64,000 nucleotides of DNA from assembly GCA_903907925.1 (NCBI GenBank), contig CAIVQB010000077.1, positions 1-64,000 of the forward strand, given 5' to 3'. The position numbers were made by a program, and so were the translations under genes. Positions 1-64,000 of the stretch are shown here, piece after piece. Origin of the DNA: an uncultured Verrucomicrobiota bacterium (GTDB lineage Bacteria > Verrucomicrobiota > Verrucomicrobiia > Limisphaerales > UBA9464). Positions within the stretch are counted from its first letter, which is position 1. Each line of letters opens with the position of its first letter. Under the pieces are notes generated by a model, which was not told the origin of the DNA, did no database searches, and saw only the letters and a list, made by a program, of their open reading frames with translations.

Positions 1-264
1 AATGGCGATGGCCACGTCGATCTGGCGATGACCGATACGCGCAGCCATTTTATTGAAATTATCCAGTATCGGCCCGAGACCGGTTTGAAACACGCCCTTT
101 ATTTCAAGATTTACGAACAGAAGTCATTTCGAAACGACGACGACACGAAAGACGCGGAGCCCCGTGAAGCACTCATTACAGACGTGACCGGTGACGGTTT
201 GGCCGATCTGATCCTTCTGGCGCATGATCGTTTGCTCGTTTACCCACAGGATAATGGAAAGTAG
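1..264 (+). CDS. C-terminal end of an FG-GAP/VCBS repeat protein (5' partial)
   Basis: The reading frame is open from base 1 to the TAG at 262-264, so only the last 87 residues are present. Two short acidic loops are visible, NGDGHVDLAM at the start and VTGDGLADLILL near the end. These match the calcium-binding D-x-D/N-G-x-x-D-L pattern of VCBS/FG-GAP beta-propeller repeats, which occur in large secreted or surface proteins of Planctomycetes and Verrucomicrobia. Nothing of the rest of the protein can be seen. Base composition is less GC-rich than the window after ~640, and this gene probably belongs to the same foreign-looking segment as the next one. Confidence 0.6.
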   Translation, partial: NGDGHVDLAMTDTRSHFIEIIQYRPETGLKHALYFKIYEQKSFRNDDDTKDAEPREALITDVTGDGLADLILLAHDRLLVYPQDNGK

Positions 265-399
265 CCTTCAGTCTGTTTGGTTTTCGGGCAGTTTTTTGAT
301 CAGTATCATCTGGCGAACGACGATGGCTGTCGGTATAGTCAGCGATGTTTCGCAAAACTTTTTGAATATTGCCATTTAATCGGATCGAGGATCCTCACG

Positions 400-696
400 A
401 TGAGCGACAGCATTCACGACGACCATGAATCCGCAATCGGCGATTCGGCGCTGAAAATGAGTGACTTGAAGGATCCCAATGTCCTTAAGATCTATCAGAC
501 CGGCGAATTGACCGTTGTCGGATTTGGAGGCCAGGATGTGCCCGATGAGGTATGTATTGCAGCCTATCGCGATCAGTTGTTTAAGCTGATCGAAGAACAC
601 AAATGTAAGATTCTTGCATTTGATCTGACGGGAGTCACTTCGTCCGCATCTTCAACACCTACGGACCCCGGATGCGCAAAAACGACGGCCGGGTAG
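400..696 (+). pseudogene. STAS-domain (anti-anti-sigma-like) protein, 3' end replaced at ~640
   Basis: The ATG at 400 follows a purine-rich GGATCGAGGA. The N-terminus and first half of the STAS fold read well: LTVVGFGG, VPDEVCIAAYRDQL, then [10 protein letters not shown]. The last is the strand that carries the regulatory-serine region in STAS proteins. From memory, this wording resembles short STAS proteins of Planctomycetes, which continue with IPSGMLGLL and a further ~40 residues. Here, right after DLTGV, the sequence becomes an out-of-frame reading of a sugar-nucleotide decarboxylase gene ([18 protein letters not shown]) and stops at 696. The domain is therefore cut in half and the ORF end is an artefact of the join. 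Confidence 0.6.
630..650. other. Sequence junction: planctomycete-like segment joined to verrucomicrobial segment
   Basis: Left of here the STAS reading frame is intact through DLTGV (615-635). Right of here a different frame is intact from [12 protein letters not shown] (639-674) onward. Neither partial protein has its missing half nearby. Codon use and GC content shift at the same place. A chimeric contig join is the simplest reading; a real deletion or insertion scar is possible. Confidence 0.6.
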
Positions 697-1064
697 TGCC
701 CGCCTTCATCAGCCAGGCGCTTTCCAACAAGCCCATCACCATCTTCGGCGACGGCAAACAGACCCGCAGCTTCTGCTACTACTCGGATCTCATCGAAGGC
801 ATCTACCGCCTGATGATGAGCGACACCAGCGACCCGGTGAACATCGGCAATCCGCACGAACTCACCATGCTCCAGTTCGCGCAGGAGATCATCGCCGCCA
901 CCGGTTCCCGTTCCAAAATCGTCCACAAACCGCTGCCACAGGACGATCCCAAGCAACGCCGTCCCGACATCACCCGCGCCCGAAAACTGCTGGACTGGGA
1001 ACCGAAGGTGACGCTGGCCGAAGGGCTCCAGAGCACGATCGCCTATTTCCGCGGACAGGGCTGA
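639..1064 (+). pseudogene. C-terminal half of UDP-glucuronate decarboxylase / NAD-dependent epimerase (5' truncated)
   Basis: Starting at [12 protein letters not shown] the frame reads the C-terminal half of an extended short-chain dehydrogenase of the UDP-glucuronate decarboxylase (UXS) type. Landmarks are [26 protein letters not shown], the [11 protein letters not shown] segment, and the closing [20 protein letters not shown] followed by WEP. These enzymes convert UDP-glucuronate to UDP-xylose for surface polysaccharide. The Rossmann NAD-binding half and the catalytic YxxxK are missing because the gene is cut at ~639, so the fragment cannot be functional as seen. It ends with TGA at 1062-1064. 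Confidence 0.75.
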
Positions 1065-1376
1065 TCAGCTTCGACTGCAGCGCAACGCCATACCGACGAA
1101 TCGACACCGATTCAGTCCAGAAGAAGAGATTCAGACGGGATGAACTGAATGGATGGAATCCGATCGGTTCTTCGGAACCGGGAGCGGATCCAACCGGTGA
1201 AGGCCATTCCATCTCCACTCGGCAATCCGAAACAGCCGGGCAAAGGGTCACCGATTCCAGATGAACCAATCCGATCCGACTCATTCCGTTCATTCTGTCC
1301 ATTCCGTCTCCATCAATGAATCCGTGAACATTCGTGAAATCGGTGTCCTCTGTGCTGCTTTTGAATCGCTCCGGTC
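1065..1376. other. Intergenic region between converging genes, repeat-rich
   Basis: This 312-bp gap separates the decarboxylase fragment and the sigma factor, which converge on it. No ORF with protein character was found. It holds a copy of a dispersed intergenic repeat (1264-1330) also present near 16500, and a short inverted stretch around GATCGGTTCTTCGGAACCG (1160-1180). Confidence 0.5.
1264..1330 (+). repeat. Dispersed intergenic repeat, family A, copy 1
   Basis: Shares the exact 24-bp block at 1301-1324 (core CCGTCTCCATCAATGAATCC) with 16518-16541, preceded in both copies by TTCATTCTGT and an AATCC-rich lead. Both copies lie outside genes. Confidence 0.6.
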
Positions 1377-2807
1377 TCACGGTTTCTTCGGCGCGTTGGC
1401 AGCGGTGGCCTTGCGTCCCTTTTCGAACTCGCTGAAGTCCCCCTTCGGTGAGGGAACGTTTTGAACCGAACCATCCACCAGACAATAGATCCGTTCAAAC
1501 TCACCGTCCGGTGTTTGCCGTGGGGATTTTTCCCGAAAGAAGATCAATTCCGGCTCCTCCAAGGTTACCACTCGATCGTGTGCATAGAACTCAAACAAAT
1601 CTGGCGATATTCGACCTGGGAGTAATCCCTCGGCGCTCAGACCCATTTCATTTTTCATTTCGTCGAACGTCGTCGGAAACCGATCCTGATGATCCGTTGC
1701 GAAAATCCGCGCCGCGAGGCCGAGAATCTTCGAGGCATTGATGACACTGCCCTGATGCGCGCTGAACCTCGCAAAAGACTCCAGGTAATCCGCCTTGGTC
1801 TGTGCCTGCTTCGCGCGCGCTTCTGCTGATTGCAATCGTTTCGCCAGATCCGTTTCGCCCGCCGGACGCAACCGCGCGATTTCGCCCCGCAACCGGAGCA
1901 ATTCGGCGTGCTCGTCCCGGAGCCGCGCAAGTTCTCCATCGGCAGCAGCAGCCGGTGACGTCTTTCGACTCTCCACCTCGGCCGCCAAACCGGCGACCTG
2001 CCGGCGCAGCGCCGAGTTTTCCTCGCCGATCCGGTCGACGTTGCGTTGTTGCCAGACGAACGCAGTGGCCACAACCGCACCGCCGAGAATTCCGACCGCT
2101 ATCTTGGATTTCATAAGTGTAATGATTGAAACCGTCCCCCACCCCGCCGTTGCCGCGCCCGAGAGCGCGGCCGAAGTCACAATCGCAGTCAGACCGGCCG
2201 GTGCCGCCTGGGTTCCGGCGGACACCAATGCCGCCGCCACCAGTCCGCCGCCAATCGGCACGCCCCGTTTTCGGAACGATTCCCGGAGCCGTTCCAGAGC
2301 CCGTTGCACGCGCTTCTGCGCTGCATCGTCGTTGGTGCCCAGAATCCTCCCCACTTCGGCGAAACTGCGGCCGGCCAGAAACCGCACCACCACGGCGTCC
2401 CGGTCGGATTCGCTCAATTCCGCGAGCGCCGCGTCCAACATCGACTGAAGCGCTTCCACCGCCTTCACCTCGTCCGCGGAGGGTGAATGGAGTTGTTGAT
2501 CGTGCATGGCGAGCTGCTCCCATTGACCGCGCCGAATTTCACTACGGATTTGTTTCGAGGCTGAGAGGCACGCCGCCCGGTACAGCCATCCCTCCAGAAC
2601 GGTGCTCGACGGCAGTTGCGCGGCTTTCCGGGCCAGATCGGTGAACACGATCTGGGCCACGTCCCGGGCCAGTTCCGCATTCCCGCTCACCCGCTTCGCC
2701 GCGCCCCAGACCAAATTCAGATGCCGCCGCACCAACTCGGCGAACGGCTCCTCGGCGCCCGTGGTGGCATACCGCTTCAACAGTTCATGATCCGAAATAT
2801 CCTTCAT
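1377..2807 (-). CDS. ECF-type RNA polymerase sigma factor with membrane-anchored C-terminal extension
   Basis: The start is the ATG at 2807 (MKDISDHELLKRY), with GGGTGA eight bases upstream; a GTG at 2828 is also possible. Sigma region 2 (about residues 18-85) includes FAELVRRHLNLVWGAAKRV and DVAQIVFTDLARKA. Region 4 (about 130-185) includes LSESDRDAVVVRFLAGRSFAE and an AAQKRVQRALERLR helix. After a small-residue linker comes one membrane helix (SKIAVGILGGAVVATAFVW), a coiled coil rich in E/R/L, and a C-terminal region with NASKILGLAARIFATDHQDR, followed by YCLVDGSVQ. The latter wording resembles the periplasmic part of verrucomicrobial pseudopilin-like proteins. At 476 aa it is more than twice the length of an ordinary ECF factor. 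The fusion suggests the sigma factor carries its own tether or sensor; this is inference. Confidence 0.85.
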   Translation of the reverse strand: MKDISDHELLKRYATTGAEEPFAELVRRHLNLVWGAAKRVSGNAELARDVAQIVFTDLARKAAQLPSSTVLEGWLYRAACLSASKQIRSEIRRGQWEQLAMHDQQLHSPSADEVKAVEALQSMLDAALAELSESDRDAVVVRFLAGRSFAEVGRILGTNDDAAQKRVQRALERLRESFRKRGVPIGGGLVAAALVSAGTQAAPAGLTAIVTSAALSGAATAGWGTVSIITLMKSKIAVGILGGAVVATAFVWQQRNVDRIGEENSALRRQVAGLAAEVESRKTSPAAAADGELARLRDEHAELLRLRGEIARLRPAGETDLAKRLQSAEARAKQAQTKADYLESFARFSAHQGSVINASKILGLAARIFATDHQDRFPTTFDEMKNEMGLSAEGLLPGRISPDLFEFYAHDRVVTLEEPELIFFREKSPRQTPDGEFERIYCLVDGSVQNVPSPKGDFSEFEKGRKATAANAPKKP

Positions 2808-2871
2808 GGAATCGTCACCCAGTAACACCCGCCCAACCTGATTTCCGACAACAAATCCGCAGTCGAGCCGT

Positions 2872-3000
2872 TTTCATTTTTCATTTTGCCTTTTTAATTC
2901 TGCCCCTTCGCCCTCCCCGTCAACCCTTCACGCTTCAACTCTTCAACTCTTCAACCCGCCCATTTTCCTTTTTCCTTTTTAATTTTGCCCTCCCCCCCCT
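2872..3000. repeat. Low-complexity C/T-rich tract between divergent genes
   Basis: The spacer between the sigma factor and mtnA is largely degenerate words: CTTCAACTCTTCAACTCTTC, then CATTTTCCTTTTTCC and TTTTTAATTTTGCC, the last echoing TTTTGCCTTTTTAATTC a little upstream. Related tracts occur at 10793-10845, 16308-16340, 17480-17520 and 20515-20575, and a G/A-rich version sits inside mtnA. Both genes' promoters must lie in or around it. Confidence 0.5.
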
Positions 3001-3017
3001 CGTTCTAGTCTTCCCGC

Positions 3018-4142
3018 GTGAACGTAATCGTCCGCGGTCGTGCCCGCCCTTTTCGCACGGTGGAGTTTGACGCCCGCAAGAACGCGGTGTTGCTCATCGA
3101 ACAGCGCCTGCTTCCCCATCGCTTCGAGCAGGTCGCCACCCGCACTCATCGCGACACCGCCCGCGCCATCACCGACATGATCGTCCGCGGCGCCGGTGCG
3201 ATCGGCGCCACCGCCGCCTATGGTCTGGCCCAGGGTGCCCGGGAATTCCGCGGAAACAACCTGGACCGCTTCCAGCTCCACATCGCGGCGGTGTACGAAA
3301 CGTTGAAGGAAGCGCGTCCAACCGCGGTGGATCCTATCAACGCGATGAACGACGTGCTCCGGGCGATGCGGGCGGGAAAGACGGTTCGCGAGCAACAGGA
3401 CCTCGCCGTCACCGCCGCCCGGTCGTTTGCCGACGAAGATGTCGAACATTGCCGCGCCATCGGTCTTCACGGTGCGCCGTTGATCACGGAAGGAATGCGG
3501 GTGTTGACCCATTGCAACGCCGGCTGGCTGGCGTTCGTGGACACCGGCACCGCCACGGCACCGCTCTACGCCGCACAGGCGCAGGGTCGTTCATTCCACG
3601 TGTTCTGCGACGAGACCCGACCGCGCTGCCAGGGCGCATCGCTCACCGCCTGGGAATTGTCGCAGCAAGGAATCTCTCACGACATCATCGCTGACAACGC
3701 CGCCGGCTTCCTGATGCAACGCGGCGAAATCGATCTCGTCATCGTCGGCAGCGATCGCGTCCTCGGACGCACCGGAGAGGTCGCCAACAAGATCGGGACT
3801 TACACCAAGGCCGTGCTCGCTCATCGGCACAAGATCCCCTTCTACGTGGCCATTCCGGAATCCACCATCGACTGGAACCTAAAGTCCGGCCGCGACATTC
3901 CGATCGAGGAACGTTCCGGGGACGAGGTGCTCGGAGCGTGGGGAGTTGTGGAAAGGCAAAGGGCCAATGGAAAAAGGGAAAAGGAGACCGAGCGGGTTTA
4001 TGTGCGGATTGCGAATCCGACCAGTACGGCGCGGAATCCGGGCTTCGATGTGACGCCGCCGGAATTGATCACCGGCATCATCACCCCGCAGGGAATCGTC
4101 CGGCCGAAGGAATTGCGCCGGTTGCGGCCGATCGGGAGTTGA
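3018..4142 (+). CDS. mtnA: S-methyl-5-thioribose-1-phosphate isomerase
   Basis: The 374-aa protein carries the MtnA/eIF2B-alpha-like signature set. It has VRGAGAIGATAAYGLAQGA, THCNAGWLAFVDTGTA with the catalytic cysteine, and DETRPRCQGASLTAWEL. It also has IADNAAGFLM and VGSDRVLGRTGEVANKIGTY with the catalytic aspartate. The enzyme isomerises methylthioribose-1-phosphate to methylthioribulose-1-phosphate in the methionine salvage pathway. The start is a GTG at 3018; no clear Shine-Dalgarno precedes it, since the upstream bases are a C/T tract. Residues ~310-330 hold an extra charged stretch (RQRANGKREKETER) before the conserved NPGFDVTPPELITGII. It is encoded by an A/G-rich sequence like the intergenic low-complexity tracts. 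No other salvage gene is adjacent. Confidence 0.93.
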   Translation: MNVIVRGRARPFRTVEFDARKNAVLLIEQRLLPHRFEQVATRTHRDTARAITDMIVRGAGAIGATAAYGLAQGAREFRGNNLDRFQLHIAAVYETLKEARPTAVDPINAMNDVLRAMRAGKTVREQQDLAVTAARSFADEDVEHCRAIGLHGAPLITEGMRVLTHCNAGWLAFVDTGTATAPLYAAQAQGRSFHVFCDETRPRCQGASLTAWELSQQGISHDIIADNAAGFLMQRGEIDLVIVGSDRVLGRTGEVANKIGTYTKAVLAHRHKIPFYVAIPESTIDWNLKSGRDIPIEERSGDEVLGAWGVVERQRANGKREKETERVYVRIANPTSTARNPGFDVTPPELITGIITPQGIVRPKELRRLRPIGS

Positions 4143-4356
4143 CCCGAACGAACCACGCGGGGCGTGGTACCTGTTTGGAGGGCTTGGTTCCACCCGTGCC
4201 CCATTCAATCGCGAGCCGTGTGCGACTCAAATCCGTCACTCTACCCTGGAACAGCGGATCACAAACGGGTCATTGACCGCTGGAGAGAACGATTAAGAGG
4301 ATGATTAAGATTAAGAGCTGAGGGGGAGATGCCGGCGGGTAGAGACTCTTCCGGCA
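4143..4356. other. Intergenic region with a dispersed repeat copy
   Basis: The spacer lies between the converging mtnA and the secreted-protein gene. Bases 4185-4229 are a diverged copy of repeat family B (GGTTCCACCCGTGCCCCAT..). The stretch GATTAAGAGGATGATTAAG at ~4290 is a short A/G-rich repeat. No gene seen. Confidence 0.45.
4185..4229 (+). repeat. Dispersed repeat family B, copy 1 (diverged)
   Basis: Begins GGTTCCACCCGTGCCCC and continues AATCGCGAGCCGTG. It corresponds to 46500-46540 (same strand) and 22269-22296 (opposite strand), with several substitutions relative to those two. Confidence 0.5.
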
Positions 4357-5097
4357 CTATTGGCCACTCCAATGGAGGCGGAACAGACCGCCCGCTCCAT
4401 CCAATGGAACGCTGGCGCGAAACTCGACAGGGCCCTTCTCCACAATAGTGACGGCTACTTCGCTCCACAGCGCCGCGACCCCGCCCAACGGGCGACGCTG
4501 TACCGTTGCCGCACCAAGCGATGCCGGCCAGGCGATCACGCCTTCGGTGGCGCTGACGGAAACCCACCGCCAAGCAGCCGGAAGAACCGGCTCGGTGGTC
4601 CAATTCGCCGAAAAGGTGTGAACAAGCGTTCCGTTGCTCTGCGCCACCTGGAAGACGAAGTTGGGTTGCTTCGTCCCGAAACTGAACACGTTGGTCGTCA
4701 GGACCGCCTTCGATCCGGTTCCATCGTCCACCTGCAGATCCAGGGTCACCGTTTGGGTGACCGTGAAATCGCCGCCCAAAACGAGAGTTCCACTCCCCGT
4801 TCCGTGATGACGCACGGTGTCGCCCAAGAAACTGTCGAAGACCAATCCTTCGATGGCGTAGATCGTGTTCGGAAAAGTTTGGTCGACCAACCGCAATTGA
4901 AAACGGCCCGTGGTGGGTTCAGGGATGGTGGGCCGTCCACAAATCAGGCAGTCATCCGTCGTGATGCTCCCGGGCATGATCGCGTAGGCAACGGGATCCG
5001 CTCCCACGGCCGGCAGAAGAATCAGCAGGAGAAATCCCGCCGCCGACAAAACACCGAGCATCGACTGGCACCGCTCGCGACCTGGAATCGCGATCAT
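4357..5097 (-). CDS. Secreted hypothetical protein
   Basis: I do not recognise the family. The ATG at 5097 overlaps the upstream gene's stop as ATGA, which argues for translational coupling and against the longer reading from 5121. The 246-aa product begins with a signal peptide (LGVLSAAGFLLLILLPAVGA), so it is exported. A CLICGRPTIPEP motif follows the mature N-terminus. The middle is rich in T, V, G and F alternation (LDLQVDDGTGSKAVLTTNVF), typical of beta-sandwich surface proteins. The C-terminus looks like a fibronectin- or PEP-CTERM-like beta domain without a recognisable sorting signal. It is the last gene of a five-member operon of exported proteins, so a role beside the esterase is plausible but unproven. 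Confidence 0.7.
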   Translation of the reverse strand: MIAIPGRERCQSMLGVLSAAGFLLLILLPAVGADPVAYAIMPGSITTDDCLICGRPTIPEPTTGRFQLRLVDQTFPNTIYAIEGLVFDSFLGDTVRHHGTGSGTLVLGGDFTVTQTVTLDLQVDDGTGSKAVLTTNVFSFGTKQPNFVFQVAQSNGTLVHTFSANWTTEPVLPAAWRWVSVSATEGVIAWPASLGAATVQRRPLGGVAALWSEVAVTIVEKGPVEFRASVPLDGAGGLFRLHWSGQ

Positions 5098-6743
5098 CGG
5101 GACACCTTGCAGAGGGGACAATTGACACTGTGACCGTACCGCGCGCGGAGATAGTCGGTTCCGGCTTGCACCTTCTTCTGCGCGTTGGCATCGACTGCCG
5201 CCTGCATTTCCGCCAGGCGTTCCACAAAGGTCCTGGGCTGCCAGCCGTGACGTTTCTGGGCCGCAAATTCAATCACGGCATCCGCCGGCGGTTGGGCTGA
5301 TTTCAGGAAGTCATCAAACAGGCGCACGCCGCCGTCGAGGAAGTAGTTGTCGGCATCTCCCACCCAGACATGGATCTTTCCGTGCAGCTTCGGTCCCAGC
5401 TCCGGCCAGTGATCGGCGAGGATCTGGCGCAGATCGAATTGCCTCCAATGTTCCGCCACCGTCTTGTCGATGACTCCGGTGCGCGAATCCCAGATCGGCA
5501 GCGGCAGTCCGTCTTTTCCCCGCTGACTGTAGGTGGCATTCCACGAACCCCATTGTCCGCCAGACAAGGTGTAGCGATCACCACGCCCGATGACGTTCTC
5601 CTCCTGGGTTTCGTGCCGCATGGTGAATTCGGTGTCCCCGTTCAACTGCCGCGCGCAGGGCCGTTCGAAACCGTCGCCATTCACGAATGCATTCCGGTCC
5701 TCATACAGGTTCACCAACTGCACCGCCCGGAAATCAAGCGGATCAGGAAACCCGCTCCAGCAGCCACCGAAGTAGTCCGGATAAAACACCTGCAACGCCA
5801 GCGACACCCAGCCACCGGTCGATCCACCGGCGGTGAACCGGGCGTGTGGCTGTCCGATGCAGCGGTAGGCAGCCTCGACATGGGGAATCAATTCTTCCAC
5901 CAGCGCGGTTCCATAAGGCCCATGATTGGCCGAATCCACCTGGTACGGATCACCCAGCGGACCCGCCCCGTCGACCTGGAGGACCACGAATCGTTTTGTG
6001 TCGGCGGCCAGCCAGTTCGTTCGAAACGCCGATTCGTCCTTCATCATTTTGGTTACGGTGTCGTAACGGGTCCCGAAGCCTCCGATCCGAACCAACAGCG
6101 GATACCGCCGGGTCGGTTCCGAATCCCAACCCGCCGGCAGGATTATTCCAGCCCGCAGATACATCGGACGCCCCCAGAATCGCGACAATACTTCCGAGCG
6201 AAACTTGATGAAACGGGTCAGGTCACCGTCGGGCGGAAGTGTTTCGTCCGGTACCCGCTGATCGAGTTTCAATCGGACGGGCTTCCGTTGTCCGGGTTCG
6301 AGGTGAAGCTGGACCGGTTTGGAAAAGAGATTCCCGGGGGCGTCCACCAGGAGCAGGTCACGATTGGTGGCCAGCACCGCCTGCACTTGATAGTCGCCGG
6401 GTGCCAACTCACCGAGGGTTCGGAGTGGAAAGAGCGCGCTGGAGTGATCGAGGACGGCAACGGCGCTACCACCAAACGCGGTGACATCCCGTGCGAGAAC
6501 CGGGGCCGCCTTCATACCCGTGGCACCAATTTCGTGCCGAGGCTCGCCAGAGGACGGTGCACCGAGAACCACAAACAGCCGGCCTTCCAGCGGTCCTTTC
6601 GCAGATGAAGGATCGATGGACACTTCGAACCGCAATCGGGCCGGCGCAGGGATGGGTGGACCGGGATCGAGCGCCGGATTGGCGATGCCGCGGATGCAGT
6701 CCAGCATCACGAGCAACAGCACTGCGAGGATCGGTTTCGCCAT
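5094..6743 (-). CDS. Secreted alpha/beta-hydrolase, esterase D-like
   Basis: The start chosen is the ATG at 6743, which gives a clean signal peptide (MAKPILAVLLLVMLDC); a TTG at 6779 overlapping the upstream stop is the alternative. The first ~170 residues form a beta-rich domain (FEVSIDPSS.., LGELAPGDYQVQAVL). The catalytic domain follows, with the nucleophile elbow FTAGGSTGGWVSLA, an HVWVGDADNYF strand that would carry the acid, and a histidine in QKRHGWQPRTF. This is the pattern of the putative esterase family (PF00756-like). The C-terminus ends in NCPLCKVSR, a CxxC pair echoing the CxxC of the next gene's product. Substrate is unknown; location should be periplasm or outside. Confidence 0.8.
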   Translation of the reverse strand: MAKPILAVLLLVMLDCIRGIANPALDPGPPIPAPARLRFEVSIDPSSAKGPLEGRLFVVLGAPSSGEPRHEIGATGMKAAPVLARDVTAFGGSAVAVLDHSSALFPLRTLGELAPGDYQVQAVLATNRDLLLVDAPGNLFSKPVQLHLEPGQRKPVRLKLDQRVPDETLPPDGDLTRFIKFRSEVLSRFWGRPMYLRAGIILPAGWDSEPTRRYPLLVRIGGFGTRYDTVTKMMKDESAFRTNWLAADTKRFVVLQVDGAGPLGDPYQVDSANHGPYGTALVEELIPHVEAAYRCIGQPHARFTAGGSTGGWVSLALQVFYPDYFGGCWSGFPDPLDFRAVQLVNLYEDRNAFVNGDGFERPCARQLNGDTEFTMRHETQEENVIGRGDRYTLSGGQWGSWNATYSQRGKDGLPLPIWDSRTGVIDKTVAEHWRQFDLRQILADHWPELGPKLHGKIHVWVGDADNYFLDGGVRLFDDFLKSAQPPADAVIEFAAQKRHGWQPRTFVERLAEMQAAVDANAQKKVQAGTDYLRARYGHSVNCPLCKVSR

Positions 6744-6775
6744 GTCTCGCAGGTTGCGGACGGAAACCCCGGCCG

Positions 6776-9772
6776 TCAAATCCGTGGCTTTCGGCCCAGT
6801 TCGGAAAGGTAGCGAACGAGATCCCGGAATTCCGTTCGTGTCAGCATGCCGGTGAGTCCGGACGGCATCAGGCTTCCGAGTTGGCGACGTGACGCAATCC
6901 GGTCCTTGCGCAGATGAACCGTCTGCTGCGTGAGGTGATCGAGAAGAACGACTTCATCCGCAGACTCGGTCCTCAGATAGCCTTGGAAGGTGTCGCCGTC
7001 GCGGGTGACGAATTCGTGGGCCATAAATCCCTCTTTCACCTCGCGTTGCGGTTCGAGAATCGCACCGGCAATGAAATCAAGGGTTTGGGCGGTTCCCAGC
7101 GCACTCAGGTCCGGCCCGATTTTGCCCGGTGTTCCGTCCACGCTGTGGCACGTGGTGCAACTGAGTTCCGCCCGTAGGAACACCGCGGCTCCCGCGGACG
7201 CATCACCTCGGGTACGAACCTCGGCGAGGAACGCCGCCAGTCCGGCGGCATCGAACGGCTGCGGTTCGCGGTTCAGTCCAGCTGCGCGGGTGAGCACCGC
7301 GGCCAACGCCGGATCGCGACGCCCGGTGGACGCCAGCACTCGCAGCGCGATTTTCGCCGGATCCGGAGCGGGCGCCCGCTCCGACACGGCAGCCGTTAAT
7401 GCAGCGACACCGTCATTCTGTTGAAGAAAGGCTTCCACCATTCCTCGAACCGACCGGTCATCCAGTGGAGTGGCCATCAGGGATGCGGCGACGGGCGCGG
7501 CCCGACCAGCATCCAATCGTACCCAGGCCGCGACTGCATCGGCCCGGGCCGCCGGCGTTGCGCCATGGGTGGCAACCTCCTCCAGCACCCGATTTGCAGC
7601 GGCATCGGTGAATCCGGCGATCCCGGTCAACGCGAGTTGTCGCACCGATTCCTGAACGATGGTTCCCGTCGCCAACGCCTCCACCCGTGGTCGAAACGTT
7701 TCGGCCCGCCAGACGCCCGCCAGGGCCGCAGCCCATCCCTGCACGACCGGATTGGTGTTTTCCAGCAATGGACCAAGGCCAGTCATCTGCGCCGGTGTCG
7801 GCCGGATTTCCCGGGCACGACTGACCGACACCGCACGCGCCAGTGCAGCCCCATGCAACGAGGCTAGATAATGGGTACCAATGGTAAAGCTGCGCACCGG
7901 AAGAAGGGCCGCCAGTTCCGCGGCGCCGCCGCTGTCGGTGATGGTTTCCACCTGTTTCCACAGCGTGGCTTCATCCAATGCCACCTCGGCAATCCGGCGA
8001 AGACGACCCGCGGCAAACTGAGCCGAATCGAGGCCACCTTCGGCCCGTGAGAAGGCGTTCAAACGTTCGGCACGGCCGCCGAAGCTGAGTTCTCCCTTCT
8101 GTCGCAGCGTTTGCCACTGCGGCTTTAGGGCCTGCACGCATTGAGTGAAAGCATACTCAATCGCCGGTTCCAACGGACGATCAGCCACGATCGCCGCCGT
8201 TTCGACGGCGCGTGGATCCGGAACATAACTGCACGCCACCACCGCTTCGAGCCGGACGCGCGGATTCGGATCCGCCGCGAGTCGACCCAGAATCTCCAAC
8301 GGACGCGAGAGACGATCCGCCCAATGTCCGGCGACATGCGCCGCGAATGCGCGCACTTCGGGGGTTGTCGCCTTTGCCGTGCGGGAGAGCAGGTCCGGGT
8401 CGACACACTCCAGCGCCGCTGAAACGCCCAGCGCAGCGAACAGGCAGGCGTCGTGCTCCGAATCGGAGGACCGCGGCCGCGACAACCAGGCCGCCAGCGC
8501 CGGGACGACCGCGGCGGACGGACGATCGGCGAGTTCCCGCTGCGCCATCTGCCGGTTCCAACGCTCCGGTGAAACCAGTTCCTCCAACAGTTGAGCCGTC
8601 GAGAGGGCGAGCATCTTTCTCCAGGCCACCTTGGGCCGACCCACGGCGGTCACCCGCCAGATGCGGCCATGGCCGTGATCACGATCCGGGTGCCGGAAGC
8701 TAGCCTGGTAGTGGCCAATCACCGGGTTGTACCAATCGCACAAGTACAGCGCGCCGTCGGGGCCAAAACGGGCATCGACGATGCGGAAGGCAGTGTTCGT
8801 CGACTCGATCAACGGAGCGAGGCGTTCGGCCTTGAACGTGGCCCCGTCGTTGGTCATGCGAAACCGCTCGACCGTGTTCTGCAGATAGCCACCGGTGATG
8901 ATCTGATCGCGATCCGCCGCCGGCCAGTGCGAGTTGTCGACGACATCTCCGCCGCCAAATTTGCGGCCCTGATTCCAGATCGATCGTTGTTCCAGGAAAT
9001 GATCGGTCCGGATCATCGCCTGGGTCAGGTGATAGACCCCGTGGCCGTTGCCGGCGAAAACGAAGGGCTGTCCCCAACGATCGAAGACGTTGCCGAACGG
9101 ATTGTGAGCCCCCATCGCCCCGCTCCAGAAGGCATCGAGCCGCCGCTGCAGCGGCCACAGTCGCCACACCCCGGCGTGCACAAGCTGTTCGAGTCCCCAC
9201 GGTGTTTCGACCCGCGACTCGGCGTGCAAACCCTGCGAAAACAGTAGCTCGCCAGACGGACCCCAACTGAACGAATTGATCGTTTGATGCGTGTCGCCCG
9301 TTCCAAATCCGCGGAAGACCACCGTCCGCTCAACCGCCCGGCCGTAGCCACCGATGTCACGCAGGTGCAACAGCTCCGTTCCGCTGCCGACGTAGATGCC
9401 GCCATGACCCCATTCGATGCCGCTCGGGATCATCAGGCCATCGGCAAACACCGTCGATCGATCCGCGCGCCCATCGCCGTCCCGATCCTCCAATACAATG
9501 ACTTTGTCCTCAGCCGGCTGGCCGGGATGGATCTGCGGATACACGGTGCTGCCCACCACCCACAGGCGGCCATCCGGATCGAACCGGATCTGGATCGGCT
9601 TGATGACGCCGTCGCGTTCGGACGCGAACAGGTTGACCTCAAATCCCGGTGCGACCCGGAACGAAGCCCGTTCGGTTTCGGGATCGTGCGGATCGACGTC
9701 CTGCGCGGACAACGCGCCGCAAACCACAGCAGCAGTGACGACCGTTGCGAAAATGGATCGGAAAAGGTTCAT
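6776..9772 (-). CDS. PVC-type membrane-bound dehydrogenase / HEAT / cytochrome c protein
   Basis: At 998 aa this matches the large secreted proteins common in Planctomycetes and Verrucomicrobia. A signal peptide (SIFATVVTAAVVCGALSA) is followed by a six-bladed propeller-type domain. That domain has FRVAPGFEVNLFASE, GRLWVVGSTVYP, DRDGDGRADRSTVFADGL and SFSWGPSGELLFSQG. A long HEAT-like alpha region follows (about 420-800). Near the end is a cytochrome c domain with the haem motif CTTCH at residues ~872-876, then KIGPDLSALG and a GYLRTESADEVVLLD segment. These correspond to the families I know as Piru_Ver_Nterm and the CxxCH TIGR02603 domain. It is presumed to oxidise a sugar or alcohol in the periplasm; the real substrate is unknown. 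It overlaps its upstream neighbour by ATGA. Confidence 0.88.
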   Translation of the reverse strand: MNLFRSIFATVVTAAVVCGALSAQDVDPHDPETERASFRVAPGFEVNLFASERDGVIKPIQIRFDPDGRLWVVGSTVYPQIHPGQPAEDKVIVLEDRDGDGRADRSTVFADGLMIPSGIEWGHGGIYVGSGTELLHLRDIGGYGRAVERTVVFRGFGTGDTHQTINSFSWGPSGELLFSQGLHAESRVETPWGLEQLVHAGVWRLWPLQRRLDAFWSGAMGAHNPFGNVFDRWGQPFVFAGNGHGVYHLTQAMIRTDHFLEQRSIWNQGRKFGGGDVVDNSHWPAADRDQIITGGYLQNTVERFRMTNDGATFKAERLAPLIESTNTAFRIVDARFGPDGALYLCDWYNPVIGHYQASFRHPDRDHGHGRIWRVTAVGRPKVAWRKMLALSTAQLLEELVSPERWNRQMAQRELADRPSAAVVPALAAWLSRPRSSDSEHDACLFAALGVSAALECVDPDLLSRTAKATTPEVRAFAAHVAGHWADRLSRPLEILGRLAADPNPRVRLEAVVACSYVPDPRAVETAAIVADRPLEPAIEYAFTQCVQALKPQWQTLRQKGELSFGGRAERLNAFSRAEGGLDSAQFAAGRLRRIAEVALDEATLWKQVETITDSGGAAELAALLPVRSFTIGTHYLASLHGAALARAVSVSRAREIRPTPAQMTGLGPLLENTNPVVQGWAAALAGVWRAETFRPRVEALATGTIVQESVRQLALTGIAGFTDAAANRVLEEVATHGATPAARADAVAAWVRLDAGRAAPVAASLMATPLDDRSVRGMVEAFLQQNDGVAALTAAVSERAPAPDPAKIALRVLASTGRRDPALAAVLTRAAGLNREPQPFDAAGLAAFLAEVRTRGDASAGAAVFLRAELSCTTCHSVDGTPGKIGPDLSALGTAQTLDFIAGAILEPQREVKEGFMAHEFVTRDGDTFQGYLRTESADEVVLLDHLTQQTVHLRKDRIASRRQLGSLMPSGLTGMLTRTEFRDLVRYLSELGRKPRI

Positions 9773-10737
9773 CGAAGCGAAGTGGTGGCGGCCTCTCTGG
9801 CGAGGGAATCGATTCCGCGGTCAGCTTCGGCGATCAGTGGTTGGAACTGCTCCATTTCCTTCGGGAACCAGCGAACCTTCGGATCGCGATGATCCCGGCT
9901 GCTGAGTTGATCGGTGCGATCCCCGCCGAGAAAAGCCCAGTTGGTCGGCCGGACAAATTCAAACCAGAGGCGATCCTTTTCGATCACCGCCGCCCGCAGT
10001 TTTCGAGCCGGTCCAGCACCCAGCACGCCGCCCTCGTCCAGTTCAACCGATGCCGCCAGGGATTCGAATCCCAAGGCCCGCACCACGACCGCTGCCGCAT
10101 GGGCCGCTCCGGCCGCGGTGAGCTGAAGTCCGTCCAGAGTGCGGCGGTGAGTCGAGCCGCCAAAATTGGGAACCGCGGCGAACTCGTCGATCAACGGGAG
10201 ATTTCTGACCCGGGCCAGCTCACGGATGACGCGCACGTATTGCTCCAGGACCGGATTGCGAAGCTCCAGATCCGGGAGCGGCGGCGGGGCCCTTTCAAAC
10301 GCTGGCGGCGTGATCAGGACGATGCGAGGTGTGATGCGGCTCAGCGTTTCCAGCAGCTTCCCGTAGTTTTGTTTGAAGTCGGTCAATCTCGCCGCGCCCT
10401 CCAGCGCCTCGGTCTGGCCGAACTGAACAAACACCACCGTCGCTCCGACCTTGGACACCTGCTCGGGAAGGGTCGGATAGTTCACTTCCCGCGGTTGGGC
10501 GTACACGGTGTCACCCTCCTTGGCCAAGTTCCGGATCCGCAACGCATGCGCCGGATACGCGAGCTTCAAGGCCGTTTCCAAAACACCCGATTCGTTCTCG
10601 GCGACCCACGTCGAGCCTCCGACCAGACCGATCAGGTCATTGGTCCGCAGCGTGATCACGCCGGCCCGACCGCAAGGCGGCTTCAGAAATATCAACATCA
10701 CTCCCAACCAAAGGGCGATTGGACAACGAGAGCTCAT
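9769..10737 (-). CDS. SGNH/GDSL-like hydrolase with degenerate catalytic blocks
   Basis: The 322-aa product has an N-terminal signal sequence (ALWLGVMLIFLKP). The fold reads as SGNH hydrolase: block I region LIGLVGGSTWV, block III region VVFVQFGQTEA, a LITPPAF strand and LDGLQLTAAGAAHAA near the end of the domain. In classical members block I is GDS, block III is GxND, and the last block has DxxH. Here they read GGS, GQTEA and DGLQL, so the oxyanion Asn and the catalytic His are not in the usual words. It is the first gene of the operon ending at 4357, overlapping the dehydrogenase start by ATGA. Related proteins often precede PVC dehydrogenases; catalytic competence is doubtful. Confidence 0.7.
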   Translation of the reverse strand: MSSRCPIALWLGVMLIFLKPPCGRAGVITLRTNDLIGLVGGSTWVAENESGVLETALKLAYPAHALRIRNLAKEGDTVYAQPREVNYPTLPEQVSKVGATVVFVQFGQTEALEGAARLTDFKQNYGKLLETLSRITPRIVLITPPAFERAPPPLPDLELRNPVLEQYVRVIRELARVRNLPLIDEFAAVPNFGGSTHRRTLDGLQLTAAGAAHAAAVVVRALGFESLAASVELDEGGVLGAGPARKLRAAVIEKDRLWFEFVRPTNWAFLGGDRTDQLSSRDHRDPKVRWFPKEMEQFQPLIAEADRGIDSLAREAATTSLR

Positions 10738-10792
10738 GGGTACGCCGCAAACGTCGGATGGCCCTGAACAAAATGCGAGCCAGAAGCCGGAA

Positions 10793-10845
10793 TTGGGTCT
10801 GGGGTCTGGGACTTTTGCCTTTGACCTTTGAACCTTGAACTTCGA
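10793..10845. repeat. Low-complexity C/T and TTGA-rich tract
   Basis: Between the DUF1501 stop and the SGNH gene start the sequence is a chain of near-repeats: GGGTCTGGGGTCTGGGA, then TTTGCCTTTGACCTTTGAAC and CTTGAACTTCGAGTT. Same character as the other intergenic tracts in the window. Confidence 0.45.
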
Positions 10846-10846
10846 G

Positions 10847-12271
10847 TTACGCGAGGAGGTCGTCGATGACTTGAGCCTGCGTGACCGAGACGTCGGTCAG
10901 GCTGTCGTCGCGGCCTTCGTGGGGATAGGTCAGCTTCACATGATCCAATCCGAGCGACTTCAGCAAGGTGGCGTGGAGATCATAAACCCGGACCACCTGA
11001 TCCACGGAACGATAGCCAAAATCATCGGTCGCGCCGTGCACGTAACCCTTGCGGAATCCGCCGCCGGCCATCCACAACGAGAACCCGTGCCGGTTGTGAT
11101 CGCGGCCATCTTTGCCTTGTGACACGGGCAACCGGCCGAACTCGCCGCTCCATAGAACGATGGTGTCATCGAGCAACCCGCGTTGCCGGAGATCCTGCAC
11201 CAGCGCCGCGCCGGGTTGATCGGTCATCCGGCATAGATCCTTCAGGCGGTCGGCGTTCTTGTCGTGGGTATCCCACGGTTGACCACTGAGATACACCTGC
11301 ACAAATCGCACGCCGCGTTCCACGAGGCGACGGGCCATCAGGCAGCGGCGGGCGTAGTTGACGGTGGCTTTGTCGGCATGATCCAATCCGTACATGCGGC
11401 GAACCGATTCAGGTTCACTCCCAAGGTCGAGTACCTCGCCGACGGAAGTCTGCATCCGGGCGGCGATTTCGAAATTGGTGATGCGCGCCATCAATTCGCC
11501 GTGACCCGGATGCCGTTCGAGATGGTTCCGATTGAGGGTTTCGAGCAATCGCAATTGCCCCGCACGGGCCTCCGCGGAGACCTCGCCCGGCGGGGCCAGA
11601 TCAAAGACCGGGGTGCCTTCGCTGCGAAGCTGCGTTCCCTGATACTCGGCCGGCAGCCACCCGGAGGTCCAATTGCGGATGCCATCGACCGGAAGTCCGC
11701 CCGGGTCCGACAACACCACATAGGCCGGAAGATCCTGCCGCTCGGTGCCAAGACCATAGAGCACCCAGGCCCCAAGGGTGGGCCGGCCCGCCTGGAATTT
11801 GCCGCTGTGGATGAGCCGGAGCGCGGATTCGTGATCCACCGAATCCGTCTTCATCGAACGGACCAGTGTGATCTCGTCGCAGATCGAACCGGTGTGGGGC
11901 AGCAATTCTGAAAGCTCCATCCCGCACTGGCCGTAGCGGCGGAATTGGAACGGCGAGCGCAGGAGTTTTCCCGCCTGTTTGTCGAAGTGGATCTCGAGAT
12001 CGCCGGGATACCCCTGCCCGTCGCGTTTGTTCAATTCCGGCTTCGGATCAAACAGGTCCATCTGGCTCGGACCGCCGTGCTGGAACAGGCAGATGACCGA
12101 TTTGGCCCGCGACCGATTCAGCGGGGCGTGCGGTGCGAGTGGATTACGCCCGACACCGCCGGGAAGGCCCTCCGCGGCGAGAAGGTGCGAAAGCGCGAGC
12201 GACCCCAGTCCGCCGGCGGAAGTCCGCAGGAAGGCGCGACGATTCAGGGCAAAGGGGGAATTATTCAACAT
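10847..12271 (-). CDS. DUF1501 family protein, Tat-exported
   Basis: The ATG at 12271 gives MLNNSPFALNRRAFLRTSAG, with a twin-arginine motif (NRRAFLR) and hydrophobic stretch. The longer upstream frame is discarded because it overlaps the preceding gene and lacks protein character. The 474-aa body shows the sulfatase-like DUF1501 pattern: KSVICLFQHGGPSQMDLFDP, IRSMKT-type VRSMKTDSVDHESALR, RFVQVYLSGQPWDTHDKN, TIVLWSGEFGRLP and GRDHNRHGFSLWMAGGG. Its start overlaps the DUF1549/DUF1553 gene by 11 bp, the usual pairing in PVC bacteria. The pair is thought to act in extracellular polysaccharide or sulfate metabolism; the activity is not established. Confidence 0.9.
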   Translation of the reverse strand: MLNNSPFALNRRAFLRTSAGGLGSLALSHLLAAEGLPGGVGRNPLAPHAPLNRSRAKSVICLFQHGGPSQMDLFDPKPELNKRDGQGYPGDLEIHFDKQAGKLLRSPFQFRRYGQCGMELSELLPHTGSICDEITLVRSMKTDSVDHESALRLIHSGKFQAGRPTLGAWVLYGLGTERQDLPAYVVLSDPGGLPVDGIRNWTSGWLPAEYQGTQLRSEGTPVFDLAPPGEVSAEARAGQLRLLETLNRNHLERHPGHGELMARITNFEIAARMQTSVGEVLDLGSEPESVRRMYGLDHADKATVNYARRCLMARRLVERGVRFVQVYLSGQPWDTHDKNADRLKDLCRMTDQPGAALVQDLRQRGLLDDTIVLWSGEFGRLPVSQGKDGRDHNRHGFSLWMAGGGFRKGYVHGATDDFGYRSVDQVVRVYDLHATLLKSLGLDHVKLTYPHEGRDDSLTDVSVTQAQVIDDLLA

Positions 12272-14555
12272 ACACGGCCGCGTTGCCCGCCAGGAGCATC
12301 TGGCAGAAATCACTCCAGACCCGAATTCCGGCGTCGGTGGCACCGGCATACACCTGCGCTTGCGAGCGCAGGAATGCCGTCGACGCTTCGGATTCGGCCG
12401 GCGTCGGCGGGCGACCGATGGCCAGTTCGAAGGCGGTCCGAACCGCGCCGTCCATCGGGGCACCGCCTGGACCCACGAGACGCCGGGCCATCGCACGGGC
12501 GCGGTTGCGGGCGAATTCAGAATTCAACAACGAGAGCGATTGCAGAGCCACAGTGGAAGGATTGCGTTGGATGCAGACGGGATTGGGCTGGGGACCATCG
12601 AACACTTCCAGGAAATGGATCGGCTGGGTCCGCCGTTGCTGAAGATACAGAGATCGGCGGCGGGCTCCCGGGGCGGATTCGTCGATGATGATCTGGCCTG
12701 CCGCGTCGACCTGGATCGGCGTGTACGCACCACCCAACCGGACATCGAGTTCACCGCTCGCCGCGAGCATCGAATCCCGGAGGCTTTCCGCATCGAGACG
12801 CCGGATCGGATAGTGCCACAGCCAACGATTGGCACCATCCACCAGCCGGGCGCGCTCCACCTCCGCGAGTTCTTCGGTCGATCGACTATCGAGGCGCGAG
12901 GATTGCCGCCAGACGGCGGAATTGAGCACCAGCCGATGGAGATGTTTGAGGCTCCAGCCCGAACGGATGAAGTCCACTGCGAGCCAGTCGAGCAGTTCGG
13001 GATGGGACGGAACCGCGCCGCTCCGGCCAAGGTTGTCGGCGGTGGTCACCAGGCCTTCCCCAAAGTGCAGCTTCCAGACCCGGTTCACCCACACCCGCGC
13101 GACCAGCGGATGACGGGAATCGGTCAACCAGCGGGCCAACGCCAGCCGTCGACCCGACGTCGGCACCCCGCCGGCGAACTCGGCCGCGGGCGCGCCGAGG
13201 CTCATCGGAATTCCCGGGCCCACTTCCACTCCTTCGCTGGCATGATTGCCGCGAATCAAAAGATGGTGAACCGGCGGAGTGGATGACGGCTCGCTGAGCA
13301 GCGAAACCTGTTCGACCGGCGACGGACGCATCGCAGCCCGTCGCTGCAACGACTCGCGAAGGGGCATCAACGCCGCCTTCAAGTCGGGAAACCGTCGGGA
13401 GAGGACGATCTCCTCCACAACAATCCCTTTGGTACGGGCTTTGAGCAGCGACTTCATTGCCTCGGACCGCTGGGCTTCGGGCGTATCGAAGGCCTGCAAT
13501 ACGGCCTTGGAATCGACCCCGGTTTCACGGGTCAAGGCCTCTTCCAGCCACCGTCGACGGAAAGGTACCTGCACTGCGGCGATGGCTGACTCCAGGGTTT
13601 TGACTTCACGTTCGAAGGCAGCAATTGCTTCGGTGCGGGCAGTCCGCTCGGCACGACTCGCCAGCCCCACCGTCCGGGCCTGCGGTTTGATCCACTCCAC
13701 TGGATCCAGCGCCGGCCGCAGGATCGCCTGCAGGGCGTAGTATTCGGTCTGCCGGACCGGCTCGAATTTGTGGTCGTGGCACCGTGCGCACTGAAGCGTG
13801 AGTCCCAAAAAGGCGTTCCCGACCAGTTGAACACAGCCTTCCAAAACGGTGTAACGATCGACCTTCAGCTCCAGTGGATTCCCGTCACTCTCGCCGGTGC
13901 CATCGGGTGGATTCCGTAGAAAATGCGTGGCCACCAACAGATCCTCGGAACCGGGTTTAACATCACCCTCGCGGACAAATCCCGCCAGTTCGTCGCCGGC
14001 GATCTGTTCCTGGATGAAACGATCAAACGGCTTGTTCTCCTGAATCGAGCGGATGACGTAATCGCGATATTTCCAGGCGAGCGGCCGGTCGGAATCGGCA
14101 TTGAAATAGCCGTTGGAATCTGCGTAACCCGCGACATCCAGCCAATGGCGTCCCCAGCGTTCGCCATAGGCCGGTTCGGCCAGAAAACGTTCGATCCACC
14201 GGTTCCAGGCATCCGGCGATGGATCGGCGAGAAACTCCGCGAGTTCCGCAGGCGTCGGCGGCAGCCCGCGAAGATCGAAACTCAGCCGACGCAGCAAGGC
14301 TCGGGGATCCGCCACGGGTGATGGCTTGAGCCCGTGCGATTGCAGGGCGGCAAGAATGAAACGGTCCGGAATCGTGCGGGCCCAGCCGGCATCGGCGACG
14401 ACCGGCGGGGAAATCGACCGCAACGGCTGAAACGCCCAGTGCGGTGGAACGTTCGTGACCACACTTTCGGCCGCCGCGACCGCGCTCCGCCAAATCCCGC
14501 CCGCGCCCGCACAAAGCAGGAACGCCAGGGTCAGGCGGATTCGGTGCAGGTTCAT
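12261..14555 (-). CDS. DUF1549/DUF1553 protein with c-type haem motif
   Basis: The ATG at 14555 (MNLHRIRLTLAFLLCAGAGG) supplies a signal peptide. The 764-aa protein begins, after HWAFQPL, with the DUF1549 pattern: IDRF-type IPDRFILAALQ, LRRLSFDLRGLPPTPAELAE, YGERWGRHWLDVAGYADSNG, and a haem site LTLQCARCHDHKFEP. The DUF1553 half follows, with LALARWLTDSRHPLVARVWV, FGEGLVTTADNLGRSG, PSHPELLDWLAVDFI and IRRLDAESLRDSMLAASGEL. Many relatives carry an extra N-terminal cytochrome domain (PSCyt1), which is lacking here. It is first in a two-gene unit with the DUF1501 gene. Confidence 0.9.
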   Translation of the reverse strand: MNLHRIRLTLAFLLCAGAGGIWRSAVAAAESVVTNVPPHWAFQPLRSISPPVVADAGWARTIPDRFILAALQSHGLKPSPVADPRALLRRLSFDLRGLPPTPAELAEFLADPSPDAWNRWIERFLAEPAYGERWGRHWLDVAGYADSNGYFNADSDRPLAWKYRDYVIRSIQENKPFDRFIQEQIAGDELAGFVREGDVKPGSEDLLVATHFLRNPPDGTGESDGNPLELKVDRYTVLEGCVQLVGNAFLGLTLQCARCHDHKFEPVRQTEYYALQAILRPALDPVEWIKPQARTVGLASRAERTARTEAIAAFEREVKTLESAIAAVQVPFRRRWLEEALTRETGVDSKAVLQAFDTPEAQRSEAMKSLLKARTKGIVVEEIVLSRRFPDLKAALMPLRESLQRRAAMRPSPVEQVSLLSEPSSTPPVHHLLIRGNHASEGVEVGPGIPMSLGAPAAEFAGGVPTSGRRLALARWLTDSRHPLVARVWVNRVWKLHFGEGLVTTADNLGRSGAVPSHPELLDWLAVDFIRSGWSLKHLHRLVLNSAVWRQSSRLDSRSTEELAEVERARLVDGANRWLWHYPIRRLDAESLRDSMLAASGELDVRLGGAYTPIQVDAAGQIIIDESAPGARRRSLYLQQRRTQPIHFLEVFDGPQPNPVCIQRNPSTVALQSLSLLNSEFARNRARAMARRLVGPGGAPMDGAVRTAFELAIGRPPTPAESEASTAFLRSQAQVYAGATDAGIRVWSDFCQMLLAGNAAVYVE

Positions 14556-14773
14556 GGTGCGTGAGTGGCGACGGACTCTGACGACCGTAGCCACCCTGGT
14601 TCTTCAATTCCACGCTCGATTCGATACGGACGGTGTTCGTGAACAAGGCCTGCAAGCCTGGTTGCTCTCCAGTCACGAACTCGCCTCAGGGGCTGCTCTC
14701 TCTTCAAAACAAGACTCACCCCGATTTTCAGCCGCCGGTTGCGCCGGCGTGCGTTCACCGGCAGGCTTTGCCG

Positions 14774-15748
14774 ATGCGAATTCTGACCGGCATTCAGCCA
14801 AGCGGTGCCCTGCATCTGGGCAATTATTTCGGCGCCATGCTGCCCGGCATCCAACTGCAGAATCAGGGCGAAGCCTTCTATTTCATCGCCAACTATCATT
14901 CGATGACCTCGCTGACGGACCCTGAACTCCGCCGGCGCTACACCTTTGATGTCGCGCTCGATTGGCTGGCCTGCGGTCTCGATCCGGCCAAGGCCGTACT
15001 CTGGAGGCAATCAGACGTGCCGGAACACACCGAACTGGCCTGGCTGCTCACGACCATTACGCCCATGGGCCTGCTGGAACGCTGCCACAGCTTCAAGGAC
15101 AAGGTGGCCAAACTCGGCGGGGAGGTCGGCTCGGTCAACCACGGGCTGTTCGCCTACCCCGTCCTGATGGCCGCCGACATTCTGCTCTACGACTCCAACA
15201 TCGTGCCAGTCGGCAAGGACCAGAAGCAGCATCTTGAAGTCACCCGCGACATCGCGCTGAAGTTCAATCATCTCTACGGAGAAACCTTCGTCATCCCCGA
15301 GCCGCGGATCCAGGAATCGGTGGCCGTGGTTCCCGGACTCGACGGCCAGAAGATGAGCAAGAGCTACAACAACACCATCGAGCTCTTCGGCGAGGAGAAG
15401 GCGACCCGCAAGAAGATCATGTCGATCGTCATGGACAGCCGGACGCCGGAAGAACCCAAGCCCGATGCCGATCACAACGTCGTCGTCCAGTTGTTCAAAC
15501 TCCTCAATGCAACCGAGGGCGCCAACCAAGAGGCGTTGCTCCGCGCCGGCGGCTACGGCTACGGCAGCTTGAAGAAGGCGTTCTTCGAATGTTTCTGGAA
15601 CTACTTCGCACCCTACCGGGCCCGGCGCGCCGAACTCGCCGCGAATCCGGAAGCGGTCCACCGGATTCTCGCCGAGGGCGCGGCCAAGGCCACTCCGATT
15701 GCCCGGGCCACGCTGGCGCGCGCGAAGAAAGCCTGCGGACTGGACTGA
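14774..15748 (+). CDS. trpS: Tryptophan--tRNA ligase
   Basis: The 324-aa class I aminoacyl-tRNA synthetase charges tRNA-Trp. The start is the ATG at 14774 (MRILTGIQPSGALHLGNYFG). This places the HIGH-type signature (GALHLGNY) at residues ~11-18, as expected; longer readings would add an implausible extension. The KMSKS loop is exact in DGQKMSKSYNNTIELF, and LVGKDQKQHLEVTRDIA-type wording (VGKDQKQHLEVTRDIALKF) is present. Length is normal for bacterial TrpRS. It diverges from the DUF1549 gene and converges on the NTF2-like lipoprotein gene with a 1-bp gap. The 218-bp upstream spacer shows no T-box or trp leader peptide that I could recognise. Confidence 0.96.
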   Translation: MRILTGIQPSGALHLGNYFGAMLPGIQLQNQGEAFYFIANYHSMTSLTDPELRRRYTFDVALDWLACGLDPAKAVLWRQSDVPEHTELAWLLTTITPMGLLERCHSFKDKVAKLGGEVGSVNHGLFAYPVLMAADILLYDSNIVPVGKDQKQHLEVTRDIALKFNHLYGETFVIPEPRIQESVAVVPGLDGQKMSKSYNNTIELFGEEKATRKKIMSIVMDSRTPEEPKPDADHNVVVQLFKLLNATEGANQEALLRAGGYGYGSLKKAFFECFWNYFAPYRARRAELAANPEAVHRILAEGAAKATPIARATLARAKKACGLD

Positions 15749-15749
15749 G

Positions 15750-16235
15750 TCATTGGGCCGCAGGTGCGGCGGCCGGCGGGGGCGGCGGTGCCACTTGGTT
15801 TCCGATGTCCACCGCCAGCGTCCAGTTTCCGTCCGGGCGCAGGTGCCAGATGCTGACGTATTTGCCCGTCACATCACCGTTCGGTCCGTGCAGGACATAG
15901 GTTCCCCAGGTCCACGCCATATCCCCGCTGCGGGCGGTCTCTCCGCCCTGCGGCTGCCATTCGAACGCGCCGGCGGGAAGCCCCACCAACCCGGCCCGGA
16001 TGGCGTCCGTTCCCACCACGGGCGGACCGTCGGGCACCAACTCCACGGAACGTGGATCGGTGTACCGCGCGAACGCTTCACCCGGTGGGACCTGGTGCGC
16101 CAGGCGGGCGAAGGCGACGTCGGTTTCCAAGGCGGTGATTTTCGGCACCGACATCAGGCCCGCGGAATTGCGCGGCGCCGACGCGCAGCCCGCGGCCAGC
16201 ATGAGGAGAAGAAGAAAAGATAAACTCCGTTTCAC
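15750..16235 (-). CDS. NTF2-like (SnoaL/DUF4440-type) lipoprotein
   Basis: The 161-aa product starts with a lipoprotein signal peptide ending in the lipobox LAAGC (residues ~13-17), so it should be anchored to a membrane. The body reads like a DUF4440/SnoaL-type cone-shaped fold: FARLAHQVPPGEAFARYTDP, VVGTDAIRAGL, SGDMAWTWGTYVL and GKYVSIWHLRPDGNWTLAVD. This is the common pattern of a stand-alone NTF2-like domain of unknown ligand. The tail is proline/alanine-rich. It is the only gene in its transcription unit that I can define. Confidence 0.8.
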   Translation of the reverse strand: MKRSLSFLLLLMLAAGCASAPRNSAGLMSVPKITALETDVAFARLAHQVPPGEAFARYTDPRSVELVPDGPPVVGTDAIRAGLVGLPAGAFEWQPQGGETARSGDMAWTWGTYVLHGPNGDVTGKYVSIWHLRPDGNWTLAVDIGNQVAPPPPPAAAPAAQ

Positions 16236-16587
16236 CGGCGCGGTCTACGCCAGTCGGCCGGTGGGATAAAGCACGGATTCGCGGAGGGGAACGGGCGGGG
16301 GCGGGTAGAAAGGTTGAAGAGCTGAAGGGTTGAAGAGGGGAATGCAGTCCACGGGTAGGGAGAGGCTCCAGCCGATCCGGGAGCGTCCAAGAGTGTGGGA
16401 CGCTTCGGCGCGAAAACACACTCGTCCATCCACTGCAGCTCGCCGGACGGCAGCACCAACGCGGACACCCGTTTACTGACCTCCCGAAAGGCCAATCCAA
16501 TTCGGTTCATTCTGTTTATTCCGTCTCCATCAATGAATCCGCGTCCCTCGGCGGCTCCTTCTGAATCGTTCCGTCCGCAGAGATGGG
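16236..16587. other. Intergenic region with low-complexity tract and repeat copy
   Basis: This 352-bp gap between two minus-strand genes has no credible ORF. Bases 16308-16340 are an AGGTTGAAGAGCTGAAGGG-type tract (the complement of the TTCAACTCTTC tract at 2930). Bases 16496-16541 are repeat family A. The promoter of the lipoprotein gene must lie toward 16236. Confidence 0.45.
16496..16541 (+). repeat. Dispersed intergenic repeat, family A, copy 2
   Basis: Carries the same 24-bp block as 1301-1324 (core CCGTCTCCATCAATGAATCC) and the preceding TTCATTCTGT, with a shorter spacer between the two words. Confidence 0.6.
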
Positions 16588-17409
16588 TCACGGCAGGTGT
16601 CCGGCGAAAAAGCGCAGCGAATCCTCCAGATGTTCCGTCCAGTACGGCCAGGTGTGTCCTCCGGGAAACTCCTGGTAGCCATGCGCAATTCCGGCGGCTT
16701 CCAGGTCCCGATGCAATTGCCGGTTGGGTTCGATGAGAAAATCATCGACGCCGCAGTCGAATCGAATCGCCGGAAGCCGTTCCCGATTTTTCAGCACCGC
16801 CGCCAACACCGATTGGTCGACCACCTCCGGACTGTATCCACTGAGCGGGCCGACTGAGAACTGCGCCAGTTGATCAGCATGGGTTGCCGACGAATGGCCT
16901 GATGCCGCTCGAACCCAACCAGGATGCTTGGCGGCCAACCGCAACGCACCAAACCCACCCATGCTAAGACCCGCCACAAAACGCGGCGAACGGTCGGTTA
17001 CTTCCGGAACGCCCTGCCGAACCGCGGCCGGCACCTCTTCGACAATCCACCGTTCAAAGTCCGGTGCCGACCCGACGGGCGAGCCCAGCGCCGGAACATG
17101 TGGTACATACCCCGAGCCGTCCCGCCACAAGCCATCGCTCGGCATTGCAATCACCACCGGTGGAAGAACCCCGCTGCGAATCAACGGGGAGGCCACGCGA
17201 TGCGCTCCTCCCCTCAACGCCCAAGCCCAATGCGAGCCATACACGCCGTGCAGCAGGATCACCAACGGAACATCAACGCGTCCGGCAACCTCCGGCGGGA
17301 CATACAGAGTGAGATCCGCCCGATGCCCCAAGGCCGGACTGCTGACGGTCACCCACCGCAGGCCGTCACACTCCAGGGCAGGATCCGAAATCTCGAAAGT
17401 CCGAAACAT
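16588..17409 (-). CDS. Esterase family alpha/beta-hydrolase (PF00756-like), probably cytoplasmic
   Basis: The 273-aa protein shows VPLVILLHGVYGSHWAW, the nucleophile elbow FVAGLSMGGFGALRLA, the acid-bearing strand IRFDCGVDDFLIEPN and the histidine in EFPGGHTWPYW. This is a full catalytic triad in the order of the esterase D/S-formylglutathione hydrolase group. There is no signal peptide. It lies downstream of an alcohol dehydrogenase gene on the same strand with a 156-bp spacer. That recalls the formaldehyde-oxidation pair (alcohol dehydrogenase plus S-formylglutathione hydrolase), but the spacing and sequence do not prove such a role. Confidence 0.85.
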   Translation of the reverse strand: MFRTFEISDPALECDGLRWVTVSSPALGHRADLTLYVPPEVAGRVDVPLVILLHGVYGSHWAWALRGGAHRVASPLIRSGVLPPVVIAMPSDGLWRDGSGYVPHVPALGSPVGSAPDFERWIVEEVPAAVRQGVPEVTDRSPRFVAGLSMGGFGALRLAAKHPGWVRAASGHSSATHADQLAQFSVGPLSGYSPEVVDQSVLAAVLKNRERLPAIRFDCGVDDFLIEPNRQLHRDLEAAGIAHGYQEFPGGHTWPYWTEHLEDSLRFFAGHLP

Positions 17410-17485
17410 GTTAAGAGAAGAAACCAGTGTCGGATCGGGGACACGGAGAAAATTTGCGCACTGTCCGGGCGCCTTCCGTTTCCAG

Positions 17486-17513
17486 TTTTGAATTTAAGAT
17501 TTTCAATTCAAAA
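17486..17513. terminator. AT-rich inverted repeat between ADH and esterase genes
   Basis: TTTTGAATT (17486-17494) and AATTCAAAA (17505-17513) form a perfect 9-bp stem with a 10-base loop, in an otherwise GC-rich neighbourhood. It could end or attenuate the ADH transcript or be part of the low-complexity tract family; there is no GC-rich stem plus U-run typical of an intrinsic terminator. Confidence 0.3.
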
Positions 17514-17565
17514 TTTGAACCTCTGCCCCCGATCCGTTCGTCGCAAAACCTTTGCGAGAGCTCGG

Positions 17566-18705
17566 TTAAAACAGAATCACTCCCTTCGCATTCCTGCCCG
17601 TCATCATGTCTTCCAGCGCCTCGCTCAAATCTTCGAGGGGGTAGCTCCGGGTCACCAGTTCATCGAGCAACAGCTCTCCGCGCCGGTAGTGCTCGAAGAT
17701 CCGCGGAAAATCGCGACCCGGAACACAACCTCCGTACAAGGGCGTCACATAGGTCTTGTTCCACATGAACCACGGCATCTCCACCGTGACCGGATCGTTG
17801 ATACCGCTCACCTGCAGCGCCATTCCTCCGTCGCGGATCATCAACAACGGCGTGAAGGCCAGCTGTGGAACGCTGGTGGCCTCAAACGCGCAATCAGCAC
17901 CCCGCCCGCCGGTCATTTCCCTCACCACCGCCGCGACCGCCCGCAGTTCGCGGTCGTTTTCCGCGACCTGCAGAGTGTCGGTCGCGCCGAAACGTCGAGC
18001 CGTGACCCGGCTCGATTCGCGGCGATCGACGGCGATGATTCGACCCGCGCCCGCCAGACGCGCGCCCTGGATCACGTTCAGTCCCACGCCGCCGCAACCG
18101 ATCACCACGACCGATTCACCGGGCTGAATGCGCGCCACGTTCACCGCCGAACCGAAGCCGGTCATCACCCCGCACCCGACAATGCAGGCGCTGGCAAAGG
18201 GAACACCCGGGCCGAGCGAGGTCACCGCGGCCGCTTGTACGAGGGTGAATCCGGACAGCGTTCCCAAGTTGAAAGAACGGTCCACGGGACGCCCCTTCCA
18301 CAGCGTTCCCCCGGCGTGGGCATGACCGGCTGACGGTTCCATCACATGCGCGGGCCGACTTCGTTCGCATAACACCGCCGATCCGCGCCCACATTGAAAG
18401 CACTCGCCACAGGGGATCGCCCAATTCAGCACCACGGGATCACCGGGTTTCACATGAGTGACGCCGGTTCCGATGCTGCGGACCACGCCGGCGCCTTCGT
18501 GTCCCATCACCAGGGGGCGCTTCCACGACAGCGAGGCGTGGTCGGTATGGCAGATGCCGGCCGCCCGGATCTCGACCAGCACCTCTCCCAGGCGTGGCGG
18601 AGCGACTTCAATGTCCTCGAGACTAAAGCCACCCCGTCCGTTGGCGATGGCTGCGCGGGTCCGCAAGACCTCGCGGTCGTTGAATGATTTTTCGGACGCA
18701 TCCAT
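17566..18705 (-). CDS. Zinc-dependent class III-like alcohol dehydrogenase
   Basis: The ATG at 18705 (MDASEKSFNDREVLRTRAAI) gives a 379-aa medium-chain dehydrogenase. The zinc and NAD features are all readable: GICHTDHASLSW, GHEGAGVVRSIG, the structural-zinc cysteines in PCGECFQCGRGSAVLCE, GCGVMTGFGSAVNVA, and the Rossmann VVVIGCGGVGLNVIQGA. The loop and cap wording is that of the AdhC/FrmA-like group (class III and aryl-alcohol type enzymes). It would oxidise an alcohol or S-hydroxymethyl adduct with NAD+. The esterase gene lies downstream on the same strand. It diverges from a DUF1684 gene. Confidence 0.9.
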   Translation of the reverse strand: MDASEKSFNDREVLRTRAAIANGRGGFSLEDIEVAPPRLGEVLVEIRAAGICHTDHASLSWKRPLVMGHEGAGVVRSIGTGVTHVKPGDPVVLNWAIPCGECFQCGRGSAVLCERSRPAHVMEPSAGHAHAGGTLWKGRPVDRSFNLGTLSGFTLVQAAAVTSLGPGVPFASACIVGCGVMTGFGSAVNVARIQPGESVVVIGCGGVGLNVIQGARLAGAGRIIAVDRRESSRVTARRFGATDTLQVAENDRELRAVAAVVREMTGGRGADCAFEATSVPQLAFTPLLMIRDGGMALQVSGINDPVTVEMPWFMWNKTYVTPLYGGCVPGRDFPRIFEHYRRGELLLDELVTRSYPLEDLSEALEDMMTGRNAKGVILF

Positions 18706-18875
18706 TCGCTGCAGGATTGCGGAACCAGTCGGGGCGGAAAACCGCAGACTCCAATTCCGATTCGAACTCCGCGGAGTTGTGCCGTCTTGGGATGCAGCCG
18801 ACAAGCCCCGTCCGCCCTTTCGCTTGCCGCGCCAACGGGATTCCACAACTCCACGAGCCCCGCTATATCTGGGCC

Positions 18876-19862
18876 ATGCCGTTCGCCCCGGGCACCTCTC
18901 GAACACCGTCGATCGTTCCTTCCGTCGTCCGTTCCCATGGTCGCGGAAGGTGGCATGTCGTCTGGAGTCTGCTGCTCGTAATCGCGGCGGTGGGTTGCTC
19001 CTGTCTTCGCCCTTCGGCCACGAACGACGCAACTCAGCTCGCCGCTTGGGATCAATGGAAACAAACCCGACTCAACTCCATCGCCGGCACCAATGGCTGG
19101 GCTACACTGGTCGGGCTCCTCTGGATCGGCGAGGGCCGCCAGAGTCTGGGCTCCGCTCCCACCGCCAAACTGCGCCTCCCGACCGCACGCGCACCGCTCA
19201 ACGCGGGAGACCTGATCCGTTCCGGAACTCAGGTGCGTTTCGAAGCGGCACCCGGTGTTGACGCCATGCTGGATGGAACCGCGGCGACCAGCGCCAACCT
19301 CCGCAGCGATGCCAACGAAGCGGTGCCGGCGGTGTTGCAGATCGGTCCGTTGACGCTGCGGATCCTGCAACGCGGCGAACGACTGGCAGTGCGGGTGAAG
19401 GACCCTGAAGCGTCGACACGGGTTCATTTTCGCGGCCTGGACTATTTTCCGTATGCGTCCGAGTGGCGGATCAGCGGACAGTTCGAGCCCGCGCCGCCGG
19501 GACGCAAACTCCCGATCACCGATGTCACCGGTGCGATCCACGAGGAAGCATGTCCCGGCACAATCGTCTTCACAGTGAGTGGAAAGCCGCAGCGATTGGA
19601 CGCATTGGATGACGATGAAACCCATGATCTATGGCTGGTTTTTCGGGACAGAACTTCCGGCCATTCCACCTACGGCGGCGGTCGCTTCCTGCACGTCGCG
19701 AAGCCCGGCGCCGACAGACGAGTGACGATTGATTTCAATTTCGCCTACAACCCTCCCTGCGCGTTCACACCGTTTGCCACCTGTCCGGTGCCGCCGCGCC
19801 AAAACAACCTACACGTCGCCATCCCCGCCGGCGAACGGCAGTATGCGGGTGAACATCCATGA
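18876..19862 (+). CDS. DUF1684 family lipoprotein
   Basis: The ATG at 18876 is chosen because the product then starts with a basic N-terminus and a hydrophobic lipoprotein signal ending in LLLVIAAVGCSC; the frame upstream overlaps the divergent gene's leader. The 328-aa protein has the DUF1684 hallmarks: NGWATLVGLLWIGEG, VHFRGLDYFPYASEWRI, RTSGHSTYGGGRFLHV and the conserved end DFNFAYNPPCAFTPFATCPV followed by PPRQN. The function of this family is unknown. The stop overlaps the next gene as ATGA. Confidence 0.88.
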   Translation: MPFAPGTSRTPSIVPSVVRSHGRGRWHVVWSLLLVIAAVGCSCLRPSATNDATQLAAWDQWKQTRLNSIAGTNGWATLVGLLWIGEGRQSLGSAPTAKLRLPTARAPLNAGDLIRSGTQVRFEAAPGVDAMLDGTAATSANLRSDANEAVPAVLQIGPLTLRILQRGERLAVRVKDPEASTRVHFRGLDYFPYASEWRISGQFEPAPPGRKLPITDVTGAIHEEACPGTIVFTVSGKPQRLDALDDDETHDLWLVFRDRTSGHSTYGGGRFLHVAKPGADRRVTIDFNFAYNPPCAFTPFATCPVPPRQNNLHVAIPAGERQYAGEHP

Positions 19863-20401
19863 ACCCACCCGACTGGCAGCTTCGGGTGGCGTTGGAATCC
19901 GATATCCCGGCATTGTCCGAGTTGATTCCACGTTCCGCTCGGGCGCTGCTGGCGGCGCACTATTCGACCGCCCAAATCGAAGCCGCGCTTGGACCTGTTT
20001 TCGGTGTCGACCGAACCCTGGTGCACGACGGAACAACTTGGATTGCCGCTTCGGGATCGATGGTTGTTGCCTGCGGATCTTGGAGCCGAAGATCCTCCAA
20101 CTTCGGTGGCGATGCGGCACGCATTGAAGCGGACGCCATGCTGAATCCCGCGAACGATCCCGCCCGGATCCGCGCCTTTTTTGTCGAACCCGCCTGGGTT
20201 CGGCGGGGACTGGGCCAGGCCCTATTGCAAGTCTGCGAGGCGGAACTCCAGGCGGCCGGATTTCATCGGGCTACTCTGGTGGCCACACTGGCCGGCGAAC
20301 CGTTATATGCCTCCGCCGGCTATCAGGTGGTGGAACGCTATTCGATCGCCCTCGACAGCGGACTCCAGTTGCCGGCGGTGCGAATGATGAAGTCGTTTTG
20401 A
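19859..20401 (+). CDS. GNAT family N-acetyltransferase
   Basis: The 180-aa protein begins RVALESDIPALSELI, the usual first strand and helix of GNAT enzymes. The acetyl-CoA binding motif follows in IRAFFVEPAWVRRGLGQALL (V-x-P-x-x-R-R-x-G-x-G/A) at residues ~104-123, with LYASAGYQVVERYSI near the end. It transfers an acetyl group from acetyl-CoA to an unknown amine. Its ATG overlaps the DUF1684 stop, so the two are co-translated. Confidence 0.88.
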   Translation: MNPPDWQLRVALESDIPALSELIPRSARALLAAHYSTAQIEAALGPVFGVDRTLVHDGTTWIAASGSMVVACGSWSRRSSNFGGDAARIEADAMLNPANDPARIRAFFVEPAWVRRGLGQALLQVCEAELQAAGFHRATLVATLAGEPLYASAGYQVVERYSIALDSGLQLPAVRMMKSF

Positions 20402-20559
20402 TCGATAAGAGATGGCGCGGGCCTTCAGCCCTTGGCGATTCCGCGGCGGGCCAATTCCTTGGGCGCTGCCCAAGGCTGGTATGTGCGGCGCCGTTGGCGC
20501 TGGAGAAACCCCTGCTCCAGCCTTTTCAGCTCTTCAGCTTTTCAACACTCCCACCTTCC
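20402..20559. repeat. Convergent intergenic region with paired short palindromes (family C)
   Basis: The spacer between two converging genes contains GCGGGCCTTCAGCCCTTGGC, a perfect hairpin CTTGGGC-GCT-GCCCAAG (20458-20474) and a second small hairpin GCGCC-GTT-GGCGC. It closes with a TTTTCAGCTCTTCAGC-type low-complexity tract. This layout resembles intergenic repeats I associate with verrucomicrobial and planctomycete genomes. It may serve as a bidirectional transcription end. Confidence 0.45.
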
Positions 20560-21966
20560 TCACTTCAACCGCTCGCCCGGTGGCGAATACCGCCGCGCCG
20601 CATCGTCCAGAACCAAAACCCAATCCAACAATTCACCCGGGGTCGGCGAAACAAAGGTTCGAACACCGCGGGCATCAAAACGCCCGATCGACGTGGCCCG
20701 TCCGGTTCGCGGATCGAACCACCAGGCCTTCACGGTCGTTCCATGAATCGTGTCCATCCGAACGGTCACCGGTCGGCCGACTGGCACGTACACCATGGCG
20801 TAGGTGCCTTCCAAATCGCGGGTCGCCACAAACCGGCGAGTCCCCGCTCCCGGCACCAGGGTTGGATATTCGGTGGGAACCAGGATTGAATCATCGGGAA
20901 TGCGGGTCAGGAACGGACGCGATTCCATCAGACGCCGACCATAGCCCACTTGAACCGCTCCGGGCTCCAGCAGCGCTTCGGTCCAGGTCATCAGCGGCGA
21001 ATTGACCGGCTTGCGTTCCGCCGAATGCATCGACCAGATGGAATGGTGTCCATAGGTGTGACCGAACGCACCCGAGAACACGTCCCAATAAAACGGCCGG
21101 CGAACATCCGCTGCGACGGAGTGCCCAAAGTTTTTGGCGTTGAACGAGACCGGGTGGCCTTCGTAGATCGGTTCACCATCCAGCACCGGCTTGATCGGTG
21201 TTCGTCGATAATCCTCGGTGGTCTTGTCGTAGTGACCAGTGAACTCGGGCGAATGGCCATTCTGACGCATGTTGAAATCCAGCCAGGGTTCTTGATGAAA
21301 CACCTCGGCCGAACCGCGACCGCCCGTCGGATGAAAGGTGATCAGATGCGCCCCACCGTCCCCAGCCCGCAATCCCAGCGCCATCGCGACCACGATCTCG
21401 CGCTGTGCCGGTGATTCGACCGGGCGATCGCCACCCAGAATCCACACCACGCCGGCATCGCGATAACGGCGACCGATCCATTCGCCCCAGGCACGGGCCG
21501 TTTCCGGGGTGAAGATCTCGGGACCGGCGCCCCATTTCTTGTTCCACTTGTCGCCCCAGGTCGGAAGGAAGCCGACGTAGATTCCCAGCGCATTGGCCTG
21601 GGCAACGATCCAGTCCACATGTTGGAAATAGGCCTCCACCGGCCGCCGGGGATCATTGTCCTGCAGCGGAAACTGGCCGTAGGCGTTGGGTGCGGTGAGA
21701 CCGTCGAATTCGGCCAGCGCGACCGCCTGAACCACATTGAAACCCTGACGGGCGCGGGTCGTGAGATAGCGGGTGGCATCCTCGCGATTCAACCGGTGGA
21801 ACAATTCCCAAGCGGTATCACCCATCCAAAAGAAGGGCTTGCCGTCTTCCGTAACCAGGAACCGGTGATTGTCGCTGACCTTGAGGCGCGGCAATGGCGC
21901 GGCGGTGGCGGCGACACAACTCAACACCGCGACGAGGATTGGAAAATGGGAAACGAAACGCTTCAT
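20560..21966 (-). CDS. Secreted DUF4038 glycoside hydrolase (GH140-like)
   Basis: The ATG at 21966 gives a signal peptide ([20 protein letters not shown]). The TIM-barrel domain starts [20 protein letters not shown] and continues [56 protein letters not shown] and [12 protein letters not shown]. This is the DUF4038 pattern found in GH140 apiosidases, and the C-terminal ~100 residues ([19 protein letters not shown]..) match the associated collagen-binding-like domain. The likely role is hydrolysis of a plant or algal polysaccharide side chain outside the cell; specificity is not readable from sequence. Confidence 0.87.
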
Positions 21967-22538
21967 CGGATGGAGTTGCAGGAATGGCTCATGGAGCTCT
22001 CTGAATTCGGCATGAGTCCACCCAACATCCGCCCAACCGACTTGGACAAGCGGATTCGTCGTTGGGATGAATCGACGGGGCGGGTTGTGGAGCGCCACGC
22101 CGCGTTGGGGCGGGACTCAGATTCGCGAACCACGGGTCCTTCTGGGATCCTCACTCATCCGGCAGGTGAAACCCGTCCGGCAAAGCGGCGGCTTCGCTTT
22201 GCTTCGCCGCGCGCAGTCCAAGACGTTTTCGCGACATTCGGAGCTTCGTTTGATCCACAAATAGAGAGCGCGATGGATTGGGGCGCGGGTGGAACCGCGC
22301 CCTCACCGTCTGGCTCATTCGCCCACTCGCCTACTTGCTCACTCGCCCACACGTGTTCCGCCTTCCTGCCTTCTTGCTTTCCAGATTTATCCGGTTTGCG
22401 AGCCCCTCAATCGGCGTTTCATCGCTGAAATCAGCGCCTTCCTCCAAGGGATCGATTCAACACCCGCCCCGAGGCAACCCATCGGCCCCGGAATTTTGAC
22501 TCGCGAACAGGCCCGTATTCAGCTCTGCTTCACCTCTG
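21967..22538. other. Long divergent intergenic region
   Basis: This 572-bp region separates the divergent DUF4038 and TPR genes. I see no gene in it. It contains the reverse-strand family B repeat (22269-22296) and the low-complexity words CGCCCACTCGCCTACTTGC and TCACTCGCCCAC (22318-22351). A short palindromic GGCGGCTTCGCTTTGCTTCG segment lies near 22190. Promoters for both flanking genes should be here. Confidence 0.45.
22269..22296 (-). repeat. Dispersed repeat family B, copy 2
   Basis: The reverse complement is identical over 28 bp to 46500-46527 (starting GGTTCCACCCGCGCCCC and ending CCATCGCG). Confidence 0.65.
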
Positions 22539-23405
22539 ATGTCGAAGTGGTGTCAATGGATGTTTCGAGGCTTCGCGCTGGCGATGATGATTGGGCTGCT
22601 GTCCGCGGCTGAATCCAAGTCCGGCGCGTACGACCGCGCCATGCTCCTGTGGAAGGAAGGCCAGCATACCAACGCGATCGCAGCCGCCACCGACGGATTG
22701 AAGGCCAATCCGAAGGAAGACCGGCTGCTCAACCTCCGGGCGCAGATGAATTCGATCCTCGGCAATTATGCTGCCGCCGTCGACGACCTCTCTGCAGCCA
22801 TTGAGCTGCAACCTGATTCCGGATTCCTGTTTCGCGAACGGGCACTCGCCCAGTTCAAACTCGGTCATTTCAAGGAATCCGCCGCGGACTTCGACCGGGT
22901 GAACGTTTTGATTCCCAAAATCGCAGCGGAGAACTGGCAGCGCGGGATCGCCCTGTATTATGCCGGCCGATTCGCCGACGGACGGCAACAGTTCGAGCTC
23001 CACAAAACCGTCAATCCAAACGACGTCGAAAACGCAGTCTGGCATTTTCTTTGCACCGCACGGGAACAATCGGTCGAAGCCGCCCGGAAAGCACTGATGC
23101 CGATCAGCGGCGACACCCGCGTGCCGATGAAGGATATCCACGCCCTGTTCGCCGGCACGGCAAAACCCGAAGATGTCCTCGCCGCTGCGAAAGCGGGTTC
23201 ACCCTCACCGGCCGAACTCCGGTATCAAACTTTTTACGCCCACCTTTATCTGGGTCTCTATTTCGAGGCCCTCGGTGACGCTGCGCGAACCCGCGAAGAA
23301 ATCTTCGCCGCGGTTCCGCTGGCTGATCCCGCCGATTTCATGGGCACTGTTGCCAAGGTCCACGCCCTGCGTCTCAAGGACCGTTCCGAATCCTCTCCTA
23401 AATGA
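22539..23405 (+). CDS. Secreted TPR-repeat protein
   Basis: The 288-aa product has an N-terminal hydrophobic stretch (FRGFALAMMIGLLSAAE) that is probably a signal peptide, followed by at least three tetratricopeptide units. Examples are YDRAMLLWKEGQHTNAIAAA, LLNLRAQMNSILGNYAAAVD and FLFRERALAQFKLGHFKESA. These are followed by IALYYAGRFADGRQQFELHK. A later helical pair (AHLYLGLYFEALGDAARTRE) resembles the C-terminal part of NlpI-like TPR lipoproteins. TPRs mediate protein contacts, and no enzymatic motif is seen. Its stop overlaps the start of the methyltransferase gene as ATGA. Confidence 0.8.
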   Translation: MSKWCQWMFRGFALAMMIGLLSAAESKSGAYDRAMLLWKEGQHTNAIAAATDGLKANPKEDRLLNLRAQMNSILGNYAAAVDDLSAAIELQPDSGFLFRERALAQFKLGHFKESAADFDRVNVLIPKIAAENWQRGIALYYAGRFADGRQQFELHKTVNPNDVENAVWHFLCTAREQSVEAARKALMPISGDTRVPMKDIHALFAGTAKPEDVLAAAKAGSPSPAELRYQTFYAHLYLGLYFEALGDAARTREEIFAAVPLADPADFMGTVAKVHALRLKDRSESSPK

Positions 23406-25672
23406 ATTCCCGTCCCGACGGTCCCGATCGTCGTCCCAGCCCTCCGTTCCGCTCCGACCGCTCTTCCCAGCCCGATCGCCCGGCAACCCGTCCCGAATAC
23501 CGCGCGCCGATTCCAGGCGCAGGTCGCCCCACCGGTGCGCCCGGTTACAATGGCCCGAGCCGTCCGCCGGAACGCCAAGTCAAGGAACGCCTGACCTTCC
23601 GTCCCGACGGCACCAGCGAGGTTAACATTCGCACCCAACGCGGCCCGAGACCCGGCCGCGGTGAGCGCGACTCGATCCGCAAGGGCGAACGCCCGTTCTG
23701 GGCCGGCAACTCCGGCCAAAACTCCGGTGAACAGCGCCCCGCACCCGAAGGCACTGATCGTCCCCGTCCGTCGTACAGCCGTCCCCCGGAAGATTCACGC
23801 GGCCCACGGCCTGGCTATGGTCGTCCGCCCGAGGATTCCCGTGGACCCCGACCGGCTTACGGCCGTCCTGCCGAAGATTCACGCGGGCCACGGCCTGCCT
23901 ACGGTCGCCCGTCGGAAGATTCACGGGGACCCAGGCCGGGTTATGCGCGTCCCGGTGAAGGTCCGCGTCCGGCAGGTGGTTCGCGGCGTCCGGATGGTTT
24001 CGGTTATCCCGAACGCCGTCCGTCCAGCTCACGTCCGGAGTCTTCGGGACCGTCACGGCCGCCAGCACGACCTTATTCCCAGAATCCCCGGCCCGATTCA
24101 CGTCCTGACTCACGACCCGTTTCACGACCCGCGGCTGCCAGCGGTGAAACCGATCGGGGTGAAGCTCCGCGGAGACCGTCGCGCCCTCCCGAAAAGCGTC
24201 CTTTTTACGAACGCTTCGTCGGACGTCGCCCTGCCCCCGCGCCCCGGGCGGCCGGGACGGCTCCTGAACGTTCGGAAACCCACCCGGAATCGGACGACGA
24301 GATCGAACCCGAGGTGCAGCCTGCCAAATCTTCGAGTTCCAAACCGGTTCGCAGCAATCCCAAGCCGACTCCTGAAGTGAAGGCGGCGAAGCGGGTCGCA
24401 GCTGCCAAGCGGGCAAAAAAATCGGCGGACCCCTCCGCGGCGACGGGCGACGGTGGAACTCCGCGGACCATCCCCGAGATCATCGCGCGCATCCTGTCCA
24501 AGATCGGTCCTGATCTCCCGGCTGACGCTGCGTTGCGCCAGGAATTGAAGCGTCGCCGGAGTCTCACCCCCGAGGCGACCGCGCAAATCAGTCTGTCGAT
24601 CTTCCGTCATTTCCGCTGGCTGGGCTGGCTGAATCCGGAAAGCACGCCCGAAGTGCGCCTGGCCCAGGCCCACACGCTGGCCGAACAATTCCGCAACCGT
24701 CCCGATTCCATTCCCGACGAGGAATTGCTGACCCGCAGCGTCCCCGCATGGACGCGTGAAGCACTGGACTTCGGAATCGATTGGGTCCGCGCCCTCCAAC
24801 GGGAACCGACCCTGTGGATTCGGGTCCGCGCCGATCACGAGGCGGCGTTGCAGGCCCGGTTTGCCGGGGGCGATCTCGGTCCATTGAAACCGGGTCCCCT
24901 GCCCCAGAGCTACGCCTACGAAGGCAAGGTGGACCTGTTCCGGTTGAAGGAATTTCAGGCCGGCCAGTTTGAAATCCAGGATGTCGCCTCGCAGGCGGTG
25001 GGTCATCTCTGTGATCCGCAACCCGGTGAACTCTGGTGGGACACCTGCGCCGGTGAAGGCGGAAAAACCCTGCACCTGGCCGATCGCATGGGCGGCAAGG
25101 GATTGATCTATGCGACCGACCGGGCCGATTGGCGGCTCGATCGCCTTCGCCTGCGCGCCGGACGCGCCGAGTGCTTCAACTATCGCGCGACCCATTGGGA
25201 TGGGGGCGTTCGGCCGCCAACCCAATCGCAGTTCGACGGTGTCCTCGTGGATGCACCGTGTTCCGGACTCGGAACCTGGGGCCGCAATCCGCATGCCCGC
25301 TGGACCACAACGTTGTCCGACGTGACCGAGCTCGCGGCCATCCAACACTCGTTGCTCCAGAACGCCGCCCGCGCGGTCAAGCTGGGTGGCAAGCTGGTGT
25401 ACGCCGTCTGCACGCTGACCCGGGCGGAATCCGTCGACATCGCCGAAGCCTTCGCGCGGGAGAACCCGGACTTCGAACCCGTTCCGCTCCGGAATCCGTT
25501 TGAAACGCCAACCTCGACATCCGACACTGCAGCACCCACGAGCAATCAAATCACGCTCTGGCCCCAGCAGACCGGTGGCAACGGCATGTTCGTCGCTGCC
25601 TGGAAACGCATCCGCGCGGCAATGGTCGCCCCCGCGGCGGAGGGTGATCCGAGGAACGAAGCAGAACACTGA
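23402..25672 (+). CDS. RsmB/NOP2-type rRNA m5C methyltransferase with long repetitive disordered N-terminus
   Basis: The 756-aa protein has two very different halves. Residues ~1-360 are low-complexity P/R/S/G/E sequence that includes four 14-residue tandem repeats and ends in a lysine/alanine-rich linker (KAAKRVAAAKRAKKSA). Residues ~360-756 form a NusB-like helical lead and a class I methyltransferase. The SAM loop is WDTCAGEGGKTLHLADRMGG, motif IV is VDAPCSGLGTWGRNP, and motif VI is LVYAVCTLTRAESVDIAEAF. Both catalytic cysteines of the m5C fold (PCS and VCT) are present. The enzyme should methylate a cytosine in 16S rRNA or another RNA. The basic, proline-rich extension is not part of the family; RNA binding by it is inference. 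Confidence 0.85.
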   Translation: MNSRPDGPDRRPSPPFRSDRSSQPDRPATRPEYRAPIPGAGRPTGAPGYNGPSRPPERQVKERLTFRPDGTSEVNIRTQRGPRPGRGERDSIRKGERPFWAGNSGQNSGEQRPAPEGTDRPRPSYSRPPEDSRGPRPGYGRPPEDSRGPRPAYGRPAEDSRGPRPAYGRPSEDSRGPRPGYARPGEGPRPAGGSRRPDGFGYPERRPSSSRPESSGPSRPPARPYSQNPRPDSRPDSRPVSRPAAASGETDRGEAPRRPSRPPEKRPFYERFVGRRPAPAPRAAGTAPERSETHPESDDEIEPEVQPAKSSSSKPVRSNPKPTPEVKAAKRVAAAKRAKKSADPSAATGDGGTPRTIPEIIARILSKIGPDLPADAALRQELKRRRSLTPEATAQISLSIFRHFRWLGWLNPESTPEVRLAQAHTLAEQFRNRPDSIPDEELLTRSVPAWTREALDFGIDWVRALQREPTLWIRVRADHEAALQARFAGGDLGPLKPGPLPQSYAYEGKVDLFRLKEFQAGQFEIQDVASQAVGHLCDPQPGELWWDTCAGEGGKTLHLADRMGGKGLIYATDRADWRLDRLRLRAGRAECFNYRATHWDGGVRPPTQSQFDGVLVDAPCSGLGTWGRNPHARWTTTLSDVTELAAIQHSLLQNAARAVKLGGKLVYAVCTLTRAESVDIAEAFARENPDFEPVPLRNPFETPTSTSDTAAPTSNQITLWPQQTGGNGMFVAAWKRIRAAMVAPAAEGDPRNEAEH
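23777..23944 (+). repeat. Four in-frame 42-bp tandem repeats (14 aa: S/GRPxEDSRGPRPxY)
   Basis: Protein residues 126-181 are four tandem units that vary only at a few positions (SRPPEDSRGPRPGY, GRPPEDSRGPRPAY, GRPAEDSRGPRPAY, GRPSEDSRGPRPGY). The DNA units differ mostly at third positions, so the array has been under protein-level constraint since it expanded. Confidence 0.85.
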
Positions 25673-25780
25673 TTTCACGGATTCACACGGATTGGAAACC
25701 CTGCGGTGGCGGGCTATGGGGATTGTGTTTCCCGCAGTTTCCTTCTCCTCCAAATCCGTGAAAATCTGTGCAATCCGTGT
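25673..25780. repeat. Convergent intergenic repeat (family E), ends face each other
   Basis: The spacer runs from the TGA of the methyltransferase to the TAG of the ceramidase-like gene. Its left end reads TTTCACGGATTCACACGGAT and its right end AATCCGTGAAAATCTGTGC followed by AATCCGTGTC. The arms are partly complementary (CACGGATT against AATCCGTG), giving an imperfect long inverted repeat. Similar intergenic words are, from memory, common in environmental bacterial genomes. Confidence 0.5.
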
Positions 25781-27037
25781 CTACTCTCCTGATGCTGCCG
25801 GGTTTTCGGCGATGAGTTTCAGGGCCTCGTTGATGAGGATCTCGCCGGTCTTTTCACCGAGACAAGTTCGGCTGACGTACTCGTAGCGCTTGAAGCTCTG
25901 CCAGTCGACTTCGGTGAGGATGTAGCCGAAGGCATCGTTGGTCAGGCCGAAGAGGCAGTTCTGTTTGCCGCGCATCTTGCGCTTCAGATAGAAGCCGATA
26001 TTCGGCAATGCCTCTCCGGGAATGGTGAGGATCTGGGCTGTGCCGAGATTCACCAGATTCATGCGCGTGCTGACCACGCCGTCCGCACCGGTGGCATAGC
26101 CCAGCGGTGAACCGCGCATCACTGCCAACAATAGCGGCGATTCGACGGGAAACTTAACGGTCCGCGCCGCCACGTGCAGATGCGGTGTTCGTTGGACCGG
26201 CGCATCCTTGACGACGCGCAACGACTCTTCCGCGAGCAGGCGTCCGATGCGGTTGCATTCCTTCCAGTCGCGCGCTTCCTTTCCATCCGGCAGGCGGTTG
26301 TCGGCGGTTATCATCCCGCCCTGCGCGGAATTCATGAAGATGCCGGTGCCGGCACCCAATTCCGCGAGGCGGTCGTAAAGCGGCCCGATCAGGTCGGGCG
26401 AACAGATGCCCGCGTCCGAGCCGAGCACCTCGGGATGAACCGCATAATTCACCAGGGTCGCAAACACCACCCCGTCGGCGCCAACGGCCTGGAGGACATT
26501 GACCCGCGGATCGTAGAGCTGCGGGGCGTAGTAATTGTAGGCGATCCTGCCCGCCGCTTCGCCGGTCGCAGACTTCAGCCCCGCCGGCTTGAGACGGGCG
26601 ATGGCCTCGGTGATGGCGGCAGCCGCCTCGTCAACGACGTGATTGAGATATTTGAGGTCCCCGCCCGTGCCGCCCTTGCCGTCCGGAAAACAATATGCAT
26701 CCGGTGCGCTGTGGGTGTGGGTCGCCCCGATGAGAATGTTCTGCGGCGGGATACCGGTGACCTTCTGGCGAATCCGTTCGCCGAGCACGCTCGGGAACCC
26801 GAGGAAGTCGGTGCTGACAAAGGCCACCCGGGTCCCGTCTTCATCAAACACAAGGGCTCGAACCGTAATCTCACCGTTCTTCTCGCGAACTGGATTGGAA
26901 GGTCCCACCCCGCCGCTGACGGGCAGGAGCGGATCGGGAGTAACATTCCGAACAGCGATGCCCGCCTGAAACGCGGCGTCTGCGCGCAGTCCAATCCACG
27001 ACAGCGCCAGCAGCAGGATGAGTTTGGATTTCATCAT
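25781..27037 (-). CDS. Secreted neutral/alkaline ceramidase-like protein
   Basis: The ATG at 27037 (followed by a second ATG) is the likely start, giving a signal peptide (MMKSKLILLLALSWIGLRADA); an upstream GTG at 27052 is possible. The ~418-aa body begins AGIAVRNVTPDPLLPVSGG, the usual first strand of the family. It then has VAFVSTDFLGF, ILIGATHTHSAPDAY with the zinc-binding HTH, VNYAVHPEVLG and MNSAQGGMITADN. It closes with LFGLTNDAFGYILTE, the family's NDxxGY. Related proteins hydrolyse N-acyl-sphingosine or are uncharacterised; substrate is unknown here. It follows FtsZ but on the same strand as a separate unit. Confidence 0.8.
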   Translation of the reverse strand: MMKSKLILLLALSWIGLRADAAFQAGIAVRNVTPDPLLPVSGGVGPSNPVREKNGEITVRALVFDEDGTRVAFVSTDFLGFPSVLGERIRQKVTGIPPQNILIGATHTHSAPDAYCFPDGKGGTGGDLKYLNHVVDEAAAAITEAIARLKPAGLKSATGEAAGRIAYNYYAPQLYDPRVNVLQAVGADGVVFATLVNYAVHPEVLGSDAGICSPDLIGPLYDRLAELGAGTGIFMNSAQGGMITADNRLPDGKEARDWKECNRIGRLLAEESLRVVKDAPVQRTPHLHVAARTVKFPVESPLLLAVMRGSPLGYATGADGVVSTRMNLVNLGTAQILTIPGEALPNIGFYLKRKMRGKQNCLFGLTNDAFGYILTEVDWQSFKRYEYVSRTCLGEKTGEILINEALKLIAENPAASGE

Positions 27038-27079
27038 AAAGGGAATACCCACGCATCCGGACCAGCTCGCGGTGCGGGA

Positions 27080-28411
27080 TCAATTCAGGGCGATGCCGCG
27101 TCGCGCGAAGGTCGGCTCGTCGAGATTCTCGCCGTTGCGTTTGACCGGTTCGGTCTGGGCGAACCGGCTGACCGAGACGACATCGAACTTGAACAACGTC
27201 TGAATCGCTTTTTTGCGCTTTAATGGATTCTTGATCTGTCGTTGGGCGAGCTCGCGTTTCTGACCGTCGTTGAGGGACGGAGCGGGCGGAACAAAGAGGG
27301 GCCCGACGCGATTGCCGGGGGCTTCCACCGCATCGGATGGCATCTCGAATTGGAGCCGATCCGGTTCGGCCGGTTTCGCCGCTTCGGTTCCTGCTGCGGC
27401 AGGAGCTTCGACATGGGTTGAGTGCGGAGTCGAGCCTCCACGGGTCGCAATCACCGTCACCACCAACCGCCCCTCCAATTCCGGATCGACGGCCGCACCG
27501 GTGATCAACTGCGCGTGCTCGCACAAACGCTGGAACTGATCCTGGAGACTCTGAACTTCGTCGAATCGCAGGTCATTGCCACCGGCGACGGCGAGGAGAG
27601 CGGCGTCGGCTTCCACGAGCATTTGTCCGGCCTGGAGGAAGGGATGACGCTGGAGTCGCTCCAACGCTTCGCGGGCGCGACCGGGTCCGCGCACTTCGAC
27701 GGCTGCAAAAACACTCGCCGCGTGGCGACCGCGCAGGAGGCGTTCCAGATCGGCGAAACTGACTGGATTCAGCGCCGGCCGGTGCAAAAGCCGCCAGATG
27801 CTCGCAACACTTTGGGCGACCATGTCGTTGGCCGCGGCAAACATCTCCAGCAACGGCGTCTTGTCATCGAGCATCGTGGCGACTCCCTGATTGGGAACGC
27901 AGATCACAGCGTCCGCGGCGGAACGAAGCGCCTGAAGGCCGGCGGCGGCATTGGAACGACGGAGCGTCCCTTCGTAATCGAACGGCAACACCGCGACTCC
28001 GAGAACGAGCGCCCCAGCTTCACGCGCGATCCGGGCCAGAACGGGTCCGGCACCTCCGCCGACGCCGCCGCCGACGCCGGTGACCAGGCAGACGAGGCGG
28101 ACCCCGGCGAACAGTTCCTTCCAGCGGGCGACATCCTCCTTCGCCGCCGCCGCGCCCAGTGAAAGATCATTCCCGCATCCACCGCCCCGCGCGGCCAGTG
28201 CACCAAACGAACGCACGGCGACGGAGCCCAGCGAGCGCAGTGAGGCGGCATCGGTGTCGGCGGCAACCACCGAGGCACCCGGAATGCCGTTGCAGGCCAG
28301 GCGTTCGGCAATGGCACCGCCGGAATGCCCCATGCCAACGACGAGGAATTCGAGGGGCGTGGCCGGGGTGGGAGCCGCCGAGTCTTCGGGAGCGGAGGGT
28401 GCTGGGTTCAT
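27080..28411 (-). CDS. ftsZ: Divergent cell division protein FtsZ
   Basis: This 443-aa GTPase should form the division ring. Its place directly after ftsA supports the call, as does the C-terminal peptide NLDEPTFARRG (429-439), which matches the conserved tail that binds FtsA. The N-terminal strand is LVVGMGHSGGAIAERL and the nucleotide loop is VVAADTDAASL. The tubulin signature reads TGVGGGVGGGAGP (111-123), not the usual GGGTGTGAAP. The synergy loop reads NPVSFADL (215-222) instead of NxDFADV, so only one of the two usual aspartates is kept. Downstream, FDYEG and VPNQ are recognisable. This is more divergent than typical bacterial FtsZ and the GTPase could be altered. Confidence 0.85.
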   Translation of the reverse strand: MNPAPSAPEDSAAPTPATPLEFLVVGMGHSGGAIAERLACNGIPGASVVAADTDAASLRSLGSVAVRSFGALAARGGGCGNDLSLGAAAAKEDVARWKELFAGVRLVCLVTGVGGGVGGGAGPVLARIAREAGALVLGVAVLPFDYEGTLRRSNAAAGLQALRSAADAVICVPNQGVATMLDDKTPLLEMFAAANDMVAQSVASIWRLLHRPALNPVSFADLERLLRGRHAASVFAAVEVRGPGRAREALERLQRHPFLQAGQMLVEADAALLAVAGGNDLRFDEVQSLQDQFQRLCEHAQLITGAAVDPELEGRLVVTVIATRGGSTPHSTHVEAPAAAGTEAAKPAEPDRLQFEMPSDAVEAPGNRVGPLFVPPAPSLNDGQKRELAQRQIKNPLKRKKAIQTLFKFDVVSVSRFAQTEPVKRNGENLDEPTFARRGIALN

Positions 28412-28423
28412 GGCGCGGGGAGG

Positions 28424-29635
28424 TCAGCGACCAAACAGACTTTGCAAAGTGGCACGAAAGCCGAACCGGCTGCGGGACCGGTTCTGAAGGCGCATGGCGC
28501 CGTAACGGACGAGACCGATCGCGGTGGCGAATTCCGGATTGGCCAGGACATCGGCCGGACCGGAGACGTTGTGAGTGTGGGCCCGTCCCACCGGCAACTG
28601 GAAGACGCGGTCTACCAGCGTTTCGATGCCGCGGGTCCGGGCGCCGCCACCGCAGAGAACCACACCGGCCTGGGCGAGTCCGAAGGCGTCCGACTTCGCC
28701 AGATCCCGGGCGATCAATTCCAACGTCTCCTCGAGGCGCATCGACATGATGCGATGCATGTTTTCCAGGCTGACAATCCGCGGCGCCAATCCGGTTTCGC
28801 CAGGAACCGTGTGGGTGGTGCCCTTCACCTCCGGCTCGTACACCGCGCACCCGTGTTCGCGCTTCAATTGTTCCGCCTGATCGATGGGGATGCGGAGGCC
28901 GCAGGCGAGGTCGTTGGACACATGATCCCCGCCGACCGGCAGGACACCCGAATGGCGGAGAATGCCTCCGTGGAAGAAGGTGTATTCCGTCGCGCCGGCA
29001 CCGAGGTCGATCATGATGACCCCCTGCCGTTTTTGTTCGGGAGTGAGCACGGCGAGCGCCGAGGCGAGGCCGTTGAAGACCGGTTTCGCCACCGACACCT
29101 GCATCGACTGAACCACGCGACGGGCGGTTTCGATCCGCGCCGTGCGGCCGCGGATCACGTGCACGCTGGCGGTCAGGACACCGCCGACCAGCCCGACCGG
29201 ATTCTCGATGCCGGTCATGTCATCCACGCAATAATCCTGACGGACACTGTCGATGACCTCGTTGCCTGCCGGACAATTGAACTGCTTGGCGTTCGCCACC
29301 GCATCCAAGACATCCTCCGCGGTGATCGTTCGGTCGAAGGAAGCGATCGGGTGAACCCCCTTGCTGTCGTCGCAGAAGATGTGGTTGCCGGTGATCCCCA
29401 GATAGACCTCCTGGATCTCGACATTCGCCTGCTGCTCCGCCTCGGCCAGGGCCACCCGGATGTCCTCAGCCGCCTTGAGCGTGTCGGTGATCTCGCCCTT
29501 GCGGACTCCGCGCGAGGTGCATTGACCCAGTCCGAGGATGGTCAACTCCCCCTTGGGACCCGCCTCACCGACGGCGGCGCAGATCTTGTGGGTGCCGACT
29601 TCGAGACCGACGATGACTTGGCCGGGATCAAACAT
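28424..29635 (-). CDS. ftsA: Cell division protein FtsA
   Basis: The 403-aa actin-like protein reads VIVGLEVGTHKICAAVGEA at the N-terminal phosphate loop. The inserted 1C domain contains EVYLGITGNHI and HPIASFDRTITAEDVLDAV. The second phosphate loop is GVIMIDLGAGATEYTFF and the adenosine motif is AGVVLCGGGARTRGI. The C-terminus ends in SRFGFRATLQSLFGR, an amphipathic helix that would attach it and FtsZ to the membrane. It overlaps the ftsQ gene by 8 bp and lies 12 bp before ftsZ. Confidence 0.95.
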   Translation of the reverse strand: MFDPGQVIVGLEVGTHKICAAVGEAGPKGELTILGLGQCTSRGVRKGEITDTLKAAEDIRVALAEAEQQANVEIQEVYLGITGNHIFCDDSKGVHPIASFDRTITAEDVLDAVANAKQFNCPAGNEVIDSVRQDYCVDDMTGIENPVGLVGGVLTASVHVIRGRTARIETARRVVQSMQVSVAKPVFNGLASALAVLTPEQKRQGVIMIDLGAGATEYTFFHGGILRHSGVLPVGGDHVSNDLACGLRIPIDQAEQLKREHGCAVYEPEVKGTTHTVPGETGLAPRIVSLENMHRIMSMRLEETLELIARDLAKSDAFGLAQAGVVLCGGGARTRGIETLVDRVFQLPVGRAHTHNVSGPADVLANPEFATAIGLVRYGAMRLQNRSRSRFGFRATLQSLFGR

Positions 29636-30587
29636 GGCGGCGGAGGGGTTTGCGTTTCGTGTGAAGCGTTTTCGGAAGCGGCTCGGGCGTGGGCGCGAGG
29701 GCCTCCAGCCACTTCAACGGGGGATTCGAGCGGACACTGAGATCCAACGAACCGATCAGGCGGCCCATTCCAACCGCGCGGTCATGAATCGCCCGCCATT
29801 CGGCCAGTTGTCGTTCGAAATCATCCGGAGCCAGCGTGATCCGCGCGCCGAAATTACTCAGCACCCCGAGCACGCCGGGCACGCCGACATCCACCGAGAC
29901 AATCTCCGAAACGCCCGCCATGGCCGACGCGTCGAATCCGCCGAGGAACCGCAGCGCGGCCAGCACCAGTGGATCCTCGACCGCCTGACCCGCCGAGAAT
30001 CCGGCGATGGCCACGTGGGTCAGCATCGGAAGCGCCGCCTCGGCATCGATCACCTCGCGGGGTGCGTGTCCATCCTCGAACGGCATCAACACATGCCCGG
30101 ATTCATCCAGCAGATAAAACGCCTGCAAACCCCCGACCGGCGGCAGGAGGATGCGGGCGACCGGTGTTCGTTCCCGGACGGCGATGGTCAGCGTGCTGGG
30201 AAAGGCGATCCGCACCGTCGCCTCCTCAATCCGCGGATGACGCAACAGACGTTGCCGCATTGAAAAAATGTCGATGGTGAGAATATTGCGGCCCAGTTGG
30301 ACACCGGCCAGGCGGCGAATTTCGTCCTCGGTCAAAACTCCATCGCGGGTGACCGGGATCCGTTTCAATCCCAGGGACTCGATCCGGTACAACCAGTGTT
30401 CGCGGGCCAGGTCGAAGGTCACCCACGACACTGCGACCAGCACGCCCGCGAGAATGGCGGTCCGCAACAGGCTTCGCAGGCCACCGCGTCGTGCGCGGGG
30501 TGCGGCTTCATCGCTGGTCTCGGCGAACAGCGTGAACCCGCCATCGCGCCGCCGGTTTCGTCGTGAACGTTGGAAGAGAAAGGCCAT
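29628..30587 (-). CDS. ftsQ: Cell division protein FtsQ/DivIB
   Basis: The 319-aa product has a basic cytoplasmic N-terminus, one membrane helix (LRTAILAGVLVAVSWVTFDLA) and a periplasmic POTRA domain (LGLKRIPVTRDGVLTEDEIR, LAGVQLGRNILTIDIF, MRQRLLRHPRIEEATVRIAF). The FtsQ domain follows, including LTIAVRERTPVARI. It would join FtsB/FtsL in the divisome. The position between ddl and ftsA is canonical. Confidence 0.9.
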   Translation of the reverse strand: MAFLFQRSRRNRRRDGGFTLFAETSDEAAPRARRGGLRSLLRTAILAGVLVAVSWVTFDLAREHWLYRIESLGLKRIPVTRDGVLTEDEIRRLAGVQLGRNILTIDIFSMRQRLLRHPRIEEATVRIAFPSTLTIAVRERTPVARILLPPVGGLQAFYLLDESGHVLMPFEDGHAPREVIDAEAALPMLTHVAIAGFSAGQAVEDPLVLAALRFLGGFDASAMAGVSEIVSVDVGVPGVLGVLSNFGARITLAPDDFERQLAEWRAIHDRAVGMGRLIGSLDLSVRSNPPLKWLEALAPTPEPLPKTLHTKRKPLRRHV

Positions 30588-30593
30588 GGGGGT

Positions 30594-31508
30594 TCAGCCG
30601 GCGGCGGGACGTTCCATCGCGAGTGAAACCATCCGGTCGCACAACTCGGCGAACGACCATCCGGCGGCGGCGGCGGCCTTGGGCAGCAGGCTGGTTTCCG
30701 TCATGCCGGGAAGTGTGTTCACCTCCAGCACCACCGGATCGCCGTTGGGTCGCACCATTACGTCCACCCGCGCATAGTCGCGTCCGTCGACGGCCCGAAA
30801 CGCACCCAGCGCCGCCTCCTGGATCCGTGCCGTGACCACCGCATCAAACGGTGCCGGACACAAATACTCCGTCCGACCGGCCGTGTACTTGTTGGTGTAA
30901 TCATAGGCACCCGCCCGGGGCCGTACCTCGACCACCGGCAGCGCGGTTCCGGCGAGAATGCCAACCGTCGTCTCGCGACCCGTGATGCGCTCCTCCATCA
31001 ATACTTCGCTGTCGTACCGCATCGATTCAGCGAGGGCCGACGGGAACTGTTCCAGCGCATCGACGAATTGCAGTCCGACACTGCTGCCCTGGCGGACCGG
31101 CTTGAGAACGACTGGTGGCACCCAGGCGGCGGAAGGCCAGCCCGCGGTCGGGGAATCGAATACCACGAACCGCGCGGTAGGCACTTGAGCGTCGAGGCAG
31201 CGTTGCTTGGTCGCCACCTTGTCGAATGCCGTCCGACTCCCGGCGGCCCCAGTGCCAGTATAGGGAATTCCCATGCGGTCCAGCTCCAGTTGGACGCCGC
31301 CGTCTTCGCCGTAGGTGCCGTGAAGCGCAAGGAACACCACCTCGGTATCGGGCGGCAGTTGGAGATTGCCCGGAACGGGATCCACCTCATGAACCTGATG
31401 CCCGAGCTCCCGGAGCGCCCGAGCCACCGCGGCACCGGATCGCAACGACACCTCGCGCTCGGCGGACGGGCCGCCGCGCAACACGGTAATGATGCGGAAC
31501 CGGCTCAT
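30594..31508 (-). CDS. ddl: D-alanine--D-alanine ligase
   Basis: The 304-aa ATP-grasp ligase makes D-Ala-D-Ala for the peptidoglycan stem. It begins RIITVLRGGPSAEREVSLRS, with the family's GGxSxExEVSLxS. It continues VVFLALHGTYGEDGGVQLEL, VVLKPVRQGSSVGL, the basic KPVRQGSSVG loop, and ends with the metal-binding LEVNTLPGMTETSLLPKAA. Its start overlaps the murB stop by 4 bp. Confidence 0.95.
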   Translation of the reverse strand: MSRFRIITVLRGGPSAEREVSLRSGAAVARALRELGHQVHEVDPVPGNLQLPPDTEVVFLALHGTYGEDGGVQLELDRMGIPYTGTGAAGSRTAFDKVATKQRCLDAQVPTARFVVFDSPTAGWPSAAWVPPVVLKPVRQGSSVGLQFVDALEQFPSALAESMRYDSEVLMEERITGRETTVGILAGTALPVVEVRPRAGAYDYTNKYTAGRTEYLCPAPFDAVVTARIQEAALGAFRAVDGRDYARVDVMVRPNGDPVVLEVNTLPGMTETSLLPKAAAAAGWSFAELCDRMVSLAMERPAAG

Positions 31509-32494
31509 GGCAAATCCTCCCCGACGATTTCGACCTCGGTTTCAAGTTCGATGCCGCGTTCTTCACGCGCCCGGCTGCGAACCTGTTCGATCAACCCGAG
31601 AACATCGCGAGCCGTCGCGTGGCCCAGGTTGACGAAGAAATTGGCGTGGACATCGGACACCATCGCATCGCCAACACGCGTGCCTTTCAGCCCGAGTTCA
31701 TCAATAAGCCGGCCGGCCGGCAGCGTTGGTGTCGGATTCTTGAAGGTGCAACCGGCGCTCGGCTGATTCGGCTGTGAATCCCAGCGCTTGCGGCTGTAGG
31801 TCTCCATCCGTTCGCGGATTCCGTCGGCATCGGCGGGCGTTCCGCGCAGCAACGCTCCCACGGCAATCGAATCCCGCAGAACCGGACACGAACGGTAAAC
31901 GGCACCGACCTCGGCGGCGGGAACATCCTGAACCTCTCCAGCCCGCGTCACGTAACGGAGTCGTTCCACCACGTCGAAGGTCCACGCGTTCATCGCACCC
32001 GCGTTCATGCGCAGGGCACCGCCGAGCGATCCCGGAATTCCTTCCAAAAACTCCAGACCTGTCAGTCCGGCGCGACGGGCCTCGGTGGCGATCGCCTTGA
32101 GACGCACTCCAGCGCCGCACTGCATTAACGCGCCGTTGAATTCGATCGCGGAAAAGGCGGTATGCGCGAGCGAAAGAACCACCCCGCGGATGCCGCCGTC
32201 GCGGATCAAGAGGTTGGAACCCCGCCCCAAAACAAACACCGGCACTGACAATTGCGAGGCGAGTTCCAGCAGTGTGATCAGGGCATGCTCGGAATCGGGT
32301 TCGCTAAAAATGTCGGCCGGTCCACCCACCCGCAGCGTGGTCCGGCGGGCCAGCGGTTCGTCGCGGCGCAACACGGCTTCAAGCGGCAACGCGCCCTGAA
32401 GCTTGTGGAACAGGTCGGTCACCCGGATGGCGAGCTCGGCAGAGGCCTCGGAGGGAGTCGCCGGTTGGAACGGTGAAAGGGTAAAGGAACTCAA
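31505..32494 (-). CDS. murB: UDP-N-acetylenolpyruvoylglucosamine reductase
   Basis: The 329-aa FAD enzyme reduces the enolpyruvyl group of UDP-GlcNAc-enolpyruvate. Recognisable are TTLRVGGPADIF, GRGSNLLIRDGGIRGVVL, GLEFLEGIPGSLGGALRMNA and SAGCTFKNP. In the last motif cysteine stands where the Escherichia coli enzyme uses serine as acid; several MurB lineages share this, as far as I recall. The start is a TTG at 32494 that overlaps the murG stop as TTGA. Confidence 0.92.
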   Translation of the reverse strand: MSSFTLSPFQPATPSEASAELAIRVTDLFHKLQGALPLEAVLRRDEPLARRTTLRVGGPADIFSEPDSEHALITLLELASQLSVPVFVLGRGSNLLIRDGGIRGVVLSLAHTAFSAIEFNGALMQCGAGVRLKAIATEARRAGLTGLEFLEGIPGSLGGALRMNAGAMNAWTFDVVERLRYVTRAGEVQDVPAAEVGAVYRSCPVLRDSIAVGALLRGTPADADGIRERMETYSRKRWDSQPNQPSAGCTFKNPTPTLPAGRLIDELGLKGTRVGDAMVSDVHANFFVNLGHATARDVLGLIEQVRSRAREERGIELETEVEIVGEDLP

Positions 32495-33678
32495 GCGATG
32501 CCCTCCTTCGTGCGCCGGGCGGGCACGGTGCCCGAATTTGAAAAAGGCGTGGCACGACCCGCGCCGGCCATTCGCGATTCGACGACCGCCAGGATCCGTC
32601 CAGCAATCCGTCCGGCGGCACCCGGGGCGTCCAGCGCGGTCAATCCCTCAATCAATCCACGACGGATCGGTCCGTCCGCCAGCAGGTCGGACACCGCCCG
32701 CACGAGGTCCGCGGGGAGGGTTCCCTGTTGATCCAGCATTCGCGCGGCACCTGCCTTCACCATGGCCTCGGCGTTCACCCGCTGATGATTGTCGGTGGCC
32801 GCCGGAAACGGAATCAACACGGCGGGGAGCCGCATGGCCGCGAATTCAGCCAGCGAAGAAGCTCCGCTGCGGCTGATCACCGCTGTCGCCGCCGCTAGTG
32901 GAATCTCCATCGCGTCGTGGAAGGCCACCACCTTGACCCGGGCTCCGAACGGTGCCGCGGCCGCTTTCACCCACGACAGGTCCCGCGGACCGGTCACATG
33001 AAAAATCTGGAGCGTCGAATGGCTCGACAACAGCGGCGAGAGGGCGGCCACGGCGAGGCGGTTGACGCCCTCGGCACCCTGGCTACCTCCCATGATAACC
33101 AACACCGGATCTGCCGGCTGAAAACCCAGGGCGACGCGGGCGAGTCGGGGATCCTGCTGGACGAATCCAGAGCGGACCGGCGTTCCGGTGGCGGTGACTC
33201 GCGAATTCCGAAGACGTTCCACGGCTTCGGCAAAGCCCACGAAACACTCATTCATCCACGGGGCGAGCCAGCGGTTGGCACGGCCTGGAATGGTGTTGGA
33301 TTCGTGGAGGAAAACCGCGGCACCACGTCCCTTACCGGCGAGAGCCACCGGGACGGAGGTAAATCCGCCCATGGCCAGGACCGCCTGAACCGGTTCCGCA
33401 CGGAAACAGCGTCGGGCACCACTCCACGACCGTGCCGCCGCCGACACACTGGCGAGCAGTTGGCCACGGGTGAGACCGACCGCGGGAAGAAATTCCACCC
33501 CAAATCCCGGAGGCAGATGAGCGACCGCCCGACGATCCACGTCTTTGGTGGAAACGAAGAGCGTGACCGCGGCACCGCGTTCGAGAAGTTCCCGGCCCAC
33601 CGCGACCCCGGGGAACAAATGTCCACCCGTGCCCCCACAGGCAATGGCGATCCGCAACGGGGTGACCGGGATGCTCAT
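32491..33678 (-). CDS. murG: UDP-N-acetylglucosamine--N-acetylmuramyl-pyrophosphoryl-undecaprenol transferase
   Basis: The 395-aa GT28 glycosyltransferase adds GlcNAc to lipid I. Motifs in order are IACGGTGGHLFPGVAVGREL, LAMGGFTSVPVALAG, LHESNTIPGRANRWLA, VIMGGSQGAEGVNRLAV, ISRSGASSLAEFA and PFPAATDNHQRVNAEAM. It overlaps ftsW by 4 bp. The tail after ~370 is A/P/T-rich and not conserved. Confidence 0.94.
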   Translation of the reverse strand: MSIPVTPLRIAIACGGTGGHLFPGVAVGRELLERGAAVTLFVSTKDVDRRAVAHLPPGFGVEFLPAVGLTRGQLLASVSAAARSWSGARRCFRAEPVQAVLAMGGFTSVPVALAGKGRGAAVFLHESNTIPGRANRWLAPWMNECFVGFAEAVERLRNSRVTATGTPVRSGFVQQDPRLARVALGFQPADPVLVIMGGSQGAEGVNRLAVAALSPLLSSHSTLQIFHVTGPRDLSWVKAAAAPFGARVKVVAFHDAMEIPLAAATAVISRSGASSLAEFAAMRLPAVLIPFPAATDNHQRVNAEAMVKAGAARMLDQQGTLPADLVRAVSDLLADGPIRRGLIEGLTALDAPGAAGRIAGRILAVVESRMAGAGRATPFSNSGTVPARRTKEGIA

Positions 33679-34787
33679 TCGGGAAGTTCGGTATCCATCC
33701 GGGAGAACGGATTCCCGAACGGGCGCGTCGTCTCGATTCCAGCGACTCCGTGTCGCGCCACACTCACCAGGCAGCCGATCAATCCGAGCATCATCACCAC
33801 ACCGGTGCCGCCGCGACTGACCAACGGCAGCGGAATGCCCTTGTTGGGCAGGAGGTCAGTGACCACGCCCAGATTGAACAGGGCTTGCGCGCAAATCACG
33901 AACGTGATGCCGGCGGCCAGCAACGCGCCAAAAAGATCGGGTGCCGACTGGGTGATCCGTGCGCCACACACCAGGATGACGGCGAAGACACCCACCACGG
34001 CGAGCGTGAACGGGAGACCCAACTCCTCACCCACGACGGGGAAAATGAAATCGGTGTGATGTTCGGGGATGTTGTACTTGAAGGAACCGCGGCCGAGTCC
34101 TGCTCCATCGACTCCGCCGGCACCAAACGCATACAACCCCTGCAACACCTGATGGTAGCCATCGCTGTTCTGCTCCGGATGAAGGAAGGCGTTCACCCGT
34201 TTCATCGCGTACTCGCTGTTCAGAATGATGACGACAAACACCGTGACGCAGAGAACCGCCGGAAGCATCACCTGCCAGATCCGAACACCGGCCACCACCA
34301 TCATCAGAAACGTGACCAGGCAGAGTAGCGCAGTGGTGCCCTTGTCTGGTTCCAACAGAATAAAGACCAGCGGCAGCGCGGCGACCGAGGCCATGCCGAC
34401 CACGCCGGAAAAAAAGTGATCCATCCGGTGCTCGAACCGGGCGGCGAACCAGGCCAGGCCAACGATCAGGCCCATCTTGGCAAATTCGGACGGTTGAACA
34501 CCCCACAGCCAGCGCTGGGCTCCACCCTTGGAGCTGCCGAGCGGACTCAGCGTGAGGAGCAACAGGAGCACCATCACCGCATAGATCGGCACCGCCCAAC
34601 GTTGCAGCTGGTGGTAGTCGGTCCGGGCGGCGAGCCACAGGGTGACAAACCCGATGCCACAGGCGGCCGCCTGCGATTCGACCTGCGCCTCCCCCACCCA
34701 CAGCATCGTCCCACTGGCCAGCATCGCGAGACTCAGCACCACCAGTGCGCCGACGGCCAGCAGGAGAACGGTGATGATGCGGTTCAT
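33675..34787 (-). CDS. ftsW: SEDS-family lipid II polymerase / division protein FtsW
   Basis: The ATG at 34787 (MNRIITVLLLAVGALVVLSL) begins a 370-aa protein of about ten membrane helices; the ORF extends another 17 codons upstream but those are basic and hydrophilic. Family words are GVQPSEFAKMGLIVGLAWF, LLEPDKGTTALLC, GYHQVLQGLYAFGAGG, GLGRGSFKYNIPEHHTDFIF, AVVGEELG-type PVVGEELGLPF and PLVSRGGTGVVMM. SEDS proteins polymerise glycan strands with a cognate class B PBP, here the ftsI product. Its end overlaps murG by 4 bp. Confidence 0.93.
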   Translation of the reverse strand: MNRIITVLLLAVGALVVLSLAMLASGTMLWVGEAQVESQAAACGIGFVTLWLAARTDYHQLQRWAVPIYAVMVLLLLLTLSPLGSSKGGAQRWLWGVQPSEFAKMGLIVGLAWFAARFEHRMDHFFSGVVGMASVAALPLVFILLEPDKGTTALLCLVTFLMMVVAGVRIWQVMLPAVLCVTVFVVIILNSEYAMKRVNAFLHPEQNSDGYHQVLQGLYAFGAGGVDGAGLGRGSFKYNIPEHHTDFIFPVVGEELGLPFTLAVVGVFAVILVCGARITQSAPDLFGALLAAGITFVICAQALFNLGVVTDLLPNKGIPLPLVSRGGTGVVMMLGLIGCLVSVARHGVAGIETTRPFGNPFSRMDTELPE

Positions 34788-34853
34788 GGGAAGCTTTCGG
34801 TTCGTGGCGCGCCGGGCTGAGGTGGCCCGGCGCGCCAACGATTCGTCAGACGC

Positions 34854-35759
34854 TTATTTGGCCGGGGTCCCGCCGGTGGGCACCGTCCCGGTCGGAACCG
34901 GGGCCGCCGTCGGCACGGGGTTGGCTGCGGGAACCGAATCCGGAGTGGTTGGGGCCGTCACCGGCGCACCCTTGACTGGGAGTTTCAGTTTTTGTCCAAC
35001 CTGGATGGAATCGGAGGCGAGGTTGTTGAGGGCACGGATCGCCTTGACCGTGGTGCCGTGTTTCTTGGCGATCTTGCCGAGGTTGTCGCCACCTTTGACC
35101 CGGTAGACAAGACTGTCGCTGGAGGCCGTATCCGCCGCGGTTTCGGTCGCGCCACCGCTCTTGCCGGCCTTCGCTTCGCCCGCCGGCACTCCGGTGGATC
35201 CCGGAATTTGCAACGTCTGGTCCACCTTCAACTTCGCGAGGTTTACGTTGGGATTGGCCTCCTTGAGTGCCTTGAGGGTGATGCCGTGTTTTTTGGCCAG
35301 GATGGCGGCGATGTCGCCCTTCTGAACCTTGTACTCGGTCGCGCCGGTGGTCGCTGCGCCGGTCGAGCCCGCGCCTGCTCCGGTCCCGGCAACGTCGCCG
35401 CCCAGGTTGGCCGCCGCGCCGTTGGTGCTGACGGCACCGACCACTCCACCGAGGCCATTTCCAAGACCGCCTCCGGCGGCCATCCCGGCTGCCGGTCCGC
35501 CGGGCAGCGCGTTGGTGGCGGATCCCAGGACGGGTGCGTTGGTATCGGGCGCAACGGCACCGGTGACACCGGCCAGATCATTGGTGGCACCGGTGTCGGG
35601 AGCCTTCGCTTCCTCCTTCTTGCAGCCGAGAATCAGGAATCCGCCGAGGACGAAAACGTGGAGACCGACGATCAGGGCGGCGACCTGAAGCGATGACTTG
35701 CTCCGGGCCTGCTTTTCCAGCAGGGAGCCTTGGGGTGCTAACGGGTTGGGAGTACTCAT
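34854..35759 (-). CDS. Membrane-anchored protein with two LysM domains
   Basis: The 301-aa product has one membrane helix ([20 protein letters not shown]) followed by GCKKE, which may be a lipobox. A glycine/alanine/asparagine-rich linker follows, then two LysM domains: [25 protein letters not shown] and [25 protein letters not shown]. The end is proline/threonine-rich. LysM binds peptidoglycan, so the protein should link the cell envelope to the wall. It sits where murD normally lies, between mraY and ftsW. Its start codon overlaps the stop of a 126-codon ORF upstream. Confidence 0.85.
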
Positions 35760-36136
35760 GGTTTTTCAGCGCCGCAGAGCGGCATCGTTCGAGGAATAGG
35801 TTGGGATGAATTGATGCCGTGGTGACTCCTCAAGCCACCACGACACCAAGCTGGAAGCGCACGGAAAAAGCCGGCAATGCGGTCTCCTCCACTCGGGGAA
35901 ACCCGGACTCCTGCAGACCGGCAACGGATTGACACCGCAGCCGGAATCGAGGAGCCCGGAATTGAAAAACGTTCGCTGCCGCCGGAATCACCGCGCCCAC
36001 CGCCAACATGACGGCCAGGGATGACGCCGTCGGACCCCATTAAACCGCCGGCGGACCGCGGTGCAAGGGGCGAAACGTCCGACCGCCGGAAATGGCGTCC
36101 AGCGAGGGGGATCGGCGTAAAAATACTGCGGTTCAT
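35756..36136 (-). CDS. Hypothetical 126-aa ORF bridging mraY and the LysM gene
   Basis: The ORF begins with an ATG that overlaps the mraY stop as ATGA, and its own stop overlaps the LysM gene's start as ATGA. Both joins in one gap are unusual by chance. The predicted protein is rich in R, G, S and P (for example [27 protein letters not shown]), has no membrane helix or signal peptide, and matches nothing I recognise. It may be a real lineage-specific gene, or simply an intact frame in a 373-bp spacer. No structured RNA could be identified there either. Confidence 0.35.
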
Positions 36137-37260
36137 CGAATCTTAAGCGTGCTCAACGCCAGGACGGCGCAGAGGATTCCGGCGATGTAGAATCGCGTGA
36201 CAATCTTGGATTCCGGCCATCCTTTTTTGCGAAAATGATGGTGGAGCGGCGACATCAGGAAGATTCGCCGGCCTTCGCCGAAGCGGATCCGGGTGAATTT
36301 GAACCATCCCACCTGCAGCATGACGCTCAACGCCTCGGCCACAAACACGCCGCCGGCGATGAACAACACGAAGGGTTGATGGATGAGCACGGCCACGATG
36401 CCGAGCGCACCGCCGAGCGCCAGTGACCCGGTGTCGCCCATGAACACTTCCGCCGGATGGCAGTTGAACCACAGGAAACCCAGGCTGGCCCCGATCATCG
36501 CCCCGCAGACGACGGTGAGTTCCGACGCCCCCGCAACGTGGCTGACCAGGAGGTATTTAGCGAACACCGCATTGCCGGCGACATAAGTCATCACCAGGAA
36601 GGCCAGCGAACAGATGAGCGTACAGCCGATGGCCAGTCCGTCCATGCCATCGGTCAGATTCACAGCATTGCTGCTGCCGACAATGGTCAACACTGCCAAC
36701 AGCACCCCGACCACCGGCATCCCCACCAGCACCGGAGTTTTGAGAAACGGCAGTTCGACGTCATCGATCAGGTGCCGGGTCGACGGAAGGCGCCAAAGGT
36801 AGATGGCGATGGCGGTGGCCAGGCCGAACTGGACGTAGAGCTTGATGCGCGACGCCGCGCCCTCGGAGTTCTGCCGGGTGACCTTCAGCCAGTCGTCATA
36901 GAATCCCAGCCCGGCCAGCACGATCAGCGAGAGGACGGTCACTAGGATCAGCGGATTCCAACGCGCCCACAACAAAACCGAGACATCCAGCACCACCACG
37001 ATGAGGATGCCTCCCATGGTGGGTGTTCCCCGCTTGGCGGTGTCGGCCGCCACGGCGGCGAAATCGGACTGGCCGTCGCGGACATCCTTGGGGCGGTAAT
37101 CCTGCCGGAACTTCAACTCCCGCAGCCAGGAAATCACCCGCGGACCCCACAGCATCGACAGCAGCAACGCGGTCACCGCGGCGCCAGCAGTCCGGAAGGT
37201 GACGTACTTGAATACCGTCCACGGCGCATACGGCAACAGTTCTGACAGGCGGTACAACAT
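36133..37260 (-). CDS. mraY: Phospho-N-acetylmuramoyl-pentapeptide transferase
   Basis: The 375-aa polytopic enzyme makes lipid I from UDP-MurNAc-pentapeptide and undecaprenyl phosphate. Signatures are the acidic pair in GLGFYDDWLKVTRQNS, AVNLTDGMDGLAIGCTLI, WFNCHPAEVFMGDTGSLALG and the His motif MSPLHHHFRKKGWPESKIVT. Roughly ten membrane helices can be traced. It lies 3 bp downstream of murF. Confidence 0.95.
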   Translation of the reverse strand: MLYRLSELLPYAPWTVFKYVTFRTAGAAVTALLLSMLWGPRVISWLRELKFRQDYRPKDVRDGQSDFAAVAADTAKRGTPTMGGILIVVVLDVSVLLWARWNPLILVTVLSLIVLAGLGFYDDWLKVTRQNSEGAASRIKLYVQFGLATAIAIYLWRLPSTRHLIDDVELPFLKTPVLVGMPVVGVLLAVLTIVGSSNAVNLTDGMDGLAIGCTLICSLAFLVMTYVAGNAVFAKYLLVSHVAGASELTVVCGAMIGASLGFLWFNCHPAEVFMGDTGSLALGGALGIVAVLIHQPFVLFIAGGVFVAEALSVMLQVGWFKFTRIRFGEGRRIFLMSPLHHHFRKKGWPESKIVTRFYIAGILCAVLALSTLKIR

Positions 37261-37263
37261 GGT

Positions 37264-38682
37264 TCAGGCGGCCTTGGGCAGCGGATCACGCGAACGCAGT
37301 TCCAATTGGCGGATCAACGCTTCGAGCAACCGTTCAAGCCGGGCCGAACGGGAGGCCTTGAACACCACGGTGTCGCCGGGTTCCAGGAAATGCAGCACGG
37401 CCTCGGCGGCACTCTCCGGCGTCGCGAAGGCGGTCGCACGATTTGAACCAGCCGCCGCGGCGGTCACGGCGGCACGCGTCCCCACGGCAAACACGGCATC
37501 GATTCCGAGCCGGGCCGCGGTCCGACCCACTTCCTCGTGAGCCGAATGGGTTTCATTTCCCAGTTCCGCCATGTCGCCCAGCACCGCCACCCGCCGGCCG
37601 CCGCACGGCAGCTGCACCAGGGTCTGCAACGCCGCGGTCATCGAATCCGCATTGGCATTGTAGGTGTCGTCCAACAACCGGACGCCGCCGGCCTCGCGGA
37701 ACCGGAGCCGCTGGGTTGCGGGTGAAAAAACCGCCAGGCCGTCGCGACCGTCGCCGGGCAAAGCGCCCAGCTCGAAGGCGGCCGCCAGTCCCAGTAGCGC
37801 GTTGGCGACTGAATGACGGCCTGGCAAAGTGATGGAATACTCCCCGTTCCACGCGGAATCGGGTGCGGAAACGGAGAACACGGTCCGACCCCACTCCATG
37901 GAGCGCACGTCAGCAGTCCACTCGTTTCCGGGCCCGAACCCGGCACGGACCACCCGCGCCGCGGCACGCGAGGCCAGGTGATTCCGGAACGGACATTCGC
38001 CGTTGAGGATCAACACCCCGCCCGCATCCGCGGAGGGCAACCGTTCGGCGAGCACGCCTTCCTCGGCGGCCACGCCGGCGAGGTCGTGAAAAAATTCCAG
38101 GTGCTCGCGTCCAATGCTGGTGATCACACCCAGCCTCGGGGCGATCATGTCGACCAGCGGTCCCAGTTCACCCGGATGATTCGTCCCGGCCTCCAGGACA
38201 GCCACCTGATGACGGGACTCCAATCCCAGCAAGGTTGCGGGAACTCCGACGTCGTTGTTGAAACTGGCCTCACTCTTCAAGGTCGCAAACCGCCGCAACA
38301 GGATGGTTGCGAGAATTTCCTTGGTGGTCGTCTTGCCGTTGGACCCGCCGACACAGACCACCGGCAGCGTGAAACGTCGGCGGTAGGCGGTAGCAATCCG
38401 GCCATAGGCAGCTCGAGGATCGTCCACTACCAGCGCGGGAAGCTCCGCCGGCACTCGTTTCAGCCGATCCGCCGCCACAACCGCCGCAACCGCGCCTCGC
38501 GCCAGCACTTCGCCCAAATGATCGTGGGCATCGTGTCGCTCGCCGGCGAGCGCGACAAACAGACCGCCCGGACCCACCCGGCGCGAATCGGTCACAACAG
38601 CGGAAATCACGATGTTCATCAGCGCCGGCGGGATCGGTGACCCGCAGGCTTCGGCAAAGAATTGGAGGGGCAGCGTTTCCAT
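37264..38682 (-). CDS. murF: UDP-N-acetylmuramoyl-tripeptide--D-alanyl-D-alanine ligase
   Basis: The 472-aa Mur ligase adds D-Ala-D-Ala to the UDP-MurNAc tripeptide. The N-terminal domain has TDSRRVGPGGLFVALAGERH with DAHD. The ATP loop is VCVGGSNGKTTTKEILATIL. Also visible are EASFNNDVGVPATLLGL, VLEAGTNHPGELGPLVDMI, HSVANALLGLAAAFELGA and RLLDDTYNANADSMTAALQ. These are MurF, not MurE, features. No murE gene is present upstream. Confidence 0.94.
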   Translation of the reverse strand: METLPLQFFAEACGSPIPPALMNIVISAVVTDSRRVGPGGLFVALAGERHDAHDHLGEVLARGAVAAVVAADRLKRVPAELPALVVDDPRAAYGRIATAYRRRFTLPVVCVGGSNGKTTTKEILATILLRRFATLKSEASFNNDVGVPATLLGLESRHQVAVLEAGTNHPGELGPLVDMIAPRLGVITSIGREHLEFFHDLAGVAAEEGVLAERLPSADAGGVLILNGECPFRNHLASRAAARVVRAGFGPGNEWTADVRSMEWGRTVFSVSAPDSAWNGEYSITLPGRHSVANALLGLAAAFELGALPGDGRDGLAVFSPATQRLRFREAGGVRLLDDTYNANADSMTAALQTLVQLPCGGRRVAVLGDMAELGNETHSAHEEVGRTAARLGIDAVFAVGTRAAVTAAAAGSNRATAFATPESAAEAVLHFLEPGDTVVFKASRSARLERLLEALIRQLELRSRDPLPKAA

Positions 38683-38683
38683 T

Positions 38684-39487
38684 TCAGCGCATCTGAAAGG
38701 TGGCGTTCACCACGGCGGTGATCGTTTTTTCCGGACTGGAGGTGTCGTTGCGGCCTTCCCAGGTCGTCTCGTTCGAATACAACGGCGCTATTTGAAAAAC
38801 ACCCATCCGAGCCGACCGCAGTCCGCCCAGGCGTCGTCCGCCATGCCCCGAAATCTGTTCCGCGCGGGCCCGGGCATCCCGGGTCGCCTCACCCAACATT
38901 TCGACTTTGGCATCCGCGGAACGGGTGTAGATGAACTCGGGAACCGAGGGAGTTAGTTGAACCCCCTGTTCCAGCAACGCCACCGAGTCGCGATCCAACT
39001 GCATGACCCGGTCCACCTCGGCCGAGCGGATCTCCACCGGCTGCGACAGCTTGAAGGCGACGGTCCGTTGAACGGTGGTTTCATCCTGACCCATCCGTTG
39101 TTTGTCCTGACCCACCACCTCGGTGATGACGATCGGGGCGAAGACGGCGTTGGTCACTCCGGCGCTGGCCACGAACGCGGCGACGCGATCACGATCCGAA
39201 CGCAAACGGCGCTGGGCCTCGACCAGAGTCGGGGCCGACACGGTGTAGGACGCACGCCAGATGACGAAATCGGAGCTGACATTGCGGCGCGCCGAACCGG
39301 TGACCGTGATCGCCGCGGCATCTGCAATGCGAACCCAGGCGCGGGTCACAACCATGGCGGCCAGCACCAGGCCGCACGACAGGAACACCCCCGCCAGGAG
39401 GCCGGCGAGGTGCGGTCGACCCGGAGCAGGCACCGGCGTGAGGGCCACCGGCGGGGTCGGGGCCGGACTGGATTCGGAAGCGGACAC
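38684..39487 (-). CDS. SIMPL-domain (DUF541) protein
   Basis: The 267-aa protein has a proline-rich cytoplasmic start, one membrane helix (GLLAGVFLSCGLVLAAMVVT), and then a SIMPL/DUF541 fold: ITVTGSARRNVSSDFVIWRA, AFVASAGVTNAVFAPIVITE, LEQGVQLTPSVPEFIYT, ARARAEQISGHGGRRLGG and AVVNATFQM. The region faces the periplasm. The family has no agreed function. It sits in the slot where murE usually follows ftsI, and ends 1 bp before the murF start. Confidence 0.85.
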   Translation of the reverse strand: MSASESSPAPTPPVALTPVPAPGRPHLAGLLAGVFLSCGLVLAAMVVTRAWVRIADAAAITVTGSARRNVSSDFVIWRASYTVSAPTLVEAQRRLRSDRDRVAAFVASAGVTNAVFAPIVITEVVGQDKQRMGQDETTVQRTVAFKLSQPVEIRSAEVDRVMQLDRDSVALLEQGVQLTPSVPEFIYTRSADAKVEMLGEATRDARARAEQISGHGGRRLGGLRSARMGVFQIAPLYSNETTWEGRNDTSSPEKTITAVVNATFQMR

Positions 39488-39499
39488 GGCGGGATTGGC

Positions 39500-39586
39500 T
39501 TAGAGCATCGCCAGCAGACAGAGCAGGCAGAGCAGAGCCTTGGCGGCGAACTCCCAATTCCAGTGGAGAGCGTGGAATACGGTCAT
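39500..39586 (-). CDS. Possible 28-aa hydrophobic peptide
   Basis: An ATG at 39586 encodes MTVFHALHWNWEFAAKALLC ending in LLCLLAML. It could be a single-helix membrane peptide filling the 127-bp gap between the ftsI and SIMPL genes. There is no good ribosome-binding site (AACCTTGCC precedes the ATG), and the reading could be accidental. Confidence 0.3.
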   Translation of the reverse strand: MTVFHALHWNWEFAAKALLCLLCLLAML

Positions 39587-39614
39587 GGCAAGGTTGGGTT
39601 CGGAATTGTGGCGG

Positions 39615-41774
39615 TCACGGTTTCGAAGGCGACGCATGCGCCGCAGCAACAATCCGGCCACCCGCACTCGCGGGAAGCAGGGGCAGGACATCGGCGGTAT
39701 TCGTTCCCGCGGAAGGTTGCAGCGCGAGGTAACTGGCCATCTCCTGGCCGATGCGGGCGAACAACGGGGCGCAGGCCTTGCCTCCGTAGTAGGCCTTCCC
39801 GGCGGTGGTGGGTTCATCGGCGGTGATCACGATGCAAACCTCCGGATGTTCCGCGGGGAAAAAGCCGACGAAACTCGCGTAGAAACGGGTGACCGAATAG
39901 TGGCCGGTGGCGGGATCAATCTTCTTGGTGGTGCCGGTTTTTCCGGCGACATCGAAATCGGCGATTGCCGCCTTGGCACCGGTTCCATCTGTGACCACCC
40001 GCCGCATCGCCCGCACCATCTCATGGGCCGTCGAGCTCTGGATCACCCGCCGGACCACGCGGGGAGCGTACTCGCGGACCGTTTGATTGTTGGCGGTCAC
40101 CAGCCGGTGGACGATGCGGGGCTCCATGAGAACGCCGTCATTGGCGATCGCCGCGGCGGCCATGGCGGTCTGGATCGGGGTCGCATAAATGCCGTAGCCG
40201 AACGGCAGACTGGCCGGAGTTTCGCCATCCCAACTCGGAATGTTGCCGCGATTTTCGCCGTGAATGGGCACCTCGGTGGGGACGCCCTTTACGACGCGCC
40301 AGGAGGTTCCGGCTTCGGCGCATTCAATGCCGGTCCGCGCGGTGAATCCGAAATCGCGGATGTAACGCAGCATCGAGTTGGTGCCGAGCGCGAGCCCGAT
40401 CTTGACCGCACCAATGTTGCTGGAGTGGGCGAACGCGTCCTCCACGGTGACGGAGTTCATGTGATGTCCCTGATCATCGCTGATCGTCCGGCGGGATCCC
40501 GGCGGCTTCCATTTTCCACCCTCGCAATTGATCATTCCGTCCAGCCGGACCAATCCGGTGTCGAGCGCCGCGGAATAGGTGACGATCTTGAAGGTCGATC
40601 CCGGTTCGGCCGGTTCCACCAGTGCCCGGTTCTTCAAGGCTTCCAGGCTGGGAATGTGCCGCGAATTGGGGTTCCAGGTCGGCCGATTGGCGAGTGCCAG
40701 GATTTCACCCGTCCGGGGCCGTACCACCACCGCGGAGATGCCCTTGGGATGGAGCGTCTCCATGCCGTAGTCGAGGGTGTCCTCGACCATGGACTGGATG
40801 GTGGCGTCGATGGTAAGGACGATGTTGAGTCCGTCGGTCGGTGCGATTTCGCGCTCGCGGAGCGGCACCAGTTCGTGGCCCATGGCACGGTAGGTTTCGA
40901 CGAGACCGTGCGAACCGCGGAGTTCCCGATCGAACCGCTGTTCAATGCCGGCGGCGCCGACCACGCGGACGGGAATGCGCCCGCCGGGGATCGCCGGTTC
41001 CCAACTATTGGTGGTGTACCCCAGAATGTGGGCCGCCGCGTGTTCGAGCGGATAGGTGCGAAGTTCGATCGTCTCGGCGAATAATCCTGCGGCGCGACAT
41101 TCGGCCAGGTTGCTCAGGGCGATGGAACGCTCGAGGGCCAGAGGCTTCAACCGCTGACGCAACTGTTTCGACACCTGTATGCGTCCGGGAATGTTCCACC
41201 ACGGCACGCTTTTCTTCAGGCGGGCGCCCGCACGGAGGGCATTGGTCCAGGCCACCGAAGCCTCCCATTCCTGCCGGAACCGGTTCGTCGCCAACATCGC
41301 CTCGAACTGAACCCAGCGGTCCACCGGCAGGTTGGTGACCACTCCGTTGTCGTGCCGGACGCGAGGTCTGAAGACCACCGTGGGGATGCGAGCGGTTCCG
41401 TTGGTGACCCAGTTGGTCATCGCCTGGCGATACGCCTCGGGCTGCAGGCGTCGGAGAATTTCCGGTGAATCAATGCCAAAAATCGGAGCGGACAACCGGG
41501 CGAGCTCCGCCGAAAACGGTCCGATCTTGACCGGGTCGGCATGAACGGTGACGACGAACTGGGAGACGACGAGCGGGAAATTGTTAACGTCGAGAATGGA
41601 TCCGCGACGCGCGGGATTGACCACCTTGCGCAACGTGGCGGCGGTGGAATGGGCCTGCGGATGCGGCCGCTGAAGCGCCTGCAAAAAGACCAACCGGACC
41701 GCCAACACCGAGAAGCCGACGGAGAACAGGGCGGCAATGCCCCAAATCCTTCGGTTCTGGTGGAAGGTGTTCAT
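39615..41774 (-). CDS. ftsI: Division-type class B penicillin-binding protein (FtsI/PBP2/3-like)
   Basis: The 719-aa transpeptidase has an N-terminal membrane helix (IWGIAALFSVGFSVLAVRLV), a PBP dimerisation domain with RRGSILDVNNFPL, and ILGYTTNSWEPA. The transpeptidase domain has the active-site serine in PAEPGSTFKIVTYSAAL (about residue 392), the SxN motif in AFAHSSNIGAVKIGLALG and the KTG triad in DVAGKTGTTKKIDPATG (about 611). It crosslinks septal peptidoglycan with FtsW. No PASTA domain is present. It starts immediately after the ftsL-like gene with no gap. Confidence 0.93.
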   Translation of the reverse strand: MNTFHQNRRIWGIAALFSVGFSVLAVRLVFLQALQRPHPQAHSTAATLRKVVNPARRGSILDVNNFPLVVSQFVVTVHADPVKIGPFSAELARLSAPIFGIDSPEILRRLQPEAYRQAMTNWVTNGTARIPTVVFRPRVRHDNGVVTNLPVDRWVQFEAMLATNRFRQEWEASVAWTNALRAGARLKKSVPWWNIPGRIQVSKQLRQRLKPLALERSIALSNLAECRAAGLFAETIELRTYPLEHAAAHILGYTTNSWEPAIPGGRIPVRVVGAAGIEQRFDRELRGSHGLVETYRAMGHELVPLREREIAPTDGLNIVLTIDATIQSMVEDTLDYGMETLHPKGISAVVVRPRTGEILALANRPTWNPNSRHIPSLEALKNRALVEPAEPGSTFKIVTYSAALDTGLVRLDGMINCEGGKWKPPGSRRTISDDQGHHMNSVTVEDAFAHSSNIGAVKIGLALGTNSMLRYIRDFGFTARTGIECAEAGTSWRVVKGVPTEVPIHGENRGNIPSWDGETPASLPFGYGIYATPIQTAMAAAAIANDGVLMEPRIVHRLVTANNQTVREYAPRVVRRVIQSSTAHEMVRAMRRVVTDGTGAKAAIADFDVAGKTGTTKKIDPATGHYSVTRFYASFVGFFPAEHPEVCIVITADEPTTAGKAYYGGKACAPLFARIGQEMASYLALQPSAGTNTADVLPLLPASAGGRIVAAAHASPSKP

Positions 41775-42191
41775 TCAGCGGGAGGCCGCGGCCAGGGGAG
41801 GTTGAAACGCGCTGGAACTCCGGAAATCACTCACCCGGTTCGGAACAGTGGCAGCCGCCGCGACCGACGGCATCCGGACTGTCGGAGCCTGCACGAAGAG
41901 ACGTTGCGACGGATTGATGTTGGTCAGATCGAGATGAAATTCCTGAATCTTGAGGCGCAATTCGCCGGCGGACGACAGCCGGGTATGCAGGATCCGGCGT
42001 TGATCCAAAATGGCGGAAAGAGACTGCGCTCGGCGTTCCAATCCGCCCAATTGTTCACCCAAACGCTGGTGGGCCTTGCGCTGGAGAACGTAGCCCAGCG
42101 TCATGCCCGCCACAGACACGACGGCGAACAACACGAGTCCGAAGGTCTGCCATCGGAGAGCCTGCACGCCGCGCTTCTGGTTTTTTGCCAT
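41775..42191 (-). CDS. ftsL: FtsL-like division protein
   Basis: The 138-aa product has the layout of FtsL: a short basic cytoplasmic start (MAKNQKRGVQALRW), one membrane helix (TFGLVLFAVVSVAGMTLGYV) and a helical coiled-coil segment (LGEQLGGLERRAQSLSAILD). The tail (after ~95) is A/P/S-rich. The sequence of FtsL is weakly conserved, so the call relies on the architecture and position between rsmH and ftsI. Confidence 0.75.
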   Translation of the reverse strand: MAKNQKRGVQALRWQTFGLVLFAVVSVAGMTLGYVLQRKAHQRLGEQLGGLERRAQSLSAILDQRRILHTRLSSAGELRLKIQEFHLDLTNINPSQRLFVQAPTVRMPSVAAAATVPNRVSDFRSSSAFQPPLAAASR

Positions 42192-42214
42192 GAGTGGAGG
42201 GGTTGGAGTTGGAA

Positions 42215-43147
42215 TCAGAGCTTCACCAGCGCCCGCAATTGGGCGCTGCGCGATCGCGGATTTCGGTCCCGCTCGCTCTCCGAGGGTACGATCGGCTTCC
42301 GGGTCAGGATCTTTCCCCGGGCCGGACGCGGTTGACGCAGATGGGGGAAATCGTCCTCGCCCGGCGGCAGGTCATAGTCGCGGGCCTCTTCGCGGAAGAA
42401 TTCCTTCACCTGACGATCCTCACCGGAATGAAAGGTGATCACGGCAAGAATGCCACCCGGGGCGAGCAAATCCCAAGCGGCTTGCAGCCCGGAATTCAGC
42501 GCCGCCTTCTCATCATTGACCACGATGCGGAGCGCCTGAAAAACAAGGGTGGCGGGGTCCTTGGCCCGGCCGGCACGGGGATTCGCGCGGGCCACGCAGG
42601 CGGCCAGTTGGCGGGTGGTTTCAAACGGGCGCATCTTCCGGTCCCGTTCCAGAGCACGGGCGATCCGGCGTCCCTGGCTCTCCCCGTTGTCCCAAAACAA
42701 CTGGGTGAGATCCTCGACCGGCCAGGTGTTGACCACCGCGGCCGCGGTCAGCGGTGTTGACGGCGACATACGCATGTCGAGCGGACCTTCCTGCTGGAAA
42801 CTGAAACCCCTCATGGCGGTGTCCAACTGGTGCGAACTGACCCCGAGATCGAGCACGGCTCCGGCGCAGCTCCCCGCGGGAACAAACGCACCGGCGTCCG
42901 CAAAATTCGTCATCCGCAGCTCATAACGCCCCGCGAAGGGCGCCAATCGCTCACGGGCTGCCGCGATGGCGTCCGGGTCCGCGTCGCACGCGAACAGGAA
43001 GCCCTTCGGCCCACTCGCCTTCAGAATCGCCACGCTGTGCCCAGCTCCACCGCACGTTCCGTCGAAGTAGCTCGCGCCGTCCTTCGGCTGGAGCACTGTC
43101 AGGACTTCCTCCAGCAAGACCGTGTGATGGATGAAGCCGGAGCTCAC
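42215..43147 (-). CDS. rsmH: 16S rRNA (cytosine(1402)-N4)-methyltransferase
   Basis: The GTG at 43147 is chosen because the conserved start HHTVLLEEVLTVLQPKDGAS follows within eight residues; a longer frame to 43219 overlaps the neighbouring gene. The 310-aa class I methyltransferase has YFDGTCGGAGHSVAIL, LDLGVSSHQLDTAMRGFSF, GPLDMRMSP, and the late ILAVITFHSGEDRQVKEFF. In the family this last motif is SFHSLEDRxVK, so L is replaced by G here. It modifies C1402 of 16S rRNA. Confidence 0.94.
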   Translation of the reverse strand: MSSGFIHHTVLLEEVLTVLQPKDGASYFDGTCGGAGHSVAILKASGPKGFLFACDADPDAIAAARERLAPFAGRYELRMTNFADAGAFVPAGSCAGAVLDLGVSSHQLDTAMRGFSFQQEGPLDMRMSPSTPLTAAAVVNTWPVEDLTQLFWDNGESQGRRIARALERDRKMRPFETTRQLAACVARANPRAGRAKDPATLVFQALRIVVNDEKAALNSGLQAAWDLLAPGGILAVITFHSGEDRQVKEFFREEARDYDLPPGEDDFPHLRQPRPARGKILTRKPIVPSESERDRNPRSRSAQLRALVKL

Positions 43148-43164
43148 GCATGGGCCAACCCGGT

Positions 43165-43653
43165 TTAGTCGGGTTTCACAACCAGGTTCTCCAGTCGACG
43201 ACCGCGAAGCCGGTTCCACGCCAGCTCCTGATCGTCGCAGGTGGCCTTCGCCACCGGAGACTCCCAGATTACTTTGGACTGGCGGCGCTCGACCAACGCC
43301 ACGTCATCGTCCCGCAAAGAATTTCGAACCGGCTTCACGTTTTGAAGCAGCAGCTCGCCCTGCACCAGGGCCCCGCCCTCGCGGCGCCGATTGCGCCCGA
43401 GCAACCATCCGAACCAACTCCGTCGCGCCGGTGTGGACGGCGACATCGCCCGCATGCCCGGCAGCGCGGACCGCGCGGCTGCGGAATTGGACGCAGCCCG
43501 GTCAGCTGAAATCGAGGCCGCCGGGGTCCCGGGAGCCGCAAAGGGCCCACCCAGTCCGACGGGGCCTGCCGACGCACCCGTTCCGGCGGACCGGGAGGAG
43601 CGTCCGGTTCCCTTGCTCAGCCAAGTGCGACCTGCTTTGAGGAGGGCGTTCAT
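43165..43653 (-). CDS. Hypothetical protein between mraZ and rsmH
   Basis: I do not recognise the family. The 162-aa product starts 3 bp after the mraZ stop and ends 17 bp before rsmH, so it is in the same transcript. The first ~75 residues are low-complexity A/S/G/P/R. The second half is more protein-like: WFGWLLGRNRRREGGALVQG, SLRDDDVALVERRQSKV and WNRLRGRRLENLV. No membrane helix is present. In other phyla rsmH usually follows mraZ directly, so an insertion between them is notable. Confidence 0.65.
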   Translation of the reverse strand: MNALLKAGRTWLSKGTGRSSRSAGTGASAGPVGLGGPFAAPGTPAASISADRAASNSAAARSALPGMRAMSPSTPARRSWFGWLLGRNRRREGGALVQGELLLQNVKPVRNSLRDDDVALVERRQSKVIWESPVAKATCDDQELAWNRLRGRRLENLVVKPD

Positions 43654-43656
43654 AGT

Positions 43657-44184
43657 TCAGATCAGGGTTTCGTAGGCTTCGGAGGCAATCGGGTCGTCGG
43701 CACGCGAGCACCGCTTGAAGGTTTCCGGGTCCCAGAGCTCGAAGTGATCCCCAGCTCCAGAAAAATGAACGGTCTTATCCAACCCGATCTGGCTAGCCAT
43801 CTTAGGCGGCAGGCACAGACGCCCAGCCGGGTCGAGATCGAGGTCGATCGAGTTGTGAAACAGCTTCCGTCGCAGCGCGGCCGCCTTGGTGTCGCCGAGA
43901 CCCAAATTGGCCACCTGTTCCACCAGACGGTCAAACCGACGCTGGGTGAGTCCCTTGATGAAACCGAATTCGGTTTCCCCCTTGAGTTGGGGATGAGGCC
44001 ACAGGATCAGGATAAACCGGGTCGCCGGATCCGCAGGCCGCCAAACCGCCGGGAATTGCACCCGCTTTTGAGCGTCCAACCGGTGGTCAAAATTCCACGT
44101 GAACCGCTGCTCCCCGGCCAACGACAACACAGCCTCCGTCGCCGAGACGGAAACCGCATTCGTTTGGACCACGGGTTCGGACAT
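43657..44184 (-). CDS. mraZ: Transcriptional regulator / division-cluster protein MraZ
   Basis: The ATG at 44184 (MSEPVVQTNAVSVSATEAVL) is the best start. The 175-aa product has two AbrB-like units. The first includes FTWNFDHRLDAQKRVQFPAVW and the second IDLDLDPAGRLCLPPKMASQ, matching the MraZ DxKGRxxxP pattern loosely (here D-A-Q-K-R-V-Q-F-P and D-P-A-G-R-L-C-L-P). MraZ is known to bind DNA upstream of its own operon and repress it. It is the first gene of the dcw cluster. Confidence 0.85.
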   Translation of the reverse strand: MSEPVVQTNAVSVSATEAVLSLAGEQRFTWNFDHRLDAQKRVQFPAVWRPADPATRFILILWPHPQLKGETEFGFIKGLTQRRFDRLVEQVANLGLGDTKAAALRRKLFHNSIDLDLDPAGRLCLPPKMASQIGLDKTVHFSGAGDHFELWDPETFKRCSRADDPIASEAYETLI

Positions 44185-44506
44185 GGATTTTGCCTTTTTA
44201 CAACTGGACGACCCTTTTTTCTCCATTCTAACCCATTCATGCAACCACTTTCGGCAGTTTGCCCCTGTTTTCGCCGGGAGGAGTCGATTCGAACCAAAGG
44301 TTTGGCGAGGTCAATTTGCCGCATGGATGGATTGCATTTGTCTTTATATCAATATGTTACATCATACCGAAACTCCTACACATCCGGGAATCAGCGGACC
44401 GCAAAGGGTCCCGATCCATTCCCCTAAAAGTTATTCACAATTCACCCCGTCGACATCGTTTCCCGGGTTCCCTAGTGGGCCTGCCAGCTCTAGGCTCCCA
44501 CCCACC
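44185..44506. promoter_or_regulatory. AT-richer divergent promoter region for the dcw cluster and queA
   Basis: This 322-bp gap is noticeably AT-richer than its surroundings (for example TTTGTCTTTATATCAATATG near 44340 and CTAAAAGTTATTCACAATTC near 44423). It lies between divergent mraZ and queA and should hold both promoters. No box can be assigned with confidence. Tandem TGGG-type words upstream of mraZ are too irregular to call a MraZ operator. Confidence 0.45.
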
Positions 44507-45622
44507 GTGTTGACCGGCGCATTTGACTACCCCCTTCCCGAGGAGCTGATCGCCCAGCATCCCACCCCGGAACGCACCGGCTCCCGCCTGCTGGTCTTGG
44601 ATCGCGAAACCCACCGGCTCGCCCACCATTCATTCCCCGATCTCGGACATTTTCTGCACCCGGGTGACCTCCTGGTCTTGAACGATTCCCGGGTCATTCC
44701 AGCCCGGTTGCGGGCCAAAAAAACCGACACAGGGGGAGCCATCGAACTCCTCCTGCTGGAGGAAAACAGCCCCATGGACTGGTGGGTCCTGCTGCGCCCC
44801 GGAAAGCGGGTCCGGCCCGGCACCCGCCTTGCGATCCTCGCGCCGGACGGTTCAGCGACCGATCTCGCGGCCGTGGTCCTCGAAAAGAACGAAGAAGGTC
44901 GATGCCGGTTGCGGTTTTCCGGAACCGACCGTTTTCACGACGCAGTGGAACGTTGGGGGGAGATTCCCCTGCCGCCGTACATGCACCGGGACAACGCCGA
45001 ATCCCGGTTGGACGACCGCGAACGGTATCAAACTGTGTTCGCCCGGCAAAAGGGGTCGGTTGCCGCACCCACCGCGGGACTCCATTTCACCCAAGACTTT
45101 CTCCAATCCCTTGCCGGGCGTGGAATCGACCATTGCTGCGTCACCCTGCACGTCGGCTACGGGACATTCGCGCCCGTAAAGACCGAGAACATCGATGAAC
45201 ACACGATGCACGAGGAGCGGTACGAGCTTTCCGAGTCCACCTGCGACACGGTCAACCGGGCTCGGGCCGAAGGACGCCGGATCATCGCTGTGGGCACCAC
45301 GTCGGTACGGGTGTTGGAGACCGTGGGGCGGGCTAACGATGGGCGACTGGTTCCGGGCCGAGGACGAACCCGCATTTTCATCCATCCGCCGCAGACCGTT
45401 TCCATGGTCGACGCGCTCCTCACCAATTTCCACCTTCCCCGCAGCACGCTGTTGATGCTGGTCAGCGCCTTTGCCGCGCCCGGCCGGCATCCCCAGGGAC
45501 GCGACCTCATCCTGAACGCCTACGCCGCCGCCATCGAACAACGCTACCGCTTCTTCAGCTACGGCGATGCGATGCTGATCACCGGTCGCCCCACCGTTCC
45601 CACCCCGGCCCTTTCAATATGA
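44507..45622 (+). CDS. queA: S-adenosylmethionine:tRNA ribosyltransferase-isomerase
   Basis: The start is the GTG at 44507, followed directly by LTGAFDYPLPEELIAQHP, the family's DFDYxLPxELIAQxP opening; upstream residues of the ORF come from the promoter region. The 371-aa product keeps GDLLVLNDSRVIPARL, WGEIPLPPYM, YQTVFARQKGSVAAPTAGLH and GRTRIFIHP. The late motif LLTNFHLPRSTLLMLVSAFA is also present. QueA adds the cyclopentene-diol ring in queuosine synthesis in tRNA. Its stop overlaps the next gene by ATGA. Confidence 0.94.
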   Translation: MLTGAFDYPLPEELIAQHPTPERTGSRLLVLDRETHRLAHHSFPDLGHFLHPGDLLVLNDSRVIPARLRAKKTDTGGAIELLLLEENSPMDWWVLLRPGKRVRPGTRLAILAPDGSATDLAAVVLEKNEEGRCRLRFSGTDRFHDAVERWGEIPLPPYMHRDNAESRLDDRERYQTVFARQKGSVAAPTAGLHFTQDFLQSLAGRGIDHCCVTLHVGYGTFAPVKTENIDEHTMHEERYELSESTCDTVNRARAEGRRIIAVGTTSVRVLETVGRANDGRLVPGRGRTRIFIHPPQTVSMVDALLTNFHLPRSTLLMLVSAFAAPGRHPQGRDLILNAYAAAIEQRYRFFSYGDAMLITGRPTVPTPALSI

Positions 45623-46335
45623 GCGACCGATCGCCACGTCCGTTCGTCCTGATCAACATGGCGATGACCGCGGATGCGAAAATCGCCACGACCGACCGCT
45701 CGATCACCACCTTCGGAAGCGCCCGCGATCTCGCCCATCTCTACGCTCTGCGCGCCACCGCGGACGCCATCCTGTGTGGTGCCCGAACGATCGAGGAAAC
45801 CGGTGCAACGCTCGGAAATGGACCGGATCCCACCGGCCGCCTACGAAAGAAACGCCTTCGAAACGGCCTGACCGAATACCCGCTCCGGGTGGTGGTCAGC
45901 GGATCAGCATCGCTCTCGTCGAAGGCCACCCTTTGGAAAACAAAGACCGCGCCGATCATCGTGCTGACCTCCTCGCGCGCGCCCGCGGCCGCACGAAAAC
46001 GTCTCACCGCACTGGCGGACGCGGTGTGGACCAACCGGGGTACGTCGGTCGATCTGAAGAGCGCCCTCGAGCGGCTTCACTCCGAACGCGGCGTGCGAAG
46101 GCTTCTGTGCGAAGGGGGCGGCCAACTGAACGGAGCCCTGTTCGCCGCCGATCTGGTGGACGAAATCCATCTCACGGTCTGCCCGCTCCTGTTCGGAGGA
46201 CGCAGTGCCCCCTCGATCTTCGATGGCCCCGGATTCGACCGGCTCACGAACGCCACCCGCTGGCACCAAACTTCGTCCCGACGTGTCGGAGACGAGTTGT
46301 TCGTGGTCTTTCGCCGAGGCGGGTCCGATCAGTGA
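45619..46335 (+). CDS. RibD C-terminal / dihydrofolate reductase-like NADPH reductase
   Basis: The 238-aa protein opens PFVLINMAMTADAKIA, as in RibD reductase domains, and continues TTFGSARDLAHLYALRATAD, AILCGARTIEETGATLG, VRRLLCEGGGQLNGALFAAD and LVDEIHLTVCPLLFGGRSAP. In riboflavin synthesis this domain reduces the aminopyrimidine-ribosyl group with NADPH. A deaminase domain is absent, so it is either a stand-alone reductase or another member of the family. It is co-translated with queA. Confidence 0.85.
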   Translation: MSDRSPRPFVLINMAMTADAKIATTDRSITTFGSARDLAHLYALRATADAILCGARTIEETGATLGNGPDPTGRLRKKRLRNGLTEYPLRVVVSGSASLSSKATLWKTKTAPIIVLTSSRAPAAARKRLTALADAVWTNRGTSVDLKSALERLHSERGVRRLLCEGGGQLNGALFAADLVDEIHLTVCPLLFGGRSAPSIFDGPGFDRLTNATRWHQTSSRRVGDELFVVFRRGGSDQ

Positions 46336-46475
46336 CAATAGCCCTGGCTTTCAGGCCTGGGTCTCGAACCCACTCCTGATCCAAGTCCCGACAGGGACGA
46401 CAGATTCTTTCGCCCCTGCCGGGGCTGGTCGGGCTTGCGGTAAGTTTACCCCGGCCTGAAGGCAAGGGCCATTCC
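46336..46475. repeat. Intergenic repeat family D (short G/C-rich palindromic words)
   Basis: Contains CCCGACAGGGACGACAGA and CCCCTGCCGGGGCTGG. From memory these resemble the 'cccgacagggacgacaga / ccccggc..gg' intergenic repeats common in Verrucomicrobia and Planctomycetes. Only one copy is in this window. Confidence 0.4.
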
Positions 46476-46499
46476 CGGGAACCAGGCCTCGGACGCAGC

Positions 46500-46540
46500 G
46501 GTTCCACCCGCGCCCCAATCCATCGCGAACCGGGCGTGAG
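46500..46540 (+). repeat. Dispersed repeat family B, copy 3
   Basis: Identical over 28 bp to the reverse complement of 22269-22296 and similar to 4185-4229. Confidence 0.65.
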
Positions 46541-46601
46541 TCTTTCACCGGGTTGCGATCCGAGACCAGCGGCCGCCTCGCGCGGTACACGGACGTGAAT
46601 G

Positions 46602-46623
46602 GGGCTCGCGTGGAAGCGAGCCC
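46602..46623. terminator. Perfect 8-bp stem hairpin between converging genes
   Basis: GGGCTCGC and GCGAGCCC flank the loop GTGGAA. It lacks a following U-run, so it may be a bidirectional transcription end or part of a repeat. Confidence 0.4.
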
Positions 46624-46784
46624 TCCAATGTTGGCAAGGCGCCGACGTATTGGTTCGACGCCAACGGCTCATCCCAGCCTTCTCCCGCGAGGAGAAGGAG
46701 ACGGCTATCCGCAGTCGGGGATTGTTGTCCCGGCTCGCGAGGAAGGCACCTTGGCTCCCATGAATGCGTTTCCGGCAGGTGCAC

Positions 46785-47711
46785 TTACGGCTTCACGCCC
46801 CGGAGGTGCAGGTCAAACCAGTCGGCGAAGATCACGATGTCCTTTTCCAGACCGGGCCAGCCGTGGTCCTTGCCTTCGCGGCGGATCAGTTTCACCGGGG
46901 CTTTGACGCCGAGTTCTTCGCAGCGTTTCAGGAACCACTCGGCCTGGTAGATCGGGACCAGTTTGTCGGCGTCACCGTGGATGATCAATGTGGGCGGCAT
47001 TTCCGGGCGGATGAAGTTCACCGGTGAGATCTCGCGTCCGAAGACGGCGCGGCTTTCGGCGGTGTCGCTCCGAGCACCGAACGCCGGCTTGAAGCCGGCC
47101 AGGACACCCACGCCGACGGCGTCATCGCCAGGATTCCGCCAGGCGAGAAAATCGGTGGGCGGGAAGAAACAGGCCACCGCCTGAATCGCGCTCGACTCAC
47201 GATCCACCGGATCCTTGGCATCCGCCTTCCCGGGCCCGCCTTGAGTTCCCAAGGTCAGCGACAAGTGTCCGCCGGCGCTGGCACCGAAAACTCCGAACCC
47301 GTCCGATTTCACCCCGTATTCCGAACAATGGAGCCGGACGAATCGGACCGCCCGATGAACGTCCTCGGTGATTTCCGGAATGACAAACCGCGGTTGTGAA
47401 CCGTGGACCACGGCAAAGACGGTGTACCCGCGCGCGAGCAACGGTGTGAGCATCCCGCCCTTCAACGCCCCGTCGATCGCCTCATGACTGGAAAAGAACC
47501 CGCCGGACACCATGAAAAAAATTCCGTAGCCATTCGGTTGCGGCGGGCGGATGACATCGAGCGTCAATGCGGTGCCAAACTTCCGGCCGTAGATCACTTC
47601 ATTTCGGCTGGCCACCGGAGCGTCCGCGGCGCGGGCAGTTCCGAAAACGGTCAAGGCCAGGAAAACCGCCATCCATCCACAGGAGAGCCGGGAACGACGC
47701 AGGGGGGACAT
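46785..47711 (-). CDS. Secreted alpha/beta-hydrolase (BD-FAE/carboxylesterase-like)
   Basis: The 308-aa product has a signal peptide (MSPLRRSRLSCGWMAVFLAL..TARAAD). The catalytic domain reads ALTLDVIRPPQPNGYGIFFM with VSGGFFSSHE as oxyanion region. The nucleophile elbow is FGVFGASAGGHLSLTLG, the acid strand TLIIHGDADKLVPIYQAEWF, and the histidine GKDHGWPGLEKDIV. This matches BD-FAE/dienelactone-hydrolase-like esterases in secreted verrucomicrobial proteins. The substrate is unknown. Confidence 0.85.
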   Translation of the reverse strand: MSPLRRSRLSCGWMAVFLALTVFGTARAADAPVASRNEVIYGRKFGTALTLDVIRPPQPNGYGIFFMVSGGFFSSHEAIDGALKGGMLTPLLARGYTVFAVVHGSQPRFVIPEITEDVHRAVRFVRLHCSEYGVKSDGFGVFGASAGGHLSLTLGTQGGPGKADAKDPVDRESSAIQAVACFFPPTDFLAWRNPGDDAVGVGVLAGFKPAFGARSDTAESRAVFGREISPVNFIRPEMPPTLIIHGDADKLVPIYQAEWFLKRCEELGVKAPVKLIRREGKDHGWPGLEKDIVIFADWFDLHLRGVKP

Positions 47712-47794
47712 GGGCGGATGCTGAATTCAAGCGGGCCGGAGGGCAACGCTTCTGTCTCGATTCGGGCTTCCGGATTCGAGGCCTCCTCCACCGC

Positions 47795-48274
47795 CTATTC
47801 TTCACCGTCGTAGTATTCCAATGAGCCCGAACGGATCAATCGACGTACCGGTGAACGGACCAGCCATTTTTCACTGTCAGGATAATGGCAGGATTCGCCG
47901 ACAGGATTGTCCGCAACGACGTAGACCACCAGATCCTCGGTGCCGGTGTTGATCAATTGATGGGGTTGTCCGGGTTTGAACAGGAAGGCGTCGCCGGGCT
48001 CGATGGCTGTCGTCCCGTCGGAATGCCGGACCGATCCGCTCCCGGACAGGACGTGATAGAACTCCCATTGGGCACTGTGGGAGTGATAGGGATACGGCGT
48101 CTTGCCCGGAGGGATGCGGCAGATTTCGATGTCAAAAGGGTGTCTCAGGTTGAGATCAGTCGAAAGCGGCTGTCGGCCGAGCGCCTCAGAGATCGAGCGG
48201 CTCAACCCAAAGTATTTTCCGCCGGGTGAAACCCAGGAGTCCTCAGGAACGTCCTGACTCTTGATCATTTTCAT
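47795..48274 (-). CDS. Cupin-domain protein
   Basis: The ATG at 48274 (MKMIKSQDVPEDSWVSPGG) gives a 159-aa single-domain cupin. The two motifs are PYPYHSHSAQWEFYHVLSGS (G-x5-HxH-x3-4-E-x6-G type) and GDAFLFKPGQPHQLINTGTE. They supply the metal-binding His, His, Glu and His. Cupins of this size bind a sugar or small molecule or act as sensors; nothing in the sequence fixes the ligand. It diverges from the sensor kinase gene that follows. Confidence 0.85.
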   Translation of the reverse strand: MKMIKSQDVPEDSWVSPGGKYFGLSRSISEALGRQPLSTDLNLRHPFDIEICRIPPGKTPYPYHSHSAQWEFYHVLSGSGSVRHSDGTTAIEPGDAFLFKPGQPHQLINTGTEDLVVYVVADNPVGESCHYPDSEKWLVRSPVRRLIRSGSLEYYDGEE

Positions 48275-48451
48275 GGACTGCTGGCTCAATCGATTGGGGG
48301 GACCGACCGGGAGCATCAACGCCTTCAGCCGACCCTACAGGGTTCGAGGCTGCCCGGTGTTCCCAGTCGTATCGTATTCCGATGGCTTGGCCGTGTTCGC
48401 CCCTATCGAACAAACGGCGGCTTCATCGGAGGTTGGGTTCCAAACGCTGAA

Positions 48452-49999
48452 ATGACATACAAAAATGGCAAGGTAAAGGGGAACGGAATCCCCGGGGATG
48501 GATCACCGGGCTCCGCCATGACTCCCGGCTCGACCCCAGGTTCGTCGCGGCTTCACGGGGCCGTCGTTGACATCACACGGCGCCTCCAACAGGAGACCGC
48601 TCTGGCGGTTCAAGCCCACGTCCTCGAACACATCGGCCAGGGCGTCAACTACGTGGATGAGTCGGGATTGATCCGCTACACCAATCCCGCCTTCGACACG
48701 ATGTTTGGCTACGGTGCCGGCGAATTGATCGGAAAACCGGTGGCGATCCTCAACGCGCTAGAACCGGCTGCGAACGAGCGCTTCGTCGAACGAGTGATGG
48801 CCACGTTGAAGTCCGGGCACAATTGGTCCGGTGAAGTGTCCAACCGTCGCAAGGATGGCAGCCAGTTTCTGTCTTCGGTCACTCTCACGCCCGTCCGCTT
48901 CCAGGGATCCACCTATTTCGTTTCGCTGCACGCCGATATCAGCCGCCAGAAGGAGACGGAGGTGGAACTGCAGACCCAGGCGGCGATGCTGAACCTGGCA
49001 CATGACGCCATTCTGGTGCGCGACCCGGACGGCACGGTGATTTTCTGGAACCGTGGTTGTGCCGAATTGTACGGCCATCATTCGGATCAGGCGGTTGGGA
49101 GAAAAAAGCAGGAATTGCTCCGCACTGAGTTCCCCAGGCCGCGACTGGAAATCGAGGCGGAATTCTATCGAACCGGCCACTGGGAAGGCGAGTTGATCCA
49201 TTCCTGCAGCGACGGACGCAAAGTCATCGTGGCCTCGCGCTGGGCCTTCCGTGATTCCAGGAATGGGTCCCCGGGAATGATTCTGGAGATTAACCGCGAC
49301 ATCACCCATCGCCGGCAGGCCGAGGAATCGCTCCGACGGGCTCATGCCGATCTCTCCGGGCTCTCCCGGCGCATGATCACGTTACAGGAAGAGGAGCGCC
49401 GCCGGCTGGCCCGGGAACTGCACGATGAAATCGGACAGGCGTTGACCGCGGTGCGGTTGAATCTGGCCGCGATGACCGCGACCGACGAACGAACCCGCCA
49501 CCTGCGGAGCGAGACCGCGATGCTGTTGGAGGGGCTAATGGACCAGGTCCGGACGCTTTCATTTAGTCTCCGGCCTACCGTGCTCGACGATCTCGGCCTC
49601 ATCCCGGCCCTCCGCACCGTTCTCAGCCTTCACGCCGGTCGCGGCGGATTCCAGGCCGACTTTGCGACCACCTTCCGGGTCGATGATCCCGTCTCACCGG
49701 ATACCGCGACCGCGTGTTTTCGCATCGCCCAGGAGGCGCTCACCAACATCGCCCGGCACGCCTCGGCCTCCCAGGTCCACGTGCAACTGTTGCAGGACGA
49801 CCATCGGTTGATGCTGGTGATTGAGGACAACGGTTGCGGATTCCGCGCCGCTGAAGTGGCCGCCGGCGAGGTATCCGGGCGCCTGGGCTTGACCGGAATG
49901 GAGGAACGTGCGCGTCTTGCCGGGGGAGAATTCCGACTCCAATCGACTGTGGGCCGTGGCACCGAAATCCGGGTGGCGTTGCCTCTATTGGCGGTGTAG
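48452..49999 (+). CDS. PAS-domain sensor histidine kinase, HisKA_3 (NarX/LiaS-like)
   Basis: The 515-aa protein has no membrane helix. Residues ~1-40 are low-complexity and end in RLHGAVVDITRRLQQETALA. This is the last strand and exit helix of a PAS domain whose body is missing, so the gene may have been longer. Two complete PAS domains follow (about 50-165 and 175-290, with VNYVDESGLIRYTNPAFDTM and HDAILVRDPDGTVIFWNRGC). The kinase core is HisKA_3 with the phosphoacceptor His in RRLARELHDEIGQALTAV. The ATPase has ALTNIARHASASQVHV, IEDNGCGF and GRLGLTGMEERARLAGGEF. The neighbouring response regulator gene starts 36 bp later and is the likely partner. Confidence 0.9.
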   Translation: MTYKNGKVKGNGIPGDGSPGSAMTPGSTPGSSRLHGAVVDITRRLQQETALAVQAHVLEHIGQGVNYVDESGLIRYTNPAFDTMFGYGAGELIGKPVAILNALEPAANERFVERVMATLKSGHNWSGEVSNRRKDGSQFLSSVTLTPVRFQGSTYFVSLHADISRQKETEVELQTQAAMLNLAHDAILVRDPDGTVIFWNRGCAELYGHHSDQAVGRKKQELLRTEFPRPRLEIEAEFYRTGHWEGELIHSCSDGRKVIVASRWAFRDSRNGSPGMILEINRDITHRRQAEESLRRAHADLSGLSRRMITLQEEERRRLARELHDEIGQALTAVRLNLAAMTATDERTRHLRSETAMLLEGLMDQVRTLSFSLRPTVLDDLGLIPALRTVLSLHAGRGGFQADFATTFRVDDPVSPDTATACFRIAQEALTNIARHASASQVHVQLLQDDHRLMLVIEDNGCGFRAAEVAAGEVSGRLGLTGMEERARLAGGEFRLQSTVGRGTEIRVALPLLAV

Positions 50000-50035
50000 C
50001 AAAGGTCTCAGTCACGGGGCGGAAGTGGAACTGCC

Positions 50036-50689
50036 ATGACTGAATGCCGTATCGTGTTGGCCGACGATCACACCCTCGTCCGTTCAGGACTGAGGACGCT
50101 GATCGGCATGATGGAAGGCATCTCCATCGCCGGCGAAGCCTCCGACGGCCGGCAATTGCTGACCCTTCTTGGGATGACCCGACCCGGCCTTGTGCTGCTC
50201 GACGTGGCGATGCCCGGATTGTCCGGGCTTGAAGCCCTCCCCCGAATCCGAAGCGAACATCCAGGAATTCAAGTCATCCTTCTCACCGCCCACGCGAACG
50301 AGGAATACGTCTTGCGGGCCCTTCGTGGCGGTGCCGCGGGCTACTTGATGAAGGACTCCTCCCCGGCCGAACTCGAGCAGGCCATCCGGACCGTGCATGG
50401 GGGGGGGACCTTTTTCAGTGCCCGGGTGTCTCCGGCCGTCATTGCCCGGTACAGCGGAAGCATCGGTGGATCGGATTCGCTGTTGACCACGCTGACCTCC
50501 CGACAACGCGAGGTCCTGCAGTTGATCGCGGAAAGCCGCACCACCAAGGAAATCGCGCTGCTGCTCCAAGTCAGTGCCAAAACCGTCGAGACCCACCGCG
50601 CCCAATTGATGGAACGGCTCGGGATTCATGATCTCGCCGGATTGGTTCGATTCGCGATCCGATCCGGCCTTTCCACCCCGGAGCCGTAA
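50036..50689 (+). CDS. NarL/FixJ-family response regulator
   Basis: The 217-aa regulator has a receiver domain with the acidic pair in RIVLADDHTLVRSGL, the phospho-acceptor Asp in GLVLLDVAMPGLSGLEALPR, the Thr in VILLTAHANEEYVLR and the Lys in GYLMKDSSPAEL. The C-terminal LuxR/FixJ helix-turn-helix reads LTSRQREVLQLIAESRTTKE and SAKTVETHRAQLMERL. It is expected to be phosphorylated by the upstream HisKA_3 kinase and to bind promoter DNA as a dimer. Confidence 0.93.
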   Translation: MTECRIVLADDHTLVRSGLRTLIGMMEGISIAGEASDGRQLLTLLGMTRPGLVLLDVAMPGLSGLEALPRIRSEHPGIQVILLTAHANEEYVLRALRGGAAGYLMKDSSPAELEQAIRTVHGGGTFFSARVSPAVIARYSGSIGGSDSLLTTLTSRQREVLQLIAESRTTKEIALLLQVSAKTVETHRAQLMERLGIHDLAGLVRFAIRSGLSTPEP

Positions 50690-50700
50690 GCCGGGCTCTA

Positions 50701-50990
50701 AGAGCCTGTCTGAAAATGGGGAAGGGTCCTGTTGACGAGGAAAAGGCTGGATGGCGAGGCGCGAGGAGGGAGCAGCCCTTTTTGGGCTGTGACCGAGGAG
50801 CAACGAAGCCAGCCGGCCTTTTCCCCGACAACCCTCCGGGCGGCAGTGCTTTTGTCTCCCGCCTTCGTTGACTCAGTCCTCACAGCCCACTGCGGGGATG
50901 CTGGACGGCAAACCCAGCTTGGGTTTCGTCGCCTCGGCGGAAGGCAAAATCCCTCGCCGCAGGACCCTTTCCCATTTTCAGACAGGCTCT
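50701..50990. mobile_element. MITE-like element with ~30-bp terminal inverted repeats
   Basis: The ends AGAGCCTGTCTGAAAATGGG (50701-50720) and its exact reverse complement (50971-50990) are perfect over 20 bp and extend inward with one mismatch to 30 bp. Direct repeats flank it: CTAAG on both sides if the inverted repeat is taken to start at AGCCTG, or TAA if at GAGCCTG. The 290-bp interior has no ORF that looks like a transposase. It carries a small hairpin CAGCCC-TTTTT-GGGCTG (50773-50789). It is therefore a candidate non-autonomous element mobilised in trans. Confidence 0.75.
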
Positions 50991-51013
50991 AAGGTTTTCC
51001 CTGATAGCGGGGG

Positions 51014-54000
51014 GTGTGCGTTACCTCGTTGAATGGCTGGATGTCGGCAGGGGGTCACTCAGAAGCGGATCGCGGAGCCATTGCCCGTCGTCGGGTCTTT
51101 AGGGACTACCTCCTGTCCATCGCCGCCACTGCATTGACCCTCGCGATTCGGTCGGCGCTGACGCCTTGGATCCACGATCGCACGATGGTGATCGTCTTCC
51201 TGATTCCCATCCTGATCAGCGCCCACATCGGCGGTCTTGGGCCCGGCCTCGTGGCAACGGCGATCTCTGTTGTCGGAATCGATTTTTTCCTGCTGCAGCC
51301 GTTCCACTCGCTCTTCATCGCCTCCGGGGTTGACCGGGTCCAGATGGGCCTCCTGACGCTCGTTGGAACCCTGGTCAGCCTGCTCAGCGCATCGGCCCGC
51401 CGGGCCAACTCCCCTGAAACCCGCCGGGCACTGGAAGACGCCAACGCGCAACTCCGGAACAGCGAGCAACGCCTCCAGATGTTCATCGATCACGCACCGG
51501 TGGCCATCGCCCTGCTGGATCGCGAATTGCGCTACCTGGCCGCGAGTCAGCGTTGGATTCAGGATTACAAACTGACCGGAACCCCGCTGTTGGGCCGCTC
51601 GCACTACGAGGTGTTTCCCGAGGTGCCGGAGCGATGGAAAATCATCCATCAACGCGCATTGGCCGGTGAAATCGTCCGATCCGAAGCCGACTGCTTTCCG
51701 CGTGCCGACGGCCGCACCCAATGGCTGCGCTGGGAGATCCGTCCGTGGCGCGGGCCCGACGAACAAATCGCCGGCATTCTGATCTTCAGCGAAGACATCA
51801 CCGTCCGGATGCAGGAGGACGAAATGAGGGATCGTCTGGCGACGATCGTGGCCTCCTCCGACGACGCGATCATCGGCAAGGCACTCGACGGAACCATCAC
51901 CAGTTGGAACCGGGGTGCGGAAAAATTGTTCGGATACACGGCAGCCGAGGCCATCGGAAAACCCCTGCGATTCCTCATTCCCGAGGAACGCTGGGACGAG
52001 GAAAACTACATTCTTGAACGGATCGGACGCGGGGAACGGGTGGAGCACTTTGAGACCGAACGGATGTGTCGCGACGGCCGGCGCATCGACATCTCGGCGA
52101 CCATTTCCCCAGTCTATGATTCCGAAGGCCGCGTCCTCGGCGCCTCCAAAATCGCCCGTGACGTGACCCTCCAAAAGCGGGCGCTCCGGACCATTCGGGA
52201 AAGCGAGGAACGGTTGGAAGCCGTCACGGAGAACCTCGCCGAGGGACTGATTCTCGCAGACCTCGAAGGTCGGCCTTTGCATTGGAACCGCGCGGCACTG
52301 CGATTGTACGGCATCGCAGACCCCACCACCGCCCGCTCCGTGCTGACCCACCTTCCAGAATTCTTCGAACTCTTGGATTCAGAAGGACGACGGTTGGATG
52401 AGAACGAATGGCCGCTGCTGCAAATTCTCCGCGGCGAGGTGGTTGACGGCTTGGAATTGGAGGTACGCCGCGTCACCGACGGATGGACGCAAACCTTCAG
52501 CTACAATGGAAAGGTGGTCTGGAATGCCGGTGAGCATCCGGTCGCCTTCCTGTCCATCACCGACATCACGGCCCGCGCAGGTCATGAACGACGGGTGACC
52601 CTTCTTGCGGAAATCTCGCGACGATTGGTGGTGAGCGACACTCCGCGCGCTCTGCTGGGTTCGATCTTTGCCGAACTCACCGAGGTTATTGGGGCGGACG
52701 CTTTTTTGAACTATTGGGTCGCCCCCAGCGGTGATCGCCTGATCCTGGAAGTTTCCGGAGGGATCACCGAGGAACAGAAAAGCGCCTTTGCCGAGCTCAA
52801 GATGGGTGAAGCGGTTTCCGGGAAAGTGGCGGCCAGCCGCGAACCCACCATTCTGTCCGACATCCAGCACGATCCCGATCCGCAGGCGGAACAACTTCTC
52901 CGCCTCGGCCTGCGCACCTATGCCGTCCTGCCAATCCTGACCGGCGAACACCTCATCGGCACCGTGTCTTTCGCCTCGAGTCGGGTCGACCGGTTCGATC
53001 CGGAGGATCTCCAGGTGATGAAAGCTGTCGCCGATCAGGTCGCCGCAGCCCTCGAACGCAGCAGTCTGGTGGAGGAATTGCGGGTCAGCAACGAACGTTT
53101 CCGGACCCTCGTCGAGCAGGCCGCCGACGCCATGATGGTCTATGACACCGAAGGGCGGCTGGTCGACGTCAACCCGCAGGCCTGCGACAATCTCGGCTAC
53201 AGCCGGGCGGAATTGATCGGCCTGTCGCTGCAGGACGTTGTGGTGGATTTCAATCTTCAACGCGCCCAGGCGGCCTGGGCACGGGCTCGCGACCACGGAC
53301 ACCAGACGATCACCACCGTCCACCGACGGCGCGACGGTTCAACCTTTCCCGTCGAGGTGCGGTTTGGAACCATCCAATTCGACCATCGAGAGCTCATCAT
53401 CGGGCAGGTCCGCGATACGACCGAACGCAGCCGCGCCGAGGCGGCGATCCGGGAAAGCGAGGAACGGTTCCGACAGGTGGTGGAGAATATTGAGGAAGTG
53501 TTTTGGATGACCGACGTCGCCCAATCGCGCCTCCTCTACATCAGCCCCGGATTCGAGCGCATATGGGGCCGCACTTCGCGTGAACTGTATGCCTCTTTGG
53601 AGTCGTGGATCGACACGGTTCATCCCGAAGACCGCGCCCGCATCCTCCGGGCCGCGCGCGAAAAACAAGTCATGGGCGACTACGACGAGACGTACCGCAT
53701 CGTCCGGCCCGACGGAACGGTCCGTTGGATCCATGAAACGGCGTATCCGGTCCGTGACGGTGCCGGAGCGGTTTCCCGGATTGTCGGTGTCGCCGCCGAC
53801 ATCACCGAGCAGCGACAACTGGAAACGCAAGTCCGCCAGGCTCAAAAGATGGAAGCGATCGGAACGCTCGCCGGTGGAATCGCGCACGATTTCAACAACA
53901 TCCTCGGAGCGATCATCGGCTTCGCAGAACTGGCCCGGTTGAAACTCGCCAACTATCCCGAGGCCTACGGCGAAATTGACGGCGTTCTGGAGGGAGCCCG

Positions 54001-54976
54001 ACGGGCGGCCGGTCTGGTCGGCCAGATTCTCGCCTCCAGCCGGAGGCAGGAACCCCGCCGGGTTCCAGTCCAACTCTGTCAGGTGGTGGCCGAATCCCTC
54101 CGGCTTCTCCGCGCGACCTTGCCGTCCGGCATCGAATTCGACATCCGACTCCCGTCCACTCTGCCGGCGGTCCTTGCGGATCCCGATCAAGTCCATCAGG
54201 TGGTGATGAACCTTTGCACCAACGCGTCCCAGGCCATCGGTAAGGAAACCGGTCGGCTGACGGTCAGTGCGGAACTGCTGACGATCGACGACCTCACCCG
54301 CGCCACCCACGCGGGCCTCCGGGTTGGGCCCTACGTCCGGCTCAGTGTCAGCGACACCGGCTGCGGAATGGACCGGGCAACTCTGGAACGAATTTTCGAG
54401 CCGTTCTTCACCACCAAGGCCCCGGGTGAAGGCACGGGATTGGGTCTGTCCGTGGTGCACGGCATCATGAAGGCCCACGACGGCACCGTCACCGTCTACA
54501 GCCAGCCCGGCCAGGGGACCACCTTCCATCTCTACTTTCCCGCCAACACCATTGCGGGCCAGGCGGCGATCCCACCCACTCCTCTGGCCGCCCGCGGACA
54601 GGGCCAGCGCATCCTCGTGCTGGACGACGAACGTCCGTTGGCGTTGCTGGGAAAGCGAATCCTCGAGGAACTCGGGTATCTCGCCACCTTCCACACCGAC
54701 GCCGAACAGGCCATCGCCGACGTGGTTGAGAATCCGGACCGCTTTCACATGATCATCACCGATCTGACCATGCCCCGTTTGAGCGGCCTCGAAGTGAGCC
54801 GCCAGATTCACGCCCTTCAACCCGCCCTTCCCATCCTGCTGACCACGGGATACCCGGGAACCCTCAGTGCCCGCGACCTGGCGGAAACCGGAATCCTGCA
54901 AATTCTCCTCAAGCCCCTCACCGTCGCCGCTCTGGCCGCAGCGGTCGACGAGGGACTGGCCTCTTCAAAGTCCTGA
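51014..54976 (+). CDS. Large hybrid histidine kinase: DUF4118, five PAS, GAF, HisKA, HATPase, receiver
   Basis: The 1320-aa protein (GTG at 51014; an ATG at 51041 is possible) starts with a DUF4118-type four-helix membrane domain ([19 protein letters not shown]). PAS domains follow around 145-265, 275-390 and 395-515. A GAF domain spans about 525-680 ([40 protein letters not shown]). More PAS units lie around 690-810 and 815-935. The kinase core has the phospho-His in [20 protein letters not shown] (~958). The ATPase has [10 protein letters not shown] and [21 protein letters not shown] receiver domain closes the protein with [24 protein letters not shown] and [11 protein letters not shown]. 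The MITE-like element ends 23 bp before the start. The next gene is a stand-alone receiver protein. Confidence 0.92.
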
Positions 54977-54981
54977 CTCCC

Positions 54982-55524
54982 ATGGCCCGAATTCTTTTGA
55001 TCGAAGACGACGAACTGTTCCGTCGCATGCTGCGAAATTCTCTGGCGGCACTGGGACATGAGGTGACCGAAGCGCAAAATGGCCTTCAGGGGTTGAAGCT
55101 CCATTCAGCCGGCGGGTTTGACCTCGTTGTGACCGATGTGGTCATGCCCGAGCGCGAAGGAATTGAAACCATTCTCGAGCTCCGGCAGCGGAACCCTGAC
55201 GTCAAGATCATCGCCATGTCGGGAGGCGGACGCGGTTCCGCGGCGGACTATCTTCACATCGCCGCGCAGGTCGGTGCCCAGCGTGTTTTGCTCAAACCTT
55301 TTTCAATCGATGAACTCAAGGAAGCGATCCACTTCCTGAAGTTCGACGTGCCCGAACCAGCGCCGGCTCGCGAACCTGCAACGCAGGAGTTGTTACTGGG
55401 CCTGGATAACGCTCAATCCCTTGAGAAGATCGAGCGCCCGCGCCAGGACGGGATCCCGGACGATTCTCGGGGCGGCCGGCGGCTCGGCGGTGATGGCAGT
55501 TCCGTTGGTGGTTCGGGCTCCTGA
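54982..55524 (+). CDS. Stand-alone receiver-domain response regulator
   Basis: The 180-aa protein has a complete receiver domain: ILLIEDDELFRRMLRNSLAA, FDLVVTDVVMPEREGIE with the phospho-Asp, IIAMSGGGRG and VLLKPFSIDELKEAIHF. No output domain follows. After ~residue 123 the tail (PEPAPAREPATQELLLGL..) has no family character, and its last 44 codons overlap the convergent S41-like gene by 132 bp. The true stop may have been lost, leaving a read-through tail. It starts 5 bp after the hybrid kinase and probably shares its phosphorelay. Confidence 0.85.
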   Translation: MARILLIEDDELFRRMLRNSLAALGHEVTEAQNGLQGLKLHSAGGFDLVVTDVVMPEREGIETILELRQRNPDVKIIAMSGGGRGSAADYLHIAAQVGAQRVLLKPFSIDELKEAIHFLKFDVPEPAPAREPATQELLLGLDNAQSLEKIERPRQDGIPDDSRGGRRLGGDGSSVGGSGS

Positions 55525-56439
55525 CTTCTCCTCTTTTCGCGCCCGGACCAGTTCGGCCTCGGTCAGCCGATGTCGGACGCGCGGGACCGCATTGGTCGAG
55601 GTTGAACCGGCGTCGGCCGTCCCGGCCACCGAGCCGAAAGGATCCTCGAGATAGCCCCGTTCGGATTCCTCACGAACGGCGACCGCGATATCCGGTTGGA
55701 GACCGGTGGGGGCCAGCGGCGATCCATCGCCCGATCGGACGGGAGCGACGGCCAGTTGAAGGCGACGGCCGTTGGAGAGGGTGAATTCCTCGTAGCGAGC
55801 GACCTCACCGGCCGTCGGTCCACCGATGGCGAGCGCAATTCCCGAACTGCGCAAAACCGCGGCGACGGCCTCCGCGGCACCGCGGGTCTGGTGATTGATC
55901 AGCACCGTGAACGGCCCATGGATCGCATTGGTTTTTTCGGTCGAGACAAAGAGTCCCTGTCCCCAATCCATCACCGGCTTGCCGGCTGGAAGAAACAGAT
56001 CGGCCACCTGCGCGGCCGCTGCAAAATCGCGTCCCGCGGCAAAGCGCAGGTCGATCACCCATCCCTTGAGCGTCTTGCCCGTCGACTGTTCACCCATGTT
56101 CCGCACCACCTCGGCACGGGTCGCCGTCCCCAGGCTGCCGATCCGAAGGTAGCCAAACACGCCGTCATGGATCCGGGCTTTCACGCCTTCCGTCTCAGGG
56201 GTCGACTTCTCCGCCTCATCGGAAAATCGCGCCAGACCACCGAGGCGCTGGACGAACCCATCCACCGCCATCTGGTTCAGTTGTTCCGCGGTGTAGACGT
56301 GCTGTTTGGAGCGGACGAGATCCAGGACCTCGGCAAACGGTGGCGCCTGGACCGACGGAGCGGCCGGATCGGCGACTGCCATTGGTATTCCGACCAGCAA
56401 GGCCGAGCCAATCCAACACGCAAAGGAGCACTTCAACAT
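55393..56439 (-). CDS. Secreted S41 peptidase-like protein lacking catalytic Ser and Lys
   Basis: The ATG at 56439 (MLKCSFACWIGSALLVGIPM) gives a signal peptide. The 348-aa product keeps the tail-specific-protease fold order: DGVFGYLRIGSLG, KGWVIDLRFAAGRDFAAAAQ, FTVLINHQTRGAAEAVAAVL and IGGPTAGEVARYEEFTLSNG. Also kept are GLQPDIAVAV and a C-terminal helical tail. In active members the serine sits in a TASASE-type word, which here reads TRGAAEA, and the lysine in TxGKG reads TAGEV. It may be a pseudo-enzyme or binding protein. Its last 132 bp overlap the receiver gene. Confidence 0.75.
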   Translation of the reverse strand: MLKCSFACWIGSALLVGIPMAVADPAAPSVQAPPFAEVLDLVRSKQHVYTAEQLNQMAVDGFVQRLGGLARFSDEAEKSTPETEGVKARIHDGVFGYLRIGSLGTATRAEVVRNMGEQSTGKTLKGWVIDLRFAAGRDFAAAAQVADLFLPAGKPVMDWGQGLFVSTEKTNAIHGPFTVLINHQTRGAAEAVAAVLRSSGIALAIGGPTAGEVARYEEFTLSNGRRLQLAVAPVRSGDGSPLAPTGLQPDIAVAVREESERGYLEDPFGSVAGTADAGSTSTNAVPRVRHRLTEAELVRARKEEKSGARTTNGTAITAEPPAAPRIVRDPVLARALDLLKGLSVIQAQ

Positions 56440-56517
56440 GACGCCCCGGATATCAACGTTCCGCCCGGACCAGCGCAATGAAGTTCGGAATCGGAGTGCG
56501 ACATCTCGGAGGCCGCG

Positions 56518-57375
56518 TCACAGCAGCAATCGCCCGTGTTGTTTCAACCAGGCTTCCGAAGCCTCATATCCCGGGCTCAACCGCTGGACCTCCGCCCAAA
56601 AACGCGGGCTGTGGTTCATCTGCAGCAAATGGGCGAGCTCGTGGAGGATGATGTAGTCCCGCACCGTCTCCGGCACCTGGACCAGCCGCCAATTTAGTGA
56701 AATGACGCCGCGCCGCGAGCAACTGCCCCAGCGGGTCCGCTGATTCCGGACGCTCACCCGTCGCACCCGGTCGGTGAATTGATGCTCGGCGGCCAGGGCT
56801 TTCACCCGATCAGGCAGGATCCGTCCCGCGTGCCGGCGCAGGGCCGCCTCCACTGCAGGTCGTAAATCCCCCGCTCCCTCCGCCCCATCGAATTCAATTT
56901 CCCCCAACCGATACCGTTCGAATCCGTCGCGGGTGGATTCGAGACGTTCGACGACCACCTCCCGACCGGCCAGGTGCACGGCTCCCCCGACACCCACCGG
57001 TTGCGGTCCACGCGGAGATTGGCGATGCCGTTTCCAGTTTTCCGCCAGCCAGGTTTCGTTCTCGGATACAAACCGTCGCGCCTCCGCCAGCGTGCCCCGT
57101 CGCGGAATCGTGCAGCGCGCGGTGCCGTCGCGACGAAACACCAACCGGTAACGCCGCGCCCGCGGATGCCGCACATAAACGATGACCACATCGCCGTCGG
57201 GGAGGGACAGCGTCTCGCCGGCGGCCGGACCCGGGGCCGGCCGGCTCGTCGGGGGCGCGGGAACCGTCGTCAGGCGGGTCCAGAGTGATCGGAAGAAATC
57301 GAGCTGCCCCGGGTCACGCACGGCTTCGGTCGAGCGGGTTCCGGGCAAACGCGAATTCGGCAACGGTGCGGCCAT
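56518..57375 (-). CDS. YgjP/DUF45-type metallopeptidase (SprT-like)
   Basis: The start is uncertain: an ATG at 57375 overlaps the upstream gene by 62 bp, whereas a GTG at 57321 ([10 protein letters not shown]) overlaps it by 8 bp. The conserved part begins [20 protein letters not shown] and includes [15 protein letters not shown]. The catalytic block is [29 protein letters not shown], and the zinc site [20 protein letters not shown]. This is the usual order of the family, whose cellular role is unclear. It forms an operon with the thioredoxin-like ferredoxin. Confidence 0.88.
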
Positions 57376-57706
57376 GAATGAGATGTTCCTGAAGAATGCG
57401 CTCCAGAACTTCCGGAGTGCAGGAATGGTACCAGACACCCTCCGGATAGACCACTGCGACCGGTCCACGCAGGCAGACCTGCAGGCAGTTGGCCTTCGTC
57501 CGCGCGACCCGCGCCTGGGGTCCCACCAAGCCCAATTCCTTGAGCCGGCGTTTCAGAAATTCCCAGGAGGCCAGGCTCGTTTCAGAACTGCAGCACTTGG
57601 GTTTCGACGGATCGGCGCACAGAAAAATGTGGCGACGCACAGAATCCAGCCCCAGGTCGGCGCACGCCCTGGCCAGCTCGGGATCGGTGGATTCCACATC
57701 GGACAT
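57314..57706 (-). CDS. Thioredoxin-like [2Fe-2S] ferredoxin
   Basis: The ATG at 57706 ([20 protein letters not shown]) is preferred over one at 57754. The 130-aa product has the cysteine spacing of thioredoxin-like 2Fe-2S ferredoxins: [20 protein letters not shown], then [20 protein letters not shown] and [14 protein letters not shown]. The (2Fe-2S) cluster would be held by one cysteine of the first group and those of the second. Such proteins transfer single electrons; the partner is not evident. Confidence 0.87.
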
Positions 57707-57801
57707 CCGCCGATCAAACGCCGGGTGGCGGGACCTGTCGATCTCCGGTTCCAATTCCCGACCGGACTTGCTGCGGCCATCGGTCCGGCGATACTGCCCC
57801 C

Positions 57802-58278
57802 ATGCCGTTGACCCGCATCGACGCCCCCCGCACCGCCCTCGGCCGGACTCCCGAACGCGTGGACCAGTTCAGCGTTTTCATTCCGAACAAACTCGGGCGC
57901 ATGCACGAAGTCGTCCGGAAGCTGGCCCAGCATGAGGTCCACGTGCTCGCGTTGACCCTCCTCGACACCACGGACAGCACCATCATCCGGTTGATCGTCG
58001 ATGATCCGGACCGGGCCCGCACCCTGCTTGGTGAACACGGATTTCCCTTCACCGAAACCACCATCGTGGCGGTGGAAATCGAGGGGGAGCGCCAATTGCA
58101 GGATGTTCTCGGAGCGCTGCTCGAAGCCGAACTGAACATCCACTACACCTATCCGTTCCTGACCCGGCCCAACGGAAAGTCGGCCCTCGCCATCAGTCTC
58201 GAACATCCCGAAGTCGCGGAGGACGCCCTGCGTCGCCATCAGTTCAAGGTGCTGTTCCAGGACGACCTGTCTCGCTGA
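57802..58278 (+). CDS. Tandem ACT-domain protein
   Basis: The 158-aa protein consists of two ACT-type ferredoxin-like units. The first runs [20 protein letters not shown] to [16 protein letters not shown]. The second is [20 protein letters not shown] to [21 protein letters not shown] domains usually bind an amino acid and regulate enzymes, and no catalytic domain is fused. Close relatives are, from memory, annotated as acetolactate synthase-like or amino acid-binding ACT proteins. Confidence 0.85.
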
Positions 58279-58283
58279 TCCCG

Positions 58284-59393
58284 GTGGTGCCCGTGAACCG
58301 CATCCTGGTCATCGCCCTGTCGGGAATCGGCGACACGCTGATCGCGACACCGCTGCTACGACAACTACGGGCGGACCATCCGTCAGCCCGGATTGAAGCG
58401 CTGGTCCTGTGGCCCGGAGCGGCTTCGCTCTTGGAACACAATCCCCATCTCGATGCCGTCCATCAGCATCCGTTCCTGACCGCATCGCGAATGGAATCTC
58501 TTCGCTTCGTGGCCGGGTTGCGCCGCCGACGCTTCGATGTTTCGATCAACATCCACACTCAGGGCCGGCGGGAATACCGTTGGATCGCCCGGATGATCGG
58601 TGCCCGCCGTCGACTGAGTCACGAATACGAAAATCAATCCTGGCTCGATCGATGTCTGGTGACCGATTCGTTGCCGCAGGACTACACGGTGCACGGAGCG
58701 ATCAACAATCAGCGCCTCCTCGCCTTGCTGGGGCCGACCTCGCCGGATTCGAACCCCCGATACGAACTCTACCTGAATGGCGAGGAACAACGCTGGGCCT
58801 CCAACTACGCCGCGGCTCACGAATTCACACCGGAACACACTCTCGGAATTCATGCCGGATCCGGGGGGACCAAGAATCTGGCCCTGCGACGCTGGCCTGC
58901 GGACCATTACCTGGAGCTGACTCGACGTCTGCTCGCCGAGATGCCGCAGCTTCGCATCGCCTATTTCGGCGGCCCTGACGAAGCCGCCCTCCACGCGCGC
59001 ATTGCCCGTAAGGTGGATTCGAATCGGGTTTTCTTTCCCGTCACGCCGACTGTGCGTCACGCCGCGGCGCTGCTGGGTCATCTCGGGGCTTTTCTCAGCG
59101 TCGACACCCTGTTCATGCACCTCGCGGCGGCGATGCGGGTTCCCCATCAGGTGGTCATCGAAACGCCGACCATGAATCCGCCCATTCTCCCGCTGCGGAA
59201 GGATTGGACGTTGATTCCGAATCCCGGCGTGGGCGGCCGCAATCTGGACTTCTATCGCTACGACGGCCGGCCCATCGCCGGAACACCGGAGGAACTCGGA
59301 CGAATCATGGCCTCGGTTTCAGTCGACGCGGTCTTTCAGGTGCTTCGCTCGCGCCTGGCCCGCGACCCGGACGTCAGCCGGCCAAACGGTTGA
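58284..59393 (+). CDS. Glycosyltransferase family 9 (heptosyltransferase-like)
   Basis: The 369-aa protein opens NRILVIALSGIGDTLIATPL, the GxGDxLLxTP pattern of family 9 (RfaF/WaaC-type) enzymes. It continues ARIEALVLWPGAASLLEHNP, FDVSINIHTQGRREYR, LGIHAGSGGTKNLALRRWP (the HPGxG nucleotide-binding word, here with A), GAFLSVDTLFMHLAAAMRVP and a C-terminal helix. It would add a sugar, typically heptose, to lipopolysaccharide core. The start is a GTG at 58284, with another in-frame GTG at 58293. Its stop overlaps the convergent mpl gene by 20 bp. Confidence 0.87.
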   Translation: MVPVNRILVIALSGIGDTLIATPLLRQLRADHPSARIEALVLWPGAASLLEHNPHLDAVHQHPFLTASRMESLRFVAGLRRRRFDVSINIHTQGRREYRWIARMIGARRRLSHEYENQSWLDRCLVTDSLPQDYTVHGAINNQRLLALLGPTSPDSNPRYELYLNGEEQRWASNYAAAHEFTPEHTLGIHAGSGGTKNLALRRWPADHYLELTRRLLAEMPQLRIAYFGGPDEAALHARIARKVDSNRVFFPVTPTVRHAAALLGHLGAFLSVDTLFMHLAAAMRVPHQVVIETPTMNPPILPLRKDWTLIPNPGVGGRNLDFYRYDGRPIAGTPEELGRIMASVSVDAVFQVLRSRLARDPDVSRPNG

Positions 59394-60768
59394 GCAATCG
59401 TTCGTGGATTCCGCCGAATCCACCGTTGCTGAAGACGCAGATCACATCCCCGCTCACCGCACCGGCCACCACGTGGTCGACGATGCTGTCGACAGTGGGC
59501 AGATAGACCGCCGGCCGGCCGGCCATGCGAAGATCCTGCATCAATTTCTCCGGATTCAACCGTTGTCCGGGCGGCAATTGTTCCAGCCGCGCCACCTCCG
59601 CCACCACAATGCGATCCGCGCGTTCCAGTGCCTCCACCAACTCCGCCTGGAAGATGTTGCGCCGGGTCGTATTGGATCGCGGCTCGAAAACCGCCCATAG
59701 CCGCCGGCCAGGAAACCGGACCCGGAGTGCCCGCAGCGTTTCCCGGATCGCGGTCGGATGATGGCCAAAGTCATCGACCACCGCGACGCCCCGCACTTCT
59801 CCGCGGACATCCATCCGGCGCTGGATGCCTTTGAACGTGGAAAAGGCGGCCTGGATCTGGGCATCCGCGAGTCCGCAGTGCCTGGCGCAGGCAGCCACCG
59901 CCAGTGCGTTGCGCACGTTGAATTCGCCGATCAACGGCAGGGTGAACCGGACATCGCCGAGCTGAAAATCAGACCCATCCGGGCGCAATGCCAGACCGCT
60001 CGCCCGGATGTCGTTGTTCTCGCCAAGACCGAACCGTTTCACCGGGCAATGCCGCACGCCGAGCAGGCCCGACACATTGGATTCATCCCCGTTGGCCAGC
60101 AGCAGCCCGTTTCGGGGAATGAGCTGGATCAACCTCTGGAACGAAAGCTGGATGTCGGCCAGTGAATCGAAGATGTCGGCGTGATCCATCTCCAGATTGT
60201 TGATGATCGCCACCTCCGGCAGGTAGTGGATGAACTTGCTGCGCTTGTCGAAAAACGCGGTGTCGTATTCGTCCCCCTCGAGGATGAACCAATCCGAACC
60301 GGTGAACCGGGCACCCTGACCGAAGTTGGCCGGAATGCCGCCAATCAGAAACGAAGGGTTCAATCCGGCGGTCTCGAAAACCCAGGCCAGCAGCGAGGTC
60401 GTGGTCGTCTTGCCGTGGGTGCCCGTCACCACCAGCGAGCGGCGTCCGCGGATGAAACATTCCTTCAACAGTTCTGGCAGGGAGCAGTAGCGGAGCTTGT
60501 GATCAAGGACGTATTCCGCCTCGGGATTCCCGCGGGAAATCGCATTTCCGATCACCACCAGGTCCGGTCGATGGGAGAGATTCGCCTCGCTATAGCCGTT
60601 CCGAACCTCAATTCCCCGGGAGGCCAGGAAGGTGGACATCGGCGGATAGACCACCTGTTGATCCGAACCGGTGACGATGAACCCCCGGTCCCGCATGGCT
60701 GCGGCCGCGCTGGCCATTGCTGTGCCACCAATACCGACGAAGTGGACGCTTTTGAAATCGCTGAGCAC
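59374..60768 (-). CDS. mpl: UDP-N-acetylmuramate:L-alanyl-gamma-D-glutamyl-meso-diaminopimelate ligase
   Basis: The GTG at 60768 (VLSDFKSVHFVGIGGTAMAS) is chosen because the conserved Mur-ligase start follows at once, giving 464 aa, normal for Mpl. The family word GSDQQVVYPPMSTFLASRGI distinguishes Mpl from MurC. The ATP loop is LVVTGTHGKTTTTSLLAWVF and later motifs are NLEMDHADIFDS, GEFNVRNALAVAACARHCG, VVDDFGHHPTAIRETLRALR and FEPRSNTTRRNIFQ. Mpl rejoins recycled murein tripeptide to UDP-MurNAc. It lies 82 bp downstream of the BlaR1-like gene. This gene cannot replace murC, whose reaction uses L-alanine only. Confidence 0.92.
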   Translation of the reverse strand: MLSDFKSVHFVGIGGTAMASAAAAMRDRGFIVTGSDQQVVYPPMSTFLASRGIEVRNGYSEANLSHRPDLVVIGNAISRGNPEAEYVLDHKLRYCSLPELLKECFIRGRRSLVVTGTHGKTTTTSLLAWVFETAGLNPSFLIGGIPANFGQGARFTGSDWFILEGDEYDTAFFDKRSKFIHYLPEVAIINNLEMDHADIFDSLADIQLSFQRLIQLIPRNGLLLANGDESNVSGLLGVRHCPVKRFGLGENNDIRASGLALRPDGSDFQLGDVRFTLPLIGEFNVRNALAVAACARHCGLADAQIQAAFSTFKGIQRRMDVRGEVRGVAVVDDFGHHPTAIRETLRALRVRFPGRRLWAVFEPRSNTTRRNIFQAELVEALERADRIVVAEVARLEQLPPGQRLNPEKLMQDLRMAGRPAVYLPTVDSIVDHVVAGAVSGDVICVFSNGGFGGIHERLLNRLAG

Positions 60769-60850
60769 GGACCCAGCGTGGGAAAACGAGCCGCGAAGGG
60801 AAGAAAAACCGGGCGCTACCCGCGGTGGACGGCGGGAAAAGGCAGTCCAG

Positions 60851-61891
60851 TCAACCGCGTTCGACCAGCGGAGCGCCGGGAACTTCCGATGCGGGGCGAG
60901 GTTCGGCATCGGTCAATCCGACGCAGGCGAGCGCCAGCCAGGTGCAGAATCCGACCACCCAGGAACGACCATGATGCCGGTGCCGCGAAATCGCCCGGAA
61001 ACGGTTCACCAGCGGACTGATGTCCGAAGCCCCGCCCAGGACACCGACCGCCAGCGCCGGTGGCAGGGATTCGTGGACCATTCCCCCGCGCTCGATCAGC
61101 TTGAGCAGGGTCAGGGCATAGGTGCGGCCGCTGTCCGGCCGGGCATCCAGAGCGCAGGCGTCGCACGCCTCTTCACGGTCCTCACGCATCCGACGGGTCA
61201 CAAGCCAAACGAAAGGATTGAACCAGTGCAGGATCTCGACCGCGGCCAGAATCCAGTTCATGGCCAGATCGCGCCGGCGCAGGTGGGCCAGTTCGTGCAG
61301 GAACACCAGCCGGAGTTCGTCGGAAGAAAGTTCCCCGCGCAAACCGGTCGGGAGCACGATCCAGGGACGAAGAAAACCGAGGAGGCATGGACTCCTCACC
61401 CGTGACGATTCCAGGATCGCGACCGGAACGTCCAAACCCGACACCTCCTTGCACTCTTGGAGGAGTTGCCATGCCTCCCACGAATCAAGCGGCCGGGCAG
61501 TGGTTCGAATCCACACCGTCAGCCCCCAGGACCCGACCACGCGCAGCAGGAGCACAGAAGTGACGGCGATCCAGATCCAGCCCACCCAGGGCAGTTCCAA
61601 ACCCGAGAAGAACTGGCCGGCCAATTCCCCGGGAAGCCAGAAGGGAACGGCGTCCGGACTGGACAATCGAACGGGGGCACCGAGCAGGTTGAACAAACTA
61701 ACCGGGCTGGGCAGGGAAACCGGCAAGGCGAGCCGAATAACCACCAACAGCCAGAGCTGGCACCGCCAGCGCGCGGCCAAATGCTCCCCCAACAACCGAC
61801 AGACCAACCAGACCGCCAGGGCGAGCACGGAAGCCTGCCCCGAGGCCGAAGCCAGTTGGGCCAGAAAATCGGGTAAGGGCGAACTATTCAT
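60851..61891 (-). CDS. BlaR1/MecR1-like M56 membrane metallopeptidase
   Basis: The ATG at 61891 (MNSSPLPDFLAQLASASGQA) gives a 346-aa membrane protein. It has several helices (VLALAVWLVCRLLGEHLAAR, VGWIWIAVTSVLLLRVVGS) and the M56 zinc site ELRLVFLHELAHLRRRDLAM with a downstream EDREEACDACAL. It ends with a helix (VVGFCTWLALACVGL). The PBP-like beta-lactam sensor domain of staphylococcal BlaR1 is absent, so what it senses is unknown. It is encoded 45 bp after the BlaI-like repressor, with which it should cooperate by cleavage. Confidence 0.87.
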   Translation of the reverse strand: MNSSPLPDFLAQLASASGQASVLALAVWLVCRLLGEHLAARWRCQLWLLVVIRLALPVSLPSPVSLFNLLGAPVRLSSPDAVPFWLPGELAGQFFSGLELPWVGWIWIAVTSVLLLRVVGSWGLTVWIRTTARPLDSWEAWQLLQECKEVSGLDVPVAILESSRVRSPCLLGFLRPWIVLPTGLRGELSSDELRLVFLHELAHLRRRDLAMNWILAAVEILHWFNPFVWLVTRRMREDREEACDACALDARPDSGRTYALTLLKLIERGGMVHESLPPALAVGVLGGASDISPLVNRFRAISRHRHHGRSWVVGFCTWLALACVGLTDAEPRPASEVPGAPLVERG

Positions 61892-61936
61892 GGCGGCAGG
61901 GGTCCTGGCCGCTCTTAGCAAACTCCGGGCCGGATT

Positions 61937-62305
61937 CTACTCGTCCAGCATCTTTCGAAGTTCCTTCACCTGCTTGGGGGTCAGTTTCCGGTTCTCAACA
62001 AAATGGGCCACCATGGTGGACAGGGATCCGTCAAAAACCCGCTCCAAAAAGGATGAACTTGCTGCGTTAACGCAATCTCGCTCGCGCACCAAGGCGCGAT
62101 AGACGTAGGCGCGTCCGTCCAAGTCGTACCCCAGGGCACCCTTTTTCACCAAGCGGTTCAGAAGGGTCTTGGCCGTCACCGGATGCCAGGTCGGGTCGGC
62201 CTTCGACAGTTCGTCAATGATTTCGGCGGCGGTGACCGGGTTGCGGGCCCAGACGACCCGCATGATTTCCCATTCCGTTTCAGAGATTCGAGGAAGATTG
62301 GCCAT
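61937..62305 (-). CDS. BlaI/MecI/CopY-type transcriptional repressor
   Basis: The ATG at 62305 (MANLPRISETEWEIMRVVWA) fits the family start; the longer frame covers the operator region. The 122-aa winged helix protein has PVTAAEIIDELSKADPTWHP and VTAKTLLNRLVKKGALGYDL, the recognition helix and wing, and a C-terminal dimerisation part (FLERVFDGSLSTMVAHFVEN). Such repressors are cleaved by their partner BlaR1. It probably autoregulates and may regulate the adjacent mpl. Confidence 0.92.
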   Translation of the reverse strand: MANLPRISETEWEIMRVVWARNPVTAAEIIDELSKADPTWHPVTAKTLLNRLVKKGALGYDLDGRAYVYRALVRERDCVNAASSSFLERVFDGSLSTMVAHFVENRKLTPKQVKELRKMLDE

Positions 62306-62339
62306 GGCAGGAGAAGAATGCGTTGCGCAGGTGACTGAC

Positions 62340-62363
62340 TTACGTTTATGCACGTGAACGTTA
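62340..62363. promoter_or_regulatory. Candidate BlaI operator (imperfect dyad)
   Basis: TTACGTT (62340-62346) and AACGTTA (62357-62363) make arms matching at six of seven positions, separated by TATGCACGTG. It lies 35 bp upstream of the repressor ATG. The known BlaI site is a TACTACA..TGTAGTA-type dyad, so the match is only in kind. Confidence 0.25.
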
Positions 62364-62434
62364 CCTGTCAACTCACAATCGTAAGAAGCCGGAAAGTCAG
62401 TCCCCAAACGATCCGGTTGCCACTAGGAGCGCGT

Positions 62435-63319
62435 CTAAAGAAGCCCCTGATAGGCCAGCCAAAGCCCCCGGAAATAGCGCATGACCCGCACCGGGTCCGC
62501 ACTCTCGGGAATCTCGGCCATGGTGTATCCATGGAACCCGGACGCCACCAGGCGGTTGAGCAGCGTTCGGAACGGATACTCCTCCAGGTAGAGGTCCCGC
62601 ATGTGGACCGAAAAGATCTTCGCCCGGAGCCGCTCGAAATTGTTGTCGAACCCCGACCCTTCCAGATCGGTTTGGTTCGAGTTCCAACACACACCCACCG
62701 CCGGATGATCGGCCACGTCCATGATGGTTCCGATGTGCGGCACCAGCGAGGTGCCCGGACCGTGCACCTCCAGACGGATTTGTTGTCCGTGATCGGCGGC
62801 AAACCGCCCCAACTCGCGCAGCGACCGCCCGATCTGTTCCAGGGTTTTCTCGACCGGCACGTCCTTCGGCAATCCGTTCGGTCGAACCTTGACCCCGGTG
62901 GCCCCGACATCCTGCGCAAGGAGGATGTAGTCCTGTGTCGCGACAATGTCGGCCCGCAGCTTGGATTGATCGGGTGTGTGGTAATCGAAGGCGCTGCCCA
63001 ACCCCATCAGTTGGACCGGGGAATCCGCAAACCGCCGCTTCACTTCCGCCCTTTCGTCCGCGCTCAAGGAAACCTCCACCCGATGCGCATGACTGGTCCG
63101 CAATTCCACCCCGTCAAACCGGGCCTCGGTGCAATTCTTGAGAATCGTCGCGATGTCCCAATCCTTCGCCAGGTTGTAGGTCACCAATCCGAGTTTCAGC
63201 GGGGATCGCCGGGCCGTCGGGGCCACCTCAGGCGCCGCCGTCGCGGATGGGGCAATGGAAACCGACCCGGCGACCAACAGGGGAACGGTCGCGATAAACT
63301 CCCGTCGGGTGGATTGCAT
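62435..63319 (-). CDS. Tat-exported sugar isomerase/epimerase-like protein (AP endonuclease 2 fold)
   Basis: The ATG at 63319 (MQSTRREFIATVPLLVAGSV) gives a twin-arginine signal (TRREFIA). The 294-aa TIM-barrel has LKLGLVTYNLAKDWDIATIL, FDGVELRTSHAHRVEVSLS, LRLEVHGPGTSLV-type IRLEVHGPGTSLVPHIGTIM, VGVCWNSNQTDLEGSG, IFSVHMRDLYLEEYPFRTLL and YTMAEIPESADPVRVMRYFR. This is the xylose isomerase-like (PF01261) pattern. Periplasmic members are common in Planctomycetes and Verrucomicrobia; substrate is not known. Confidence 0.87.
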   Translation of the reverse strand: MQSTRREFIATVPLLVAGSVSIAPSATAAPEVAPTARRSPLKLGLVTYNLAKDWDIATILKNCTEARFDGVELRTSHAHRVEVSLSADERAEVKRRFADSPVQLMGLGSAFDYHTPDQSKLRADIVATQDYILLAQDVGATGVKVRPNGLPKDVPVEKTLEQIGRSLRELGRFAADHGQQIRLEVHGPGTSLVPHIGTIMDVADHPAVGVCWNSNQTDLEGSGFDNNFERLRAKIFSVHMRDLYLEEYPFRTLLNRLVASGFHGYTMAEIPESADPVRVMRYFRGLWLAYQGLL

Positions 63320-63410
63320 TCCCTTCCCATGCGCCAACCCGGCCCGACTGGAAAGCAAAACCCTCCGCGAACCTCCGCGGGATTCCTCCATTCCGCCCTT
63401 CCGACCGAGC

Positions 63411-64000
63411 TTATCGGAACGGGATCAGCTTGTACGCCACCAGCGACAACAGCATCCCGGCGATGCCCACGATCGTCTCGCAGATTGTCCAGGTGCGCAG
63501 GGTCTGGCCGACGCTCAATCCGAGGCAATCCTTCACGATCCAGAACCCGGCGTCATTGAGATGGCTCAGGAAGAGCGATCCGCACCCGATGGCCACGATG
63601 ATCAACGCGACATGCGACGGGGTCAGCTCGGGATGTTGCAGCACCACCGGCACCAGCAGCGCGGAAGCCGTCGTGATCGCCACCGTCGCGGAACCGGTCG
63701 CCACGCGAATGAAGGACGACACCAGCCATCCGTAGAGCAACGGAGGCAGATGCGCCTCGGTCCCGGCGCGCCCGATCGAATCCGCCACCCCACTGTCCCG
63801 CAGCACCCGCGCGAATCCGCCGCCACCCCCAATGACCAGCAACGTCATGCCCACCGTGGCGATGCAGCTCTCCGTGAATTTCCAAACCTCCGCCGCAGTA
63901 TAGCCGCAATGGGTTCCCAGCGACCACGAAGCCACCAGCACTGCGATAAGCAATGCCATCGTGGGATTGCCGATGAAGGTGGCCGTTTCCCGCACCGGAT
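63411..64000 (-). CDS. GntP-type gluconate:H+ symporter, C-terminal part (runs off the window)
   Basis: The minus-strand frame is open to base 64000, so the N-terminus is missing. The readable ~195 residues hold several membrane helices (MALLIAVLVASWSLGT, VGMTLLVIGGGGGFARVL). They also have GntP-family words LPPLLYGWLVSSFIRVATGS, ATVAITTASALLVPVVL, ALIIVAIGCGSLFLSHLNDA and GFWIVKDCLGLSVGQTLRTW. It would import a sugar acid such as gluconate with protons. The neighbouring sugar isomerase-like gene suggests a small sugar-catabolism cluster. Confidence 0.9.
   Translation of the reverse strand, partial: PVRETATFIGNPTMALLIAVLVASWSLGTHCGYTAAEVWKFTESCIATVGMTLLVIGGGGGFARVLRDSGVADSIGRAGTEAHLPPLLYGWLVSSFIRVATGSATVAITTASALLVPVVLQHPELTPSHVALIIVAIGCGSLFLSHLNDAGFWIVKDCLGLSVGQTLRTWTICETIVGIAGMLLSLVAYKLIPFR

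Follow-up and report, generated by a model that had tools for sequence, protein, structure and literature searches.

The FtsZ protein encoded within a 64,000-nucleotide stretch of DNA from an uncultured Verrucomicrobiota bacterium (contig CAIVQB010000077.1; hereafter the window) has lost one of the two acidic residues of its catalytic T7 loop and both ligands of the T7 potassium site, and it is the only tubulin-family protein found in its genome. We give about an even chance to the reading that this is a working, FtsA-anchored FtsZ with slow GTP hydrolysis, a dismantled potassium site and a single catalytic acid. The altered loops are common to the genus and evolve under purifying selection, and in the aligned sequences a T7 loop with one acid is a phylum-wide pattern of which the window FtsZ is one striking case.

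The window FtsZ and its altered loops

The product carries both FtsZ domains, Pfam Tubulin (PF00091, 84.3 bits) and FtsZ_C (PF12327, 46.9 bits), and its gene sits in an ordinary dcw cluster after ftsQ and ftsA (Table 1). It resembles bacterial FtsZ (TIGR00065; PF00091 plus PF12327; E. coli and S. aureus) in its fold, its dcw position beside ftsA, the phosphate-loop glycines, E138, R142 and N165 (E. coli numbering throughout, unless stated) and the C-terminal tail, and it differs in the replacement of N24, Q47, T108, T110, N207 and D209 and in its score against the NCBIfam ftsZ equivalog TIGR00065, 191.5 bits against a cut-off of 295.2. Despite this score we regard it as an FtsZ orthologue because of its position, its tail and its relatives, and by sequence it is a true FtsZ that belongs to a phylum-wide trend. 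The top PDB matches listed by Foldseek for the predicted structure were FtsZ structures (best E 1.1e-18); the underlying AlphaFold model, built from four sequences, was of low confidence, with a mean pLDDT of 48.6 and residues 211-218 below 50, and it therefore served solely for confirmation of the fold. Among the cluster genes, ddl, murB and murG were named by eye from their translations, and ftsW, the LysM protein, mraY, the Mur ligase, the SIMPL protein, ftsI and mraW were scanned. The SIMPL-domain protein (38684-39487, - strand) and the LysM protein (34854-35759, - strand) both lie among division and wall genes. An Rfam scan of the window gave no family at threshold.

Table 1. Features of the window ftsZ gene, its product and the surrounding cluster (window coordinates; residue changes in E. 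coli numbering)
Feature	Coordinates	Strand	Basis and remarks
ftsZ, 443 aa	27080..28411	-	Pfam Tubulin and FtsZ_C; single PF00091 place in genome
T1 loop, residues 26-33, GMGHSGGA	28313..28336	-	Alignment; G20, G21, N24 to His, Ser, Ala
T2 loop, residues 52-56, DTDAA	28244..28258	-	Alignment; N43 to Asp, D45 kept, Q47 to Ala
T4 loop, residues 114-120, GGGVGGG	28052..28072	-	Translation; canonical GGGTGTG, T108 to Val, T110 to Gly
T5/H5, residues 143-152, PFDYEGTLRR	27956..27985	-	Alignment; E138 and R142 equivalents kept
T7 loop, residues 215-222, NPVSFADL	27746..27769	-	Alignment; N207 to Pro, D209 to Ser, D212 kept
Glu at position 214 (window residue 223)	27743..27745	-	Alignment; characteristic of the window's family
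C-terminal FtsA-binding peptide (putative), residues 430-438, LDEPTFARR	27098..27124	-	Translation; motif match
ftsA, canonical	28424..29635	-	Directly upstream of ftsZ; TIGR01174 328.1 bits, cut-off 175.85
ftsQ (POTRA)	29628..30587	-	Profile match
Remaining dcw cluster	30594..43219	-	ddl, murB, murG, ftsW, LysM protein, mraY, Mur ligase, SIMPL protein, ftsI, mraW

Residue equivalences were taken from a HMMER alignment to P. aeruginosa FtsZ (2vaw, 1ofu), ungapped over T7, and from a MAFFT alignment with E. coli FtsZ, and the two agree. An earlier note on this DNA had described GGGVGGG in place of GGGTGTG, a T7 loop short of one acid and an FtsA-binding tail that was kept, and all three descriptions hold: the T4 change is borne out by translation, window residues P216, S218 and D221 correspond to N207, D209 and D212, so that position 209 is Ser and D212 alone is left of the T7 pair, and the FtsA-binding peptide is intact, its binding being putative and assigned by motif. 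Beyond that note, the alignments add the changes of N207 to Pro, of Q47 to Ala and of G20, G21 and N24 to His, Ser and Ala; the equivalents of D45, E138, R142, N165 and D212 are kept. Loss of the Asp at position 187 was considered as a lost nucleotide contact and dropped, the column being variable in control FtsZs too. The signature PS00227, [SAG]GGTG[SAT]G as quoted in PMC1845146, does not match GGGVGGG. It is matched by none of the eight genus rows, by 20 of 41 others in the family, 16 of 37 others in the order, 64 of 114 others in the class and 15 of 64 others in the phylum.

The altered site is conserved in the genus

T4 reads GGG[V/I]GGG in all eight genomes of the genus (Val or Ile at 108, Gly at 110), and Gly110 with Leu or Phe at 108 recurs in three further rows outside it. 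T7 has Pro207 and Asp212 in 8/8, with either Ser (four) or Gly (four) at 209, and R142 and E138 are kept in every member. Over the 28 genus pairs the dN/dS of the FtsZ core was 0.05-0.27, and that of the GTP loops was lower than that of the core in all 27 pairs for which it was computable. Although dS exceeds 1 in many pairs, the two closest (dS 0.14 and 0.17) gave core values of 0.11 and 0.07 and loop values of 0.026 and 0.040. The low dN/dS of the changed loops indicates that the altered site is maintained by purifying selection rather than decaying.

Divergence of FtsZ relative to FtsA

In five bacteria of four other phyla, the identity of the FtsZ core (0.46-0.70) exceeded that of FtsA (0.26-0.44) in 10/10 pairs. 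The window proteins are equally distant from their E. coli counterparts (0.33 for FtsZ and 0.33 for FtsA). For pairs drawn from different families of the order (the window's family excluded), mean identity was 0.44 for FtsZ and 0.60 for FtsA, and FtsZ was the more alike in just 3 of 622; for different families of the class the means lay closer, at 0.31 and 0.36, with FtsZ the more alike in 1596 of 5953. In comparisons with E. coli the two proteins gave about equal identities. The usual rank of FtsZ as the better conserved of the two is lost here. Hou et al. 2008 stated, with data not shown, that ftsZ is accelerated in M. infernorum with ftsA and ftsK unaffected, and cited the same for Prosthecobacter ftsZ (PMC2474590); the identities given here extend that statement on Methylacidiphilum to the phylum.

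The FtsA peptide motif was present in 240 of 264 phylum rows and in all 37 from the rest of the order. The 24 misses comprise 16 variant tails in one family (f35, mostly DLDxPP), one variant in f59 and seven frames that end without the peptide. A class family, f39 (L153-L160, L238, L239), has T4 in a degraded form such as GLAGATG and a T7 that can scarcely be aligned, with the FtsA peptide present in 10/10 rows; in one of its members (L159) ftsA adjoins ftsZ. By sequence, no proteins in the set are stronger candidates for an FtsZ without GTPase activity than those of f39.

A T7 loop with one acid recurs across the phylum

FtsZ was collected from 263 of the 265 PF00091-matched genomes among 269 examined, giving 264 rows in 84 family groups; the matched genomes G132 and G171 were left out and G199 was counted twice. 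The genomes G068, G114, G133 and G163 gave no PF00091 match. In the last of these, which is 99% complete, a close relative's protein located a degenerate ftsZ piece (L318; 54% identity over query residues 161-404, in a frame of 248 aa). Dropped before counting were loci that we take to be BtubAB-like (L081-L083, L289 and L290, with tubulin matches of 177-199 bits), second tubulins (L061, L281-L287) and duplicate rows (L032-L034, L070-L072, L074, L075, L078, L080, L186, L288). Two same-family relatives, L026 (G034) and L040 (G031), have stop-free frames of ~840 aa around ftsZ.

A T7 acid was scored as D or E at 209 or 212, in 261 rows, the other three having no letters at one of these positions. 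Both acids were present in 55 rows, 209 alone in 100, 212 alone in 98 and neither in eight, so that 198 rows have exactly one acid and 253 at least one. The change had first been taken as particular to the window gene; it is one instance of a pattern that runs through the phylum. If the two positions varied independently, 90.9 rows with both and 43.9 with none would be expected, against the 55 and eight observed among these related sequences. Two-acid loops were found in 0/8 rows of the genus, 0/40 of the rest of the family, 15/37 of the order, 24/113 of the class and 16/63 of the phylum; the G055 protein, from the window's order, has such a loop in the form NVDFNDL. By family group, many of them single genomes, both acids were never present in 53, always in 24 and mixed in seven. 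Six groups (f39, f51, f73, f76, f77, f82) are very divergent, with unsure T7 columns, and leaving them out gave 235 rows with 53 both, 84 D209 only, 94 D212 only and four none. D209 is absent in 4/4 rows of the group to which the BtubAB-like genomes belong. The potassium ligands N207 and Q47 were both lost in 151 of 262 rows and both present in 48, with one present in 63.

By comparison, all 21 control FtsZs have both D209 and D212, and GGGTGTG is present in all 20 with that stretch; N207 was found in 19/21, Q47 in 17/20 and N24 in 19/20 with the stretch concerned. The controls span Pseudomonadota, Actinomycetota, Bacillota, Bacteroidota, Spirochaetota and haloarchaea and form a convenience sample, since the 21 loci were hand-picked from 60 listed of 117 matching records in a plasmid collection, plasmid paralogues included.

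Trees were built with the T7 columns left out, one with FastTree (264 rows including E. coli; L059 was too short) and one with IQ-TREE from 90 family-by-state representatives, in which 16 of 87 inner branches were strongly supported. The minimum number of changes was 23 at position 209 and 21 at position 212 on the first tree, and 15 and 17 on the second. Over 14 supported independent pairs, 209 and 212 went the other way in 5.4 and the same way in 0.2, which agrees in direction with the counts but is marginal in sign tests (median p 0.0625, or 0.125 when the two positions swap roles; the tree of 90 representatives gave 0.25 and 0.375). For N207 and Q47, 12 supported pairs gave 4.8 the same way and 0.4 the other way (median p 0.125), and the tendency in the phylum is towards joint loss of these two ligands. 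No such tendency was seen on the tree for D209 and N207 (same way 2.1, other way 2.4).

The 27 positions identical in 21 controls (20 control loci and E. coli) were ranked by their family-weighted retention in the phylum, with the six divergent groups excluded. D209 (0.54) and D212 (0.66) are the sixth and seventh least kept, and P134, E138 and G105-G107 are retained at 0.95-1.00. Relaxation extends beyond the catalytic acids, since five positions, G228, A181, T110, G149 and A70, are kept less than they are; G228, A181 and G149 lie outside the active-site residues chosen for checking. Our reading of these sequences is that in the phylum GTP binding would be mostly kept and the chemistry of hydrolysis relaxed.

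A proposed slow GTPase, or possibly a static scaffold

The attacking water in S. aureus FtsZ is placed by a swing of D210, and D213 shapes its surroundings; R143 assists, and a potassium ion in T7 is bound by N208 together with Q48 (PMC8936486). Mutation Q48A lowers the GTPase ~6-fold and stabilizes filaments, and N208L, D210N and D213N each abolish assembly; the T7 aspartates and N208/Q48 are described there as conserved across species, and E. coli FtsZ mutated at these places is reported to be inactive in vivo (PMC8936486). The window FtsZ is a natural equivalent of Q48A, with the additional loss of N208 (to Pro) and D210 (to Ser), and keeps the D213 and R143 equivalents. It is like the Q48A mutant in the absent T2 potassium ligand and unlike it in that the mutant keeps N208, D210 and D213 (PMC8936486). 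This match to characterized mutants lends good support to the suggestion in the earlier note that hydrolysis or polymer dynamics may differ.

We infer that the window protein, as the cell's only FtsZ, would still build the division ring, tethered to the membrane by FtsA through the conserved C-terminal peptide. GTP would still be bound through the phosphate-loop glycines and the E138, R142 and N165 equivalents, although the changes in T1, where N24 and two glycines are lost, make this predicted binding less sure. The hydrolysis site at the filament interface would be stripped down to a single T7 acid, D212, with the potassium site gone along with Q47 and N207, and the expected outcome is slow, potassium-independent GTP hydrolysis and more stable filaments with slow turnover. 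A division role is in keeping with Verrucomicrobium spinosum, a species open to targeted mutagenesis in which ftsZ is essential (PMC12283558), so that a divergent verrucomicrobial FtsZ does function in division. Because the single S. aureus mutants fail to assemble (PMC8936486), compensation must exist in the natural one-acid FtsZs, and Glu214 in the window's family and Asp211 in other lineages are candidates for it. A search of the open-access literature for viable FtsZ mutants with reduced GTPase yielded, in the text accessible, no viability data for T7 mutants. Two sets of counts run against this reading: eight of 261 rows, two of them in the window's family, are without either acid, and among the controls Q47 is absent in 3/20 and N207 in 2/21.

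A somewhat unlikely alternative, though the strongest of those considered, is that the protein is dead as a GTPase and binds GTP or nothing, forming static FtsA-tethered polymers whose turnover would depend on FtsA, septal wall synthesis or protein turnover. It would fit the abolished assembly of D210N and N208L in S. aureus (PMC8936486), the changed T1 residues, the two family members without any T7 acid (G014, G020) and family f39, where the peptide outlasts recognizable T4 and T7 loops. Retention of one or more T7 acids in the great majority of rows is unexpected for a dead site, however, and the constancy of R142 and E138 in the genus and the purifying selection on the loops also argue against this alternative. 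The two acid-free members, L047 (G014) and L050 (G020), read PIGIGTM and PLGLGTL at T7 and have an intact FtsA tail.

Possible replacement of the lost acid

Hydrolysis might instead be near normal if the missing acid were replaced nearby, by Glu214 in the window's family or by Asp211 in lineages with D209 changed to Gly, which we consider improbable. The counts are suggestive: Glu occupies 214 in 43 of 48 window-family rows with a letter there, and neither 211 nor 214 is acidic in any of the 55 two-acid rows, whereas 211 is acidic in 34 and 214 in 14 of the 98 D212-only rows, and in nine and 29, respectively, of the 100 D209-only rows. None of the three independent-pair tests made on the tree gave an association (median p 1), with few changes to draw on, four for an acid at 214 and 12 at 211. 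Position 214 is two residues beyond D212, presumably within helix H8, where its side chain may point away from the active site, and this also counts against replacement. A relocated acid as the general compensation was rejected for want of support from the independent pairs.

Search for a second tubulin

The earlier note proposed that a second tubulin-like protein might assist and called for a search for a second ftsZ or BtubAB. None was found in the window's genome, a 96%-complete assembly in 148 contigs, in which PF00091 matched one place and Tubulin_2 none, and a helper tubulin for the window FtsZ was accordingly rejected. Exactly one PF00091 match was likewise found in 57 of the 58 genomes of one set, the window's included. 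More than one match occurred in 12 of the 269 genomes: nine have a second match (G019, G199, G231, G235, G239, G241, G258, G259, G261), which in three cases falls below the cut-off and in two exceeds it only with neighbouring pieces, and three have several strong tubulin matches each (G183, G188, G202). Such genomes are what can be said for a mixed filament in which a second protein donates the missing acid, and given the search of the window's own genome we rate this as very improbable. Among the second proteins, L061 (G019, 1854-3329, + strand), from a relative in the window's family, has 492 aa, the motif SLGGGYGAGAG and a Pfam Tubulin match of 69.1 bits, and lies on a different contig from the ftsZ of that genome. 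Loci L281-L287 (G241, G231, G239, G235, G258, G259, G261) are second frames of ~364-381 aa with a GGGTG motif; the two scanned, L284 and L285, score 30-31 bits against PF00091, under its cut-off of 33, with no other Pfam family at E 0.001.

Error in an assembly of so many contigs, or decay of a pseudogene, is of negligible probability and already refuted by the relatives, because the clade alignment that the earlier note had asked for places the changes in the seven other genus members as well, dN/dS is low, and frame and tail are intact.

Relation to known systems

The window FtsZ resembles the divergent FtsZs of V. spinosum, Prosthecobacter and Methylacidiphilum in being fast-evolving with the dcw cluster retained; compared at T4 alone, V. 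spinosum has GGGTGSG where the window has GGGVGGG. The long branch of V. spinosum FtsZ (PMC1845146) and the place of verrucomicrobial FtsZ among "the most divergent groups" (PMC9871819) have been reported, and in the accessible text of these two papers and of PMC2474590 we found no discussion of the T7 acids or the potassium site. Nor did a search of the open-access literature turn up any account of a lost T7 catalytic acid in Verrucomicrobiota. The divergence and fast evolution of verrucomicrobial FtsZ were thus already known, and the active-site pattern may be new within the open-access literature.

A natural precedent for an interface short of an acid is provided by alpha/beta-tubulin, in which one interface is without the catalytic acid (K254 of beta-tubulin against E254 of alpha-tubulin) and the protein still polymerizes, with the partner subunit supplying catalysis. 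The window FtsZ differs in that it was the only such protein found, and it keeps the acid equivalent to E254 (D212) and loses the other.

The repeated loss of one T7 aspartate, with the other usually kept, offers natural proteins in which to test how much GTP hydrolysis the ring needs, and it hints at how division without FtsZ may have arisen in neighbouring phyla. As a tentative extension, possible rather than probable, the Verrucomicrobiota ring may be independent of fast GTP hydrolysis and treadmilling, its single FtsZ drifting from a GTP motor to an FtsA-tethered scaffold and resembling an intermediate through which FtsZ could have been lost in the sister lineages Planctomycetota and Chlamydiota. 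L047 and L050 are suited to asking whether any T7 acid is needed at all.
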